64,000 bases of DNA, taken from assembly GCA_014055495.1 (NCBI GenBank), contig WIAG01000002.1, positions 62,001 to 126,000 on the forward strand. The letters are read 5' to 3'. Below the pieces are notes generated by a model. That model was not told the DNA's origin, ran no database searches, and saw only the letters and a list, made by a program, of their open reading frames with translations. Below are positions 1-64,000 of the stretch, in pieces. A program made the position numbers and the translations under genes. Origin of the DNA: Nitrospira sp. CR1.2 (lineage in GTDB: Bacteria; Nitrospirota; Nitrospiria; Nitrospirales; Nitrospiraceae). Position 1 is the stretch's first letter; each line of letters opens with the position of its first letter.

Positions 1-1
1 C

Positions 2-952
2 CGCGACCGGACCAAGGCCTACATCACGGCGCTGAACAAGAGCCTGTTGCATGTCATGGATCTGACGCGCTTCCCCTATCGTCTGCGCGCCGTCGACGTG
101 CCGGAGTGCCAGGTGCTGGAAGACCTGGTCGTGTCGGAAGACAACCGCACGTGGTTTCTCACCTGCATGGGATCGAGTACGGTGATCATGGGGAATGCGG
201 TCACGGACAAGCCGACGAAGGTGGTACGCACGAGCGAGGGTTCCCCGGTGACGGTGCGGTACCCGCACGGCATTGCGATTCACAACGGAATCGACCGCCT
301 GTTGATCACCAGCACGGTCAAGCCCGACATGTCCGAGGCGGGGGATTCCGTCACGGTGATCGAGGCCAGCACCGGCGCGGTGCTTTCGACACATCGCGTG
401 TCGTCCAAACCCGCGCCCTCGAAATCCGCGCCGGTCGAAGTGATGTTTTCACCGCATGCGGTGCCGCCGGTCGTGCACATCACCAACATGATGGAAGGCA
501 CACTCTGGGCCGGAGTCTGGGACCCGACGACCGCGTCGTTTTCTTTTCACGAGATCGACGACTTCGGGCCGCGGCAACAGGGCATGCCGTTGGAGATGTT
601 GTACAACGCCAAGGGCGACCGCCTATTCGTCACGACCGCCAAGCCGGGCTTCGTGAACGTGTATGACAACCGCGATCCGCGCCACCCGACATTTCTGCAG
701 GCCATTCCTGCCGCCGCCGGCGCGCACCATTCGCTCCTGTCACCCGATGAGCGGTACCTGTTTGTGCAAAACAGCCTGCTCAACCTGGAAGGCATGAGCG
801 ACGGCTCCGTCACGGTGATCGACCTGCGCAAAGGCGGGAAGGTCGTGGGCAGCATCGACACGCTGAAATCGCAGGGGTTCAACCCCAACTGCATCATGCT
901 GCTGCCGAATCATTTTCGCGGGGAGTCGTTACGGGCCGAGCTGCAGCCGTGA
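2..952 (+). CDS. YncE-like beta-propeller protein, 5' truncated by window edge
   Basis: Frame open to the window start (RDRTKAYITALNKSLLHVMDL...); repeated propeller-like strands such as GSVTVIDLRKGGKVVGSIDT. Confidence 0.6.
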   Translation, partial: RDRTKAYITALNKSLLHVMDLTRFPYRLRAVDVPECQVLEDLVVSEDNRTWFLTCMGSSTVIMGNAVTDKPTKVVRTSEGSPVTVRYPHGIAIHNGIDRLLITSTVKPDMSEAGDSVTVIEASTGAVLSTHRVSSKPAPSKSAPVEVMFSPHAVPPVVHITNMMEGTLWAGVWDPTTASFSFHEIDDFGPRQQGMPLEMLYNAKGDRLFVTTAKPGFVNVYDNRDPRHPTFLQAIPAAAGAHHSLLSPDERYLFVQNSLLNLEGMSDGSVTVIDLRKGGKVVGSIDTLKSQGFNPNCIMLLPNHFRGESLRAELQP

Positions 953-991
953 GGATGAAACGGGGGAATACGAGCTGGGCATGCGCTCAGC

Positions 992-2347
992 TTAGGAGAG
1001 CGGAGACTCGGTGCGTTGGACGACGGTCTCCGGCTGATACCGCACCGTGCCGGACTCGGCGGCCGACGGCTTCAGTCCTGCATCCAGGAGAATCGCCACG
1101 AGCATGTCGCTCATCACGTTCACGCCGGAGCGCGCACGGGCGATGATCCAATCCACGGTCATGATGAGCGGAATGGCGGCAGCGATTACGGTGTCGGGCA
1201 GACCGGCCGCCGACAGCACGAGCGGCAACACGATCAGCCCTGCTTCAGGAATGCCCGCCACGCCGGCCCCGGCAATAATCGAGGCTGCCACGATGAGAAG
1301 CTGACTCGTGAGGGACAGGTCATACCCCAGGGCCTGGGCGAGGAACAGCGCGGCCATCGCCTCGTAGAGGGTGATGCCGTCGTTGTTCAGGTTCGTCCCG
1401 ACGCAGGCCGCCAGGCGCGCCGATTGCGCGGACACGTTCATCCGGTGCAGACACTGGAGCGTGACCGGGACGGTGGCCAGGCTGCTGTTGCAGGACATGG
1501 CCGTCATGATCGCATCGGCCCCCTCGCCCACATAGACCTTCGGCGATTTTTTTCCCACGAACCAGGCGAGCAGCGGGTAGTAGATGAGGGCATGGATCGT
1601 CAGCCCCGCGAGCATCGCCACGAGAAAGATCCAGAGGACCGAAAAGACGCCCAGGCCGGACTTCCCCACCACCTGCGCCACCACGCCGAACACCGCCAAC
1701 GGCACCAGGTGAATGATCCAGCCGAGGATGCGCACGAGCCAGTCGTACATCCATTCCACCCCACGCACCACCGCATGATCCTCCGCGCCGGTCCTGGCCG
1801 CCCTGCTGTGCAGACGGCGCAATCCTGACCCGATGACCAGGGCCAGCAACACGACCCCAATGATGTTGTTGGTGGAAAAAGGCGAGAGGATCGTGCGCGG
1901 AATATAGGCCGCGAGATCTTCAATCGGCGTCTGCGAGGTCGCCACTTTGGCCGGCGCCTTGGATCCGGGGACGAGCTGCAGCAATTGATCGACATGGCCC
2001 TGCCAGGAGAGACCCGGCTGCCAGGTATTCATGATCACCAGGCCGATCGTCATCGCGACCGTCACATTGACCAGGCAGATGACCAGCAGCCTGGTGCCCT
2101 GACTGAGCGGCAAACTGGTGCGGATGAGCGCATCGAGAATGGCGAAAAAGATCAGCGGAATGGCCAGCGTCTTGAGTAACTGCACGACGACCATGCCGAG
2201 CTTGCCCAACTGCGCGTTCGTCACCCCGCCCAGGTACGGCTCCTGCCCGAAAATCACGCCGAGCAGCCCGCCGAAGAGCACGGCGATGAGCACCTGGGTA
2301 TACAGCGGCATCGGCAGGCGGTTGGCTGTGGGATTGGTCGTGGTCAT
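992..2347 (-). CDS. Dicarboxylate/amino acid:cation symporter (DAACS family)
   Basis: 451 aa multi-TM; motifs such as SCNSSLATVPVTLQC, GTNLNNDGITLYEA and AGAGVAGIPEAGLI. Confidence 0.9.
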   Translation of the reverse strand: MTTTNPTANRLPMPLYTQVLIAVLFGGLLGVIFGQEPYLGGVTNAQLGKLGMVVVQLLKTLAIPLIFFAILDALIRTSLPLSQGTRLLVICLVNVTVAMTIGLVIMNTWQPGLSWQGHVDQLLQLVPGSKAPAKVATSQTPIEDLAAYIPRTILSPFSTNNIIGVVLLALVIGSGLRRLHSRAARTGAEDHAVVRGVEWMYDWLVRILGWIIHLVPLAVFGVVAQVVGKSGLGVFSVLWIFLVAMLAGLTIHALIYYPLLAWFVGKKSPKVYVGEGADAIMTAMSCNSSLATVPVTLQCLHRMNVSAQSARLAACVGTNLNNDGITLYEAMAALFLAQALGYDLSLTSQLLIVAASIIAGAGVAGIPEAGLIVLPLVLSAAGLPDTVIAAAIPLIMTVDWIIARARSGVNVMSDMLVAILLDAGLKPSAAESGTVRYQPETVVQRTESPLS

Positions 2348-2452
2348 AGAGAATGGAATTGCCGAGAATACCCGTTTCCCGCGCAGAAAGCACCATCCGG
2401 AGACGCGGGAAAGGTGAGACGTGAAACGTCTGGAGCAAATTGAGGATGGAGG

Positions 2453-3442
2453 TTACGCCCTACCGATGCGGAGCGCTTCGTCGACCACCGCCTGATGCAA
2501 ACTCTCCGGCTTGAGGACCTTCACGCCGCTGCCGAAACTCAATATCCAGCCGACCAATTCTCGGGTATCGGCCACGGACAGGCTCATGCGTAGGCCGCCG
2601 CCTTTTGTCCGTTTCATCCCTTGCGTGGCATGCCAGACGCGATCCTTCACCCAGGCCGCCGTAGCCTTGTTGAATTCCAGTTCCACCTCGATGCGCGGGC
2701 CGCGCATGACGGTGAGCGCATCCTGCACGAAGGCATCGAGATCGAAATGCAGCGGCATCTGATACGGATGGTCGGTCGGCGTGACCGACTTGATCCGCTC
2801 CACGGCGAACATGCGCGGCTCGCGCCGCAGATGACAATAGGCAATGAGGTAGAGGCCGCCCGTGGCGTACCAGAGCCGATAGGGATCGACCTCGCGCCTG
2901 GTTGTGCGGCCGCGCGAAGCGGAGTCGTACCGGATCTGCACGGTGGTGGCGTCGGCGATCGCGCGGGTGAGCCGGTCGATGGTTTCGCGATGTTGACGGT
3001 AGCGTTTGTGCGGGCCGAGCCCGACGCTGAATGTGCCGTCGAGCTGTTGCACCAGCGCCACGCCCTGCGGGGGCAGCGCGGCCGCAGCCTTACCGAGGGC
3101 GGATTGGAGCGACGTATGGAGTTCGGTGCCTTCGAGCGGAGAGATGAGTCGGCGGCTGAACGTCAGCGCCATTAATTCAGAGGGCGAAAATCGCAGACCG
3201 GGCACATTGCGGAATCCTTCCAGCAGCCGCCAGCAGGTGTGCCCGTTGATGCGCTCGGTCACCAGCGGATACCCGGCTTCCTCCAACGCGGCGAGGTCTC
3301 GCCTGAGCGTGCGGGGATGCCGGGTGGAGCCGGGCGCCAGCGACTCCGCCAATTGCTCCAGTGTGAGGCCCTGTCGCGAGGCCTCCAGCTGCTTCAACAC
3401 TACTAAGAGTCGTACGGCCTGATCGTTACGCGCCATCGCCAC
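2453..3442 (-). CDS. HTH/WYL-domain transcriptional regulator
   Basis: N-terminal DeoR-like HTH (TLEQLAESLAP..RTLRRDLAALEEAGYPL) plus WYL region (PYRLWYATGGLYLIAYCHLRREPRMFAVERI). Confidence 0.85.
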   Translation of the reverse strand: MAMARNDQAVRLLVVLKQLEASRQGLTLEQLAESLAPGSTRHPRTLRRDLAALEEAGYPLVTERINGHTCWRLLEGFRNVPGLRFSPSELMALTFSRRLISPLEGTELHTSLQSALGKAAAALPPQGVALVQQLDGTFSVGLGPHKRYRQHRETIDRLTRAIADATTVQIRYDSASRGRTTRREVDPYRLWYATGGLYLIAYCHLRREPRMFAVERIKSVTPTDHPYQMPLHFDLDAFVQDALTVMRGPRIEVELEFNKATAAWVKDRVWHATQGMKRTKGGGLRMSLSVADTRELVGWILSFGSGVKVLKPESLHQAVVDEALRIGRA

Positions 3443-3520
3443 CCCGCTCCCGGCCCGGTCGATTGCGGCGCCAGTCTACCAGGATGGTGCGAGGGGAGGA
3501 AGAGGAGCCGCATCTCGTCG

Positions 3521-3621
3521 TTCGTGAAGCGTATCTCGTGAAGATCCGGCGAGGCGTTCCGACCGAACCAGACGGTTTCCCCTGCTACGCTTCACGCTTC
3601 ACGAGCAACGCGTCACGGACG
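3521..3621. repeat. REP-like dispersed palindromic repeat (copy 1)
   Basis: ttcgtgaagcgtatctcgtgaag ... tacgcttcacgcttcacgagcaacgcgtcacgg; exact 11-nt inverted match cgtgaagcgta/tacgcttcacg. Confidence 0.6.
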
Positions 3622-3639
3622 CCAGCCGCGCCTCCCCGC

Positions 3640-3918
3640 TCAGGTGGGGATGTCGGTCGTCCCGTCGTAAGAGGCGCGGGATTGATGCGCGATCTTCAGC
3701 ACGTCGCCGTCTTTCACCACCGAATCGAGCGAGCCGACTTTGCGATTGACCGTCACCAGCAATTCACCGCGCACGATGAATGGAGCCAGCGCATCCCCCA
3801 AGTCCGCATTGCCTTCGATCAACATCTTCACCGCCGCCGGTCCATCCACCTCGAGATCCATTTCCGGCTCAGTCACCCGCTGTTGCAACGTCGGTCCGAG
3901 AATCAACACTTTGACCAT
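3640..3918 (-). CDS. MoaD/ThiS-like ubiquitin-fold protein lacking terminal GG
   Basis: 92 aa; beta-grasp-like pattern ending VNRKVGSLDSVVKDGDVLKIAHQ...; C-terminus DGTTDIPT. Confidence 0.55.
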   Translation of the reverse strand: MVKVLILGPTLQQRVTEPEMDLEVDGPAAVKMLIEGNADLGDALAPFIVRGELLVTVNRKVGSLDSVVKDGDVLKIAHQSRASYDGTTDIPT

Positions 3919-3998
3919 GATCTACCGTTCCTCCACTCTCAGGATGAATCGTCGTTGAACCATCGCGCCTGACCTGTCCCTCACCCACGGTGCCTCGT

Positions 3999-4021
3999 CT
4001 CTCGTGAAGCGTATCTCGTTT
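3999..4021. repeat. REP-like dispersed repeat (copy 2, half element)
   Basis: ctctcgtgaagcgtatctcgtt matches copy 1. Confidence 0.5.
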
Positions 4022-4054
4022 CAGACGATCTCTACGCACCAAAACCGGTCCCCA

Positions 4055-4297
4055 TCACCCCTGAGCCCGCGCGTGGCAATGCAGGCAGTCCTGCCGCTTG
4101 GGATGTTGCGCCGGCAAGGGCCGCACCCCTTGGGGGGCATGACAGGTCATACACTGACTCTCCACCGTAATCGCTTGATGGGCGCTGTTGGACGGCACCT
4201 TCGGATTACGGTCGCGCGGCGACGGCAGCAGGGCCACGCCTCCGACGACGAGCAGCGCCAGCACGACAAAAATCAGATCTACTTTTCGAAAGGTCAT
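4055..4297 (-). CDS. Small membrane-anchored dihaem c-type cytochrome
   Basis: One N-terminal TM helix; two CXXCH motifs (CMTCH, CLHCH) in 80 aa; 4-nt overlap with the upstream FAD/Fe-S gene. Confidence 0.8.
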   Translation of the reverse strand: MTFRKVDLIFVVLALLVVGGVALLPSPRDRNPKVPSNSAHQAITVESQCMTCHAPQGVRPLPAQHPKRQDCLHCHARAQG

Positions 4298-7155
4298 GAA
4301 CCCGCTCCTGGTCGTCTTTCGGTCTGTTGTGCGCCCGTTTGCTCCCGCGCGCCGGCTTCATAGGCTTCATTCAACACCTGCGCCACATGTTTCACCGCCG
4401 CGCGCCCGCGCAGGCCGTTGTTGAGTTGGATCATGCAGGCGGGGCAACTGGTGGCCACGGTCTCCGCTCCGCTCTGTTCGATGTTCCGGCGCTTGCGATC
4501 GAAGACTTTTTGTGAGGTGTCGTAGTCTTTCACAAGGTAGGTGCCCGCCCCGCCGGCGCAGCGATCGGCATCGGTCATCTCGACATAGTCGGCACCCGGC
4601 ACCTGCTTGAGGAGTTGGCGCGGTTCCTTCGTGACGCCGGCCGCTCGCAGGTGGCAGGATGAGTGGTAGGTCACCCGACGTGCCGGACCTTCCATCGCCC
4701 CCATGGGCGGATGCTGTGGTGAGCGCGCCACGAACTCCGTGATGTGTACCACCTTCTTCGCCAACTCGTCCGCCGCCTGCCGCTCCGGCCCGGCCTCGAA
4801 AAACTTCTTGTACTCTTTGAGCATCAGCGTACAGGAGGCGCAGCCCGTCACGACCTGGTCATACCCAGCAAGCGACTGCAGATTGAATCGCGCATTGTTC
4901 TTTACAAGGTCCACATGGCCGTAGGTCTCGATCGGCGTGCCGGAACAGCGCTGCGGCGGAAGTTCAGGTGTCACATGATGTTTCTGCAGCACGCCGATCA
5001 CCGCATCCCCCACCCCGTCGTCAAAATAGTTGGCCGCGCACCCGTGAAAATAGGCCACGCGAGGACCGGTTGCAGTCTGGTTCGGTTGAGTCAGCTCCGG
5101 GTACCGGTCGCGCAGGTGCCGCGAAGCCAGCTTGGGCAGCACCATGTCCGCCGGGAGTTTGGCCGTCGGGGCGATGCGCTTCAACATCGGCGCCGCCAGA
5201 CGTTCGAGTAGCGCGCGGGGCCCAGGTCGATCCCAGAACCGTTGCGTCTTCGCCATAAGTTTAAGTATCGCTTTAAATATGAGCGGTCTGGATTGGAGCG
5301 CAAAGAGCCAGCGGCTTCCTTGATTTGGCTGCTCGGCACGCCGCTGCAGGATGAGCTCCGAGACATCGACGCCTGCCGGACAGATCGTGCGACAGGATTT
5401 GCAGTTCAGGCAGGCCTCCACTACCCGTTTGGAGTCGAGATAGGAATAGTCTTTGGCCGTGACGATTTCGTACCAGCCACGCGAGCTCATGTCTTCGGAC
5501 TGAAACACATCGTAGACCGGGCAGACGGAATTGCACTTGGCGCAGGTGGCGCAGGACTTGGACAGCCGCTGATAATCGATATGGTCGGTGAACGGCGCAT
5601 CGCTGATCTTGATGCCGGGGTTCATGACGTTCGCGGGATCGATAGTCCGTTTCACCTCGACGAAGAGTTGATAGAGCTCCTCGCCGAACATCTTACGGAC
5701 ATATTCCGCGCGCACCCGCCCGTCACCATGCTCGCCGCAGATGGAGCCACCGAAGCGCGACAAGACGGTGTGATGGATCTCATGGTAGGCCTGCACCATC
5801 TTGTCGAAGTCCTGCCGGTCGTTCACGTCGAGCAGCGGCGTGATGTGCGCGTTGCCGTTGCCGATATGGCCGAAGATCGCCACCGGCACATGCTGGCCTT
5901 CAAAAAAGGTTTCGAGATAGCGGATCAACTCGCTGATGCGTTCGGCGCGCACGACGACATCGTCGACGAAGTTGATGGGCTTCTTGCGCGGATCGAACCG
6001 GTAGAGCGTGGGATAGAGCGCCTTACGCGCCTTCCAGAGTTGGTCCCGCTGGTCCTTGTCGTAGGCGATGGTGAGGTCAGCGCACAGTTGATACCGGCAG
6101 CAGATCGCGGCCATATGGTCGGCACGGTCGCGCAAGTCGGCCTCGCCCTCGCCGCTGTCGAGTTCGGCGAGCAGGGTCGCGGCGGCATCGGCCGGAATCC
6201 CGTGCGCGGCCCGGCCGATCAGATTCAACGTGTTGGCATCCATCACCTCCAGCGCGCTCGGACGGAGGCCCAGCAGATGCGGCACCGCCTCCCCCACTTC
6301 TTCCAATCGACGAAAATGAATCAAGGCCGTGAGGGTGCCGTGCGGCTTGGGAACGAGCCGGAGCGTCGCCTCGCTGACGATGCCCAAGGTGCCTTCGCTG
6401 CCGACGAACAGCTTGGGCAGATCGAAGAGGCCTTGGCTCAGCCCGTCGGCCAACCCGAACAGATTGTAGCCGCAACTGTTTTTACTGACGGTCGGCTTCT
6501 TGCTATCGATCAAGGCGCGCTGCCGCTGGACCAGGCCGAGGATCGGCTTCAACGTGGGATGCGCGGTCAAGAGCTGTGCGAGCGCCGGATCGTCCAATCC
6601 TATCGGTGCGGCAGACAGCCAGGCTCCCGACGGCAGGCAGACTCGCAAGGCCTGCACATTGTCTTTCACCGAGCCGTAGATCAACGTGTGAGGGCCGGAG
6701 GAATTGTTGGCGACCATGCCGCCGAGCTTGCACATGTCGCCGCTGGAGGGGTCCGGACCGAATAGGAGATTGCGCCGCCCCAGCTGTTTATTCAACTCCG
6801 CCAGCACAATGCCCGGCTGCACCCGCGCCCACCGCTCCTGCTCGTTCAGTTCGAGGACGCGGTTCATCTTGGAGACGTCGAGGATGATGCCTGAGCCGAC
6901 GGCCGACCCAGTGAGATTGGTTCCGGCGGCGCGCGGCGTGAGAGGAATGCCCCGCTCTACGGCAAACCGGACGACGGCGTCGATATCCGCCTCATGCTCC
7001 GCCAACACCACGGCCTTCGGCGTCATGCGATAGATGCTGGCATCGACGGCATAGGCCGTGAGCGTCGGGACGTCGTCCTGGACCTTCGCAGATCCGAGGA
7101 GTTGCCGAAGATCACGGGCGACGGCGGATGAGGTGTTGGGCAGGATGAGGGTCAT
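4294..7155 (-). CDS. FAD-linked oxidase/Fe-S oxidoreductase fusion (GlcD-GlcF/D-lactate dehydrogenase type)
   Basis: FAD_binding_4 region (LTPRAAGTNLTGSAVGSGIILD), FAD oxidase C region, ferredoxin motifs CATCAKCNSVCP and CLNCKSCRTICP, CCG-type cysteine motifs near the C-terminus. Confidence 0.9.
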   Translation of the reverse strand: MTLILPNTSSAVARDLRQLLGSAKVQDDVPTLTAYAVDASIYRMTPKAVVLAEHEADIDAVVRFAVERGIPLTPRAAGTNLTGSAVGSGIILDVSKMNRVLELNEQERWARVQPGIVLAELNKQLGRRNLLFGPDPSSGDMCKLGGMVANNSSGPHTLIYGSVKDNVQALRVCLPSGAWLSAAPIGLDDPALAQLLTAHPTLKPILGLVQRQRALIDSKKPTVSKNSCGYNLFGLADGLSQGLFDLPKLFVGSEGTLGIVSEATLRLVPKPHGTLTALIHFRRLEEVGEAVPHLLGLRPSALEVMDANTLNLIGRAAHGIPADAAATLLAELDSGEGEADLRDRADHMAAICCRYQLCADLTIAYDKDQRDQLWKARKALYPTLYRFDPRKKPINFVDDVVVRAERISELIRYLETFFEGQHVPVAIFGHIGNGNAHITPLLDVNDRQDFDKMVQAYHEIHHTVLSRFGGSICGEHGDGRVRAEYVRKMFGEELYQLFVEVKRTIDPANVMNPGIKISDAPFTDHIDYQRLSKSCATCAKCNSVCPVYDVFQSEDMSSRGWYEIVTAKDYSYLDSKRVVEACLNCKSCRTICPAGVDVSELILQRRAEQPNQGSRWLFALQSRPLIFKAILKLMAKTQRFWDRPGPRALLERLAAPMLKRIAPTAKLPADMVLPKLASRHLRDRYPELTQPNQTATGPRVAYFHGCAANYFDDGVGDAVIGVLQKHHVTPELPPQRCSGTPIETYGHVDLVKNNARFNLQSLAGYDQVVTGCASCTLMLKEYKKFFEAGPERQAADELAKKVVHITEFVARSPQHPPMGAMEGPARRVTYHSSCHLRAAGVTKEPRQLLKQVPGADYVEMTDADRCAGGAGTYLVKDYDTSQKVFDRKRRNIEQSGAETVATSCPACMIQLNNGLRGRAAVKHVAQVLNEAYEAGAREQTGAQQTERRPGAGS

Positions 7156-7190
7156 GCTTGTGTATACGCTGCCGCATTCTAGCAGGATAC

Positions 7191-7216
7191 GGAAAAAGTC
7201 CGCCAGCGGCGTTCTC
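7191..7216. repeat. Second intergenic repeat motif (GTCCGCCAGCGGCG), copy 1
   Basis: ggaaaaagtccgccagcggcgttctcgacc; the 14-mer recurs near 13348. Confidence 0.35.
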
Positions 7217-7225
7217 GACCTCCCT

Positions 7226-7303
7226 GTATCGTGAAGCGTATCTCGTCAAGAGTCGTATCCGGGCTGACAGGAGAGAGGAACGACGTTTCACGAACAACGA
7301 ACG
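7226..7303. repeat. REP-like dispersed palindromic repeat (copy 3)
   Basis: tatcgtgaagcgtatctcgtcaag ... acgtttcacgaacaacgaacg. Confidence 0.55.
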
Positions 7304-7492
7304 ATGAGGACGGCCTTGTTGCACATCCTGCAGGTGATTGCTAAACCGACACAGCACGGGAGTGAATGAGAGCGTATTGCGCAACAATCCAGTTGGTCCG
7401 TAACCTGCTGGCCGCCCGGCTCATGGCAGGACAAGCCGGTTGTTGCCTCGTGCGCATTCCGCTAAGATGCGTGTCAGTCCGGCGAGGCCTCC

Positions 7493-8467
7493 ATGGCAGC
7501 TCCCCTCCTCTATATTTCCCGTTTGCTTCCCGATCCGGTCATGGCGGCCGCGCGACAACAGTGCCAGCTGCTCAACGAACCGCGTGATGCGGCGCCGACG
7601 GAGGACAGCCTGGCCGCGGGGCTGCGCGAAGCCGACGCCGCTATCTGCACCCTCACCGACCGCGTCGATGCCTCCATGCTGACCGCGGCCTCCCGGCTCA
7701 CTATCCTCGCCAACTACGCCGTGGGGCACAACAACATCGATCTTGCCGCTGCGTCGGCACGCGGGATCGTGGTGACGAATACGCCGGATGTGCTGACGGA
7801 CTCGACTGCGGATCTGACCTGGGCGTTGCTCCTGGCGGTGGCGCGGCGGGTGGCGGAAGGCGATGCTTACGTCCGATCGGGGGACTGGTCCGGGTGGGCG
7901 CCGACGCAGATGCTCGGCACCGATGTGTCGGGTAAGACGTTGGGTATCATCGGTCTGGGCCGCATTGGACAGGCGGTCGCGCAACGGGCGGCCGGTTTCA
8001 ATATGCGCGTCTGTTACACCTCGCGCACGACCCGAGTCCCCGGCTGGCTGTCGTCACACTGGGAGCCACGCGCCCTTCCCGATGTACTCAAGGATGCCGA
8101 TTTCGTGAGTCTGCATGTGCCGCTCACGGCCGACACCCATCATCTGATCGGCGCACCACAGCTGGCCCTCATGAAACCGACGGCGTTTCTGATCAACACG
8201 TCCCGTGGGCCGGTGGTGGAAGAGTCCGCCCTAGTCGACGCGCTGCTCCGACGTCGCCTGGCCGGCGCGGGACTGGACGTGTTCGAGCAGGAACCCCTGT
8301 TCCATCCCAGCCTCCGGGAACTGCGGCAGGTCGTGCTGCTCCCGCATCTTGGGAGCGCCACACTGGCAACCAGGGTCCGGATGGGGATGATCTGCCTGGA
8401 GAATATTGCGGCAGTCTGTGCGGGAAAACCGGCCCCGAATCAAGTCAACCGGATGGATGCGCAATAG
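7493..8467 (+). CDS. D-2-hydroxyacid dehydrogenase (glyoxylate/hydroxypyruvate reductase-like)
   Basis: NAD-binding GKTLGIIGLGRIGQAVAQRAAGF, catalytic-region NTSRGPVVEESALVDAL and LPHLGSAT. Confidence 0.9.
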   Translation: MAAPLLYISRLLPDPVMAAARQQCQLLNEPRDAAPTEDSLAAGLREADAAICTLTDRVDASMLTAASRLTILANYAVGHNNIDLAAASARGIVVTNTPDVLTDSTADLTWALLLAVARRVAEGDAYVRSGDWSGWAPTQMLGTDVSGKTLGIIGLGRIGQAVAQRAAGFNMRVCYTSRTTRVPGWLSSHWEPRALPDVLKDADFVSLHVPLTADTHHLIGAPQLALMKPTAFLINTSRGPVVEESALVDALLRRRLAGAGLDVFEQEPLFHPSLRELRQVVLLPHLGSATLATRVRMGMICLENIAAVCAGKPAPNQVNRMDAQ

Positions 8468-8520
8468 GATCTGTCTGGCCTCAGCGCGTAACCTGCGGGG
8501 TACTGAACGGGTGCGACGGG

Positions 8521-10431
8521 TTACCGGCCGGCAAGGGGGAAGGAACTCGACGGAGTAGATGCAGGTACCTCAGCGTGGGCATTGCCATTCAGCAACTGGA
8601 GACGCAACGCTTCGACCCGTCGGGGAACATCGTGAAACGTCGGAATCGATTGGTACATGCTGAGTGCCTGGTCGCGGGCTCCGGTTTTTTCGTACAGCAG
8701 TCCCAGTTCGTAGCGGACGAGCTGAGCGTTTCCGCCCCGGCAACGCGAGTCGGCCATCAGCCGTTCCAGCAGTTGCACAGCTTGCTCCGGGTGACCTTGC
8801 TCTTTGCAGCAGAGCGCCATCATCATGCAGGAATCGACGAAGAAGCCTGAGTCCTTCATCGACAAGAGAAACTCTTCCTTCGCCTCGTCCCACAACCCCA
8901 TGTCCTTGTAGGCCATGCCGAGGGCGTAACGGGTTTCCGCATCCACGGTTTGGGCAGGAGGCTCGACGACAGGCGGGACCACCGGAGGAGCGGGGGGAGG
9001 CGCCGTGTCGAGCACGGGCTCAGAAAGGGTAACGGGTGGCTGGGCAGTTCGTACCACAACTGGCTTGGTTATCGGAGACGGCGACACAGGGGCCGCTTCG
9101 ACAGGAGTTGCGGAGGCATCCAGAATTCTGAAGGGCGCCTCGACCACCGGTTCCGCCGTCAATACCACGGGCGCCGGTTCCGGCTCAGGCGTCGGCTGCG
9201 GGAGCGCCTCCATCATGGGCGCGAGAGGTTCCGGTTCGGGGGTCGACCCGGCACTCGGATCGAACGCCGGCGCAAGTTTACGCGCGATGGCGCTGCCCGG
9301 TGCCAACGCCTGGACCTTTTCAAACAACTCAGCCGGCAAGGTGGGCATGCCTGGCTCCGGATGCTCCAACAGAAGTTCGACCGCTCGTCCGAAATGCTGC
9401 GCCGCCGTCGCGGGATCGCCCTTTTCCTGGTACAACTCGCCCAGCAGTTCCAACATGGGCACGGACGACGGTTCCACTTTCAGATAGTCGGCAATAAGCG
9501 ACTCAGCCATGACGTAGTCCTGGGCACGGAGGGCCCCTCCGGCCAGGAATCGATATTCCCCGAGCGCCACCACTAAGTTTCCTTGCAGGAGATGCATGCG
9601 CGCCAGGAGCTGGCAGATTTCCGGATTGCCCGGCTCGCGGCTCAACAGTTGGGTCAACATCGCCTCGGCGCCTGCATACTGACCTTCTTCGATGCGGCGG
9701 GTGGCTTCAGCCATCAAATCGCCGGCGTCTCCCGGTTTGGACGAGGCGGCGGCCGATTTGGCCGCTCGCGCGGCGGCGACCGACGGACCACCGCCCGTCT
9801 CCATCATCGTCGTGATTTCCTTGGCCTCGGCATTCTCCGGGTCCAGCTTGAGCACCACGGTGTACATGGCTTTGGCCTGCTCATACTGTTGCGCGGCAGA
9901 CTGTTCCCGGCCGAGTTGGAGATACATGCGCACCGCTTCGTCGACCAGCCCCTCTTGCACACAGAGTTCCGCGACGCGGAGCTGTGCCTCCATATTCGAC
10001 GGGTCCTGCGCGACGATCTTGCGATAGATCTCCAGCGCCTCTTTGTTCCGTCCGTCCTTCGCGTAGTGCTTGCCTGCCGTCAGATAATCCTGGACGGCAC
10101 TGCTCAACAGGCCGCGCTCCGCGTTGAGATCGCCGAGATGCCGATAGATTTCGATGCGGGTGGGATCGACTTTGAGGATCTTCTTATAGGCGGCAATGGC
10201 CTTGAGCACCGACCCTTCCGAACGGAACGCACCGGCCGCCTGGAGGAACGCGGCGACGGCATCGGGGGTGGCGTTGCGTTTGAGTTGGAGGTCGCCGATG
10301 GAGTTGAAGATGGTTCCGTCTGCGGGGGTGTCCGTGGTCAGCTTCCGCCATTCGGCAATGGCTGCCTCGTACTGCCCTTTCGACGCGAAGAGCTGCGCGT
10401 TCTGAAGCACTGTTCGGCGGTCGACAGCCAA
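8521..10431 (-). CDS. Large TPR-repeat protein with Pro-rich linker
   Basis: 636 aa; multiple TPR units (AVAAFLQAAGAFRSEGSVLKAIAAYKKILKVDP..); Pro/Glu-rich central linker. Confidence 0.8.
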   Translation of the reverse strand: MAVDRRTVLQNAQLFASKGQYEAAIAEWRKLTTDTPADGTIFNSIGDLQLKRNATPDAVAAFLQAAGAFRSEGSVLKAIAAYKKILKVDPTRIEIYRHLGDLNAERGLLSSAVQDYLTAGKHYAKDGRNKEALEIYRKIVAQDPSNMEAQLRVAELCVQEGLVDEAVRMYLQLGREQSAAQQYEQAKAMYTVVLKLDPENAEAKEITTMMETGGGPSVAAARAAKSAAASSKPGDAGDLMAEATRRIEEGQYAGAEAMLTQLLSREPGNPEICQLLARMHLLQGNLVVALGEYRFLAGGALRAQDYVMAESLIADYLKVEPSSVPMLELLGELYQEKGDPATAAQHFGRAVELLLEHPEPGMPTLPAELFEKVQALAPGSAIARKLAPAFDPSAGSTPEPEPLAPMMEALPQPTPEPEPAPVVLTAEPVVEAPFRILDASATPVEAAPVSPSPITKPVVVRTAQPPVTLSEPVLDTAPPPAPPVVPPVVEPPAQTVDAETRYALGMAYKDMGLWDEAKEEFLLSMKDSGFFVDSCMMMALCCKEQGHPEQAVQLLERLMADSRCRGGNAQLVRYELGLLYEKTGARDQALSMYQSIPTFHDVPRRVEALRLQLLNGNAHAEVPASTPSSSFPLAGR

Positions 10432-10560
10432 GAAGACTCCTCACCCGACGTTGAGAGTCCACGCTAACAGTCAACCAATTCTTTGTCAAACAAATGGATA
10501 AAAGCGCGACATCGCAAACGCGGCGTCTGGAGCGGGTGTTCGAGCGGGTGTCTGCCGGGG

Positions 10561-10600
10561 AAACCAGCGGCCCCTCGATACGGCGGAGGGGCCGCTGGAC
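10561..10600 (-). terminator. Hairpin terminator downstream of the cold-shock gene
   Basis: 13-bp perfect stem ccagcggcccctc/gaggggccgctgg (10564-10576 with 10586-10598) with a short T run on the minus strand. Confidence 0.65.
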
Positions 10601-10619
10601 TACGTAGCGGCCCAGCCGC

Positions 10620-10838
10620 CTAAGGAGCCGGCGCGAGGTCCTTCAACACGTTCGCCGCCTGGGGGCCTTTGGCACCTTGGACGATGTCGAACTCGACGTT
10701 CTCACCCTCTTTCAAGGTTTTGAATCCGTCGCCCTGCAACGCAGAGTAATGCACAAAGACATCGTCTCCGCCATCGAGCCGGATAAATCCGAACCCCTTG
10801 CGATCATTGAACCACTTCACCGTGCCCTTCGTCTTCAT
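10620..10838 (-). CDS. Cold-shock domain protein (CspA family)
   Basis: [37 protein letters not shown]1/RNP2 motifs. Confidence 0.95.
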
Positions 10839-11079
10839 ACAGCCCTCCTTTTCTCAACACACACACATAATGAGCGCATCGGCGCCTGCTGGCTTACTTG
10901 ACATGAAAATAATGACGATAAAAAAGAGAGGGAACTGCGGCGGGCGCGGCGGTTCTTCCGGGGGGCGTTGAGACAATGATCAACCCGAACCATCTTGACC
11001 TACAGAAAAGTGCGCAGCGGTGTACCATGGGGTGCAATCCTTGTCAAGGGTATCTTTTGGCCCTGGCCTATCTGATCTG

Positions 11080-11108
11080 TTTACAACCCAGGCAGACTCT
11101 TCTATAGT
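11080..11108 (+). promoter_or_regulatory. Candidate sigma70-type promoter for lptFG
   Basis: TTTACA-17 nt-TATAGT about 40 nt upstream of the probable GTG start. Confidence 0.5.
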
Positions 11109-11148
11109 GCAGCAACCAATCTTCCGATGTAGGATCCCGACCGCCCCC

Positions 11149-12234
11149 GTGCTGCACACCATCCTCGATCGTTACATCTTTCGCGAACTCCTCTCCCCGT
11201 TTTGCATCAGCCTGGGGGCGCTCTGCTTCGTGATGCTCACGAAGGAACTGCTCCGCCTGGTGGAGCTGCTGGTCACCAAGGGCATCGGCTTCCTGTCGGT
11301 GCTCAAGGTGTTTGCTCATCTGCTGCCCTCGTTTCTTGTGCTGACGCTGCCCATCGCCGGCATCATCGCATCCATTACGGCCTTCGGCCGCCTGTCGCTC
11401 GATAAGGAGCTGGTGGCCATGCGCGCCGCCGGGTTCAGCCTGCTGCGACTGTCGCAGGCCGTGTTTCTTTTTGCGGCATTGGTCTGTGGGTTGACGCTCA
11501 TCATGGCGCAATACGGTCAGCCCTGGAGCAACGTCAATATGAAGAAGGTGGCGCTGAACCTGTTGCGCGACGAACTCGTGCTGGAACTCGATCGCGGCGT
11601 CTTCAATGAAGCCATCCCGAAGATGGTGATCTACGTACCCGACGCGCAGGAGGGACGGGACAATCGGGGAATCTTTGTGGCCGACGAGCGCAATCCGGCC
11701 GACCCGCGTATCATCGTGGCACAGCAGTACCAGGTCATGACCGACCCGGCCAGCAGCCAGGTGGCTCTTCGGCTGATGAACGGCGTGATTCACAGCCGCC
11801 CCCAAAACGCCGAGGAGTATCAGAAGATTTCGTTCGCGGCGTACGACCTGAAGTTGAGCATCAGCGCCGGCCTGTACGGCGCCGAAGAGCGCACCCCGAT
11901 GGAGGTCATCCGCGCGAAGCTGGAGAGTACGGGCTGGACCGACACCAATGCGCTCCGGCGCATGATGGAATACTACAAGGACCTAGCGTTTCCGGCGGCC
12001 TCGTTGGTGTTCTGCATTCTGGGCGTGCCGGTCGGGATCGTCTCCAAACGCTCCGGCAGCATCGGCGGGTTCGCAGTCGGGGTGCTGGTCGTCATCGCCT
12101 ATTATGTCCTCAACGTCGCCTGTGAATTTCTGGTCACCACGCTCTGGATCTCCCCGTTTGCCGGCGCCTGGTTACCCAATGTGATCTTCACCATCGTCAC
12201 GATTCTGTGGTTTTATCGTGTGAGCCGGCAATAA
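11149..12234 (+). CDS. lptF: LPS export ABC transporter permease LptF
   Basis: YjgP/YjgQ family (LDRYIFRELLSPFCISLGALCFVMLTKEL...); GTG start inferred inside the longer ORF. Confidence 0.85.
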   Translation: MLHTILDRYIFRELLSPFCISLGALCFVMLTKELLRLVELLVTKGIGFLSVLKVFAHLLPSFLVLTLPIAGIIASITAFGRLSLDKELVAMRAAGFSLLRLSQAVFLFAALVCGLTLIMAQYGQPWSNVNMKKVALNLLRDELVLELDRGVFNEAIPKMVIYVPDAQEGRDNRGIFVADERNPADPRIIVAQQYQVMTDPASSQVALRLMNGVIHSRPQNAEEYQKISFAAYDLKLSISAGLYGAEERTPMEVIRAKLESTGWTDTNALRRMMEYYKDLAFPAASLVFCILGVPVGIVSKRSGSIGGFAVGVLVVIAYYVLNVACEFLVTTLWISPFAGAWLPNVIFTIVTILWFYRVSRQ

Positions 12235-12238
12235 CACC

Positions 12239-13330
12239 ATGAGCATTCTCTTCCGCTACATGCTGCGCGAATATGTGAAGATCTTCGGCATGTGCTTCTC
12301 CGGGCTCATGACGATCTACCTCGTCATCGACTTTTTCGAGAAAGTGCGCCGGTTCCTGCGGTATGACGCCCATGCGCTGGATGTGCTGGCCTACTTTGTC
12401 TTGAAGATGCCGGCCATCTCGTATCAGATTGCCCCGCTGGCGGTGTTGATGGCGACCCTGTTGACCATCGGCCTGCTGTCGCGCAGCCATGAAATCACGG
12501 CTATGCGCAGCTGCGGCATCAGTCTCTATTGGATCACCTCCCCGTTCATCTTTCTGGGGACGGTGCTGGCGATGATGCTGTTCCTGTTCAGCTCCACCGT
12601 CATTCCACTAGCCCTGGCAAAGGCCGAACAGATCAAGACGACCCAGATCGAGAAACGCACCACGCCGGTGTCGCTGAAGGCGGCACAGCCCTGGGTAAGC
12701 CTCGGCGGCCAGACCTTGATGAACATCGACACGATCGATCCGGGCGGCGCGGTGCTGCGCAACATTCGCCTCTATCGCCTCAGCCCGACGTTCCGACTCG
12801 AAGAAATTGCCGAGGCCAAACGTGCGGTCTATTCAGCACAGGGTTGGGCTTTGCAGGAGGGCATCACCCGGGCATTTCGCGAGGACGGCACCGTGTCGGT
12901 CACCAGCTTTCAGACGCAACCGTTGGCACTCCCCCACATTCCCGATGACTTCACCACCTGGGCGGAGTTGGACCCCGAAACGATGACCCTGCGAGAAATT
13001 CGGGCCTACGTCGATCGGTTACAGTTGGGTGGGACGCTCTTACCGCGCCTGCTCACGGATTACTACGGGCGCATTGCCTTTCCCTGCGTTACGCTCATCA
13101 TGGTGATCGTCGGCATTGCCTTGAGTCTTCGTCGTACGGGCGTCCGCGGGAGCGGGATGGCCATGGGCATCGGCCAGGCGATGGCCGTGGGCTTTTTCTA
13201 CTGGTCCACGCACTCAGTCGCGATAGCGCTGGGACGCGGAGGCGCGCTCGCACCGATGCTGGCCGGGTGGATGGCCAATGGGGTCTTTCTGACGTTCGGA
13301 CTGTATCTGCTGTTGAAGGTGCGCTACTGA
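12239..13330 (+). CDS. lptG: LPS export ABC transporter permease LptG
   Basis: YjgP/YjgQ family (RYMLREYVKIFGMCFSGLMTIYLVIDFFEKVRRF) immediately after lptF. Confidence 0.85.
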   Translation: MSILFRYMLREYVKIFGMCFSGLMTIYLVIDFFEKVRRFLRYDAHALDVLAYFVLKMPAISYQIAPLAVLMATLLTIGLLSRSHEITAMRSCGISLYWITSPFIFLGTVLAMMLFLFSSTVIPLALAKAEQIKTTQIEKRTTPVSLKAAQPWVSLGGQTLMNIDTIDPGGAVLRNIRLYRLSPTFRLEEIAEAKRAVYSAQGWALQEGITRAFREDGTVSVTSFQTQPLALPHIPDDFTTWAELDPETMTLREIRAYVDRLQLGGTLLPRLLTDYYGRIAFPCVTLIMVIVGIALSLRRTGVRGSGMAMGIGQAMAVGFFYWSTHSVAIALGRGGALAPMLAGWMANGVFLTFGLYLLLKVRY

Positions 13331-13332
13331 CA

Positions 13333-13362
13333 GAATGCTGAAATTGTCCGCCAGCGGCGCAA
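13333..13362. repeat. Second intergenic repeat motif (GTCCGCCAGCGGCG), copy 2
   Basis: ctgaaattgtccgccagcggcgcaacc shares the 14-mer with 7199-7212. Confidence 0.35.
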
Positions 13363-13455
13363 CCGCGTCATTCAGGCCCACAGCATTGACTGTGGCGCCC
13401 CCGTGCGGTAAGTAGACAGGCCGCGTCCACCATCGCACGGCAATGAAAGGGTTCT

Positions 13456-14712
13456 ATGTCGACGAGAGTCGTCATCACAGGTTTGGGAGTCGTCTCCCCC
13501 ATCGGCATCGGCGTGCCGCAATTCTGGAAAGCGGCGCTGGAAGGCCGATCGGGGATTTCCGCCATTCCCTCCTTCGATCCATTCCCGCTCGAGGGGTATC
13601 GGTCGCGCATCGCGGGGCGCATCGTCGACTTCTCGCCCGATCAATATCTCCCCGCCGGCCAGGGCGATCGTGTCGATCGGTATGCCCAATTCGCGCTTGT
13701 GGCCGCCAAGGAGGCGCTCGCCGATGCCGACTTCAAGATGGACCGGAAAGACCCGCACCGGGTGGGCGTGATCGTCGGCGCCGGTATGGGGGGGATGGTG
13801 ATGGGCGAACGCGAAATCACGCAACTCTACGAACAGAAGCGTCCCCACCGGGTACATCCGAATTTCATCCCGGTCATCACGCTGAACTCCGCTTCCGGGA
13901 TCGTGGCCATGGCCTATGGGGCGAAAGGTCCGAACCTCACGATTTCGACCGCCTGCTCCTCGAGTGCCCACGCGCTGGGGCAGGCCATGCATGCCATTCG
14001 CGCCGGCACCGCCGATGCTGTGATTGTGGTCGGGGCTGACGCCAGCATCACGCCCCTGGTTTTCGCCGGATTTTGCTCTCTTCGCGCCCTCTCCACGAAG
14101 TATAACGATGCCCCGGAGCGGGCTTCCCGTCCCTTCGACCGTGGCCGTGACGGGTTTGTGATGGGTGAAGGCGCCGGGGCACTGATCCTCGAATCGCTCG
14201 CCCACGCGAAGAAACGCAAGGCCCGAATGTATGCGGAAGTCGCCGGTTATGCCGCCACGAGCGAGGCCCATCACATGGTCATTCCCCGGGAAGACGGTGA
14301 GGAAGTTGCGACGACCATGCGGCTGGCCCTCAAGGATGCAGGCGTGACGCCGGCGCAAGTCGATTACATCAACGCCCACGCCACATCGACCACGGTCGGC
14401 GACGCGGTGGAGGTCAAAGCCATCCGCTTGGTGTTTCAATCACGAGCAGACAAACTTGCCGTGAATGCCACGAAGTCGCTGGTGGGCCATACACTGGGCG
14501 CGGCCGGATCGATGGCCGGGGTCGTGTCTGCCCTCACGCTCACGAGCGGGCAGATTCATCCCACGCTCAATTTGGACGATCCCGATCCGGCCTGTGCACT
14601 GGCCGGCTTGTCGAAGGACCCGCAGACGCGCAAGGCAAAGGTAGCCCTGATCAACGCATTTGGATTCGGCAGCAACAACGCTGCCGTCGTGTTAAAGACT
14701 GTCCCTTCCTGA
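13456..14712 (+). CDS. fabF: Beta-ketoacyl-ACP synthase II (FabF-type)
   Basis: STACSSSAHALGQAM active-site Cys, NAHATSTTVGD and KSLVGHTLGAAG motifs. Confidence 0.9.
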   Translation: MSTRVVITGLGVVSPIGIGVPQFWKAALEGRSGISAIPSFDPFPLEGYRSRIAGRIVDFSPDQYLPAGQGDRVDRYAQFALVAAKEALADADFKMDRKDPHRVGVIVGAGMGGMVMGEREITQLYEQKRPHRVHPNFIPVITLNSASGIVAMAYGAKGPNLTISTACSSSAHALGQAMHAIRAGTADAVIVVGADASITPLVFAGFCSLRALSTKYNDAPERASRPFDRGRDGFVMGEGAGALILESLAHAKKRKARMYAEVAGYAATSEAHHMVIPREDGEEVATTMRLALKDAGVTPAQVDYINAHATSTTVGDAVEVKAIRLVFQSRADKLAVNATKSLVGHTLGAAGSMAGVVSALTLTSGQIHPTLNLDDPDPACALAGLSKDPQTRKAKVALINAFGFGSNNAAVVLKTVPS

Positions 14713-14777
14713 TCCCTGTCCGGCAACGGCAGCAGTCGACGGGGGACTCACCAGTCAAGGAACGAAGGAACTCGGGC

Positions 14778-15089
14778 ATGGCCAACACAATAGACGTTTC
14801 CGGCAAGATCATTCAGGCACTGGCGGATTATCTGAAGCGGGATGCGGCAGCGATCAAGCCGACGCACCACCTGCGAGACGATCTTGGATTGGACTCGATG
14901 GCGGTCATCGAAATGTTGTATCGGATTGAAGAGGTCTTTAATCTTCAGATCCCCGACCAGGATCTGGTCGGCCTGACGACCGTCGGTCATGTCATCGCCT
15001 ACGTCGAAGGGCGGATCGCACCCGCCCCGGCCAAAGCCGCAGTCAAGAAGCCGGCCGCAAAACGCTCGACCAAGAGCAAGAAGGCGTAA
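14778..15089 (+). CDS. Acyl carrier protein with Lys/Ala-rich C-terminal tail
   Basis: Phosphopantetheine site [27 protein letters not shown]; tail [22 protein letters not shown]. Confidence 0.85.
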
Positions 15090-15093
15090 CCGG

Positions 15094-16176
15094 ATGAGCA
15101 CGGCACCAAGGCGCACCCCTCTGACAGTCCGGGAATTACACGAGTATGTCGGAGGCGAACTGATCGGTTCTCCGGAGGCGACCGTGACCGGCGTCGCCAG
15201 CCTAGAGCAGGCCGGACCGGACGATCTGGCGTTCCTGACCTCCGAGCGGCATTTGAAATCCGCGCAAACGGCCACCATCGGCGCATTACTGGTCGGACGG
15301 CGCCTCGTAGACTGCCCCTCCCCGCAAATTGTGGTAGACAACCCCGCCTACGCTTTCGCGCGAGCCGCCCAACAGTTTTTTGCACAACCGGCCCGGGTGC
15401 GCGGGATTGCGCAAGGCATCACCCGCGGGGAGGGCGTCACTATCGGCGCCGATGTCTCGATTTGGCCCGGCGTGACCCTGGGAGATCGGGTGTCGATCGG
15501 CGCACGCGTGACGCTGTATCCAGGGGTGTTCATCGGGGATGACAGCGTCATCGGTGAGGATAGCCTCCTCTATCCCAACGTGGTGGTACGGGAAGGATGC
15601 CGGATAGGCGCCAGGGTCATCATCCACAGCGGCACGGTGATCGGCAGTGACGGATTCGGATATGTGCAATACCAGGGCCGCCACCAGAAAATTCCCCAGT
15701 TGGGCGGCGTCGTCATTGAAGACGACGTGGAATTGGGCGCCAACGTCACCATCGATCGGGCAACATTCGGCGATACCGTCATCAAGCGCGGAAGCAAGAT
15801 CGACAACCTCGTGCAAGTCGCCCACAACGTGGTTGTCGGCGAACACAACATTCTGGTCGCGCAGGTCGGCATCGCAGGAAGCACAACCTTAGGACGCTAT
15901 GTGATGGTGGGAGGCCAGGCAGGCTTGGCCGATCATTTGCAAATCGGCGATCAGGTGATGATTGCGGCGAAATCCGGCGTCACGAGAAGCTTGGAACCGA
16001 ACCAAATCGTTTCCGGCGCGCCCGTGATGCCGCACACCACGTTTTTGAAAGCGCAGGCGGTCATTCCTCAGCTGCCTGAGCTCCGCCAACGTGTCCGCGA
16101 GCTCGAAGAACGACTCGCGGCCCTGGAACAAGCGGCGAAACCTGCCGCGAAGCCACGCAAACCCCGCCGCAGGTAA
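15094..16176 (+). CDS. lpxD: UDP-3-O-acylglucosamine N-acyltransferase LpxD
   Basis: Hexapeptide repeats ([38 protein letters not shown]), [48 protein letters not shown] at 15094. Confidence 0.92.
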
Positions 16177-16186
16177 CGCTGGTCCA

Positions 16187-16711
16187 TCAAGGCTTCATCA
16201 GCGACTTCCAGAAAAACAGTTTGGCCCAGAAGAAACCGGCCCACGGAAGAAAATAGGATGCCAGCGGATGAACCGCGCCATAGACCACGGCGACGGTTGA
16301 GCCGAACAGCAACAACGCCAAACCCGCTATGTAGGCAACAGGGGCCCAAGGGGATCCGCTCGGAGCATCGTGGCTTTTCCCGCTCTCCCGTTTCGGTTTC
16401 CCTGTCTTGGTGAGGCTGGGCTGCCGCATGCGCACGGCAAAGACCTCAGGCCGATTGGCCAAGATCCACCGGTGATACGTCGTCTGGAGCCATCCCAACA
16501 CCCCGCCCAACAACAGCAATCCGGAGCTTTCGAGAAAGGTCGCCCAGCTGTAGGTGTCGGTGGCAATGAGTTGATAGCCTAAGCCACCGACTCCGCCGAG
16601 CAAGGAAATCAGGCCAAGGATACCGGCCGGAAACAACATGTAGGCTTTGATATAGGCCGTCGCGCGAGCGTCGTGCCCTTCCTGCTGCTTCACTGAGACA
16701 AGCTTCGGCAT
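16187..16711 (-). CDS. Hypothetical membrane protein
   Basis: 174 aa with several hydrophobic segments (LLGGVGGLGYQLIATD.., VAYIAGLALLLFGSTVAVVYGAV). Confidence 0.6.
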   Translation of the reverse strand: MPKLVSVKQQEGHDARATAYIKAYMLFPAGILGLISLLGGVGGLGYQLIATDTYSWATFLESSGLLLLGGVLGWLQTTYHRWILANRPEVFAVRMRQPSLTKTGKPKRESGKSHDAPSGSPWAPVAYIAGLALLLFGSTVAVVYGAVHPLASYFLPWAGFFWAKLFFWKSLMKP

Positions 16712-17009
16712 GGCCGTGATGGTCGTACAATCCCCTCATGAACCGCAAGAGAAAATGTATCGATCGAGGACAAATTCTCAGGATCGGAGTACGCGCTATG
16801 GCTGAATACTGCCTTCGCACGGTGATCCGGTGAGCGACGAGCGCTTACGACTGTCCACAAGAACTGTGGAGGGGCTGTGCGCAACCATGTGGATAGGCCT
16901 TCCGCCGCACGTCCTGCCTATGGGGATCGCGCACTGCTCAAGGATTAAGCGAACACTGGCGCACATCGAGAAGGAAGGACCACTCCGAACAGGAAGGGAT
17001 CGCGACCGC

Positions 17010-19085
17010 TTAGTCCATCGGTAGGATGTCGAAAATGGCCGCTCGCTCCACCCGTCCGACATCTACCCATTGCTGAGCGAGGGGAATCAGCGTGACCAGC
17101 CGCTCTTCCAGAGCTGCGAGGCGTTCTCGGATCGCAGCCGGCTTGTGTTGTGCCGTGACACGCAGAAAGGTTCGGAGTCCCTGCAGAAAAAGCTTGATAT
17201 TCTCCGCCGATACCTGTTCGGCCGAACCTGACAAGACATCGATTTCGTCAAAAATCGGCTCCAGCGATTGAGGAGACAACTGCCGTTCCTCGCCGGCGCG
17301 CGCGATACGCCGGAGCGTTTCGATCACCATCGGCACGCGGGCCTGCATGTGCGCAAGGAACCGTTCATCCAACTGCTCCAGCTCGTCCAGCATCCGTCCG
17401 ATCGCCCGCGCATCCACCATTGTTGCTCCACCGGCAATCTCCCGCTCCGCCCGATGGATCACCGCCTCCAGGACGTCCCGTACCGGTTCTTGCGAACGGC
17501 CACGTGCCAGATGCAATTGCCGCAACGCATCGAGAATGGGCAGCGCAGCCGTCCGCCGAGGCGCCTGGCGCGTTCCCTCGATCGGTTCGATCATCGCCGC
17601 TAGGTCAGTAGGCGGAGTCTCCTTGAGCGCCTCATCACTCGCCGTTTCCTGGTCGCCTCGATCGGCAGGTGGTTCAACCTTCTCTGAGACCGGCTCCAGT
17701 TCCCGCACGGTCTTGCTGATTTCCAGCAACCCCTCTCGCAACGACGCGACATGATGCGCTGCCACGGCCCGCTCATGTCTGGCAGCCGCCTGCAGGAGTG
17801 GGAACAACCTGGTCGCCATCTCTTCCAGACCGCTCAATCCAACGGTCGCAGCAGAGCGCGCCAGATTACCGACACTTTGCCAGAGTATCGTTGCCAACTG
17901 CGTACGACGCGCCTGTTCACTCGTGGCATCCAGTCGCTCTAGGGCCGTCTGAATTTGATTGAGCCACTCCCTGGCCTCCAATACAAATAGACCTAGAATT
18001 TCCCGTCGGACCGGAATCGTGGCCTCCGCCGCCTCTGTACCTGTCGAGGCCAGCGGTGCAGCCGGCCGAATCGCAGGTTGATCCACGGCAGCCTGAATGA
18101 CCCCCGCAATGGCATCAAGACTTTCCAGCAAGGCGGCAAATTGATCGGACACGTTGGTCGCCACGGCAGATGCTGACGTGGCGGGTGACACCGACTCGAA
18201 GCTAACGCGCTCCAGGGCCGGCGGCTCGACGGTGTCGACCACCGACACATGGGGCTGCAGACTCAAGTCGACCAGTCGCAGTATTTCGGACGTCGAGGTG
18301 TCCTCCAGGCCCGTGACTCGCACTACCGGGCGAGAGGGGTAGCGGGCGGTGATACGTACCACCACACCTTCTTCCCCGCTGCTGAGCCGCACCCTGGTCC
18401 CAAGGGGATAGACCGACAACTGTTCAACTAACGCTTTCATGATTTCGCGGGGAAAGGCGGTACGTTCCGTCGAGAGCAACTCGCGCACAGCCTCATGCGG
18501 CAACAAGCGCCGACGATACGGACGCGGGCTGACCAGCGCATCAAAGATGTCCACCAGACCGATGATTTGGGCTAATTCGTTGATCTCACGCCCCTTCAAG
18601 CGATGCGGATATCCCTGTCCCTTTCCCCGCTCATGCGCCTGCAGCACGACTTCGGCAAGCCACTCATAGTCCGCACCGAGCCGCTTAATGACATCGTGCC
18701 CCATCCGGGGATGTTGCTCAACGAGGCCCCGCTCCTCGACCGACAGGCGACCGGCTTTCGTCAACAGCTGCTGCGGAACCGCAAAAATTCCGATATCGTG
18801 CACCAGGCCGGCCAACGCCAGTCGTTGCAGCTCGGTTCCATAATATCCAAGGCCCACGCCGACTTTCGTGGCCAGAATGCTGACGTTGATGAGATTGGTG
18901 ATCAGCGGAAGACCGGGGGGGCTCGACAACGCCTCAACGACTAACTGATCGCTTATGTGAAGCGAACCGACGATGGCAGAAGCCAGTTGCATGAGCTCGG
19001 AGAGATCGACGTCTTCATGCTGCTGGACGGCCGCGGCCACTTTTGCAAGCGCTACCTCCGCTTGCCGGTAGTGATGCTGTTCCAT
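17010..19085 (-). CDS. HD-GYP domain protein with C-terminal degenerate Hpt-like domain and extra alpha-helical domain
   Basis: GLVHDIGIFAVPQQLL ... HERGKGQGYPHRLKG (HD-GYP signature); EAREWLNQIQTALERL...VGNLARSAATVG (Hpt-like without His). Confidence 0.85.
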   Translation of the reverse strand: MEQHHYRQAEVALAKVAAAVQQHEDVDLSELMQLASAIVGSLHISDQLVVEALSSPPGLPLITNLINVSILATKVGVGLGYYGTELQRLALAGLVHDIGIFAVPQQLLTKAGRLSVEERGLVEQHPRMGHDVIKRLGADYEWLAEVVLQAHERGKGQGYPHRLKGREINELAQIIGLVDIFDALVSPRPYRRRLLPHEAVRELLSTERTAFPREIMKALVEQLSVYPLGTRVRLSSGEEGVVVRITARYPSRPVVRVTGLEDTSTSEILRLVDLSLQPHVSVVDTVEPPALERVSFESVSPATSASAVATNVSDQFAALLESLDAIAGVIQAAVDQPAIRPAAPLASTGTEAAEATIPVRREILGLFVLEAREWLNQIQTALERLDATSEQARRTQLATILWQSVGNLARSAATVGLSGLEEMATRLFPLLQAAARHERAVAAHHVASLREGLLEISKTVRELEPVSEKVEPPADRGDQETASDEALKETPPTDLAAMIEPIEGTRQAPRRTAALPILDALRQLHLARGRSQEPVRDVLEAVIHRAEREIAGGATMVDARAIGRMLDELEQLDERFLAHMQARVPMVIETLRRIARAGEERQLSPQSLEPIFDEIDVLSGSAEQVSAENIKLFLQGLRTFLRVTAQHKPAAIRERLAALEERLVTLIPLAQQWVDVGRVERAAIFDILPMD

Positions 19086-19250
19086 TGCCCTCGGCCCTCA
19101 CCCGAATGAACGTGTCAATAGAGTCATCGTTGCGGAGCAAGACCAACAGGCTGGAGAGGCACTCGGCGGAACGCCGGACTCCCTCACGATGTCGGCATTT
19201 CCGCTCCACGGGAGCAGGAGTTCCTTGTGCCCCAAACAGGTTGAATCGGC

Positions 19251-20225
19251 TCAGGCGGCAGGAACGAGGCGGCTCATCGCCTCGAACTCTCTCTGTCCGG
19301 TCGTAATCCACTCTTCAATCATGCCCGCCATTACAAGAATCCGACTCTCCACCGAATGCAGGCGACGCTCCTCCACAGGTATACGACGCTGAAGGAGCAA
19401 AGAGAGGAAATTCTGAAGGCCGGTGAGAAAGGTCACGAGGACCGTCGCATTCGTCTGCTTCGCCATGCTCTGGAGATGCTCGATTTTCTCCAGCGAACGT
19501 CCAAGGGGCGGTTCCGGTTCGGCGACACCCGCGCCCTCAACTCTCAGCCGACTCACAGACCTGGCGATGCCGGGCAACTCCTGCATCAGTGAATTCAAAC
19601 AGTGCGCATCCGTCTTGTGGAGTTCATCGAGGATCTGTTGAAATGTTGCGGCCTGAATCACTTCTCCTCCCTGACGGGCCTCATGCTCAAACCGCTGAAG
19701 CACCAGTGGAATGAGACTGCGGGACATGTTTGGGTTTGTAGGCTGCCGGTCCTGTAAGGCACGCAGCGCATTCAAGAGGGTCAGGAAATCGATGGCGGGC
19801 TCTGGTGTCGGCGCGGCCTCTGCGGGTGGTTCCAATTCGAGGGCGATACCCGTGGCATCTTTGACGCAGGCAACGACAATCCGGAACTGCTCACGGACCG
19901 TGTTGAAATCCTGTTGGGTGACCGTCGTACGATCTTTGAGCGTTTCAATATAAGGGAGGAGCGCGAACGTGGCCCGCTCGACCTCGGGGAGATCGATCGT
20001 AGCGGCAGAACCGCCCAAACTGGTGATGGCCCGTACGATCACATCGACCAATTGTGCGTGTCGCTCGAAGTCCGGTTGGCTTTCGAGCTCAGTCAGTGCT
20101 GAATGAATCTGCACGAGCCACTCCTGCGCCTCTTGGCCGAATAACTCGATCAGTTCTCTCTGAAAATCGTCTTGGGTTTGTTCTGCGTCCATAAAGAGGG
20201 CAGTATCCAACTTCGATTGATTCAC
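19251..20225 (-). CDS. Stand-alone degenerate Hpt-like protein, paralogous to the C-terminal half of the HD-GYP protein
   Basis: EAQEWLVQIHSALTEL...AITSLGGSAATID; C-terminal half colinear with the HD-GYP protein. Confidence 0.7.
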   Translation of the reverse strand: MNQSKLDTALFMDAEQTQDDFQRELIELFGQEAQEWLVQIHSALTELESQPDFERHAQLVDVIVRAITSLGGSAATIDLPEVERATFALLPYIETLKDRTTVTQQDFNTVREQFRIVVACVKDATGIALELEPPAEAAPTPEPAIDFLTLLNALRALQDRQPTNPNMSRSLIPLVLQRFEHEARQGGEVIQAATFQQILDELHKTDAHCLNSLMQELPGIARSVSRLRVEGAGVAEPEPPLGRSLEKIEHLQSMAKQTNATVLVTFLTGLQNFLSLLLQRRIPVEERRLHSVESRILVMAGMIEEWITTGQREFEAMSRLVPAA

Positions 20226-20255
20226 TCTCCGCTAGGTACGGCGGGCGACACTCTT

Positions 20256-21731
20256 CTATCGCCTCCCGGAACCCAGCTGGGATGCGAGGCCGGCAATCTC
20301 TCCCAACTTCCTCGCGAGGTCTTCGAACCGGCGGGACGATTGCTCGGCCATTTGCTCAGCATCGGCCGTGCGCTGCGCCAACTGCTGAGCGCGCTCTTGT
20401 TCAGCAGCCAACGCCTGTTCCAACTCCTGGATGCGCACGGATCCCTCTTCCAACTGTTTGACTTGCGCGAGCAACAGAGCGCTCGCTTCACGCTCGGCAG
20501 ACAACGCGCCCTCAAGCTCGACCATCTGCGCACGAGTCTTTTCAGCAGTTTCTTCGAGGGCGGGTACCGTACGCGCCACCTTTTCCAACTGCGCCAGCGC
20601 GTTCCGGTGCGTCTCGGATTCTTCGCGCTCTGCCGCGAGCATCCGCTCCAACTCGCGCACACGCTCTTCAACATGTTCGAGGTTGGTGATCTGTTGAACC
20701 AATTGATTTGCAGCCTCCCGCTCTGCCTCCAGATGGGCCTCTAACTCTGCAATTCTTGCCGCGTGGTGTGTCGCATCAGACAGCTGCTGGGACAAGTGCT
20801 CCATACGATTCCGCTCTTCTGCCAGTGCCGCTTCCAATTCTTCGACTCGTTGCCTTTGTCTCGACAGGTCTTCCAGTTGTTGGGTCAGGACAGCCCGCTG
20901 AGCACGTTCATCCATCACGCTCTGCTCCAGCAGTTGCACACGTGAGGTCATCGCCTCGCCTTGTTCCCGCTGTTCGTCTAATGCCTGCCGAACCCGCCGC
21001 ACGTGCTCAAGACTCGATTGCCGTTCCTCCGCGAGCTGTGTTTCGAGCTCAGCAATTCTGGCATCACGCTGAGCCAACAGCGCCTGACTTCGTTCCTCGG
21101 CCTGAGCGGATACATCTCGCGCGCCATCATGATGGATGGAAGTTTCGTCCACAGAGAGTTCATGGCTGAGGGGCAGCACCACCGCCTCCGGCACATTCAT
21201 GGTGATGGGCTCACACGACTGCAGTGCTTCCACACGCTCCTGAAGAATCGGAACAGTGTCTCGCTGAATCGAAAGCACCGGCGCCGCTGGCGTAGACTCG
21301 CTCAGCGCAGACTCTGAAAGGCTTTCCTGATGAGGAGCCTCGGACATGGCCCCAGACTTGTGCGGCCGCTTGCTCAACAGGTCCAATACGCGATCCTTCA
21401 ACGAGGATCCCTGAAACGGTTTCTTCAGCACTCCATCGGCCTTGCAGCTCTCAGCTTGGCGTGACACTTCGTCGTTCACAATCCCGCTGATCAGCAGCAC
21501 CGGAAGGTCCGCCAGATTGGCCTGCCCACGCACGTAGGCGCACACCTCGTAGCCGCTCTTGTCAGGCATGATCACATCAGAGACGACCAAGTCTGGCCGG
21601 TCTTTCGCCAGTAACGCCAGCGCTTCGGATCCGTTTGCCGCCAGAGTGACTCCCATTCCGGCCTCAGTCAAAAGGCGTTCGGCTACTTTACGAACTGCGA
21701 TGCTGTCGTCGGCGATCAAGATCTTTGGCAT
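20256..21731 (-). CDS. Response-regulator receiver domain with long coiled coil
   Basis: MPKILIADDSIAVRKVAERLL..DLVVSDVIMPDKSGYEVCAYVR..GVLKKPF receiver; about 300 aa Glu/Gln/Arg-rich heptad region. Confidence 0.85.
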   Translation of the reverse strand: MPKILIADDSIAVRKVAERLLTEAGMGVTLAANGSEALALLAKDRPDLVVSDVIMPDKSGYEVCAYVRGQANLADLPVLLISGIVNDEVSRQAESCKADGVLKKPFQGSSLKDRVLDLLSKRPHKSGAMSEAPHQESLSESALSESTPAAPVLSIQRDTVPILQERVEALQSCEPITMNVPEAVVLPLSHELSVDETSIHHDGARDVSAQAEERSQALLAQRDARIAELETQLAEERQSSLEHVRRVRQALDEQREQGEAMTSRVQLLEQSVMDERAQRAVLTQQLEDLSRQRQRVEELEAALAEERNRMEHLSQQLSDATHHAARIAELEAHLEAEREAANQLVQQITNLEHVEERVRELERMLAAEREESETHRNALAQLEKVARTVPALEETAEKTRAQMVELEGALSAEREASALLLAQVKQLEEGSVRIQELEQALAAEQERAQQLAQRTADAEQMAEQSSRRFEDLARKLGEIAGLASQLGSGRR

Positions 21732-21756
21732 GTCAATCCTCTACGCAATGTCAGGC

Positions 21757-22236
21757 TCATCCAGCGTGACGGCTCGATGAAACCCCCAGGGTTGCCAGGT
21801 TGATGATAGGAAGCTGTTCACCGGCGGCAACACACAGTCCGGCACAGTCCGGATCGTCGCCGATGTGATACTGTATGGACGAGCGCGACACCATCTGCAA
21901 CGAGGGCACCTCGGGATCGATACGAATGGCCAGCGGTCCGTCCACATGTTTCACGACCAGGCACAAAGACTCGCCTTCCCGCATCGTTCGTTTGAACTTC
22001 TCAGCAAGGTCAAACACCGGCAGACACCCCTCTTCCTGCCGGACCAGCGAGGTCACGAACGGTGTCTCGCTCGGGACTGGAATGGCACCTGTCCATGACA
22101 CAACACCCGCGACCTCTTCGGTCCTCGCGGCCATTCGTTTCCCGGCTACTGCAAACACGACCATATGCTGAGGACGCCCCCCTCCGGTGCCTCTTGTCGC
22201 CGTCGTTTCCTGTTTGCGAAGCTGACCGCGCAACAT
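21757..22236 (-). CDS. CheW-like protein
   Basis: QHMVVFAVAGKRMAARTEEVAGVV...VTSLVRQEEGCLPVFDLAEKF; start inferred inside the longer ORF. Confidence 0.7.
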   Translation of the reverse strand: MLRGQLRKQETTATRGTGGGRPQHMVVFAVAGKRMAARTEEVAGVVSWTGAIPVPSETPFVTSLVRQEEGCLPVFDLAEKFKRTMREGESLCLVVKHVDGPLAIRIDPEVPSLQMVSRSSIQYHIGDDPDCAGLCVAAGEQLPIINLATLGVSSSRHAG

Positions 22237-22258
22237 CCTCGATCCTCGACCGCGGCGA

Positions 22259-22822
22259 TTATCCGGCGTGACCGACCGGGACGGCATCAAGCGTAGCCAC
22301 GGGTAACTGGAGCCGGCCCTCAGTCTCCCCAGATCGGTGCTCTGACAGGCACAATACGAACACATCGAGTGCATTTTTCCGACTCGGGAAATCCAATATC
22401 CAAAATGGGTTGGCAATCAGGGCCACAGAGTCTTTCTCGGCAAACAATCCCAGCAATCGATCACGCTCTGCGCCGCGAAAATGCGCCGGCAGGGGTTGGA
22501 TCATGGTTCGTTCCACATCGACTATTCCCACCACCCTGTCCACGGCAAAGGATCGGCGCTGGTGATCGTGCCCGTACAAAACCACCCTCGTCTCAGCACT
22601 CCGCCCCTGAGACGCCAGCTTCAAACGCCCAGCGAGATCACTGGGCTCGTAGGACGCATCGGCCCAGGTCAGCACCCCATCCCGCCCTACACTTGTCGGT
22701 ATCACGATACCCCGGACCCACTGTGCCGGGAGTGCGATGGAAGAATCCCCGATCAGCGTCACCAGAAATCTGACCGCCTGGCTGCTGGTCAAGGTGACTG
22801 TCTGACTTTGCCTGAGACCCAT
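22259..22822 (-). CDS. Divergent CheW-like protein
   Basis: VRFLVTLIGDSSIALPAQWVRGIVIPTSV...DLAGRLKLASQGRSAETRVVLYGHDHQRRSFAVDRVVGIVDV. Confidence 0.65.
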   Translation of the reverse strand: MGLRQSQTVTLTSSQAVRFLVTLIGDSSIALPAQWVRGIVIPTSVGRDGVLTWADASYEPSDLAGRLKLASQGRSAETRVVLYGHDHQRRSFAVDRVVGIVDVERTMIQPLPAHFRGAERDRLLGLFAEKDSVALIANPFWILDFPSRKNALDVFVLCLSEHRSGETEGRLQLPVATLDAVPVGHAG

Positions 22823-22869
22823 CTGCGACCTTCATTCTGCCAGTAACGGCACGAATCGCCAAAACGTTC

Positions 22870-25800
22870 CTACTTTTCCACCCCGGCTTCACGCCCCGTC
22901 CACTTGCGCACTTCCTGGATTAAGGCCCGCTCTTCGACCGGTTTGGCGATATAGCCGGACGCGCCGACACTGACGGCCATCTGTCGATGTTTTTCTCCTG
23001 CCCGCGTGGTCATCACCAGAATCGGCGTACTGTGGGTCTGAGGCCGCGCGCGAAGAGCCTGAATCACTTCATAGCCATTCAGTTTCGGCATTTCGAGATC
23101 GGTAATGATGAGCTGATACGGCTGCACCATGGCTTTCCGGCACCCTTCTTCGCCGTCGGTCGCCGTGTCCACCCTATACCCGGCAGACTCCAACATCCGA
23201 CCGACGAACTTCCTGATGCTGAGCGAGTCATCGATCAACAGGAGCGGCAATTGAGTGGCCGTGGGCGGTGTTGAATCGGGAGAAACCGGCGGCTCCGGAT
23301 GAGCTGTCAGGCCCAAGGTGTGGCTGTTGGACAACGCGTCATGATACTCGCGCGTCGTCAGGCGGCTGACGTCCAATACGAGAATCACGCGGCCTTCCGG
23401 GTCGATCGTAGCACCGCCGAACACCGACCGTTCATACGGCTTCAGACCGCCCAGAGACTTAATGACGATTTCCTGGCGCCCCAGCAGTTCGTCCACGGCA
23501 CATCCGAGGACGCCGGTGGAGGTCCGTACGACGACCACGGGGGAGACGCCCTGAATGGTGCCTGCTTCCCGGCGGATGAGACTTGCCAGCGGGTGGACTT
23601 CGATCGCCTCGTCCCCGATTTGTAATACGGAGCGATCCCCCATCTGCTGCATCGTCGAGGAGGCGGACATGGTCACTTCCCGCACACTCGGGAGGGGAAT
23701 CGCGTACCGCTCACCGCCGGCCCGCACCACCAACGCCGTCGCGATCAGCAGGGTGAGCGGCAAATGCATCGTAAATTTCGTGCCCTGCCCGTACACCGAC
23801 TCCACCTCGATGTGGCCGTTCATCGTCTCGATGACACGCTTCACCACATCCATACCGACGCCGCGTCCCGCGTGCCCGCCGACGGCGTCAGCGGTGGAGA
23901 AGCCCGGCAAAAAGATAAACTTGATCACTTCACTTTCGGGAAGCGTCTCGGCTACGTCCTGCCTCACCAGACCCAACTTCACCGCCTTCGCTCGGATCTT
24001 TGCGAGGTCGAGGCCGGCCCCATCGTCCTCCACTTCAATGAGCACAGAATTGCCTCGATGGGCGGCGTGAAGATAAATCGTGCCGGCCGCCGGTTTTCCC
24101 TGCGCGACACGGAGGGCCGCCGGCTCGATACCGTGGTACACCGCGTTCCTCACGAGATGAACCAACGGATCGACCAACCGCTCCACAACACCGGTATCGA
24201 TTTCGGTCTGTTCACCGGAGATCACCAAATTGACCTTTTTCCCCGTGGCTCTCGCCATCTCCCGGGCAGCGCGACGAAACCGGGTAAAAGGTGTTCCGAT
24301 CGGCACCATACGCGCGCGCGCGATTTCATCGCGCATGCTCAAGGTCAACTGCTGCAGCGACCCCATGTCGTCTTGCGCGCGGTGGATCGACCCGGACAGC
24401 TGTGCCATGGATTCCGAAATATCGGCGGTCACTTCGCTGATTCGACGCGCCAGAATATTGAAGTCGTCGTACCGATCGAACTCCAGACTGCCGAAATCGC
24501 TGATTCCCGACACCTCCGGAGGTATCCCTCCCTCGGCAGGCGCCGGAGACGGCTGGAAGGAAAAGGTGTGTTTGTCCTCGAAGGTGCGCACGGCATCGGT
24601 CAAACGATTTTTGTTGGCCAGAACCTGCATGGCAAGTTGATTCAACGTCCGAAGACGTTGTTCGAGACGGCCTCGATCGATGACCAATTCGCCGACCAGA
24701 TTCAGCAGGCGTTCCAAACGGTCGCGGCTGACACGGATTACCTCCCGCTCTTCTCCCGTTTTTCCTTCCCCTGATGCGACCGCATCCGCGCCGTCGTTTT
24801 CGGCTGCCTCACTTTCAGATATCACCTCGGTAAGGTTCTGCGAGGACTTAGGTACGGAAGCCACCGCTGGGAACGCACCGCCTAAATTCGTGAGTTCCAG
24901 CAGCGACGCGGCGAACCGCTGTCTGGTTCGACTCAGGAGGGAAGGATCACGCCGCATGAGGCTTCGAATCACATCGATCGCACGGAGTAATACATCCGTA
25001 TGGCCAGGACGAAACTGGAGACGCCCCTCGCGAACCGCCCCCATGAAGTCTTCGATGTGATGGGTCAGATCTCCGATCGATTGGAAACCGACGGTATAGG
25101 CCGACCCCTTCAACGTATGAGCCGTGCGAAACAACTGATGAATCGTGTCCGGATTGGTTGCGTCCTGGTCTACCCGCAACAGATCGGCCTCGAGACTGTC
25201 GAGATACTCCTGAGCCTCCGGAGCGAAATACGAAATCACCTCCGCATCGAGCGAAGGGATCAAGTAGGCTTCGGGCAGTTCTTGGTCGTGATTTGCCGCA
25301 GTGGAGTGGACAGGCACCGCCGACTCCACGGCTTGTGCCGCCCCCGCCTGCAAAGCAACCTGCTCCTGCCGCGCTCCGAATGGTTCGGCGTCGTTGGAAT
25401 GGTTCCCACCCTGCTGCAGATCGTGAAGCATGGCCAGGATACAGGGGACGTCCTGCCGCAACTTCGGCAACTGCTTCGGCTCTCGTGCCATCAACGTCCG
25501 CATCACATCCACGGCATGCCGAATCGTCGCGATCCAATGTGGCGCCATGCCGGCGGTGCCCTCACGGACTGCGGTCATGCAGGTTTCGATCGGATAGGCC
25601 ACATCTCCTACCACCTGACAGCCGACCGTGTAGGCAGACCCCTTGAGCGTGTGCGCGACTCGATACAACTGATGAATCGTATCGGCATCGGCCATGTGTT
25701 GTTCCAACCGCCGGAGCAGCGTCTGAATGGTGTTGAGGTATTCCTCCGCTTCAGGAGAGAAGTAGGACAAGACCTCGTCATCAATGATAGGGATGAGATA

Positions 25801-26250
25801 GTCGTCGGCGGGAGCAGTCAGGGCTTGGACCGAATCTGATGCCGACTCCCTCGCCGCCTCAGGCAGCACAGCGGCACAACGGCGGACAAAGCCTTCGACG
25901 ACTGACGCGTCTTCCCCTCCCCCACGCCCGATGTGGGCGACCTGCGCCCGAAAGGAGACGACAATCTCACGCATGACCTCGATGGCTTGGGGCCATGCGT
26001 CGGGAGCGATCTCCCCGACTCGTTCCAAGGTCTCCTCCAGCAACGCGCCGAGTCGCCCAAGACCTGGAAACCCATACAGCAGCGCCGCCCCCTTCAATTT
26101 GTGTCCGACAGTATGCAAGTCCGCAACGTCGGCGGGGGCAGGAGTCCCCTTATCCTCAGGGTGCAACGCCTTCCAGAACTTGGCCATATCGTCACCGGCT
26201 TCGGCGACGAAGATGCCCAACAGCTGGTCGCGGTCAAAATCAGCGCTCAT
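22870..26250 (-). CDS. cheA: Hybrid CheA-type histidine kinase with three Hpt domains and C-terminal receiver
   Basis: Hpt motifs GHKLKGAA, AHTLKGSAYTVG (x2); N-box HLVRNAVYHGIE; CheW-like domain; C-terminal receiver LLLIDDSLSIRKFVGRML..LIITDLEMPKLNGYEV. Confidence 0.92.
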   Translation of the reverse strand: MSADFDRDQLLGIFVAEAGDDMAKFWKALHPEDKGTPAPADVADLHTVGHKLKGAALLYGFPGLGRLGALLEETLERVGEIAPDAWPQAIEVMREIVVSFRAQVAHIGRGGGEDASVVEGFVRRCAAVLPEAARESASDSVQALTAPADDYLIPIIDDEVLSYFSPEAEEYLNTIQTLLRRLEQHMADADTIHQLYRVAHTLKGSAYTVGCQVVGDVAYPIETCMTAVREGTAGMAPHWIATIRHAVDVMRTLMAREPKQLPKLRQDVPCILAMLHDLQQGGNHSNDAEPFGARQEQVALQAGAAQAVESAVPVHSTAANHDQELPEAYLIPSLDAEVISYFAPEAQEYLDSLEADLLRVDQDATNPDTIHQLFRTAHTLKGSAYTVGFQSIGDLTHHIEDFMGAVREGRLQFRPGHTDVLLRAIDVIRSLMRRDPSLLSRTRQRFAASLLELTNLGGAFPAVASVPKSSQNLTEVISESEAAENDGADAVASGEGKTGEEREVIRVSRDRLERLLNLVGELVIDRGRLEQRLRTLNQLAMQVLANKNRLTDAVRTFEDKHTFSFQPSPAPAEGGIPPEVSGISDFGSLEFDRYDDFNILARRISEVTADISESMAQLSGSIHRAQDDMGSLQQLTLSMRDEIARARMVPIGTPFTRFRRAAREMARATGKKVNLVISGEQTEIDTGVVERLVDPLVHLVRNAVYHGIEPAALRVAQGKPAAGTIYLHAAHRGNSVLIEVEDDGAGLDLAKIRAKAVKLGLVRQDVAETLPESEVIKFIFLPGFSTADAVGGHAGRGVGMDVVKRVIETMNGHIEVESVYGQGTKFTMHLPLTLLIATALVVRAGGERYAIPLPSVREVTMSASSTMQQMGDRSVLQIGDEAIEVHPLASLIRREAGTIQGVSPVVVVRTSTGVLGCAVDELLGRQEIVIKSLGGLKPYERSVFGGATIDPEGRVILVLDVSRLTTREYHDALSNSHTLGLTAHPEPPVSPDSTPPTATQLPLLLIDDSLSIRKFVGRMLESAGYRVDTATDGEEGCRKAMVQPYQLIITDLEMPKLNGYEVIQALRARPQTHSTPILVMTTRAGEKHRQMAVSVGASGYIAKPVEERALIQEVRKWTGREAGVEK

Positions 26251-26297
26251 TGCGTCACTTCACATCCGAGCGGCGACGCCGCTCTTTGAGAGTCTCC

Positions 26298-28172
26298 CTA
26301 CACCAGCTTGAACTGGGCGACCGACGAGTTGAGACCTTCGGCCAGTTTGGCCATGTCTTCGATGGTCAACCGGGTCGAATCTGTCTGCTTCTGGGTCGCC
26401 ACGGCACCGCCGGTAAACTCCTTGATCGCTCGACCGACCTTTTCCGTCGAGGCCGTTTGGTCGGATGCCGCACCGGCGATATTTTGTGCCAATTCGGATG
26501 ACCGCTTCGCGATGTCGGAAATTTCCGCGAACACGTCGCCGGTTCGAAGGGCGGAGGCCGATCCTGCTTCCACCGCCTGAGTTTCGTGCTCCATCGCCAC
26601 CACGGCATCCTGCGTTTCGGTCTGAATGACTTTCACCAGGTCGGCGATTTCGCGGGTCGCTTGGGTGGAACTTTCCGCCAGTTTTCTGACTTGATCGGCG
26701 ACGACCGCGAACCGTGCACCGGCCTCACCTGCGCCCGCCGCCTCGATGGCGGCATTGAGCGCGAGGAGGTTGGTTTGATTGGCGATCTCTCGAATCGTCG
26801 ACACGATCTGTGAGATTTCGAGTGAGCGGTCGCCGAGGCCTTTGACCTGCTTGGACATGCGTTGCACCGCGGAACGAATACTCTGCATGTCGCGCACCGT
26901 TTCCTGCACCGCAACGTTTCCGCGCTCGGTCGCGGACAACACCTGCTTCGCGGACTCGGATGACGCACCGGCTGTGCTGGCGACTTGACGCATACCGGCG
27001 GCCAACTGCTCGACCGCGCCCAAGGTTCGCACCGACTCCTCCGCCTGAGCTCTGGCCGTTCCCGACATCTGCCCGGCCGAATCTCGTAAGGTTCCTGCTG
27101 ACTTGTTTACCCGGTCGGCCGCTTCCCGCACCTGCTTCAACAACTGTCCGAATCGGGCGATCATAAGGTTGAACCCGTCGGCCAGGTTTCCGAACATGTC
27201 GGCCGTCACCTCGCCTCGCTTGGTGAGGTCTCCCTTACCGACCTCGGAGACGAGCACAAGGAATTGCATGAGACGCTTCTGCATGAGGTCGCGTTCTTCT
27301 TCGGTCGACACCAGCGAGGTAATACGGTCGAGCATCGAATTGAATGCGGTGGCCATTTGTCCCAACTCATCGTGCGACTCGATCTTCGCGCGCGCCTGCA
27401 GGTTGCCGCCGGCGGCCTGAGTCGCTACGTTGGCAATGTGTGTAATGTTGCGGGACAAGAACATCGCCAGGAGGTAACCGACGAATAACCCGAGTCCCAC
27501 CGCCACCACACCGCCGACCACAAGAATGAACGTACCGTTGGTCGCGAGCGCCTGCGCATCGTCGTTGAGGTCTTTGGCAATCGCCTCAATGGTCGTCACT
27601 TGCTCGTTGTGTCGCTTCACGACGTTGTCGAACGACGGCGTCAGGTTGACCGTCAGTGCCAGGACACCGAGCGCGCGCATTTGCTCAGCTTGAGATGCGG
27701 AAAGCGTGTTGCGATCGAAACTGTCGGCCAGAGCGCTCAGAGCGCCGGCGGCATCCTGAAAGTATTTCTTCAGAGCCGGCTCGAACAGGGCGAGGTCGGC
27801 CTGTTCGTCTCGCCCCGTCCGCGACACGCGCAGGTTGGTGCTCTTGTAGCGATTGACCGCTTTTTCAATCTCCGCTTTGAGCGCAGGGAGCTTGGCCGCG
27901 TCCTGAGCAAAGTCCCCCTGTTTCGTCGCCGAGGCCACGTCCAGCAGAATTTGATGATGCTTGGTCAGCGCCGTTCCCATCTGAGCAAAATCGGCCAAAG
28001 ATACGGTGTAGTCCGCGTACACCGTTTGGGAGTGCGTACTCAACTGCTGCAGCGTGAACACACCGACACTGGCCATGATCATGATGATGAGACTGACCAG
28101 ACCGAAGCCGAGAAACAGCTTCGATCGTGTCTTCATGTCCTGAAATCGATTCGTGACGCCTTGGCCGATCAT
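26298..28172 (-). CDS. Methyl-accepting chemotaxis protein (periplasmic helical sensor, HAMP, signalling domain)
   Basis: Two TM segments; [51 protein letters not shown] hairpin tip. Confidence 0.92.
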
Positions 28173-28268
28173 CGTGCACTCCTCCTTGTTACTGCTGTTC
28201 CAGCGATTCGCCTGCCGCTCGGTCAGCTCCCTCCTCGATCGGCAAACGAACCTGTATGGCGTAGTCGT

Positions 28269-28814
28269 TTAGATCACCGGGAATGCCGCACTGCCTCCGT
28301 CCACCTGCGCAAAGACCTGCGGAACTTCCAGCACTCCCCCGAGACGCTGATCCACGCGAAGCACCGCCGACACACAGGGACGCGCACCGGTAGGCCCGGC
28401 CTGCATGGCGGGCAGCAGTTGCTCCCGTGCGACAGTGTGAATTTCCGGAACATGGTCGACAAGCACGCCGACCTGCCTCGCGCCATGACGGACCACCACC
28501 GCGAACGGCAGCGACGACTGTCCGGTCGAGAGGCCGAGGCTGCCCCGCAAATCCACCAGGGTGATGACGGTTCCCCGTAGGTTGGTCACGCCTGTGAAGT
28601 AGCTAGGCATGCTCGGCACGGCAGTCACGGACTCCACCTCAAAGACTTCACTGACATGGCGAAGATCGATCGCGAACAGTTCGCCGCCGAGCGTCAGCAC
28701 GCACATCCGCAGCGGACGGTCGGTCGACGAAGCGGACGATCTTGATGCGCCGGGGATTCCTGTACCCTGAGCTGACGCGACAGATTGAGATGGAATGGTG
28801 GGGACGTCGCTCAT
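28269..28814 (-). CDS. cheW: CheW-like coupling protein
   Basis: LRMCVLTLGGELFAIDLRHVSEVFEVESVTAVPSMPSYFTGVTNLRGTVITLVDLRGSLG. Confidence 0.9.
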   Translation of the reverse strand: MSDVPTIPSQSVASAQGTGIPGASRSSASSTDRPLRMCVLTLGGELFAIDLRHVSEVFEVESVTAVPSMPSYFTGVTNLRGTVITLVDLRGSLGLSTGQSSLPFAVVVRHGARQVGVLVDHVPEIHTVAREQLLPAMQAGPTGARPCVSAVLRVDQRLGGVLEVPQVFAQVDGGSAAFPVI

Positions 28815-28817
28815 GAG

Positions 28818-29180
28818 TTAATTCAACGCCCGCTTCACTGCGGCGACCAGGTCTTCGGCCTTGAATGGTTTCACCACGTAGCCGTTCGCGCCCTGCTGTT
28901 GCCCCCAAAACTTGTCGCTCTCCTGCCCCTTGGACGTGCACAGCACGATCGGGATCCCCTTGAAGCGGTCGTCACTCTTCAGGTCGCGACAAGCCTGAAA
29001 TCCATTGCGGCCGGGCATCACCACGTCCAACACGATCACATCCGGTTTATCCAATGCCAACTTGTCTTCCAATTTGTCGGCATTGGGATAGGAGACCACC
29101 GTATGGTTAGCGGACTTCAGATACCCTTCGATCAACTGCAACTCGGCGTACGAGTCATCCACGACGACGATCTTACTCAT
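28818..29180 (-). CDS. CheY-like single-domain response regulator
   Basis: MSKIVVVDDSYAELQLIEGYLK..DVIVLDVVMPGRNGFQACRDLK..GYVVKPFKAEDL. Confidence 0.93.
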   Translation of the reverse strand: MSKIVVVDDSYAELQLIEGYLKSANHTVVSYPNADKLEDKLALDKPDVIVLDVVMPGRNGFQACRDLKSDDRFKGIPIVLCTSKGQESDKFWGQQQGANGYVVKPFKAEDLVAAVKRALN

Positions 29181-29241
29181 GCGTGCCCCTCCAAACCGGC
29201 TAAATGTGTGCGACGATCGCTGACCTGCCCAGCGCCTGGAT

Positions 29242-29976
29242 CTATTTCATCGGAATAACAATGCTGATGGCGCCGGCGAGATCCCCTTCATGCCAACCCT
29301 CTTTTTTGGCCCCTGTCACATCGCGATCACCCTTGGGATTGCCGTGACAGCTGAGACACGTGGTCGCGGCATACTCCGGGTCCATCATGCGCAGCACCGG
29401 CCGTCCGTCGAGCATCGTCGTTCGGCTGTACGGCTGCCCCTTGGGATGGCGCGTGTCGGCAAAGAGTCTCAACACTTCGGCCTCAAAATCATCCGGGCGA
29501 TTTCCGGGATACCGATAGTCCGTACTGGTCAGCTTCACGCGAATTCCGGTTTTACGAAAAAACCGCTCGCCGGATTTTCTGGCGAAGACCGCGGGGATCA
29601 TGCCCTTAAACCCGACCCCCTGCTTGTTGATCACGGGCTGCGCCTCATCGATCACTTCCTTTTCCGATTCCACCATGGCAAGGAACAACGGCCCCTGCGG
29701 CACCGTTGCAGGCCGGCTCAAATCGATCTTCGTCGCTTTGCGAAAGCGTTCAATCACCTGATTGGCCACGAAGTCGCCGGTAAATCCCTTGTCGCCTTTG
29801 CTGGAGTCGTTGATAATCGCCTGGTGTTCTGAGAGGACGCCGCGTCCGACTTGCACCAATTTGATGAGCAGTTCGGCCGTTTCCACTTCGGTATTGGCCG
29901 ATACGGGCACGGCCATCCCGATACTTGTCGCCGTCAGTACCGCCACCAGGATTCTGCTGATGCAATGGTTCGCCAT
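29242..29976 (-). CDS. Secreted c-type haem protein, DUF3365/Tll0287-like
   Basis: Signal peptide MANHCISRILVAVLTATSIGMAVPVSA; CLSCHG haem motif; GFKGMIPAVFARKSGERF; ATG at 29976. Confidence 0.75.
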   Translation of the reverse strand: MANHCISRILVAVLTATSIGMAVPVSANTEVETAELLIKLVQVGRGVLSEHQAIINDSSKGDKGFTGDFVANQVIERFRKATKIDLSRPATVPQGPLFLAMVESEKEVIDEAQPVINKQGVGFKGMIPAVFARKSGERFFRKTGIRVKLTSTDYRYPGNRPDDFEAEVLRLFADTRHPKGQPYSRTTMLDGRPVLRMMDPEYAATTCLSCHGNPKGDRDVTGAKKEGWHEGDLAGAISIVIPMK

Positions 29977-30369
29977 GGCCCCTCCTTCTCCCTGCCTCCC
30001 GGTCGCCCGGAACACGCCATCGCCTAAGTCCGCTGATCTATTGTCAAAGATAGCGCAAAAATATCGATTGACAATTGTATGGACACGGGGAGCCCGCGTC
30101 AGTCCCCTGTGACCCCGGGCAGGCTTGTGCACAATTGGTGCCAAACAAAACACATACTTAGCGCGAAGGAGCCAGATCGAGGCCCGAGCATGAAGTCGGC
30201 GATTTTGCGGATGAATCGGTGCGGGAAACGACGCTCCCCCGAGTTGTGGCACAGAACCAACCCGGCACCCTCGCTGTTCAAGATTATGAAGGGAGCGCCA
30301 AAGTTTGGTCGCTTTGGAAGGGAAGCGTCAAAATGACCGTCTGGGCCACCTCTGTTCCACGGTCAGCGA

Positions 30370-31941
30370 TTACCGGCCCGTCTGTGAACGAAGGATGGTC
30401 CAGATTGGAGTGAGATCGAGGTGCTGCTCAACATGGTCGGCCCAGCGGTCCAGCACATGCCGTTGGGTGTCGTTCACTTGCTGAGAACGTGCGCGCTCCA
30501 CCGGCACGAGTCCTTTTCTACGACGCAGTCGATTCAACCAGGTACGCCGAAACTCCGGGCGATCGAACAGTCCGTGAAGATAGGTGCCCCAGACCAGCCC
30601 ATCCTCCCGCACAGCTCCGTCCAAGGAGCCACCGTCCGGCCCCCCGCCATGAAACTGATCGGTGGATTGCACCGCGTTCCGATGGAGATGAAAACAGGGA
30701 CGATGGGGACCGGAATCTGTGCGTCCCATGTGAATGACGTACCCGCGGACCGACACCGGGCCTTCGTCCTGAAGATGCAGCGCAGAGGCGTCGACCTGTC
30801 CAGTGATTTTCTCCGGCATCATGATGGTGTCGATCTGCAACAATTCCAATCCGGTGGCCTGCCCGCCGGTCTCTACGCCATCGGGATCGGCAATCCGACT
30901 GCCCAACATTTGGTAACCGCCGCAGATCCCGAGCAACTCCCGTCCGCGATGGACATGGTCCCGCACGACCGCGTCAAACCCCTTCGCGCGCAGGTAGGCC
31001 AGGTCTGCCAACGTGCTCTTCGACCCGGGGATGATCACTGCATCGGCTCCCGCCGCCTCTGCCGGCGTCGCGACGTACCGAAGGGCCACATCGGCTTCTT
31101 GGATCAACAGGTTGAAATCCGTGAAATTGCTCATGTGCGGCAGCAACAGGACCGCGATGTTCACGCGATCGTCCGCAAAGGCCGCCTGATGCCGCGCTTC
31201 GACACCCAGACTGTCCTCCTGATCCAGCGTGAGGTCACGAAGAAAGGGCAGCACGCCCAGTACCGGAATCCCCGTCCGCTCATGGAGAAACCGGACCCCG
31301 TCTGCAAAGAGTGCCCGGTCGCCGCGAAATTTGTTGATCACGAGCCCGCAGACCCTGGCGCGTTCCTCCGGCGTGATAAGGTCCAGCGTCCCGATCACTT
31401 GGGCAAACACGCCGCCGCGATCGATATCGCCCACCAAGACCACTCGGGCATCCGCTAATTCCACCGTCGCCCAGTTGACCAAGTCACGGTCACGCAGATT
31501 CACTTCGGCGGCGCTGCCGGCCCCCTCGATCACGATCACGTCAGAGTGCGCGGCGAGCCGTTCGTAGCTGCTCCGCACTGCCTGGAATAATGTCGAATTC
31601 CGGCCGCGCGAAAAGTACGCCTGCGCGTCCAACGTGGAATGGACCTTCCCCTGTACCACCACCTGCGCCCTGGCATCGGATTCCGGTTTCAGCAGAATCG
31701 GATTCATGTCCACATGAGGAGCAAGGCCGCACGCCTCAGCCTGCAACGCTTGCGCGCGCCCGATTTCTCCGCCTTCCGAAGTCACGAACGAGTTGAGCGA
31801 CATGTTCTGCGCCTTGAACGGGGCTACCCTGATTCCCGCCCGATGCAGCAATCGGCAGAGACCAGCCACCACCAGGCTCTTTCCGACATCGGAGCCGGTC
31901 CCGAGAACAGCTATCGCTCTGGCACGTGTAGCGTGAGCCAT
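30370..31941 (-). CDS. cobQ: Cobyric acid synthase
   Basis: VLGTGSDVGKSLVVAGLCRLLHRAGIRVAPFKAQNMSLNSFVT; GLELLQIDT..; GATase ELLGICGGYQMLG. Confidence 0.95.
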   Translation of the reverse strand: MAHATRARAIAVLGTGSDVGKSLVVAGLCRLLHRAGIRVAPFKAQNMSLNSFVTSEGGEIGRAQALQAEACGLAPHVDMNPILLKPESDARAQVVVQGKVHSTLDAQAYFSRGRNSTLFQAVRSSYERLAAHSDVIVIEGAGSAAEVNLRDRDLVNWATVELADARVVLVGDIDRGGVFAQVIGTLDLITPEERARVCGLVINKFRGDRALFADGVRFLHERTGIPVLGVLPFLRDLTLDQEDSLGVEARHQAAFADDRVNIAVLLLPHMSNFTDFNLLIQEADVALRYVATPAEAAGADAVIIPGSKSTLADLAYLRAKGFDAVVRDHVHRGRELLGICGGYQMLGSRIADPDGVETGGQATGLELLQIDTIMMPEKITGQVDASALHLQDEGPVSVRGYVIHMGRTDSGPHRPCFHLHRNAVQSTDQFHGGGPDGGSLDGAVREDGLVWGTYLHGLFDRPEFRRTWLNRLRRRKGLVPVERARSQQVNDTQRHVLDRWADHVEQHLDLTPIWTILRSQTGR

Positions 31942-31957
31942 CGCACTCCAGCCTGAT

Positions 31958-32689
31958 TTACCGGCGATGCGTCGCCGCCCATTGCGCGGCGCGTGCGAGC
32001 CCTTCGATCACACAGTCGCTCACCACAAGGCCGATCATAGAACCGAGGTCGGTATGCGTCCCCGCATACGCATGCCACGGACCACGTCCACGCAGGGCAC
32101 AGACGGCGACTACCGCATCCGTCCCCGTCCCTGTCGCACCGGGCGAACCGGACCAGCTGGAGACGGCATGATCGCGCAAGACGCCGGTCTTCGCCTCCGT
32201 GGCGACCTGTACCACACCGACCAGCGCCGGACCCGCCAGGCAGGCGTTCGTCACCACAATCAGATTAATTGTTCCGGCCTTGCCGTGCCACACAGGCCCT
32301 TCCCCATGACCAGGCGGTTCACCGGCCCGCACGGCATTGGTAATCCCGACGGTGGCAAAACATTCCACCCAGAGATCATCTCGTTCCTCTCGGCGGCTCA
32401 CCACCTGCGTCATGGGCACCGCCGTCATCAGGCCGACGCAATCCGGCTCAACAGCAAGTAAGCCGGCAAGCCGCCGCAGATAGCGAGAAGGATGCTCCCA
32501 CGTTCTCCCTTCGACATTCGGTGCGGGATTCGAGGGCACCTGATGATTGAGAATGTAGCGAGTGGTTCGCAGGCCTCCGCCCCGTGGTGCCGAGGACAAG
32601 ACACGCATGCGAGTGCCCAGATCAAGGATCAGCGTCTCGCGGGCTATACGCGATTTGGTGTAGAAGCGATTCGACCGATGTCCGCTCAT
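31958..32689 (-). CDS. cbiZ: Adenosylcobinamide amidohydrolase (CbiZ family)
   Basis: LSSAPRGGGLRTTRYILNHQVP..VGLMTAVPMTQ..FATVGITNAVRAGEP..GTINLIVVTNACLAGPALVG..TGTGTDAVVA. Confidence 0.85.
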   Translation of the reverse strand: MSGHRSNRFYTKSRIARETLILDLGTRMRVLSSAPRGGGLRTTRYILNHQVPSNPAPNVEGRTWEHPSRYLRRLAGLLAVEPDCVGLMTAVPMTQVVSRREERDDLWVECFATVGITNAVRAGEPPGHGEGPVWHGKAGTINLIVVTNACLAGPALVGVVQVATEAKTGVLRDHAVSSWSGSPGATGTGTDAVVAVCALRGRGPWHAYAGTHTDLGSMIGLVVSDCVIEGLARAAQWAATHRR

Positions 32690-32700
32690 TCTGCCACTCG

Positions 32701-33801
32701 TCACACACACGACAAGGCCTTCAGGAGCCGATCATTCTCGCGTCTTGTTCGCACCGCCACCCGCAACGAGCGATCGTTCAATCCCGGGACGTGCGTACAG
32801 TCGCGCAGCAACAGCCCCTGCCGTCGCAGCACCGACACCGCTCGGGTGGCCTGCTGTCCGACCGGCAGTTCCAACAGAATGAAATTCGCCTTGGTTGGAA
32901 ACGCCCGGACGCCGGACAGCCGTTCAAGCCCACGCTGTAACCTGATCCGTTCTCGATCCATGAACTGCAGGCTGCGCCGGCGATGTCGATCGTCCTGCAA
33001 AGCCGCCACGGCCACTTGCTGCGCCAGCATGTTGACAGACCAGGGAGGTTGCTGCTCGCTGAGTTGTTGCACCACGACGGGCGATGCAACCGCATACCCC
33101 ACACGGAGGCCTGGCAGCGCATAAAACTTGGTGAAGCTGCGCAGCACAATGGTCCTGGGCGGAAGGGTCTTCCCAAGAATCGACACCGACTCACAATAGT
33201 CAGCAAACGTTTCGTCGACCACACACCAGAGTCCGAGACGCGCTGCCTCACGAGCAAGCGTCCGCACGGCCCCTGCCTCCCAGGCGACGCCGGTCGGGCT
33301 ATTGGGATTGCAGAGCAGCACGGCATCGAGGGGACGCGATCGCGTCCCCGCTCGTCCGGCCTGTCGCATGGCCTCCAAAACCAGTTCCAGCCTGGGCCGG
33401 TAGGAATCCGTCTGCCCGGCCAGCACGGTGCTGACCCGTCCTCCGGATCGTGCCATCGCCGACGTGTATTCCGAGAAGGTCGGACCAACCACCAACAGAT
33501 GCCCAATTCGCAAGGCTGCGGGCAGAAGATGGATCAACTCCGTCGAACCGTTTCCAATGATAAAGGCCTGCGGTGAACGCCGCCAGTAGGCGGCGAGTGC
33601 CTGCCGAAGATCCCAGCACAGCGGATCGGGATAATGGCACAGCACGGTCCTCGCACGACTGAGCATCCGGAGGACGGCCGGTGATGGACCTAGCGGATTA
33701 ATGCTCGCGCTAAAATCGAGCAATCGATCGGGCGCGCGTCCCAGTTCACGAGCTGCGCCGTACACATCCCCGCCATGGACCGCCCGCCTCATGACACCCA
33801 C
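32701..33801 (-). CDS. cobC: Threonine-phosphate decarboxylase/aminotransferase-like cobalamin protein
   Basis: VHGGDVYGAARELGRAPDRLLDFSASINPLGPSP; NPNSPTGV; VLRSFTKFYALPGLRVGYAVA. Confidence 0.88.
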   Translation of the reverse strand: MGVMRRAVHGGDVYGAARELGRAPDRLLDFSASINPLGPSPAVLRMLSRARTVLCHYPDPLCWDLRQALAAYWRRSPQAFIIGNGSTELIHLLPAALRIGHLLVVGPTFSEYTSAMARSGGRVSTVLAGQTDSYRPRLELVLEAMRQAGRAGTRSRPLDAVLLCNPNSPTGVAWEAGAVRTLAREAARLGLWCVVDETFADYCESVSILGKTLPPRTIVLRSFTKFYALPGLRVGYAVASPVVVQQLSEQQPPWSVNMLAQQVAVAALQDDRHRRRSLQFMDRERIRLQRGLERLSGVRAFPTKANFILLELPVGQQATRAVSVLRRQGLLLRDCTHVPGLNDRSLRVAVRTRRENDRLLKALSCV

Positions 33802-34745
33802 AAGGACAACACGGCAAAGAACAGACCGAGCGCATAGGTGACCAGCATGATGCGGGTTGCCTGATCGATATGTTCGGGAGCCACCTCCGCCGACCCATCA
33901 CCAATCCGTTCGGCATCGTGGGGGACGCCGTCGTAATAGTTCCGCCCTCCGAGTTGCACCCCCAACGCCCCGGCCATCGCGGCTTCCGGCTGACCGCTGT
34001 TGGGACTGGCATGCTTGTCCCCGTCCCGATGCAGGATGTACCAACTCTCATGGATGCGATGCCACTGCCCGGTGGACAAGCCGGCAGCCAGCGCGATGAA
34101 GCCGCCCGTCAGTCGAGCAGGCACCCAGTTCAGCACATCATCCAACCGGGCGGAGGCCCAGCCGAAATGTTCATGCCGTTCATCGCGATGTCCGATCATG
34201 GAGTCGAGCGTACTGACAGCCTTATAGGCCAGCGCCAGCGGCGCGCCGCCGAGCGACAGATAGACCAGCGGGGCAATGATCCCGTCCGAGGCGCTTTCGG
34301 CAATGGTCTCGACGGTCGCGCGCGCAATCTCCGGCTCCGTCAACGCGGCGCTGTCCCGCCCCACGATCATGGCAACCGCCTTTCGCGCTCCGGCCAGATC
34401 GCCGGCCGCCAGGGCCCCGGCTACCCTCTGAACATGGTCGTAGAGATCGCGCCCGGCTAATGTCGTCGAGGCCAGGCCGACGCCGATCGCCTGTCCCAGG
34501 ATCGGGTGGCTCGCAAGAGCCTGAGTCATCACCCATGTGGCAGCCCCATAGACCGCCGCAGGAAGACCGAGCGCCAGACAGACGCCGGCGATCTGGAGGG
34601 CCTGCTCGCTCCGGCAGATGGTGCGGATACGATGATCGATCCAACCGATGACCACACCCATCCCCCGCACCGGATGGGGCAACCAGCGGGGATCTCCCAC
34701 CGCAACATCGAGCACCGCTGCGAGCGATAATTCGATGCCGGTCAT
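33789..34745 (-). CDS. cbiB: Adenosylcobinamide-phosphate synthase
   Basis: AVLDVAVGDPRWLPHPVRGMG; ESASDGIIAPLVYLSLGGAPLALAYKAVSTLDSMIGHRDERHEHFGWASARLDDVLN. Confidence 0.95.
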   Translation of the reverse strand: MTGIELSLAAVLDVAVGDPRWLPHPVRGMGVVIGWIDHRIRTICRSEQALQIAGVCLALGLPAAVYGAATWVMTQALASHPILGQAIGVGLASTTLAGRDLYDHVQRVAGALAAGDLAGARKAVAMIVGRDSAALTEPEIARATVETIAESASDGIIAPLVYLSLGGAPLALAYKAVSTLDSMIGHRDERHEHFGWASARLDDVLNWVPARLTGGFIALAAGLSTGQWHRIHESWYILHRDGDKHASPNSGQPEAAMAGALGVQLGGRNYYDGVPHDAERIGDGSAEVAPEHIDQATRIMLVTYALGLFFAVLSLWVS

Positions 34746-35620
34746 CGAGTCATCACCAAGACCGGCACGAAGAGGAGAAACAGGATCTCGATCAGCTCAT
34801 TGGTGGCACCGAGGAGATCGCCGGTCACGCCGCCGAACCAGGCGCGGCATCCCTGCCGTACCAACAGGATCAGCGCCACTCCCAATCCCATCGTGACCAA
34901 TGACGACACTGCGCCCAAGGCTGCGCTGAGGGCCACGACCAACACCAGGCTGCAGAGCAGAACATGGTGCCATGACAGGTTCATGAGAAACGCCGATGCC
35001 AAGCCTCCATCGCGCCGCGCAGAGGGAGAGCCCCAGGCCACGCAGACCATGGCCCAACGCCCCACCGCCGGCATGCAGAGCAACGCAGGAAGACGCCAGG
35101 GTTGCGGAAGGGCGAGTAGGCCGGCATAACGCAGCAAGAGCGACAGAAACAGCCCGGTCGCGCCGAGTGCCCCGATACTCGGATCGCGCATGATACGCAG
35201 CCGGTCGTCCACCATCCGTCCCCCCGCCAATCCATCGACTGTGTCCGCGAGTCCGTCTTGATGGAGCCCGCGCGTGAGCAAGGCCAGCAGGACAATCAAC
35301 AACACGTTCACCACCTCAGGCGCCACCCACCAGCGCAAGCCTTGGTCGATCAGCGCCAGCACCCCGCCGATCATCAGCCCCACCGTGGAATACCAGGCCA
35401 TCGATGCCGCCAGTTCCTCCGCCGTCACATCATGGTGGCGACGGCTGATCGGAATGGCGGTGAGAAAATGCCAGGCCAAGATGAACGGGCGGACCAAATC
35501 ATGTCCAACTGGCGACGCGCGAGCACCGTCGCGACGCGGATGCTGCGCGCGGAGCCCGGATTCCACCGGAGACGAACCCACCGTATCTCCGGTGCCTTCG
35601 CTCGGCATATCACGCTTCAC
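34742..35620 (-). CDS. cobS: Adenosylcobinamide-GDP ribazoletransferase
   Basis: AWHFLTAIPISRRHH; LTRGLHQDGLADTVDGLAGG; MRDPSIGALGATGLFLSLLLRYAGL. Confidence 0.93.
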   Translation of the reverse strand: MKRDMPSEGTGDTVGSSPVESGLRAQHPRRDGARASPVGHDLVRPFILAWHFLTAIPISRRHHDVTAEELAASMAWYSTVGLMIGGVLALIDQGLRWWVAPEVVNVLLIVLLALLTRGLHQDGLADTVDGLAGGRMVDDRLRIMRDPSIGALGATGLFLSLLLRYAGLLALPQPWRLPALLCMPAVGRWAMVCVAWGSPSARRDGGLASAFLMNLSWHHVLLCSLVLVVALSAALGAVSSLVTMGLGVALILLVRQGCRAWFGGVTGDLLGATNELIEILFLLFVPVLVMTR

Positions 35621-35623
35621 CTG

Positions 35624-36682
35624 TCACGCCTCACGACCCGAGACACCGGCTTCGCCAAAGGTCGCCATCTCGGTGAGAATCTTGATCGACGCCTGCACCA
35701 GCCCCATACCGAGGCAAGCCCCAGTTCCTTCACCGAGCCGCAGGTCAAGGTCCAGGAGCGCTTTGAGGCCGAGGTGATCCAAGATGACCTGGTGTCCCCG
35801 TTCAACCGATCGATGCGAGGCGATCAGATAGTCGCAGCAGAGCGGCTGAATCCCCGCCGCGATCAAGGCCGCCGCGCCCGCAATAAACCCATCCAACACG
35901 ATCGGCACCCGCGCCGCCGCGGCCCCAAGAATTACACCGGCCAGCCCGGCAATTTCCAGCCCGCCCACCTTGGCGACGACGTCGAGCGCATCAGCCCGGT
36001 CTGGGCGATGCCGATCCAGCGCCTCCTGAATGACCTGAATTTTGTGGATATGACCGGCGTCGTCGATGCCGGTGCCGCGTCCCGTGACGTCGGCCACAGC
36101 CCGACCGGTCATCACGGCTGCGATCGCCGCGCTCGGAGTCGTATTGCCGATGCCCATCTCGCCGGTACCGATCAGCCCGATGCCTTCCCTCGCCGCCTCG
36201 GCCGCCAGATCGATCCCGATCCGGACCGCCTGCGTGGCTTCTGCTCGACTCATCGCCGGTTCTCGCCGCAGGTTCCTCGTCCCCCGCATGACCTTTTTCC
36301 GGATCAGGCCAGGAATGATTCCGAAGTCATAGGCCACCCCGATATCCACCACCCGAACCTCGACCCCCGTATGCCGCGCCAACACGTTCACCCCGGCGCC
36401 GCCCCGGAGAAAATTCAAGACCATCTGCGGTGTCACCTCACTGGGATAGGCACTCACGCCTTCCATCGCCACTCCGTGATCGGCGGCAAGCGTAAAGACG
36501 ACCCCGCGCGGCACATTCGGTTTCGCCTCGCCCGTGATCGCGGCGTACCGCACCACCGTTTCTTCCAGCCGCCCGAGACTCCCGAGGGGTTTGGTCAACC
36601 CGTCCAGCCGAGCCTGAACTCTCGCGGCAATCTGCGCATCAACCGGTTGAATCAGTCGCACCGTCTCATCGAACGTCATCAC
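35624..36682 (-). CDS. cobT: Nicotinate-nucleotide--dimethylbenzimidazole phosphoribosyltransferase
   Basis: LDGLTKPLGSLGRLEETVVRYAAITGEAKP; LAADHGVAMEGVSAYPSEVTPQMV; GTGEMGIGNTTPSAAI. Confidence 0.95.
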   Translation of the reverse strand: MMTFDETVRLIQPVDAQIAARVQARLDGLTKPLGSLGRLEETVVRYAAITGEAKPNVPRGVVFTLAADHGVAMEGVSAYPSEVTPQMVLNFLRGGAGVNVLARHTGVEVRVVDIGVAYDFGIIPGLIRKKVMRGTRNLRREPAMSRAEATQAVRIGIDLAAEAAREGIGLIGTGEMGIGNTTPSAAIAAVMTGRAVADVTGRGTGIDDAGHIHKIQVIQEALDRHRPDRADALDVVAKVGGLEIAGLAGVILGAAAARVPIVLDGFIAGAAALIAAGIQPLCCDYLIASHRSVERGHQVILDHLGLKALLDLDLRLGEGTGACLGMGLVQASIKILTEMATFGEAGVSGREA

Positions 36683-36695
36683 GTCATGCTCCTCG

Positions 36696-37253
36696 TCATT
36701 TCAGTCTGAGCGATTGGCCGGCAATGACAACATACACTTCGTCTGCCGCGGCGGCCAATTGCTGATTCACGCGGCCGGCAAGATCCCGGAAGGCGCGCGC
36801 AGCCCGGCTCATCGGCACCAATCCAAACCCCAGTTCGTTACTCACCAGCACGACCCTCGCGGGAGTCCGTCGAATAGCCTGGACCAGTTCATCCACGGTG
36901 TCGGTCAGATCTTTCCCGACAATGCGGAGGCCACAGACATTGCTCACCCACAGGGTCAGGCAATCGACCACGATCGTGCGGTACTGCGAGCCCTCCGACC
37001 GAAACCAGTCCGTTAACGATCGAGGCACCTCCGCCGTCGACCAATCGGCCCCACGTGTCGCCCGGTGCCGCTCGATGCGCGCCTTCATTTCGCCATCCAG
37101 CGCTTGCCCGGTCGCCACGAACGCCTTCGGTCCCTTACGGCCGGCCTTGTCCAATGCCGCCTGGCTTTTTCCCGATGCCGCTCCGCCCAGCACCAGAATG
37201 AGACGGGACCGCGAACGCCGTCGCGGTCTCCTCGACTTACTTACCGGAGGCAT
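36696..37253 (-). CDS. cobU: Adenosylcobinamide kinase/adenosylcobinamide-phosphate guanylyltransferase
   Basis: LILVLGGAASGKSQAALDKA P-loop; VVDCLTLWVSNV; VLVSNELGFGLVPMSRAARAFRDLAGRVNQQLA. Confidence 0.93.
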   Translation of the reverse strand: MPPVSKSRRPRRRSRSRLILVLGGAASGKSQAALDKAGRKGPKAFVATGQALDGEMKARIERHRATRGADWSTAEVPRSLTDWFRSEGSQYRTIVVDCLTLWVSNVCGLRIVGKDLTDTVDELVQAIRRTPARVVLVSNELGFGLVPMSRAARAFRDLAGRVNQQLAAAADEVYVVIAGQSLRLK

Positions 37254-37833
37254 CGGTTTCACGCTGCCACAAAAACTCCGGTTCACCCTGGGTCTTCGCC
37301 ACCCAGCGCGCCATCACAAACAAGGCGTCACTCAATCGATTCAGATACTTGTTGAGTTCCGCGGCAACGTCTTCTTCCCGGCTCAGCCGGATGCAGATTC
37401 GTTCAGCGCGGCGACAAATTGTTCGCGCTTGGTGCAGCGTGGCCGAAACCTTTCCGCCGCCCGGCAGAATAAATTCCTTGAGCGGAGCCAGCTCCTCCTG
37501 ACAGCGATCGATCATCTGCTCGAGCCTGGTCACATCGCCCTCGGTCACTTTCGGCATGCTCTGAAAACTCTGGCCTGGAGCCGTAGCGAGCAAGCTTCCG
37601 ACGTCGAACAACTTGTTCTGAATCCAGCGCAGGTCTGCCTCGAGGTGCGCGGAGGCCGGAGACGCGCTTCCGCCTTCGGCGTTCATTGCCCGGACCAATC
37701 CTACTGAGGCATTCAACTCATCGACGGTGCCATAGGCTTCCACACGCAGACAGTCCTTCCACACCTGTTGTCCCCCGGCCAATCTCGTTTGGCCCGCATC
37801 GCCGGTTCTTGTATAGACCTTGGTGATTCGCAT
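37237..37833 (-). CDS. Cob(I)alamin adenosyltransferase, PduO type
   Basis: MRITKVYTRTGDAGQTRLAGG..VEAYGTVDELNASVG..FILPGGGKVSATLHQARTICRRAER. Confidence 0.92.
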   Translation of the reverse strand: MRITKVYTRTGDAGQTRLAGGQQVWKDCLRVEAYGTVDELNASVGLVRAMNAEGGSASPASAHLEADLRWIQNKLFDVGSLLATAPGQSFQSMPKVTEGDVTRLEQMIDRCQEELAPLKEFILPGGGKVSATLHQARTICRRAERICIRLSREEDVAAELNKYLNRLSDALFVMARWVAKTQGEPEFLWQRETDASGK

Positions 37834-37912
37834 TCGTGTTCCCCAATCCTTTCCTGTATTTCGTCCGCAGTCCTGTTCTGAACGTCGCAACGGCCTGCGG
37901 GATCCCCGGTCA

Positions 37913-38119
37913 TCAAGACATTCCCGGTGGACGCTCCGGACCCAACGTCCCGTCCGCCACCTGGTGCAGGCAGGCTGGGCAGAGACAGTCCTGGTAGCGG
38001 GCCGCAATCCAATCCATCTGGGCTTCGGTAATTCCGAGCTTCCCGCACCAGCATTGGTACCCCACGCACTCGAACGGCTGCCGGCAGTGCTCACAGGTTT
38101 TGGTCACCGGCCCTCTCAA
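37913..38119 (-). CDS. Small cysteine-rich CWC-type protein
   Basis: 68 aa with 8 Cys: CEHC..FEC..CWC..CLCPAC; TTG start overlaps the cobO stop by 4 nt. Confidence 0.65.
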   Translation of the reverse strand: MRGPVTKTCEHCRQPFECVGYQCWCGKLGITEAQMDWIAARYQDCLCPACLHQVADGTLGPERPPGMS

Positions 38120-38715
38120 AACTCCACCCCCGCCTGAGCCTTGATGCCGTTTCGAAAGGGATGTTTCACCTGCTTCATCTCGGTCACAAGATCTGCGACC
38201 TCGATCAATTCAACCGGCGCCCCTCTGCCGGTAATGACGAGGTGTTGCATCGCCGGTCGCTGCAGCAAGTGCGGCAGCACTTCCGGCATCGCCAGGTAGC
38301 CATGGTGCAACACAATATTGAACTCATCCAGGATGACCATCGCATAAGACGGATCGCGCATGAACTCACAGGCCGTGGCCCAGGCCTCCCGGGCGAATCT
38401 GGTATCACGCTCACGATCCTGTGTTTCCCAGGTGTACCCCTCGCCCATCCGAAGAAACGTCACGCGCTCGCCGAATGACCTGAGCATCCGCTCCTCGGCC
38501 GTGTCGATGGCGCCTTTGATGAATTGCACGACCGCTACCTTCATCCCATGCCCCAGTACGCGCAGGGCCATGCCGAACGCAGCGGTGGTCTTCCCCTTCC
38601 CCGCCCCGGTATGGACGATCAGCAAGCCCTTCTCCTCCTGAGCCGCCTCAATACGACGGTCCACCGAAACCTTCAGGCGCTGCATTCTGGCTGCATGGTC
38701 GTTATGTTCCGTCAT
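38116..38715 (-). CDS. cobO: Cob(I)yrinic acid a,c-diamide adenosyltransferase (CobO/BtuR type)
   Basis: GLLIVHTGAGKGKTTAAFGMALRVLGHGMKVAVVQFIKG; VILDEFNIVLHHGYL; ITGRGAPVELIEVADLVTEM. Confidence 0.95.
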   Translation of the reverse strand: MTEHNDHAARMQRLKVSVDRRIEAAQEEKGLLIVHTGAGKGKTTAAFGMALRVLGHGMKVAVVQFIKGAIDTAEERMLRSFGERVTFLRMGEGYTWETQDRERDTRFAREAWATACEFMRDPSYAMVILDEFNIVLHHGYLAMPEVLPHLLQRPAMQHLVITGRGAPVELIEVADLVTEMKQVKHPFRNGIKAQAGVEF

Positions 38716-38716
38716 G

Positions 38717-40117
38717 TCATACCGTCCGCACCGGTGCCATATCTCGGCGCGCTAGACGCGCGACTCCAAGCAGATGCCCGACCACCTCCGGACAACTGCC
38801 GAAATGCTGATGACTATACAACGCCAACGTGTTTCGTCTCATCACTCCGTCCGGTCCCACCGGCTTGCCGTCCGCGTCCGATAGCGCACAGACATACTGC
38901 AGTTTGCCGGCCGGCTCCAGCAGCGAATAGTGAAACTCATGCCCCCGCAGCACCGTGCCCTCCGGACCGAGCAGACAAGGCGCTGTCAGCCGAAGGGTTC
39001 GATACCCCAGCGTCATCGTGTTCTTGCGCATCACCGCCTCGGCAGGCACGGCGCCGACCATCTCGTGCCGATGTCCCGCCGGATCGCGGATCGCCTGCGT
39101 CAGATACATCAGTCCGCCGCACTCGGCATAAATCGCCCCGCCCCGGTCGCTGAACGTCCGCACCGCGGTCCGCATGTCTACGTTGGCCGCAAGATCTTCA
39201 CCGTATAGTTCTGGATACCCGCCACCAAGATAGAGTAGATCGACATCGGGTAGGCTGCGATCGCGCAACGGTGAAAACATCACGAGCTCGGCCCCCGCGG
39301 TTTCCAGCAAATCCAGATTATCCTGATAGTAAAAACAAAACGCCGCATCGTACGCCACGCCGACACGAACCAATTGCCGCGTTGCCTCCGGCCTCGCCAA
39401 AGGGAAATCTTCTCCCGGGAAGGCACCGGCGGACCGAGCCAGAGCCGCGACGCGGTCCACGTCGATGGTGTCTGTCGCGGAACGACCCAACCGGTCATAG
39501 AAATCGCCTGCGCCTTGCTCGATGGCGGTCCTCAGTCCGAGATGGCGATCCTGAATGGTGACTGACTCGTCCGGCCTCAGATACCCGACGACCATCAGAT
39601 CCGTCTCAGCCTCAACCGCCTCTCGCAACAATCGGTAATGTCCCTCGCTCCGCACGCGATTGAAGAGCACCCCCATCACCTTCAGGCCAGGGTCGAATGA
39701 CGCATAGCCGGACGCCATGGCCGCAGCCGATCTGGCCATGGCGCTGCCGTCGATCACCAGCAGCACCGGCGCGTTCAGCTGCTTCGCCAATTCAGCCGTG
39801 CTGCCCAGCTCGTGGATCGGAGAACTGCCGTCGAACAGTCCCATCATGCCTTCCACGATCGACAGGTCCGCATCGACGGAGGCGCGCGCAAAGATGGCCC
39901 GATTGGCGGCTTCCCCCAACATCCAGCCATCCAGATTGCGCGAGGGCCGTCCCGTCGCCATTTGATGGTGGCCCGGATCGATAAAGTCCGGCCCGGCCTT
40001 AAACGGCTGAACGACCAACCCCCTCGCCTTCAAGGCGGCCATCAGCGCCAGAGTGGCCGTGGTCTTGCCGACACCGCTCTGGGTGCCGGCGATGATCACA
40101 CGCGGACGCTGCATCAT
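38717..40117 (-). CDS. cobB: Cobyrinate a,c-diamide synthase (CobB/CbiA)
   Basis: PRVIIAGTQSGVGKTTATLALMAALKARGLVVQPFKAGPDFIDPGHH; LYLGGGYPELYGEDLA; IYAECGGLMYL. Confidence 0.95.
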   Translation of the reverse strand: MMQRPRVIIAGTQSGVGKTTATLALMAALKARGLVVQPFKAGPDFIDPGHHQMATGRPSRNLDGWMLGEAANRAIFARASVDADLSIVEGMMGLFDGSSPIHELGSTAELAKQLNAPVLLVIDGSAMARSAAAMASGYASFDPGLKVMGVLFNRVRSEGHYRLLREAVEAETDLMVVGYLRPDESVTIQDRHLGLRTAIEQGAGDFYDRLGRSATDTIDVDRVAALARSAGAFPGEDFPLARPEATRQLVRVGVAYDAAFCFYYQDNLDLLETAGAELVMFSPLRDRSLPDVDLLYLGGGYPELYGEDLAANVDMRTAVRTFSDRGGAIYAECGGLMYLTQAIRDPAGHRHEMVGAVPAEAVMRKNTMTLGYRTLRLTAPCLLGPEGTVLRGHEFHYSLLEPAGKLQYVCALSDADGKPVGPDGVMRRNTLALYSHQHFGSCPEVVGHLLGVARLARRDMAPVRTV

Positions 40118-40138
40118 GCTCTGGCCCTCATGGGTTGT

Positions 40139-42121
40139 TCATGACTTCCCACCGAACGAGACCCGCACTCCGCCGAAAATCGACCGGATGGGTGCGCCGG
40201 CGCTGGCGATTTCTTCGTACTTCTCGTTGAACAGGTTCTCTGCCCGGAGATAGGCCTGAAGCTGCTTCGTGACATCGTAGGTGACCGCCAACGACCACAC
40301 ATCGAACGCCGGCAGCGATTGCCGGTCTCCGGTGGTATTGTATCGCGAGCCTACGTACCGGCCGATCAGCGTGATCCAGAGCGGATCGACGGGCTGGTAG
40401 CTGATCGTCGCGCTCCATTGATCGGTCGGCCAGCGCGGTAAACGGCTTTGGCTATCCAGATCGCGCGTGAGTGTATTCGTATATTGTGCCTGGAGAATGA
40501 GGCTCTTCACAAACGGTTTGTCGCTTGCGTACGTATAAGAGAGCCCGGCCTCCCAACCTTTGGTCGAGGCTTCCCCGAGCTGCTGCGGGCAAAACCCGAA
40601 CGTGCTGAACGGCGCGCAGAAAACCGGATCGAACGTGGTCGTGATCAAATTCCGGTAGCGGTTCCAGAAGAACCCTCCCGTGAACTTGATCTGCTTGGAG
40701 AACAGATACTGATCGATTCCCACGTCCATACTCTGACTTTTTTCCGGCCCCAGATTGGGATTGCCGAAATTCGGAAAATACAGTTCGTTCATGCTGGGCG
40801 CGCGAAAGCCGGTGGAATACCCGGCGCGGAGTTTCGTGTCCGTTTCCTTGTGGTAGTACCCGCCGGTGAAGCGATAGGTCGTCGCATCGCCGAAGACATT
40901 GTAACTGTCATGGCGGACACCCGCGGTGGCAAACACCCGATCCCAGAGATTCATTTGCGCCTGCGCAAAACCTGCATGAGAGCTCAGAATGCGATTGGTG
41001 AGCCCGCTGTCGTTCTCGCCCTGCTGCTCTCGAAATTGATACCCTGCGCTGAGCAGCAGCAATTTCGTGATCTGCACATTATGCTGCCACTCGAGGCGGT
41101 TGGAGAGCACACGGGTTTCATTCGGATCTCCGAACGGGGTGCTGAACGCGCCGTTGACCAGGCTCCGCTGCAACGTGCCGGGGAGAAAGAGCGAGGCCTC
41201 CTGAGAGCGGGCGAGCGTCAACTTCTGCGTCCACCAGCTCGTCACCGGCTGCTCATAACTGCCGGTGAACATATATTCCTGACTGCGGATTTTCGAGCCG
41301 TACACGTCGCTCGGCGCCGTAGCCGACAGGTTGTCCAGCTGCACATCGGAATTCATCCAGCGCATGCTGAAGTCCAGCCGGCCGTCATGCGGAAGCTCGA
41401 CGCCGATCCGGCCCGAGCCTTGCCAATTGCGATACGAATCCCGCTCCGTCGCTCCTCGCCGGTAGTTGACGGCGGAAAAGGAGGACATGTCCCAGCGGGA
41501 GAGGGAGACACTGTAATCGACCGCCCCCTGCTTCCCGGACACCGTGCCCCCTTCGCGAAGGGAGGCGAACGACCCATACTCCATGAAGCCGGCGGCGGAA
41601 AGCGGCCCCTGCCCCTTCTTCGTCACAATGTTGATGACCCCGCCCATGGCGTCGGATCCCCACAACATACTCTGCGCGCCGCGGAGGATCTCCACTCGTT
41701 CGATGTTGTCGGTCGTCAGATTGGCGAAATTGTAACTGCCGACGGTACCGCTGTTGACGATGGCGCCGTCGATCAGCACCAGGGTCTGATTCGCCCCGCC
41801 GCCTCGAATCTTGGCCGTCACCTCGGTACCGGGACCGCCGTTGGAGAACATCGCCACACCCTGGGCCAATCGAAGCGCGTCCACCACGCTCCTGATGTTC
41901 TGCCGTTTCATATCCTGCGCCGTAATGACCTCGACCGCGCTGGTCACCTGGCTTACCGGCAAGGGGGTTTTGGTGGCCGAGATCACGACTTCCTCGGCAT
42001 GCACGACAGGATCAGACTCCGGAGGCTCGTCGGCATCCGCCGCGGCCGTCCAAACAGGAGGGACACTTGTGACACACACCAACAGGAACAAGACAGACCA
42101 TGGCCTGATACGTACCACCAT
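40139..42121 (-). CDS. btuB: TonB-dependent vitamin B12 receptor (BtuB-like)
   Basis: TonB box/plug (EEVVISATKTPLPVSQVTSAVEVITAQDMKRQNIRSVVDALRLAQGV), C-terminal barrel; downstream of a cobalamin riboswitch. Confidence 0.9.
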   Translation of the reverse strand: MVVRIRPWSVLFLLVCVTSVPPVWTAAADADEPPESDPVVHAEEVVISATKTPLPVSQVTSAVEVITAQDMKRQNIRSVVDALRLAQGVAMFSNGGPGTEVTAKIRGGGANQTLVLIDGAIVNSGTVGSYNFANLTTDNIERVEILRGAQSMLWGSDAMGGVINIVTKKGQGPLSAAGFMEYGSFASLREGGTVSGKQGAVDYSVSLSRWDMSSFSAVNYRRGATERDSYRNWQGSGRIGVELPHDGRLDFSMRWMNSDVQLDNLSATAPSDVYGSKIRSQEYMFTGSYEQPVTSWWTQKLTLARSQEASLFLPGTLQRSLVNGAFSTPFGDPNETRVLSNRLEWQHNVQITKLLLLSAGYQFREQQGENDSGLTNRILSSHAGFAQAQMNLWDRVFATAGVRHDSYNVFGDATTYRFTGGYYHKETDTKLRAGYSTGFRAPSMNELYFPNFGNPNLGPEKSQSMDVGIDQYLFSKQIKFTGGFFWNRYRNLITTTFDPVFCAPFSTFGFCPQQLGEASTKGWEAGLSYTYASDKPFVKSLILQAQYTNTLTRDLDSQSRLPRWPTDQWSATISYQPVDPLWITLIGRYVGSRYNTTGDRQSLPAFDVWSLAVTYDVTKQLQAYLRAENLFNEKYEEIASAGAPIRSIFGGVRVSFGGKS

Positions 42122-42164
42122 CCTGACACTCCCTTTCGCTCGAAGGGATCAGTCGTAACAGCCG

Positions 42165-42400
42165 GCAGTTGGGTCTCCTGACTTGCGGATCGTCATGGCT
42201 CCACGCCTTCCCAACCGGAACGTCAACCGTCTCTCGTGAAGCGTATCTCGCGGACCTCGGTCCTAGGAAATACGTGTCATGATCTACGTCACGAACCAAG
42301 CCAGTGGCTCAATGCAGAGACACTCCCCGCTTACAGTGGCGGCACCGTGATGGAATTGCACCATCTTCCCCGACGCTGACGGCGTCTTCCTGACACTCCG
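42165..42400 (-). ncRNA. Cobalamin riboswitch upstream of btuB
   Basis: Minus strand GGGAAGATGGTGCAATTCCATCACGGTGCCGCCACTGTAAGCGGGGA...GAGCCACTGG...GGTTGGGAAGGCG...AAGTCAGGAGACC. Confidence 0.9.
42228..42294. repeat. REP-like repeat (copy 4) inside the variable stem of the btuB riboswitch
   Basis: tctctcgtgaagcgtatctcgcgg ... gatctacgtcacgaacc between the CCACTG and GGGAAGG conserved blocks. Confidence 0.55.
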
Positions 42401-42471
42401 TTCTCCAATGATGACACGCCCCTCCTCCTCACACGGGGGGGCCGGGCGCGAACCCCTCCCGCACCATCCGA

Positions 42472-43368
42472 TCACCCCCTGAACGGCATCCCTTGCCTCG
42501 GCAACGTGATCCGCGGCAATCCCGACTGCGGATGCGCATCGATCAAGACCTCGCAGCCATACACCTCTTGTAACACTTCCACAGACATGACCTTGGCGGG
42601 AGCGCCGATCGTACACATCCGCCCCGCCCTCAACATCGCCACGCGATCGCAATACTGACTGGCCAGGTTCAGATCGTGCGACACGATCACCACCGTCAAC
42701 CCGCGTTCGTCACAGAGTCGGCGCAACGTCGCACAAATGCCCAACTGGTGCGGCAGATCCAGAAATGCCGTCGGTTCATCGAGCAACAAGACTCGGGGCG
42801 CTTGCGCCAAGGCCCGCGCAATCATGGTGCGCTGACGTTCTCCTCCGGACAGATCGGTGACGGCACGCCCGGCGAGATGCGCGATGTCCATCGTGGCCAT
42901 GGCCTGCGAGGCCGCCTGACAATCCTCTCGATCCTCCCAACCAAAGCCCAGACTCCATCCCGAACGCCGACGGTGGGGAAAGCGCCCCATCAAGACCGTC
43001 TCTGCGACCCTGAACGGAAACAGCTGTGGACTGTCCTGCGGGACAACAGCGACGGTCTGCGCCACCTGCTCGTGGGAGAGGCTACGTAACGGTCGTCCGA
43101 ACAAGGCGATCTCCCCTTCCTGTGGGGCAGCCAATTTCGCCAACAGTTTCAGCAACGAGGTTTTGCCCGACCCATTGGGCCCGACGATGCCCAGAATCTC
43201 GCCTTGCACGACCTCCAGCGTCACATCTCGAAGGACCCATGGCTCTCCCTGTAGACGCGATGGTCCGTAACGGAAATGCACCCCGCCGACGGTATAGGCC
43301 TGATGCGCCACCAGACCCGACTCCAGGCCTCCTCCCGGGATCTGAGCGGTGGGGTCGATCCGCGTCAT
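42472..43368 (-). CDS. btuD: Cobalamin/iron-siderophore-type ABC transporter ATP-binding protein
   Basis: Walker A GPNGSGKTSLLKLLAKLA, signature LSGGERQRTMIARALAQ, Walker B VLLLDEPTAFLDL; start inferred at 43368, 4-nt overlap with btuC. Confidence 0.92.
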   Translation of the reverse strand: MTRIDPTAQIPGGGLESGLVAHQAYTVGGVHFRYGPSRLQGEPWVLRDVTLEVVQGEILGIVGPNGSGKTSLLKLLAKLAAPQEGEIALFGRPLRSLSHEQVAQTVAVVPQDSPQLFPFRVAETVLMGRFPHRRRSGWSLGFGWEDREDCQAASQAMATMDIAHLAGRAVTDLSGGERQRTMIARALAQAPRVLLLDEPTAFLDLPHQLGICATLRRLCDERGLTVVIVSHDLNLASQYCDRVAMLRAGRMCTIGAPAKVMSVEVLQEVYGCEVLIDAHPQSGLPRITLPRQGMPFRG

Positions 43369-44525
43369 GCCAATCGATCCTTTCGCCACACCAGGAGATA
43401 GACAAAGAAGGGGCCACCGGCCAACGCCGTGATCACCCCGACCGGCACCTCCGACGGCACAAACAGCGTACGCGCTGCCGTATCCGCCACCATCAAGAAC
43501 ATGCCGCCGACCAATGCCGAGGCCGGCAATAACAGCCGGTGGTCGGCTCCAAGCACGAGACGGACGGCGTGGGGCACAATCATGCCGATGAACCCGATCA
43601 TGCCGCTGAACGATACTACGGCCCCGGTCATGAGGGCCGACACCAGAAAGATGAACCGTTTGACACGTTCCGTGTCGATCCCCAACGAGTGCGCCGGCTC
43701 TTCGCCCAAGGCCAAGATATTGAGCACCCGTACGTGCTTGAAGAGCAGCACGAGCCCGATCACCAGATAACCGGACAAGGCCGCCAGCACCGGATAGGCC
43801 GGCGCAGTGAGCGACCCCATCAACCATGCCATCATGCCGAACGACCGATTCGGCTCCATGATGGAGGTGATGAACATGATGAGCGCGGAGAAAATCGCAT
43901 TGAGGATGACCCCGGCCAGGAGCACCGAGTGAATCGGCAGCCGCTCATGGGTCGCCGCCATCCGGTAGATCACCGCGAGGGCGACGAGCCCGCCGACAAA
44001 TCCACACACCGGCAGGATCGACAAGGCCAGCACCGTGGTGCCGATACCGAACAGCACGGCGACGGCGACACCCAAAGCCGCCCCGCTGGAGACCCCCAGC
44101 ACATAGGGATCGGCGAGCGGATTCCGGAGTAAGGCCTGCAACGCCACGCCGACTGAGGCAAGACAGCTTCCCACCAAAAATCCGAGCACCACGCGCGGCA
44201 GGCGGACCTGAAACAGAATGACGCCGGTCGTATCGACCATCCGCTCGTCGACCGGTCGATCGAACAGCAGCGACGAGAAGAGGCCGATGATGCGCCCCAC
44301 TCCGATATATTGTGTCCCCACCTGTAGGCAGACGAGGCCCAAGAGCCAAGCGACGAGCGACAGGACCGTCATCACACGCCACCAACGGGAGGGCGTCAGG
44401 ATCGAATCCTGAACCGGCCGATCGTCTGCGATCGTGGGCGGCTCGGATGGCACGATACCGGCGGACAAGGTCGAGGCAGTCAAGGGGGACGTGGGAGGCG
44501 TGGGGTGGCGGGCTGCCGGCATCAT
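43365..44525 (-). CDS. btuC: FecCD/BtuC-type ABC transporter permease
   Basis: RLPRVVLGFLVGSCLASVGVALQALLRNPLADPYVLGVSSGAALG; MIGFIGMIVPHAVRLVLGADHRLLLPASALVGG. Confidence 0.93.
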   Translation of the reverse strand: MMPAARHPTPPTSPLTASTLSAGIVPSEPPTIADDRPVQDSILTPSRWWRVMTVLSLVAWLLGLVCLQVGTQYIGVGRIIGLFSSLLFDRPVDERMVDTTGVILFQVRLPRVVLGFLVGSCLASVGVALQALLRNPLADPYVLGVSSGAALGVAVAVLFGIGTTVLALSILPVCGFVGGLVALAVIYRMAATHERLPIHSVLLAGVILNAIFSALIMFITSIMEPNRSFGMMAWLMGSLTAPAYPVLAALSGYLVIGLVLLFKHVRVLNILALGEEPAHSLGIDTERVKRFIFLVSALMTGAVVSFSGMIGFIGMIVPHAVRLVLGADHRLLLPASALVGGMFLMVADTAARTLFVPSEVPVGVITALAGGPFFVYLLVWRKDRLA

Positions 44526-45544
44526 GGCTGTCCCGGCGCCGGTTCCGACGCGAAGGCTTCGGGGTGGATCGCCCTGGCCAGCGCCTCCAGCCCTTCCATG
44601 ACGCGCGGACCCGGCCGGTTGAGGGCGTCGGCCGGCACTTCACGAAGTCGGTTGTCCCGAACGGCGGTCACCGTCGTCCAGCGTCTCCAGGCCTCCTGCT
44701 CGCTCCGCGGCACGGTTTCGACCGACCCTCTGGGGAACAGCAGGATTTCGGGATCTTCCCGCAACACCGTTTCCATCGTGAGACGCGGGTAGGAGGCCTT
44801 CGCCGCCGATGCGATATTCAGCCCACCGGCAAGCCCGATCATCTGGTGAATGTAACTACCCGGTCCCACCGTAATAAGCGGCTGGCTATTGATGACATAC
44901 AAAACCCGGACACGTGCCAGCGACTCCGTTCTGGCGGTGAGTTCCGCCATCCGGTTGCGCATCGCCAGAGTCATCGCATGTGCGGCCGTGGCGCGATCGA
45001 AAATGCGTCCCAAGGTATGCAGATGCGAAAAAATGCTTTCTAACGAGGTGGCCTCCAAGAGCAGCACCGGAATTTTGAGTTCTTCCAGCTTGGCCAGCAC
45101 AGTCGCCCGATGAAACTCCCGGGGCGCAACGATCAACTCCGGTCGAAGCGCGATCAGCGATTCAAGGTCGGGATTGGCGTAGCCGACCTTGGATTTGGTC
45201 TTGGCCGCCGGCGGGAAGTCGCAAAACTCGGTCACCCCGACAATCTGTTCATCCAGTCCCAACGCAAACAACATCTCCGTGATGCTGGGCGCGAGCGACA
45301 CCACCCGCGCAGGCGCCTTGGCCACATAGAGTTTCCTCCCCGCGTCGTCGATAAACGTGCGCGGCGTGATGTTGGCCATAAACGGCATGCCCGTGAGGAT
45401 GCCTTGTTGACGGCGTTTCATCACTGCATCATCCTCCAACGATTGCGCGAACACGGGCGCCACACAGGTGAGCAACACATACCAGACGACTCCAAGGATG
45501 CCGGCAACGCAGCAGCGAACGGGGATCGGTCGGACGGCGCGCAA
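44522..45544 (-). CDS. btuF: Cobalamin-binding periplasmic protein (BtuF-like)
   Basis: Signal peptide; RVVSLAPSITEMLFALGLDEQIVGVTEFCDFPPAAKTKSKVGYANPDLESLIALRPELIVA; TTG start is tentative. Confidence 0.85.
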   Translation of the reverse strand: MRAVRPIPVRCCVAGILGVVWYVLLTCVAPVFAQSLEDDAVMKRRQQGILTGMPFMANITPRTFIDDAGRKLYVAKAPARVVSLAPSITEMLFALGLDEQIVGVTEFCDFPPAAKTKSKVGYANPDLESLIALRPELIVAPREFHRATVLAKLEELKIPVLLLEATSLESIFSHLHTLGRIFDRATAAHAMTLAMRNRMAELTARTESLARVRVLYVINSQPLITVGPGSYIHQMIGLAGGLNIASAAKASYPRLTMETVLREDPEILLFPRGSVETVPRSEQEAWRRWTTVTAVRDNRLREVPADALNRPGPRVMEGLEALARAIHPEAFASEPAPGQP

Positions 45545-45546
45545 AT

Positions 45547-45585
45547 AAAAAAAATCCCCAGGGCCAACGTGGAACCCTGAGGATT
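45547..45585 (-). terminator. Intrinsic terminator between cobalamin riboswitch and btuF
   Basis: Minus strand AATCCTCAGGG-ttccacgttgg-CCCTGGGGATT followed by TTTTTTTT; stem 45575-45585 with 45553-45563. Confidence 0.85.
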
Positions 45586-45644
45586 GCCCGCACCATCATC
45601 CTCGCCTATTCCCCAGCCCACGAGGGAATAAAGGGTCTTCCTCG

Positions 45645-45872
45645 GGCAGGTCTTCTGGCTCATGGTTCGTCCTACTCCCCGCGCCTTCCCAGCAGGCCGG
45701 TGATTCGTCTCTCGTGAACCGTCTCTCGCGTCAGGAACCAGACGCTTCACGAACAACGCTTCACGGCCACGCGAGTGGCGTCAGCGGGTTTCGTCCCCAT
45801 TTACAGCGGCGGGACCGCGAGGGTTTTACACCCTCTTCCCTTGACCCAAGGTGTCTTGAAACGAGGCAAACT
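45645..45872 (-). ncRNA. Cobalamin riboswitch upstream of btuFCD
   Basis: Minus strand GGGAAGAGGGTGTAAAACCCTCGCGGTCCCGCCGCTGTAAATGGGGA...CGCCACTCG...TGCTGGGAAGGCG...GAGCCAGAAGACCTGCC. Confidence 0.9.
45706..45768. repeat. REP-like repeat (copy 5) inside the variable stem of the btuF riboswitch
   Basis: ctctcgtgaaccgtctctcgcgtcaggaaccagacgcttcacgaacaacgcttcacgg. Confidence 0.6.
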
Positions 45873-45972
45873 CTAGGAGAGGAGGGCTGATCTTGTCAAG
45901 AGGAACCGCGAGCGAAGGCCTCAGCGGAACGTCCACAGACGAACCGCCGGAACCGGAGGCGCAAGAAACCCA

Positions 45973-46230
45973 CTAGGAGCGGTAACGAAGTTTGAGGATG
46001 AGAATGGCGAGTGTGAGGACCAGCGTGACAAGGTTCGCGAGGATGATGGGAAGGGCGCCGAGCAGCAGTCCGTAGACCAGCCAAAGAAACACTCCGGTCA
46101 CAAAGGTGAGTAACATGCCCAAGGACACGTCCTGCGCGGAGCGGGTGCGCCAGGTCTGCTGCAGTTGGGGGATAAACGCGATCGTGGTAAGGGTGCCGGC
46201 AAGCAACCCGACGAGCGTGACCACATCCAT
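45973..46230 (-). CDS. SemiSWEET/MtN3-like small sugar transporter
   Basis: 85 aa, three TM; VGLLAGTLTTIAFIPQLQQTWRTRSAQDVSLGMLLTFVTGVFLWLVYGLLLGALPIILANL. Confidence 0.85.
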   Translation of the reverse strand: MDVVTLVGLLAGTLTTIAFIPQLQQTWRTRSAQDVSLGMLLTFVTGVFLWLVYGLLLGALPIILANLVTLVLTLAILILKLRYRS

Positions 46231-46389
46231 GGGAGACCTCCGTGACGGTGAAGGGCCTTGCACAGGAAGGAGGGTATCCACAGAGGAGAATTCACCCCGA
46301 CCGCTTGTCTTAGCCCGTGGCGCTATGGTAGCATCCCGCTTCGTTTACGCACTAGTCGGTGAAAGACGCCGCAACAAAGGAGTAGGGCC

Positions 46390-46581
46390 GTGGCATTTGC
46401 TTGTGATCTCTGTGGGAAGAAACACCAAACCGGTAACAACGTGAGCCACGCGAACAACAAGACGAAGCGCGTCTTCAATCCCAACTTGCAACGCGTGAAA
46501 GCGCTCGTCAATGGCTCGGCCCTACGCATCCGCGTGTGCACCCGCTGCCTGCGCTCCGGCCTGGTTAAAAAAGCCGTCTAG
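46390..46581 (+). CDS. rpmB: 50S ribosomal protein L28
   Basis: [56 protein letters not shown]. Confidence 0.95.
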
Positions 46582-46818
46582 TCGTCCTCCCGTCTCCCCG
46601 CTCTTTTTTATCCAGGGCCATACTTTACACTCGTGGTGCGCCCGCTCGATTCCGTTAAGCACCGAATCCTATCCGCCGAAGGTGCTCCGTACATCTGAAC
46701 TCTCCAACGCTTCGCTTCCCGAAAATCAACTCACAGAAGACGGCTTCGGCTGATCGGTGTACAATCCGATCGCACTCACGACAGCACTGGGAAGGTTCCC
46801 TTCGAACCGGGAGGCATC

Positions 46819-47190
46819 ATGACACATCTCCGTCGAATGCTCGCTCTCATCGCCATCACCATCAGCGTCGCCGCTTGCAGTCACCTGCAGACCAAGGAAG
46901 GGGCCTACCTTGACTCCGCCAAAGGCCGGGCCACGCAAGCGGAGGTTCGCCAGGCACTCGGCGCGCCCAAAGCAGTTCGCAAGGGCGACGCCGGAGAAGG
47001 CGTCTGGGTCTATGAATTTCGCGAACAACAGTCCGGCAACCGCTACACCCCGCCCGGCACCTGGTGCGAGGAGTACCTGCTCACATTCGACGACAAGGCC
47101 GTGCTGCAAAAATGGAAACAGGTCTCCCACTTCCACGGCGGCGAACTCATGCCGACGGAATGTATTCCGGGGATGGAGCTCGCGAAGTAG
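46819..47190 (+). CDS. Small lipoprotein, SmpA/OmlA-like
   Basis: Lipobox ISVAACS; KGRATQAEVRQALGAPKAVRKGDAGEGVWVYEFRE. Confidence 0.7.
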   Translation: MTHLRRMLALIAITISVAACSHLQTKEGAYLDSAKGRATQAEVRQALGAPKAVRKGDAGEGVWVYEFREQQSGNRYTPPGTWCEEYLLTFDDKAVLQKWKQVSHFHGGELMPTECIPGMELAK

Positions 47191-47372
47191 TGACGCAACA
47201 TCCTGTCTCGCCAATCAGGCCAGCAGCCCGTGATGCAGAGGCACCGGCTGAATGGTCCCTCCAGCAATTTGTACAAGAATGTGCCGCTTTGGAGCCACGT
47301 CAGTAGAGAAACACCGCCTTTTGTGGACATTCTCATATTCTGGCCGACCTCCCGCATGGTACGACGCTTGCT

Positions 47373-47393
47373 GAGTATCATTCACAGATACTC
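47373..47393. promoter_or_regulatory. Perfect 7-bp inverted repeat abutting the Shine-Dalgarno of the secreted protein gene
   Basis: gagtatc-attcaca-gatactc followed by ggaggt and ATG at 47403. Confidence 0.4.
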
Positions 47394-47402
47394 GGAGGTA
47401 CT

Positions 47403-48803
47403 ATGCTAAAAACACACATTGCCGCCATTCTCGCACTGAGTTTCATATCGGGGATCTGGATCTCCTTCGACTCAGTCTCCCCCGCAGAGGCCCAGAACTG
47501 GCTTTCCCGCAAAAGACGCCAGCTGCAAACGCAACCGGTCATTGCTCCAGCAACTCAAACGACGACTGCCCGTGACTATTCAGTGCTCAAGGTCGCCCCT
47601 CCTCCTGCAGCCGGTCTCTACATAGGCCAGTACGAATGGGTCCAAAATGACATTGCATCGTTTGAATCGGCCAGCGGACGGAAAACTGCGCTCTGGTCGA
47701 AGCACCGCGGGACCTGGGCGAATGGGTACGATGCGGCTGGGCAACCGCACTTCGATGTACAGGCCGCGAATCTTGCCTGGCAAGATGGCAAGGTGATTGT
47801 AGTTCAGGCCTACAACACCCACCCGGCTCCCGGCGAGTCTGAGGCGCCGGAAGGCTTTACCGTCGACAAACTCCTCAGCGGCCTCTACGACGCGGAACTT
47901 CGGAGGTTTGCCGGCGAGCTTCGCCAGTATGGAAAGCCGACCTTTTTCATTTCCGGGCGAGAGCCGAATGGGATCGGTGCCGACTATTTCGGTGGCTTCG
48001 GCCCGGCAGGAGACAAGTCCTTGCAATGGGCGATCGAGAACAAGCGTGGCTTTGCGGAGTTCAATCCCTCCTCCATGCCGTATAGTTCGCTCTATAGCGA
48101 CATCGGCACACCACAAATCTGCGACGGGGTCGAACGCCTCAAAGCCGCGCAACGCTACTACTACGATTTTTTTGTTCGCCGGGAAGGACTCAAGTTTCTC
48201 ACGTTTGATTCAATGGGATGGGCAGTGCACCAACAGAATCAGATCGACTACGACGTGGCGGACCTTCCGGCCACAGTCGACAAGACCTACGCGAAGCAAC
48301 TTCTTCAAAGCTGCCACTCATTTGCGAACTTTTATCCGGGCGACCAATACGTCGACTGGGTCAGCCTCGATTTTTATATGATCGATTATTATGCGACGGA
48401 CTGGCCCGGGCTCACCCAAGACTACGTGATCCCCATTGACAATCACTTCGTAGCGTTGGATGCCGTGCTGCAAGAGGTGAAGACCGTAGCGCCCTCCAAG
48501 CCCGTGTTCTTCATGGAGTTGGGGTTCCCCGATGGCACACAACAGAATTCGAGTTGGGCGGCCCAGAAAATCGCGGCAGCGCTTCCCCGCATTATCTCAG
48601 GCTATCCGCAGATTCATGGCTTTGCCTTGTGGTCGGCCCATCCCTCATGGATGATCCCCGGGGTCTTCCCCTACGACTGCCTCATCCGACCGGGAACCCA
48701 GCAGGCAGCGGCGTTGAAAAACGCCGTCACGAATAATCCTTCGTCCTTTCTTTCCTGCGTCTATCTCTCCGATGGAAAGTTACACCCGAATTGCGCGAAT
48801 TAG
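47403..48803 (+). CDS. Secreted TIM-barrel-like (glycoside hydrolase-like) protein
   Basis: N-terminal signal; TFFISGREPNGIG, VDWVSLDFYMIDYY and KPVFFMELGFPDG resemble strand ends of GH26-like barrels; family not certain. Confidence 0.5.
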   Translation: MLKTHIAAILALSFISGIWISFDSVSPAEAQNWLSRKRRQLQTQPVIAPATQTTTARDYSVLKVAPPPAAGLYIGQYEWVQNDIASFESASGRKTALWSKHRGTWANGYDAAGQPHFDVQAANLAWQDGKVIVVQAYNTHPAPGESEAPEGFTVDKLLSGLYDAELRRFAGELRQYGKPTFFISGREPNGIGADYFGGFGPAGDKSLQWAIENKRGFAEFNPSSMPYSSLYSDIGTPQICDGVERLKAAQRYYYDFFVRREGLKFLTFDSMGWAVHQQNQIDYDVADLPATVDKTYAKQLLQSCHSFANFYPGDQYVDWVSLDFYMIDYYATDWPGLTQDYVIPIDNHFVALDAVLQEVKTVAPSKPVFFMELGFPDGTQQNSSWAAQKIAAALPRIISGYPQIHGFALWSAHPSWMIPGVFPYDCLIRPGTQQAAALKNAVTNNPSSFLSCVYLSDGKLHPNCAN

Positions 48804-48858
48804 AGAAGTCCGGATAGCAGGTCCTCGCTACCTGCACAGGAGGAGAGACATGCGGGAC

Positions 48859-49819
<961 letters not shown>

Positions 49820-49821
49820 GT

Positions 49822-50829
49822 CTATCGCGCTCCCCTCGTGCCATCAAGGATCCCTCGCTCGGCGCGAAGATCGGCCTCGACCATCATCCTGATGAGTTCC
49901 CCAAAGGACACCTTCGGTTCCCACCCCAACACCCGTTTGGCCTTTGACGCATCACCGATCAGCAGATCCACTTCGGTCGGTCGATAATAACGGGGATCAA
50001 TTTTCACATACTGTTTCCAGTCCAGATCGAGATAGCTGAAAGTCTGCTCCAGAAAATCTCGCACCGTATGCGTTTCACCCGTGGCAATCACATAGTCATC
50101 AGGTTGATCGGCTTGCAACATCATCCACATCGCCGTGACGTAATCGCCGGCAAATCCCCAATCCCGCTTGGCGTCAAGATTTCCGAGAAACAATTCCTGC
50201 TGAACGCCTAATTTGATACGAGCGGCGGCGCGAGTGATCTTACGGGTAACGAACGTCTCTCCCCGTCGGGGCGACTCATGATTGAACAAAATACCGCTAC
50301 AGGCAAAGAGATTGTATGCCTCGCGGTAGTTGACCGTGATCCAATGGGCATAGACCTTGGCCGCCCCATACGGACTGCGTGGATAAAAGGGCGTGGTTTC
50401 CCGCTGAGGGATCTCCTGTACCAGGCCAAACATTTCGCTGGACGAGGCCTGATAAAACTTCGGGTGAATGCCTGATTCACGAATCGCCTCTAACAGACGA
50501 ACGGCCCCCAGAGCCGTGACCTCGGCGGTATATTCAGGGACATCGAAGCTCACGCGCACGTGGCTCTGCGCACCTAAGTTGTAAATCTCATCCGGCTGAA
50601 TCATGCGAAGAATTTTATTCAGCGAGCTTGCGTCGTTCAAATCTCCGTAAACCAGCCGCAACCTCGGTTCAGCGACATGCGGATCCTGGTAGATCGCGTC
50701 GATCCTGGCGGTATTGAAGGAACTGGATCGCCGGATAATGCCATGCACTTCGTATCCCTTCGACAACAACAGCTCTGCGAGATATGATCCATCCTGTCCG
50801 CTGATGCCGGTAATCAATGCCTTTTTCAC
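49822..50829 (-). CDS. gmd: GDP-mannose 4,6-dehydratase
   Basis: [93 protein letters not shown]. Confidence 0.97.
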
Positions 50830-50923
50830 GGTGTTGCCTCACTCTGTTGTTACAACCTGAATTCTCCGACCGACTCCGCAGACGGCTCGGCTGCCGGCCC
50901 TGCCTGACACGATACTCGTCTCC

Positions 50924-51937
50924 CTATCCTCGTCCCATGCCTTGAAAGATCTGCCGCTCACACCAGGCATACGTCTGCTCTAGGCCTTCTTGAATACTTG
51001 TCTTGGGAGACCAATCGAGGAGAGTGTGCGCCCTGGTCCAATCTGCCGCCCGATCGACATCCCCTTCCGGCTTACTGGTATCGAAACGAATGTCGATTGG
51101 CTTGCGGGAAATCGCACAGACCCGCTCCGCAATTTCCTTGATCGACGTACTGTAATCCGGACCGATCTGGATGACGCCTTGATTCATCCCCTTGGTGGCC
51201 ACGGACACCAAGGCATCCACAATATCGCTCACGAATACAAACGCCCGTCGCTGCTTGCCAGATCCCCAGACTACAAACTCTTCATCCGGATGCCGAATGG
51301 CTTTGCGAATCAGAGAAGGAATGACCTGCGACTTTTCCGGCGACATTTCACAGTGCGGACCGTACACGTTGTGGAAGCGGAGAATGCCGATGTCGAGCAA
51401 CTTTTCTTTCCTAGCCAAATCACAACCCATTTCCCCCATCAGCTTGCTCCAACCGTAAGAAGACTCCGGTGACGCGGGATAGACATCGTCTTCTTTGAAC
51501 GGGGGCGGATTCAATTTGCTTTGGCGTTCAGCGGGATAACTGCACGCAGTCCCGACATACACGTAGGACGAGGCCTTATTCGCAATAGCCGCCCGTAACA
51601 TGTTGGAGTCAATGATCAGGTTCGTATTGAACAGCGAAAACTGGTTACCGAATACATAGTTGATACCGGCGACCACATCAGCCAGGTGATAGACGATGTC
51701 CTGTCCTTCCGTCGCTCGTTCGCAGTTTCGATAGTCCGCGAGGTCCAGTTCCAAAAAGCGGTGTTCCAAATCAATCACCGGTACACCGTCCTCTCCGATC
51801 AAGTTTGATTTCTTGCCCCGCCAGAGATTGTCCGCGACCGTCACCTGTGCGCCTTCGGCGGCAAGCCGGGTCACGAGATGAGACCCGATCTGGCCGGCTC
51901 CTCCGGTGACAAGTACGCGTTTATTTTTCCAGTACAT
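50924..51937 (-). CDS. NAD-dependent epimerase/dehydratase (nucleotide-sugar)
   Basis: RVLVTGGAGQIGSHLVTRLAAEGAQVTVADN; GTACSYPAERQ; SSYGWSKLMGEMGCDLA. Confidence 0.9.
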   Translation of the reverse strand: MYWKNKRVLVTGGAGQIGSHLVTRLAAEGAQVTVADNLWRGKKSNLIGEDGVPVIDLEHRFLELDLADYRNCERATEGQDIVYHLADVVAGINYVFGNQFSLFNTNLIIDSNMLRAAIANKASSYVYVGTACSYPAERQSKLNPPPFKEDDVYPASPESSYGWSKLMGEMGCDLARKEKLLDIGILRFHNVYGPHCEMSPEKSQVIPSLIRKAIRHPDEEFVVWGSGKQRRAFVFVSDIVDALVSVATKGMNQGVIQIGPDYSTSIKEIAERVCAISRKPIDIRFDTSKPEGDVDRAADWTRAHTLLDWSPKTSIQEGLEQTYAWCERQIFQGMGRG

Positions 51938-51967
51938 GGTGTTCCCCTTTCCCGCTGCAATAAGTTC

Positions 51968-53626
51968 TCAGTCTCGCATGGTGTCCGAATGTGTTTTCTT
52001 CAAATGATCAGCAACGCGCAGCGCCATGGCGACGATCGTCAACGTCGGATTGGCGTGGCTGGACGTCGGAAATACCGAGCTGCTGGCAACGAACAGATTG
52101 CCGATACCATGCACACGACACTGTGCATCGACTACCCCGAGGGAAGGATCGGCCGACATCCGTGTGGTTCCGATGTGATGCCCAAGGACGGCTTTCACGT
52201 CCCGCATCAATTCCGATACATCTGCTCCAAGATACGTCAGATAGCCGCAATCCTGTCGGCGAAGCTCTTGATCCAGCAGCCTGTGGGATCGCTGTACACT
52301 CTCTCGATCTTGCTCCGTCACCTGAAAATTGAGCCGCACCCGCGGCATCCCCAATTCATCCTGCACGTCATCCAGCGTCACCCGGTTGTCGGGATGTGGA
52401 ATCTGCTCGCTCTGGAAATACAGGTAGTATGTATTCGAGCGCGAGCGCATGAGCAGAGAAGGAATACGCCGTCTCTGAAGGAGCCGTTTTCGTCCGAACT
52501 TGGGCAGCACCGACAAGGCCTGAGGTGATCCCATCAGAATGTTCTTGAGATGCCGCCAGTAGAGCGCGTACTTACCCGTCCCCAGCTCCTCCTGCTGCCT
52601 ACCGCCCAGCAGCCGTTTCAGCAAAAACGTGGCGGACAGCACCGCGTTGCCGTGACCGGGGTCTCCGAGCAGCGGTCGATCCAACAACATGTAGAGATTC
52701 AGCAGTTCATGGCGTCGCTGTGCGGCCTCAGAGAAGCCGATCCGTCGACGGCAAAACACGCCTTGCGGATCCGCCTCATATCCAAACATCACCTCTTGCC
52801 CCCCCGTGAGGGTGATGCTGGCGATCACCCCGTGAATGTGGGACATGTACCCGCGCCCCAGCCAATCCGAATGGTTGCCGATTCCATCTCGATGCACGCG
52901 CCGAGAGGCCAGCAACAGTCGGGTGGTTTCCAGTCCGCCCCCCGCCAGCACAATAGTCCGTGCACGGACATGGAAACGACGGCCGGCGAACGTCGCCACT
53001 TCGACCGACTCGATGCGGGCGCCGTCCGACGAGGCGTGCAATTCGACCACCGGTGCGTGCAGCAGGACACGCACCTGTTCAGCTTTGGCGAGATCCGCTC
53101 GATACGCTTTGCCAAATTGCGTCGGCGGGCTCCATCGTTCGATCCCCGCGGTGCTGACCTCCCCGTCTTCGAAGCCCGGCAACATTGAAGAAGGCGCACC
53201 GGGAAGCGCCGAGGCCACCATGTAGTCGTACTCGCCGCACTCGCAGTAGACATGCGCGCGTCGATAGTAGTCGTGCATCTCTTTCTGCGGAAACGGCCAG
53301 CCGCTGTGTGGCACCCAGTCGCGCTGATCAAAGTCGAGAGAATCAAAAGGAATACAGCGTCCTCCCCACAGGGACGTGGTGCCACCGAGCTGTCGGTACC
53401 GGGCCTGATCCAGGGGCACGTGGCGAACTGCATCATTGAGTGCGCCTTGATACAGCGCCTGACTCTCGCCGGCTCGCGTTTTCCCACCGGCTTCGAGCAG
53501 AATGATACTCTGGCCGGTCCCCCGGAGTTCCATAGCCAGAGTGATGCCGGCGGCGCCTGCCCCTACGATGCAGATGTCCGCCGACAGCGGATGCCCGTCG
53601 GGGACCGTGTTTGCATCAAGCAACAT
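51968..53626 (-). CDS. GMC-family FAD-dependent oxidoreductase
   Basis: DICIVGAGAAGITLAMELRGTGQSIILLEAGG; QLGGTTSLWGGRCIPFDSLDF; C-terminal GTTRMSADPSLGVVDAQCRVHGIGNLFVASSSVFPTSSHANPTLTIVAMALR. Confidence 0.9.
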   Translation of the reverse strand: MLLDANTVPDGHPLSADICIVGAGAAGITLAMELRGTGQSIILLEAGGKTRAGESQALYQGALNDAVRHVPLDQARYRQLGGTTSLWGGRCIPFDSLDFDQRDWVPHSGWPFPQKEMHDYYRRAHVYCECGEYDYMVASALPGAPSSMLPGFEDGEVSTAGIERWSPPTQFGKAYRADLAKAEQVRVLLHAPVVELHASSDGARIESVEVATFAGRRFHVRARTIVLAGGGLETTRLLLASRRVHRDGIGNHSDWLGRGYMSHIHGVIASITLTGGQEVMFGYEADPQGVFCRRRIGFSEAAQRRHELLNLYMLLDRPLLGDPGHGNAVLSATFLLKRLLGGRQQEELGTGKYALYWRHLKNILMGSPQALSVLPKFGRKRLLQRRRIPSLLMRSRSNTYYLYFQSEQIPHPDNRVTLDDVQDELGMPRVRLNFQVTEQDRESVQRSHRLLDQELRRQDCGYLTYLGADVSELMRDVKAVLGHHIGTTRMSADPSLGVVDAQCRVHGIGNLFVASSSVFPTSSHANPTLTIVAMALRVADHLKKTHSDTMRD

Positions 53627-54512
53627 GGACGCACCTGACTATTTCTTCGATCGCCTGAAGATTTTCACGCAAATGCGCTCGGCACCCCATACCGGCCAGC
53701 AACACACCGATTTCCGAACGTTGAACCAGCGGCCGGAACGCGTCGGCTATGGACCCGTCAGGCTGCGTGTTTCGAGACAACACCTCACGCGCAATCACTC
53801 CGACGCCGAGCGCACCTGCGCGTTCAAGAATCGGCAGGGCCGAGTCAACTCGACTGCGGTCGAGAGGGACCTGCACGCAGGCGACACCAGATTGTCCGAT
53901 CCATGAGTCGGCGTCCACTAAGGAACGGCAGGAGACTCCGAAGTGACGCAGCTTGCCGTCTTCCTTCAAGCGCACGAGCAATTCACACACCTCATCGCGC
54001 TGCGGAAGATTAATCGGGGGATTGTGTAAGAGGAACAGATCGAGACACTCCACCCCCAAGCGCTGTAAACTTCCCTCGATCCGGCGACGCAGATACTCGG
54101 GATCGAAACACTGACGTTCCTGGCGACGCCGCGTGCTTGTAGTGACCCCTCGGGCGGACGACCATCGCCGCAGCAAAACGTTCAGCATCGGCTTGGCCAT
54201 GCGAACAAGGCCCTCCACCGGACCGACCGTGAGACCTGCCTTGGTGCAGAGAATCATGCCGTCACCGTGATCCCGATAGACACGCCCAAGCAATCGCTCG
54301 CTATCGCCTTGTCCATACACGTCCGCCGTATCGAAAAATGTAATACCCGAATCTCTGGCCGCACGAAGCGTCGCTTCGACTTCGCCCCGCGAATGGCGCG
54401 TCGCCAGAGACGCGATCATCGAACATCCAAATCCCAGCAGGGAGGGCCTCAGATCCGTATTACCGAGCCTGCGATACTGCACAATCAGCGCCCCTCCTGA
54501 GCAGATCAGCAT
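53616..54512 (-). CDS. Aldo/keto reductase
   Basis: YRRLGNTDLRPSLLGFGCSMIASL; ITFFDTADVYGQGDSERLLGRVYRDHGDGMILCTKAG; LFLLHNPP. Confidence 0.88.
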   Translation of the reverse strand: MLICSGGALIVQYRRLGNTDLRPSLLGFGCSMIASLATRHSRGEVEATLRAARDSGITFFDTADVYGQGDSERLLGRVYRDHGDGMILCTKAGLTVGPVEGLVRMAKPMLNVLLRRWSSARGVTTSTRRRQERQCFDPEYLRRRIEGSLQRLGVECLDLFLLHNPPINLPQRDEVCELLVRLKEDGKLRHFGVSCRSLVDADSWIGQSGVACVQVPLDRSRVDSALPILERAGALGVGVIAREVLSRNTQPDGSIADAFRPLVQRSEIGVLLAGMGCRAHLRENLQAIEEIVRCVHVA

Positions 54513-55611
54513 ACCGCCCCTCGGTCAGACCCGCGATGGTCTCCCAGGAGATCTCCCCCGCCGCAGCCCGGACATTCGCACGCATCCGCGCATACAGCAC
54601 CTCATCACGCAGCAATCGCACAATGGCGTTCGCCAACACATCCGGGGCTTTCGGGGGCACGAGCAACCCCGTCGATTCATCTCCCACGACTTCATCGAAT
54701 CCACCCACCCGCGTGGCGATCACCGGTTTTCCGAACCCGAACGCCGAAGCCAAGACCCCACTGTTCCATCCGTTCTCATACGGCAGGACAAGAAACTTGG
54801 CGGCAGTGAAGTAGCCGGCCATTTGGGAGAAAGTTGCGTACTCCGGTACCAGCCGAACCCGCTCCTGCAGCCCCGATTCCGCCAGCTGACGCTGCAAGGG
54901 TGCGATATCCATCAGCGGCTTCCCGACGATCAGGATCAGCGCGTTCGGGACCTGCCGAATCACTTCCGGCGCGGCAGCAAGCAGGGTATGGATGCCTTTC
55001 CGCGGTTCGATCAGGCCAAAGCAGAGCACCACCTGGGCTCCATCCGGAATATTCGGCGTCTCCCGCGCCACATGCCTACGCACAAACGCCGTCAAATCGG
55101 CGATGGGAAGCACGGTAATCCGATCGCGAGACACACCGAAGTGTTGCACCACAAGAGGCTCATTCTGTTTCGCATTCAGAAACACATGCCGCATTCTGGA
55201 GTAGAGAAAGCGAAAGGCCTTGATGTGATACGGCCGCAGCGAATTGGGCAGGACATCCTGCGGGGTATACACAAACGTCGCGCGACTCATCAGTCTCAAG
55301 ACCATCCAGAGCAGAATATAGAGGGCCGGATGTTGAGCTCCCTGCAGGTGAATAATCTGCGGTCGGAACGTCAGACAATGCCAGAGCAACTTCACAAGCC
55401 TGCCGGGTCTTGGCCGATATCGATCGAACACTTCGAGGGCTCTGTACCTTCGTGGATAGTCCGCCAGCTCGAATCCCAATCCGGTCACAAGGGTAACACG
55501 ATGCCCTCTCTCTGCCAGAGCATTGGCCAAGTTATGCGTGTATTGCACCGTGCCGGCTCGAGGAGCCGGTGCAATGAACATGATGCGCAATCCGTCGGTC
55601 GCTGTGCCCAT
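54460..55611 (-). CDS. Glycosyltransferase family 4-like
   Basis: IMFIAPAPRAGTVQYTHNLANALAERGHRVTLVTG; VLCFGLIEPRKGIHTLLAAAPEVI; FGFGKPVIATRVGGFDEVVGDESTGLLVPP. Confidence 0.88.
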   Translation of the reverse strand: MGTATDGLRIMFIAPAPRAGTVQYTHNLANALAERGHRVTLVTGLGFELADYPRRYRALEVFDRYRPRPGRLVKLLWHCLTFRPQIIHLQGAQHPALYILLWMVLRLMSRATFVYTPQDVLPNSLRPYHIKAFRFLYSRMRHVFLNAKQNEPLVVQHFGVSRDRITVLPIADLTAFVRRHVARETPNIPDGAQVVLCFGLIEPRKGIHTLLAAAPEVIRQVPNALILIVGKPLMDIAPLQRQLAESGLQERVRLVPEYATFSQMAGYFTAAKFLVLPYENGWNSGVLASAFGFGKPVIATRVGGFDEVVGDESTGLLVPPKAPDVLANAIVRLLRDEVLYARMRANVRAAAGEISWETIAGLTEGRYADLLRRGADCAVSQAR

Positions 55612-55670
55612 GGTTACTGTCGCCTACTGTTGTACATGGTGACTCTCACCGATTCTTCCACAACGCCCAC

Positions 55671-57050
55671 TCAGAACGTCGCGATCAAGCGCAAGCTCAC
55701 TTTGTTTGCGAGACGATTCGCAGAGGTTCCCAAAATGTCTTCACGCTGGTCGAACATGTCATACCCCAGCCGAGTCACCAGCCAAGAGGCGGGCGTGTAC
55801 GAAATGCCGACATTCCACTTCAGCGTATGCACGGTCAAATCGTCCGATCTGGTGCTTGTCAAAATCCAGGTCAGGCCGGCATCGAACAGAAAGTCATTCG
55901 CCAGACGAATCTTGGTCGAAGCACGAATAAAATCTCCGACAAGCGGTTGACTCAGTCCACCCGACGGCGGAAACACGTCCCGCATATAACTGATCTCGTA
56001 CAAGGCATCGCCGATCGATTTTTTGATGGAGGCCTGTGCGAGCACTTCGATCGTAGAAGGGTTGGGTTCCACGCGAACCGCACCGATCGTTCCACTCACC
56101 ACCAAGGTTTCCGACAGATCGAATTCCTGAGCGACCAACGCCGAATGCGAGTGAAAATCACGCCCCTGCTGGAAATCGAAGAAGCGAAACCGGTACTTCA
56201 CTGTGGTACGACTCCACTGCGCTTCCCGGACTCTCGCCCCGACCTCGCCTTCGTGAGTCATGCTGTTGATGGCTCCGGGCGCATCGGTGGACCACAGGAA
56301 ATTGGCATAGTTCGTCAACAGATCGACCGACGGCGTCAGGCGATGGCGCACCATCAACGCACCGAGATTGATCGACGTTCGCCCAAATGTGCCCATCACT
56401 CCCGGCGTCACTTGCTCAGTCGGATCTTGAAAAGACTCAAACCGTTCGAAGACGGTCAACGTTGTGCGATCGGTCAGATTCCACAGCCCCAGCAGTTCCC
56501 CGTTCTGCCGCGAGACCGCACGATTTTGGTTCGTGTTATTCGCGTATACACGTGACTCAATCGAATACTCTGCCCTGAGTTCGCCATCCCGCCCTGACGT
56601 GGTGTACCCCAATCCTGGTGCAATTGTGGTGATATAGTCTGTCCCGCGATTCTGCGCGGTAAAGAACACGTTATCCGTATACTGCTCGGTAATGGTCAGA
56701 CGGGGGGTAAACCCCTCCCGGCGGGTCGGAACCCCCAAAAGTAACTTTTCCGAGACCGGCATCCGTTCGTACCCCATCTGATTCTGCCAAGACGGCAGTT
56801 CGCCGAATTCCCGCTTTGGCCGAACAAACTCCCCGTTGTCCGGTTCCTCCGCCGACACGATCGGCAGAGCGAGCCATGGCGCTACGGCCAAGGCCATTCC
56901 CGCCATCGGAAGACGCAACCAGCGGCCGACCGCCCTGGCGAGTCTTCTCCCACACTCGAAGCCGATTCCCTGCCCGTCCCTGAGCCCAACGGCTTCGATC
57001 AGGCGCTGCATGCTCTGTGACACGTGCTGTCGCTTTCGTCCCGGGATCAT
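55671..57050 (-). CDS. Outer-membrane beta-barrel protein associated with exopolysaccharide cluster
   Basis: Alternating beta strands through the C-terminal ...ANRLANKVSLRLIATF; LTITEQYTDNVFFTAQNRGTDYITTIAPGLGYTTSGRDGELRAEYSIESRVYANN. Confidence 0.75.
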   Translation of the reverse strand: MIPGRKRQHVSQSMQRLIEAVGLRDGQGIGFECGRRLARAVGRWLRLPMAGMALAVAPWLALPIVSAEEPDNGEFVRPKREFGELPSWQNQMGYERMPVSEKLLLGVPTRREGFTPRLTITEQYTDNVFFTAQNRGTDYITTIAPGLGYTTSGRDGELRAEYSIESRVYANNTNQNRAVSRQNGELLGLWNLTDRTTLTVFERFESFQDPTEQVTPGVMGTFGRTSINLGALMVRHRLTPSVDLLTNYANFLWSTDAPGAINSMTHEGEVGARVREAQWSRTTVKYRFRFFDFQQGRDFHSHSALVAQEFDLSETLVVSGTIGAVRVEPNPSTIEVLAQASIKKSIGDALYEISYMRDVFPPSGGLSQPLVGDFIRASTKIRLANDFLFDAGLTWILTSTRSDDLTVHTLKWNVGISYTPASWLVTRLGYDMFDQREDILGTSANRLANKVSLRLIATF

Positions 57051-57066
57051 GAGTGCAGTCGCCGTC

Positions 57067-57669
57067 CTACGGAACGATTACCGTGTCTCCAGGCCGAAGC
57101 ATCACATTCTGGTTGCTATCTTCACCCTGAACGAATTTGCTGTAATTGAAGGGGATTCTTTGCTCTCCACTCCGCCCTGGATTCACGATAAAGATCTTAT
57201 TCCGAGAGGCAAACGTGGTCAGACCTCGAGCCATCGCCAACGCCTGGATCACGGTCACCGGCCCTTTCAAGTCGAACACCCCAGGCTGCATCACTTCACC
57301 CAGGACAAAGATGCGAAAGCTGTGCGTCGCCTCCAGGATCACCGTGACCTGGGGATCCTGGATATGCTGTTTGAGCTGCTTGTTAATGCGTTCCTCGATC
57401 TCTCCCAACGTGAGCCCCTTCGCCTCAATTTCGCCGATCAACGGATAGTTGATCTTTCCGTCAGGACGGACCGTGACAATGGTCGAGAGTTCCTTGTGCT
57501 TCCAGATGAAGACATTCAGCACGTCGCCCGCACCCAAACGGAACGGACCGCTCCAGTTCACATCAGTCGCCGGCACTGCCGCTGGTTCAGGCTCGGATGC
57601 TTGCGCCCCTGCTGCCACGCACAACGCCATCAAGAGAACCACCCAGATCGTGTGAAGAATACGTCGCAT
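57067..57669 (-). CDS. Polysaccharide biosynthesis/export protein (Wza/OtnA-like)
   Basis: FRLGAGDVLNVFIWKHKELSTIVTVRPDGKINYPLIGEIEAKGLTLGEIEERINKQLKQHIQDPQVTVI; C-terminal LRPGDTVIVP. Confidence 0.92.
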   Translation of the reverse strand: MRRILHTIWVVLLMALCVAAGAQASEPEPAAVPATDVNWSGPFRLGAGDVLNVFIWKHKELSTIVTVRPDGKINYPLIGEIEAKGLTLGEIEERINKQLKQHIQDPQVTVILEATHSFRIFVLGEVMQPGVFDLKGPVTVIQALAMARGLTTFASRNKIFIVNPGRSGEQRIPFNYSKFVQGEDSNQNVMLRPGDTVIVP

Positions 57670-57693
57670 GACTCGCCCTCCGTTACATGAATC

Positions 57694-58698
57694 TTAATTG
57701 GTCTTGCTCACTAACATCGGCACGGTTCGCATCAAGCCAGTCGCCATGACGGCGGCCCGACACACTAACAGGAAGGGTGCAGCCAGTCGCAACCCAGTAT
57801 CCTCAGGCGGAAGCTGCCACAGAAATGGAAGAGCCGTGGCGGCAAACAACCCGCCGGCCAATCCGGCGACATAGGCGGCATACGGCACAAGCGGCATCAA
57901 CAGCAGCGCGCCCGCACCCAACACCACGGACCCGATCTGCAATTTCAGCGTTTGCGGGGTATAGGAATCACGAATCGCTTTGCCCGGAAACCGTTTGTAC
58001 ACCATTACTCGCCAGTAGGCCCGACTGTGTTTCTTGCGGAGATATTGTTTCAGCGTCGACGGATGTTGATGATAAATAATCGCCGCCGGATTGAACTTGA
58101 TCTTGTACCCAGCCGTGGCCACTCGATACGACAGATCGGTATCTTCGTTGTCGGCAACCGGGAAACTCGTGTCGAACCCGCCGATGGAGCGAAATACCTC
58201 ATGGCGAAAGCCCGCCGAGTAGGAAAAAACCACATCGACGTATTCTGCCGCAGCCAGTTGACGATACCGGGCCTCAAACTCGGCCTGCGCGAATCTCGCG
58301 ACCAGGCTCCGTTGTTTCGTCCTATACGCGCCTTTCACGGCGGCAATCGCCGGCGATTCGAACGGCGCCACCATTTCCTTGATCCAATCCACATGCGGCA
58401 CACAATCGGCATCGGTAAACAGGAGAAATTCTCCTTGGGCCGCTTGCGCCCCGAGATTCCGCGCCGCCGCCGGACCTCGATGTGCCTGGCGGAGCACACG
58501 CACCGTCGGTTGTGCGCTGCCCCACGTTTTCACATAGCGTTCGATATACTCAGGGGTCCCATCCGTCGATTCGTCATCGACCAGTATGAGTTCGACTTCA
58601 CCGGCCGGGTACGATTGCCTGGCAAAGGCATCCAGCCCGTCATGGATTGTCTTTGTGGCGTTATAAGCCGGGATGACGACCGTGACACGTATTGGCAT
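57694..58698 (-). CDS. Glycosyltransferase family 2
   Basis: RVTVVIPAYNATKTIHDGLDAFARQSYPAGEVELILVDDESTDGTPEYIERY; LFTDADCVPH. Confidence 0.92.
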   Translation of the reverse strand: MPIRVTVVIPAYNATKTIHDGLDAFARQSYPAGEVELILVDDESTDGTPEYIERYVKTWGSAQPTVRVLRQAHRGPAAARNLGAQAAQGEFLLFTDADCVPHVDWIKEMVAPFESPAIAAVKGAYRTKQRSLVARFAQAEFEARYRQLAAAEYVDVVFSYSAGFRHEVFRSIGGFDTSFPVADNEDTDLSYRVATAGYKIKFNPAAIIYHQHPSTLKQYLRKKHSRAYWRVMVYKRFPGKAIRDSYTPQTLKLQIGSVVLGAGALLLMPLVPYAAYVAGLAGGLFAATALPFLWQLPPEDTGLRLAAPFLLVCRAAVMATGLMRTVPMLVSKTN

Positions 58699-58806
58699 CA
58701 GTGCCTCACTTCCGATCCGTCGCCAGGCAAGCGATTCGCGCGCTCACCTCGCCGCACCGGTGATATTCGCCTGTAATGACCGCCACACGATGATCGTTCC
58801 ACTGGA

Positions 58807-60207
58807 TCATGCCTTCGCCTTCACCATCGCACCAATCGCAATGGCCATCGGCAATGTCAGCCAAATTTCACGCACCATCGGCGTGATCATAAGAAACGCC
58901 ATCTGTCCGAAAATGATACTGGACATGAGAATCGCATAGGGCCGCAGTGCAGGCTCGCCAAGACCGCGCCTGGCAGAAATCAGAGCCCAGGCCCACAGCC
59001 CCAGAAACGCGGCCAGCGCAAACACCCCCAGCTCACTGGCCACCTCCAAAAATACATTGTGAATCGTGGAGGGATGGGAAGAATGATTCGCCCACGCCGG
59101 CAAGTATTTGGTGTAGTGCCAGATAGACTGCCCAAACCCGACGCCAAACCAGGGATGGGCGGAAAATAACCCCCAGCCACCCACGATTGACTCCAATCGA
59201 AACTCCCAACTCCCGCTTGCCTCATTGACATCGGCTTTTCCGAAGAGTCCCCCGCTTTCGATGGCATGCACCCCTGTCGAAAACGATTCGGAAATAGCCT
59301 GGTAGCTCAGGAACCCGGTAAAGACCAACACCGCTCCAATCAGCAGTAAGATCCTGACGGCGCGTGAGCGAAACGACAGGGCAACCACCGTCATCACGGC
59401 AAACCCAATCATCGAACTCCTGGCAAAGGTATAAAACCAGGCGTAGCCCATCAATGCCAGCATGCCTCCAAGCATGATCCGTATCGACGTGCGGGATTCC
59501 GTGAGACACAAGAACGCGGTACAGGGAATCGCCATGAGAAAAAAGCTGGCCAACATGATCGGATGAGAGGTCGTGCCTTCAGCCCGGATCTTTCCGTCGA
59601 GAATGGCGCTGAGGGTTCCATCCACGCCGCCCTCACCGGGTTGGCCGAGATTCTTCCGCCAATCGCCCGGCATCACGAATCCGTAATGCACCTGCGCCGC
59701 AGTGATCAGCGCTTCCCCCATGCCCGTGAATGCAATGACCCAGAGCAAGCGGCGAAAGTGTTCCGGCGTTCGATTAAATGTGAGCGTCAAGAAGAAGAGC
59801 GCCCCGTAGACCGGAATTTTTGCCGCCTCTCCCGGCAGGCCGCGCAATCCCTCGGCAAGCACCAAGGACACGATAGACGCCAGAAAGAACAGGCCGGCCA
59901 GGTAACCAGCAGGCCAGCGCACGACCAGCGGCCACGGCCCCCGATGGGTCAACGCATTGAATATCACCATGCCGATGGTCAGCGGTGTGATCAATTTGGT
60001 GACGGTAATGTTGCTGATCAAATCGACTTGTATCGGGATCGTCGCCACCAGAATGTAGTAGGGAAACACCACCGATGCCGCCATCGTCCCAAAGGCCGTC
60101 CCTGCGATCAGAATCGCCAACGCTTTTGTCGACAGCGCAAGCACCGCAGCACCCAGTGCTGCGCCGATGAAGGTGGGTGCCGCGAGGGCGCCAAATGTCG
60201 GCTTCAT
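58807..60207 (-). CDS. O-antigen ligase-like membrane protein
   Basis: Polytopic; WFYTFARSSMIGFAVM; HPWFGVGFGQSIWHYTKYLPAWANHSSHPSTIHNVFLEVASELGVFAL; start inferred at 60207. Confidence 0.85.
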   Translation of the reverse strand: MKPTFGALAAPTFIGAALGAAVLALSTKALAILIAGTAFGTMAASVVFPYYILVATIPIQVDLISNITVTKLITPLTIGMVIFNALTHRGPWPLVVRWPAGYLAGLFFLASIVSLVLAEGLRGLPGEAAKIPVYGALFFLTLTFNRTPEHFRRLLWVIAFTGMGEALITAAQVHYGFVMPGDWRKNLGQPGEGGVDGTLSAILDGKIRAEGTTSHPIMLASFFLMAIPCTAFLCLTESRTSIRIMLGGMLALMGYAWFYTFARSSMIGFAVMTVVALSFRSRAVRILLLIGAVLVFTGFLSYQAISESFSTGVHAIESGGLFGKADVNEASGSWEFRLESIVGGWGLFSAHPWFGVGFGQSIWHYTKYLPAWANHSSHPSTIHNVFLEVASELGVFALAAFLGLWAWALISARRGLGEPALRPYAILMSSIIFGQMAFLMITPMVREIWLTLPMAIAIGAMVKAKA

Positions 60208-61514
60208 GTTCCTGGCGTCCCCTCCGCCATAGGGTTCCCGCTGCGCTTGGACGACCACAGAAATCCCAACGCATATCCCAGAACCACAATGATGGCCAGT
60301 GATTGAAGCATGCGAGCGATCAACGTGGTCCACGCGGCCCCGAGCGCGCCGAAACCCGGAATCAACAAGCACCCGGCGACAATCCACCCCAGCAGCGCAA
60401 ACCCTTGAATCAAGCCGAACCAATGAGGGCGGTCCATCGTGTACAAGACCAGGTACAGCGGATGGGTCACCAGCGTGCCGAGCGTACCGATAAACAGCAC
60501 TTGAAAGATCACGATGGTGCCTTCGTAGGCAGGGCCAAACAAGGCCACCACCAGCGGGCGGGCAAAATAAAGGACCGGGAGCAGGCACACCGCTATGAGT
60601 GCATACAGCGGAAAAGCTCGTTGCACGTAGGAACGGCACTGTTCGAGCCCGGTAAGTTGAGTGATTTTCGGAAGTAAGGTTGTCACCAGACTGACGGTGA
60701 GAAAGTCCACCCCCATCAACAGCGAGGACCCTGCACCATAGAGACCCGCCTCGCGGGCATCGGCCACATAATTCAACACAGGGACACCGAGATTGATCTG
60801 CAGAATAAAAAACAGACTGGCCATCGCAGGCCATTTGCTGAACCGGAGGAGATCACGTAAGAGCGCGGTGTCGAGCCGCGGCAGTGCCAGATGTGCTCGC
60901 AGCAGCCAGATCCCCCATGCCGTGCACGCGTAATAAAACAGCACATGCAGCCCCATCACAGGCCCCAGCGACAACCACCCCGCCCAGAGGAGAAGTGGAA
61001 TACCAAGGACGCGCAGCAAGTTGACCAGCGCGACCATAGCCCCATAAACGGCAAACTCCTCGCGCGCTTGCCAGACGCACAGTGCAAAACTCCAGAGCGC
61101 GGCGCCGAACGATCCGATCAGACCCAACACCACGGGCAACACATATGAGTGGCGATCAGAAGCGCCTCCGGCAACATGAACGGCGCCAGCCAGGCCCAGC
61201 GCGACGATCGGAATCCCGAGCAGGACGCGCAACGCCAGCGCATTGGTGAGCACTTCAGCCGCCCTGGGCGGATCGACCCGCCGGTACATGGAGTAAAACC
61301 GCACGACACCCGGACTCAACCCGTCCCCGAGGATATCGTTGCCTAAAATCAAAATCACAATAAACAACGAGAACAAACCGAACTCTTCAGGTCCCATCTG
61401 TCGGGCAACGATCAAGCTCATCGCAAAGCCCAGGCAGGCACCGGTCATCTTCCCGGCAAACACCAGGGCGGTCTGCTGCGACAGCGTTTTAATCCCGGAC
61501 CACGAGTTTCGCAT
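60204..61514 (-). CDS. Polysaccharide flippase (Wzx-like)
   Basis: QTALVFAGKMTGACLGFAMSLIVARQMGPEEFGLFSLFIVILILGNDILGDGLSPGVVRF; polytopic. Confidence 0.88.
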   Translation of the reverse strand: MRNSWSGIKTLSQQTALVFAGKMTGACLGFAMSLIVARQMGPEEFGLFSLFIVILILGNDILGDGLSPGVVRFYSMYRRVDPPRAAEVLTNALALRVLLGIPIVALGLAGAVHVAGGASDRHSYVLPVVLGLIGSFGAALWSFALCVWQAREEFAVYGAMVALVNLLRVLGIPLLLWAGWLSLGPVMGLHVLFYYACTAWGIWLLRAHLALPRLDTALLRDLLRFSKWPAMASLFFILQINLGVPVLNYVADAREAGLYGAGSSLLMGVDFLTVSLVTTLLPKITQLTGLEQCRSYVQRAFPLYALIAVCLLPVLYFARPLVVALFGPAYEGTIVIFQVLFIGTLGTLVTHPLYLVLYTMDRPHWFGLIQGFALLGWIVAGCLLIPGFGALGAAWTTLIARMLQSLAIIVVLGYALGFLWSSKRSGNPMAEGTPGT

Positions 61515-61600
61515 ACGCGCTTACACCGACTCCTCGTTGCACATCGCACGGCGAAGGACCCCAGGGCCCCCGCACCATCGTCTTGGCCTGCTCCCTGACG

Positions 61601-62557
61601 TCACGATCGAACTTCCGTACCTCCGCCTATCAGTCCCCTGGCGACACAGGCAACGTCCGCCGACCACTGCGCGACACACTGCTCCAGGCCCTTAGTAATG
61701 TCGTCGGGCTGATAGGGAACGAGATCCAACAACAGCGAGGTGTCCGCCTGCCAGTGCTTAGGATCGCCCGGCAGTTCTCTATTCAACGTGACAATGGCCT
61801 TCTGGTTTCCGACCAGACGCGTCACGATCTCCGCCATCGTCCTGACCGACGTCGACACGCCGGACGCGACATTGACGGCCCAGAACCCTTTCGGTTGCCG
61901 CTCCGCGATTCCCAGGAAGTATCGGCAGATATCATCAATGTGCAGGAAATCCCGGGTCTCAGTCCCCGTACCTTGAATGGTCAAATAGGGGTTGTCGTCG
62001 ATGGCTTGCCGAAAGAGCTCCCACACCAGCAACCGCTGCTGAGCAGACCCGATTGTCGAGAAGAGTCTGGCCGAGACCACATTCAGCCCAAAACATTGTG
62101 CATACTCCTGCGCCAGTTGCTCGCAAATGACCTTGTGAAATCCATATGGTGAAATCGGGCGCAGACTCGCGCCCTCGGTGACCGGCAAGAGCGTCGGATT
62201 GCCATACACGGACGCGCTGGATGGGAAAATGACCACTGGATTCACATCGGATTTTCGAACGGCGTCCAGCACCGCACCCCAGGTCTCGACCGCCTTCAGA
62301 AAATCTTCCCGAGGTTGCTGGAATGAATAGCCGACCGAGGCCGAGCCGGCCGCATGCACCACCACATCAGGGCGATACCGATTCATGGCATGGATGAGCT
62401 CCGGATGGTCGAGCGCACATCGCGTAAATTCCATGCCCTGGAGCGAATGCCCGCGCTCGGACTGGGCGACACCCAGCACCTGATGACCCCTGCTGAGGGC
62501 ATATTTCGCCGCACTACTTCCCACAAACCCCTGACAGCCCGTAACCAATAATTTCAT
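61601..62557 (-). CDS. NAD-dependent epimerase/dehydratase
   Basis: MKLLVTGCQGFVGSSAAKYALSRGHQVLGVAQ; SSASVYGNPTLLPVTEGASLRPISPYGFHKVICEQLAQEYAQCFGLNVVSARLFSTIG. Confidence 0.9.
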   Translation of the reverse strand: MKLLVTGCQGFVGSSAAKYALSRGHQVLGVAQSERGHSLQGMEFTRCALDHPELIHAMNRYRPDVVVHAAGSASVGYSFQQPREDFLKAVETWGAVLDAVRKSDVNPVVIFPSSASVYGNPTLLPVTEGASLRPISPYGFHKVICEQLAQEYAQCFGLNVVSARLFSTIGSAQQRLLVWELFRQAIDDNPYLTIQGTGTETRDFLHIDDICRYFLGIAERQPKGFWAVNVASGVSTSVRTMAEIVTRLVGNQKAIVTLNRELPGDPKHWQADTSLLLDLVPYQPDDITKGLEQCVAQWSADVACVARGLIGGGTEVRS

Positions 62558-62627
62558 GACCGGCTCACTTCCTGCGACGAAGACTTGTGTTCCTACAAGC
62601 GATCCCGTTCTCGATCAGACCCACCCA

Positions 62628-63416
62628 TCATTTAATGATGAAGCAGCTGCCCATCGGCGTCTCGTAGAAGAGGGAACAGTCAATGCCTCGCACATATTCA
62701 TCCACGGCTCGTTTAGCCCCCGGAAACACGCTGTAGCCATAGTCATCGACGACGATGATGCCCCCGGGCATTAGTCTGGGATAGAAAAATTTCAGGCTAT
62801 CCAAGGTCGGCTGGTACAAATCGACATCGACGTGCACGAACGCGAATCGTTTGTGCTCCACTTCGTGAAATCGCTCCGGTATCCACCCCTTGTAGATTTC
62901 AATGAAGTCGAACCCCACGAGGGCTTTCTTCAAGTCATCAATGGTGGACGAAAACCAGTTCTTCTCAAACTCAGCTTCCTCTTTGGTCTGCCGGGCATAG
63001 TCGGAGACGTCTTCGCTGGTTTTGTCTGATAACCCTCCTTCGAACGAGTCAAAAATATGAAACGACCGCGAAAAACCATGTCGCGTGAGAATCTTGGAGA
63101 TGATGTAGGCCGAATGCCCCTTCCAACATCCGCATTCCGCAAACTCCCCGTCGATGTTCCGGCGGGCGGCCAGCTCGGCCATCTGCTGCAAGCTAAACAG
63201 GCGGCACTGCAGAGGGAAATTATCGACCCATTCCATGCCCGACTTGGCAAGGCCCTCCCGATACAGCGCCATGCGAGGATGGTCTTGTTGAAAGTATTCC
63301 AGCGTGTTCTTGTCGAAAAAGACGATGTCGGTATCGTGCTTCTTCTTGTGAAACTCGGCTTGGAGTCCCAGCATGGCAAACCCCTTCACCAGCGATGTCT
63401 TAAGAATCTGCTTCAC
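62628..63416 (-). CDS. TylF/MycF-like class I SAM methyltransferase
   Basis: GEFAECGCWKGHSAYIISKILTRHG..FHIFDSFEGGLSD..FAFVHVDVDLYQPTLDSLKFFYPRLMPGGIIVVDDYGY. Confidence 0.85.
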   Translation of the reverse strand: MKQILKTSLVKGFAMLGLQAEFHKKKHDTDIVFFDKNTLEYFQQDHPRMALYREGLAKSGMEWVDNFPLQCRLFSLQQMAELAARRNIDGEFAECGCWKGHSAYIISKILTRHGFSRSFHIFDSFEGGLSDKTSEDVSDYARQTKEEAEFEKNWFSSTIDDLKKALVGFDFIEIYKGWIPERFHEVEHKRFAFVHVDVDLYQPTLDSLKFFYPRLMPGGIIVVDDYGYSVFPGAKRAVDEYVRGIDCSLFYETPMGSCFIIK

Positions 63417-63435
63417 AACAACCTCCCACCTTCAC

Positions 63436-63999
63436 TCATGACTTACAGGCGATCTCACTCAATTGGCGTCTGAAATCCTCTTGGACCGAGCGCGTCTTAT
63501 TCCTGTCCGGCCGCATGTTCACCAATCTGTCGTACACCTGATAGGTCCGCTCAGCCATGGCAGCCAAACTGAGGTCCTCAAGGATCTTCGTCCTGGCCCG
63601 CAGGCCCACGGCTTTGAGTTGCTCAGGCGATTCCCGCAGGCGCAGCAATGTCTCGGTAAGAACGGCCACATCGCCCACAGGCACCAAGTACCCGGTCTGG
63701 CCGTCGGTAATCATTTCGGATGCGCCGCCCACATCCGACGCGACCACCGGCTTTCCCATCGCCATGCCCTCAAGCATCGTAAAACTGAAACTTTCGGCAA
63801 AGGACGGCGCCACCAACACATCCAAGGCGGCAAACACCGCCGGAATCTCAGACAGGGAGACATGGGCCATGACAACAGCCGACGCCAAGTTATGTGTGGC
63901 GATAAAATCGAGCAGAGACTGTCGGTAGGATTCGAATCCAGGGAGCACGGTGCCGACAATCACAAACCGACTGCGCGGGTACCGGTCAAGGATTGCGCG
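63436..63999 (-). CDS. Glycosyltransferase family 4, truncated by window edge
   Basis: VLVAPSFAESFSFTMLEGMAMGKPVVASDVGGASEMITDGQTGYLVPVGD; frame open to window end. Confidence 0.85.
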   Translation of the reverse strand, partial: RAILDRYPRSRFVIVGTVLPGFESYRQSLLDFIATHNLASAVVMAHVSLSEIPAVFAALDVLVAPSFAESFSFTMLEGMAMGKPVVASDVGGASEMITDGQTGYLVPVGDVAVLTETLLRLRESPEQLKAVGLRARTKILEDLSLAAMAERTYQVYDRLVNMRPDRNKTRSVQEDFRRQLSEIACKS

Positions 64000-64000
64000 T

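Follow-up and report, generated by a model that had tools for sequence, protein, structure and literature searches.

AHP6 of plants is a pseudo-HPt: it has the Hpt fold without the phosphorylatable His, acts on the His-Asp phosphorelay and inhibits cytokinin signaling. In Pseudomonas, FimL of the Pil-Chp system contains two Hpt-like domains with a Gln at both acceptor sites (PMC3019171); its interaction partners are the receiver PilG and the polar hub FimV, and it brings PilG to the pole or helps to keep it there (PMC10519157). Many multi-Hpt CheA proteins contain Hpt domains without the His, the role of which is described as undetermined (PMC10782961). The same goes for ChpA, in which the His-less Hpts do not become phosphorylated in vitro (PMC10782961); for the unphosphorylated Xpt domains of this kinase, a scaffolding role has been put forward (PMC12632253).

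Here, we analyze two proteins, S and F, encoded side by side in a stretch of 64,000 nucleotides from Nitrospira sp. CR1.2 (the window). They have Hpt folds without the His in a type IV pilus-class system, as is the case for the Hpt, Tpt and Spt domains found in ChpA and in other CheAs with several Hpts. However, the His-less domains of ChpA sit inside the kinase, whereas S and F are separate proteins and the three Hpts of their own kinase are intact. FimL, too, is standalone and His-less, and its two Hpt-like domains show homology to a CheA-type kinase; S has one such domain and probably a second. The acceptor positions are Gln in FimL but Thr in S. FimL regulates cAMP via CyaB, and no HD-GYP paralogue is described for it (PMC3019171, PMC10519157), in contrast to S and F. 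The comparison of S with FimL is one of design, made by published description, and implies no membership in a common family. Similarly, no common descent is implied with AHP6, which is eukaryotic and has a single domain. S and F are encoded at the end of the following set of genes.

28818 to 29180, minus strand: CheY-like single-domain receiver, 120 aa
28269 to 28814, minus strand: CheW (Pfam)
26298 to 28172, minus strand: MCP with 4HB sensor, HAMP and MCPsignal (Pfam)
22870 to 26250, minus strand: CheA-type hybrid kinase with three His-bearing Hpts and a C-terminal REC
22259 to 22822, minus strand: CheW-like protein 1 (Pfam)
21757 to 22416, minus strand: CheW-like protein 2 (Pfam)
20256 to 21731, minus strand: REC and coiled-coil protein (REC-coil), with a phospho-Asp as judged by sequence and a gene immediately upstream of that for S; proposed partner for docking
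19251 to 20225, minus strand: S (P0002), standalone protein of 324 aa with two helical bundles, each without a phospho-His (open reading frame, alignment, AlphaFold2)
17010 to 19085, minus strand: F (P0001), 691 aa, with a degenerate HD-GYP domain, a beta extension and an S-like tandem Hpt-like module

The gene order is CheY-CheW-MCP-CheA-CheW-CheW-REC-coil-S-F, followed by a gene for a small membrane-like protein, and it is conserved across two Nitrospirales families with S and F as the operon end. The gene immediately upstream of S encodes REC-coil in 102 of 105 testable loci. Because the longest frame of CheW-like protein 2 overlaps the previous gene, its true start is likely near 22251. 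The order CheY-CheW-MCP-CheA and a multi-Hpt CheA with an added REC place the operon in the type IV pilus (Tfp) chemosensory class; the operon is Pil-Chp-like. The host genome encodes PilM and also the flagellar protein FliG and, therefore, gene content does not settle the output organelle.

The neighborhood of the operon has further features. Downstream of F, at 16187-16711 of the window, lies a gene for a 174-aa protein with several hydrophobic stretches and a position that is conserved in Nitrospiraceae loci; it has no match in Pfam or NCBIfam. Just upstream of the operon, at 29242-30252, a Tll0287-like protein of the heme-binding type with a CxxCH motif is encoded, also at a position conserved in relatives; a redox input to the operon through this protein is possible. 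Farther upstream, 30370-45544 contains cobalamin-related genes (CobQ/CobB-type, CbiZ) and genes for a TonB receptor and an ABC ATPase. In several relatives, a gene for an ExeA/GspA-like AAA ATPase (YWGLxxxPFDNVPDPRF...LTGEIGCGKT) is located between S and F (L144:10961-11845, L100:11024-11827 and L064:10594-11418); the window has no such gene.

An earlier note on this DNA read S and F as containing Hpt-like domains that have lost the phosphorylatable His. The motifs on which this reading was based, VGNLARSAATVG in P0001 (aa 405-416; 17838-17873, minus strand) and ITSLGGSAATID in P0002 (aa 67-78; 19992-20027, minus strand), as well as the segments EAREWLNQI (17952-17978) and EAQEWLVQI (20106-20132), were found where the note had placed them. 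The parts of the two proteins that concern us here are as follows.

19842 to 20174, minus strand: S domain 1 (aa 18-128), His-less Hpt bundle (Pfam Hpt, PDB profile match, AlphaFold2, Foldseek 1tqg, hhalign)
20022 to 20024, minus strand: codon of Thr68, the phospho-His position of S (alignment, PDB profile, hhalign)
19260 to 19787, minus strand: S domain 2 (aa 147-322), probably another Hpt-like bundle, strongly eroded (AlphaFold2, profiles; suggestive)
17700 to 18017, minus strand: Hpt-like bundle of F (aa 357-462) with Gly406 at the acceptor position (alignment, AlphaFold2, hhalign, Foldseek)
17868 to 17870, minus strand: codon of Gly406, the phospho-His position of F (alignment)
17025 to 17540, minus strand: second helical bundle of F (aa 516-687), homologous to S domain 2 (AlphaFold2, hhalign)

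Several lines of evidence show a resemblance beyond chance and support the idea that the first domain of S and of F is, as judged by sequence and predicted structure, a CheA-type Hpt bundle in which the entire phosphotransfer site has been lost. First, the Pfam Hpt profile matches P0002 with an E-value of 3.2e-5 (24.5-24.7 bits at a cut-off of 24.6) and 30 of 53 family members (best E-value 9.6e-14); P0001 is matched with an E-value of 0.026 only, below the cut-off. PHROGs and NCBIfam searches with P0002 gave no match. Second, the family profile matches the P1 domain of Thermotoga (Tm) CheA in the PDB at 9e-5, with His45 opposite Thr and Lys48 opposite Gly, and hhalign against CheA Hpts over 100 columns gave 98.7% for the standalone and 98.1% for the fused form. 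Third, the AlphaFold2 model of S has a mean pLDDT of 88 (domain 1 in the mid-90s), and Foldseek matched it to the CheA P1 structures 1tqg, 3kyi and 1i5n, each with a probability of 1.00; the best natural match is 1tqg, with a TM score of 0.77 by target length and an rmsd of 2.5. The model of F, with a weaker whole-model pLDDT of 72, matches 1tqg with a TM score of 0.78 by target length, again at a probability of 1.00. The structure predictions, thus, bear out the Hpt-like bundle that the earlier note had proposed. Outside Nitrospirales, domain 1 has its nearest matches in CheA-kinase-like proteins of 640-820 aa, the N-terminal Hpts of which bear the His; in one example, FREAHSLKGAARAVN and VRAITSLGGSAATID align colinearly without a gap. 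Altogether, S and F have the fold and belong to the sequence family of Pfam PF01627 Hpt/CheA P1, with 1tqg as the closest solved natural structure; however, they lack the phospho-His that defines this family, along with the other active-site residues.

With the Hpts of the CheA of the same operon (AHTLKGSAYTVG) as a reference, the His column corresponds to Thr68 in S and Gly406 in F, in agreement with the substitutions claimed earlier. Among 159 distinct homologues (103 standalone, 56 fused), none has a His at this position: the residue is Thr in 91, Met in four, Ala in four, Ser in three and Ile in one of the standalone proteins, and Thr in 28, Ser in 13, Asn in nine and Gly in six of the fused ones. 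By contrast, CheA Hpts at the same loci carry the acceptor His in a tally made with a motif left open at the acceptor, i.e., with any residue allowed, and the remaining Hpt domains found in the host genome have it in 14 of 14 cases. The loss extends beyond the acceptor. His45, Lys48, His64 and Glu67, which we take to be the active-site network of Tm CheA, correspond to Thr, Gly, Phe and Leu in S in the profile alignment; His64 aligns with Phe87 and Glu67 with Leu90, a column without an acidic residue in the family. The Lys of HxxKG is lost in the homologues, as the earlier note had noticed for the Lys-Gly after the acceptor, and the flanking pattern that it saw retained (S-A-x-T) is part of a nearly invariant LxGSAAT, in which L70, G72, S73, A74, A75 and T76 are kept at 99-100% among 101 standalone proteins. 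dN/dS is 0.07-0.23. Because the CheA-site residues are gone while LxGSAAT is kept and dN/dS is low, the Hpt domains of S and F are, by sequence, dead for phosphotransfer yet maintained by selection.

Three other explanations were considered and rejected. A misalignment of the acceptor column is ruled out because MAFFT, HMMER against Tm CheA and hhalign agree on the register. Pseudogene decay is ruled out by the dN/dS values and the long conserved open frames. A substitute phospho-His elsewhere in the bundle is not conserved: a His lies within eight columns of the acceptor in 24 of 159 homologues, at differing positions, and the His that is often conserved, H41 in the first helix (85% of the standalone proteins), is Lys in the f2 family. 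Neither of the outcomes that the earlier note had named as refuting its reading, a predicted fold other than an Hpt-like bundle or a conserved phospho-His elsewhere in it, was obtained. Thus, the reading of these domains as Hpt-like and without the His is well supported.

S and F share more than the first bundle. P0002 is paralogous to the C-terminal half of P0001 over the whole length that they share, with 25-28% identity and 100% in hhalign, and we conclude that the two are paralogous modules. Aa 147-322 of S are predicted by AlphaFold2 to be helical, the last part forming four helices. This region has no match in Pfam, and Foldseek with the whole S model did not match it separately. When its profile was compared with 76 blocks from other proteins of these operons, the top five were all Hpt2 or Hpt3 of CheA (34.8 versus 17.9 for the best non-Hpt block), and against the PDB it gave a weak match to CheA P1 (E-value 0.08-0.3). 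Domain 2 likewise lacks the acceptor His. The weak profile match suggests that domain 2 is probably a second, more eroded Hpt bundle. Full-length homologues were confined to two Nitrospirales families in our searches, and the contig titles of all but a few matches read Nitrospira or Nitrospirota. Families and genera with one copy have the standalone form only, and in at least one genome (G033, L067) an HD-GYP gene lies unfused beside a standalone S. The simplest history is, therefore, a duplication of S followed by fusion of one copy to an HD-GYP protein, giving rise to F. In another genome (G278, L184:2244-3722), the S frame is 493 aa long through extra N-terminal sequence, possibly a different fusion, and no REC-coil was recognized within 400 bases upstream of this extended S.

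The N-terminal half of F contains two features.

18405 to 18947, minus strand: HD-GYP domain of F (aa 47-227) with altered catalytic-site residues (Ile for the Lys of HDxGK, AHE for HHE)
18216 to 18404, minus strand: beta-strand extension after the HD-GYP domain (aa 228-290; AlphaFold2)

Compared to the active structure 4mcw, F has HDIGI in place of HDIGK and AHE in place of HHE; instead of the full catalytic and metal-binding set (HDxGK, HHExxDGxGYP), it has HDIGI and AHERGKGQGYP. The Ala of AHE is invariant in 34 orthologues. Asn64 presumably takes the place of the first metal-binding His of the HD-GYP signature. Unfused HD-GYP relatives also lack the Lys of HDxGK and one His of HHE, i.e., the degeneracy is conserved family-wide. 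From these residues, the HD-GYP domain of F is probably not a normal phosphodiesterase. In this respect, F resembles its structural neighbors Bd1817 and DvhD, which have an HD-GYP fold with changed catalytic residues; however, these proteins have a receiver where F has the tandem pseudo-Hpt module.

What might such proteins do? Because the His is absent in all relatives while the rest of the domain is under selection, holding partners is more probable than relaying phosphate, and S and F probably hold signaling partners together instead of passing phosphate. Our preferred reading, to which we lean somewhat, is that S and F form a phosphate-free scaffold for docking receivers that works in the manner of FimL. 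Of the functions offered in the earlier note, those of adaptor and receiver-binding scaffold, thus, survive as the best reading, based on the genomic context and FimL. We suggest that the surface around the former acceptor, together with the first helix, would still dock receiver domains, and gene order points to the adjacent REC-coil and/or the CheY of the operon as the most likely receivers. S would position or gate a receiver without carrying phosphate, in the way in which FimL acts on PilG in Pseudomonas. In F, the same docking module would be attached to a degenerate HD-GYP domain that serves for binding or output and does not hydrolyze c-di-GMP, and receiver phosphorylation driven by CheA could thereby reach second-messenger or pilus/flagellar control. 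As the acceptor and neighboring residues drift in F, docking by F may be weaker or different. Moreover, S, F and REC-coil, being neighbors, may share a transcript for unrelated reasons. A wider and decidedly more tentative version is that a family of “dead” tandem Hpt scaffolds arose in Nitrospirales and that one of the copies became fused to a dead HD-GYP domain. These scaffolds would connect a chemosensory kinase of the pilus type to the control of c-di-GMP or polarity, solely through docking that depends on phosphorylation, and would themselves pass on no phosphate; this arrangement would be FimL-like and possibly of independent origin.

Alternatively, the pseudo-Hpts could be decoys that draw receivers away from the genuine CheA Hpts and thereby dampen phosphotransfer, as AHP6 does. 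Such a competitor needs exactly what S and F have, an Hpt fold unable to carry phosphate, and in this operon it would face three intact Hpts and find three receivers. However, the HD-GYP fusion and the constant adjacency of REC-coil fit positioning better than soluble competition, and we regard a decoy as unlikely, if a serious contender. Rather improbable is a purely structural role in which Hpt-derived bundles serve oligomerization or localization with no receiver contact. Some invariant residues (L28, A74, L70) may be mere core positions, LxGSAAT as a whole could be conserved merely through packing of the bundle core, domain 2 is far diverged from any Hpt, and the long coiled coil of REC-coil could bind bundles. 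Against this, conservation peaks at helix A and the former acceptor, i.e., in the receiver-facing helices of CheA P1: mean entropy is 1.15 bits in helix A and 1.64 bits in the acceptor region versus 2.15 bits in helix D and 1.7-2.4 bits in most of domain 2.

Phosphotransfer on Thr or Ser, after which the Tpt and Spt domains of ChpA are named, would agree with Thr being the most frequent residue (119 of 159) as well as the ancestral one, and with the occurrence of Ser. However, a conserved Thr/Ser is not what the family has: the tree of the 159 sequences implies eight changes to or from a non-hydroxyl residue (Met, Ala, Ile, Gly or Asn), six of them forced by well-supported branches. As Thr was lost at least six separate times in this way, as Lys, His and Glu have disappeared from the CheA site as well, and as the His-less Hpts of ChpA remain unphosphorylated in vitro (PMC10782961), transfer on Thr/Ser has very little probability. 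The phosphate sink, also suggested in the earlier note, is extremely unlikely because a sink has to retain phosphate and both domains lack the acceptor His, or any other phosphate-accepting residue.

The full-length paralogy of S and F, the probable Hpt-derived second domain, the degenerate HD-GYP domain and the conserved operon go beyond the earlier note, and our literature search found no paper on this protein family in Nitrospira. His-less Hpt folds are here small separate proteins that are under purifying selection in two families and encoded beside a kinase with intact Hpts. Because they are separate from the kinase, their function is testable by deletion and binding experiments, free of the confusion of a nine-domain kinase. 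In nitrifying bacteria, S and F may join an HD-GYP fold to a chemosensory kinase, a connection of which the literature searched holds no account.
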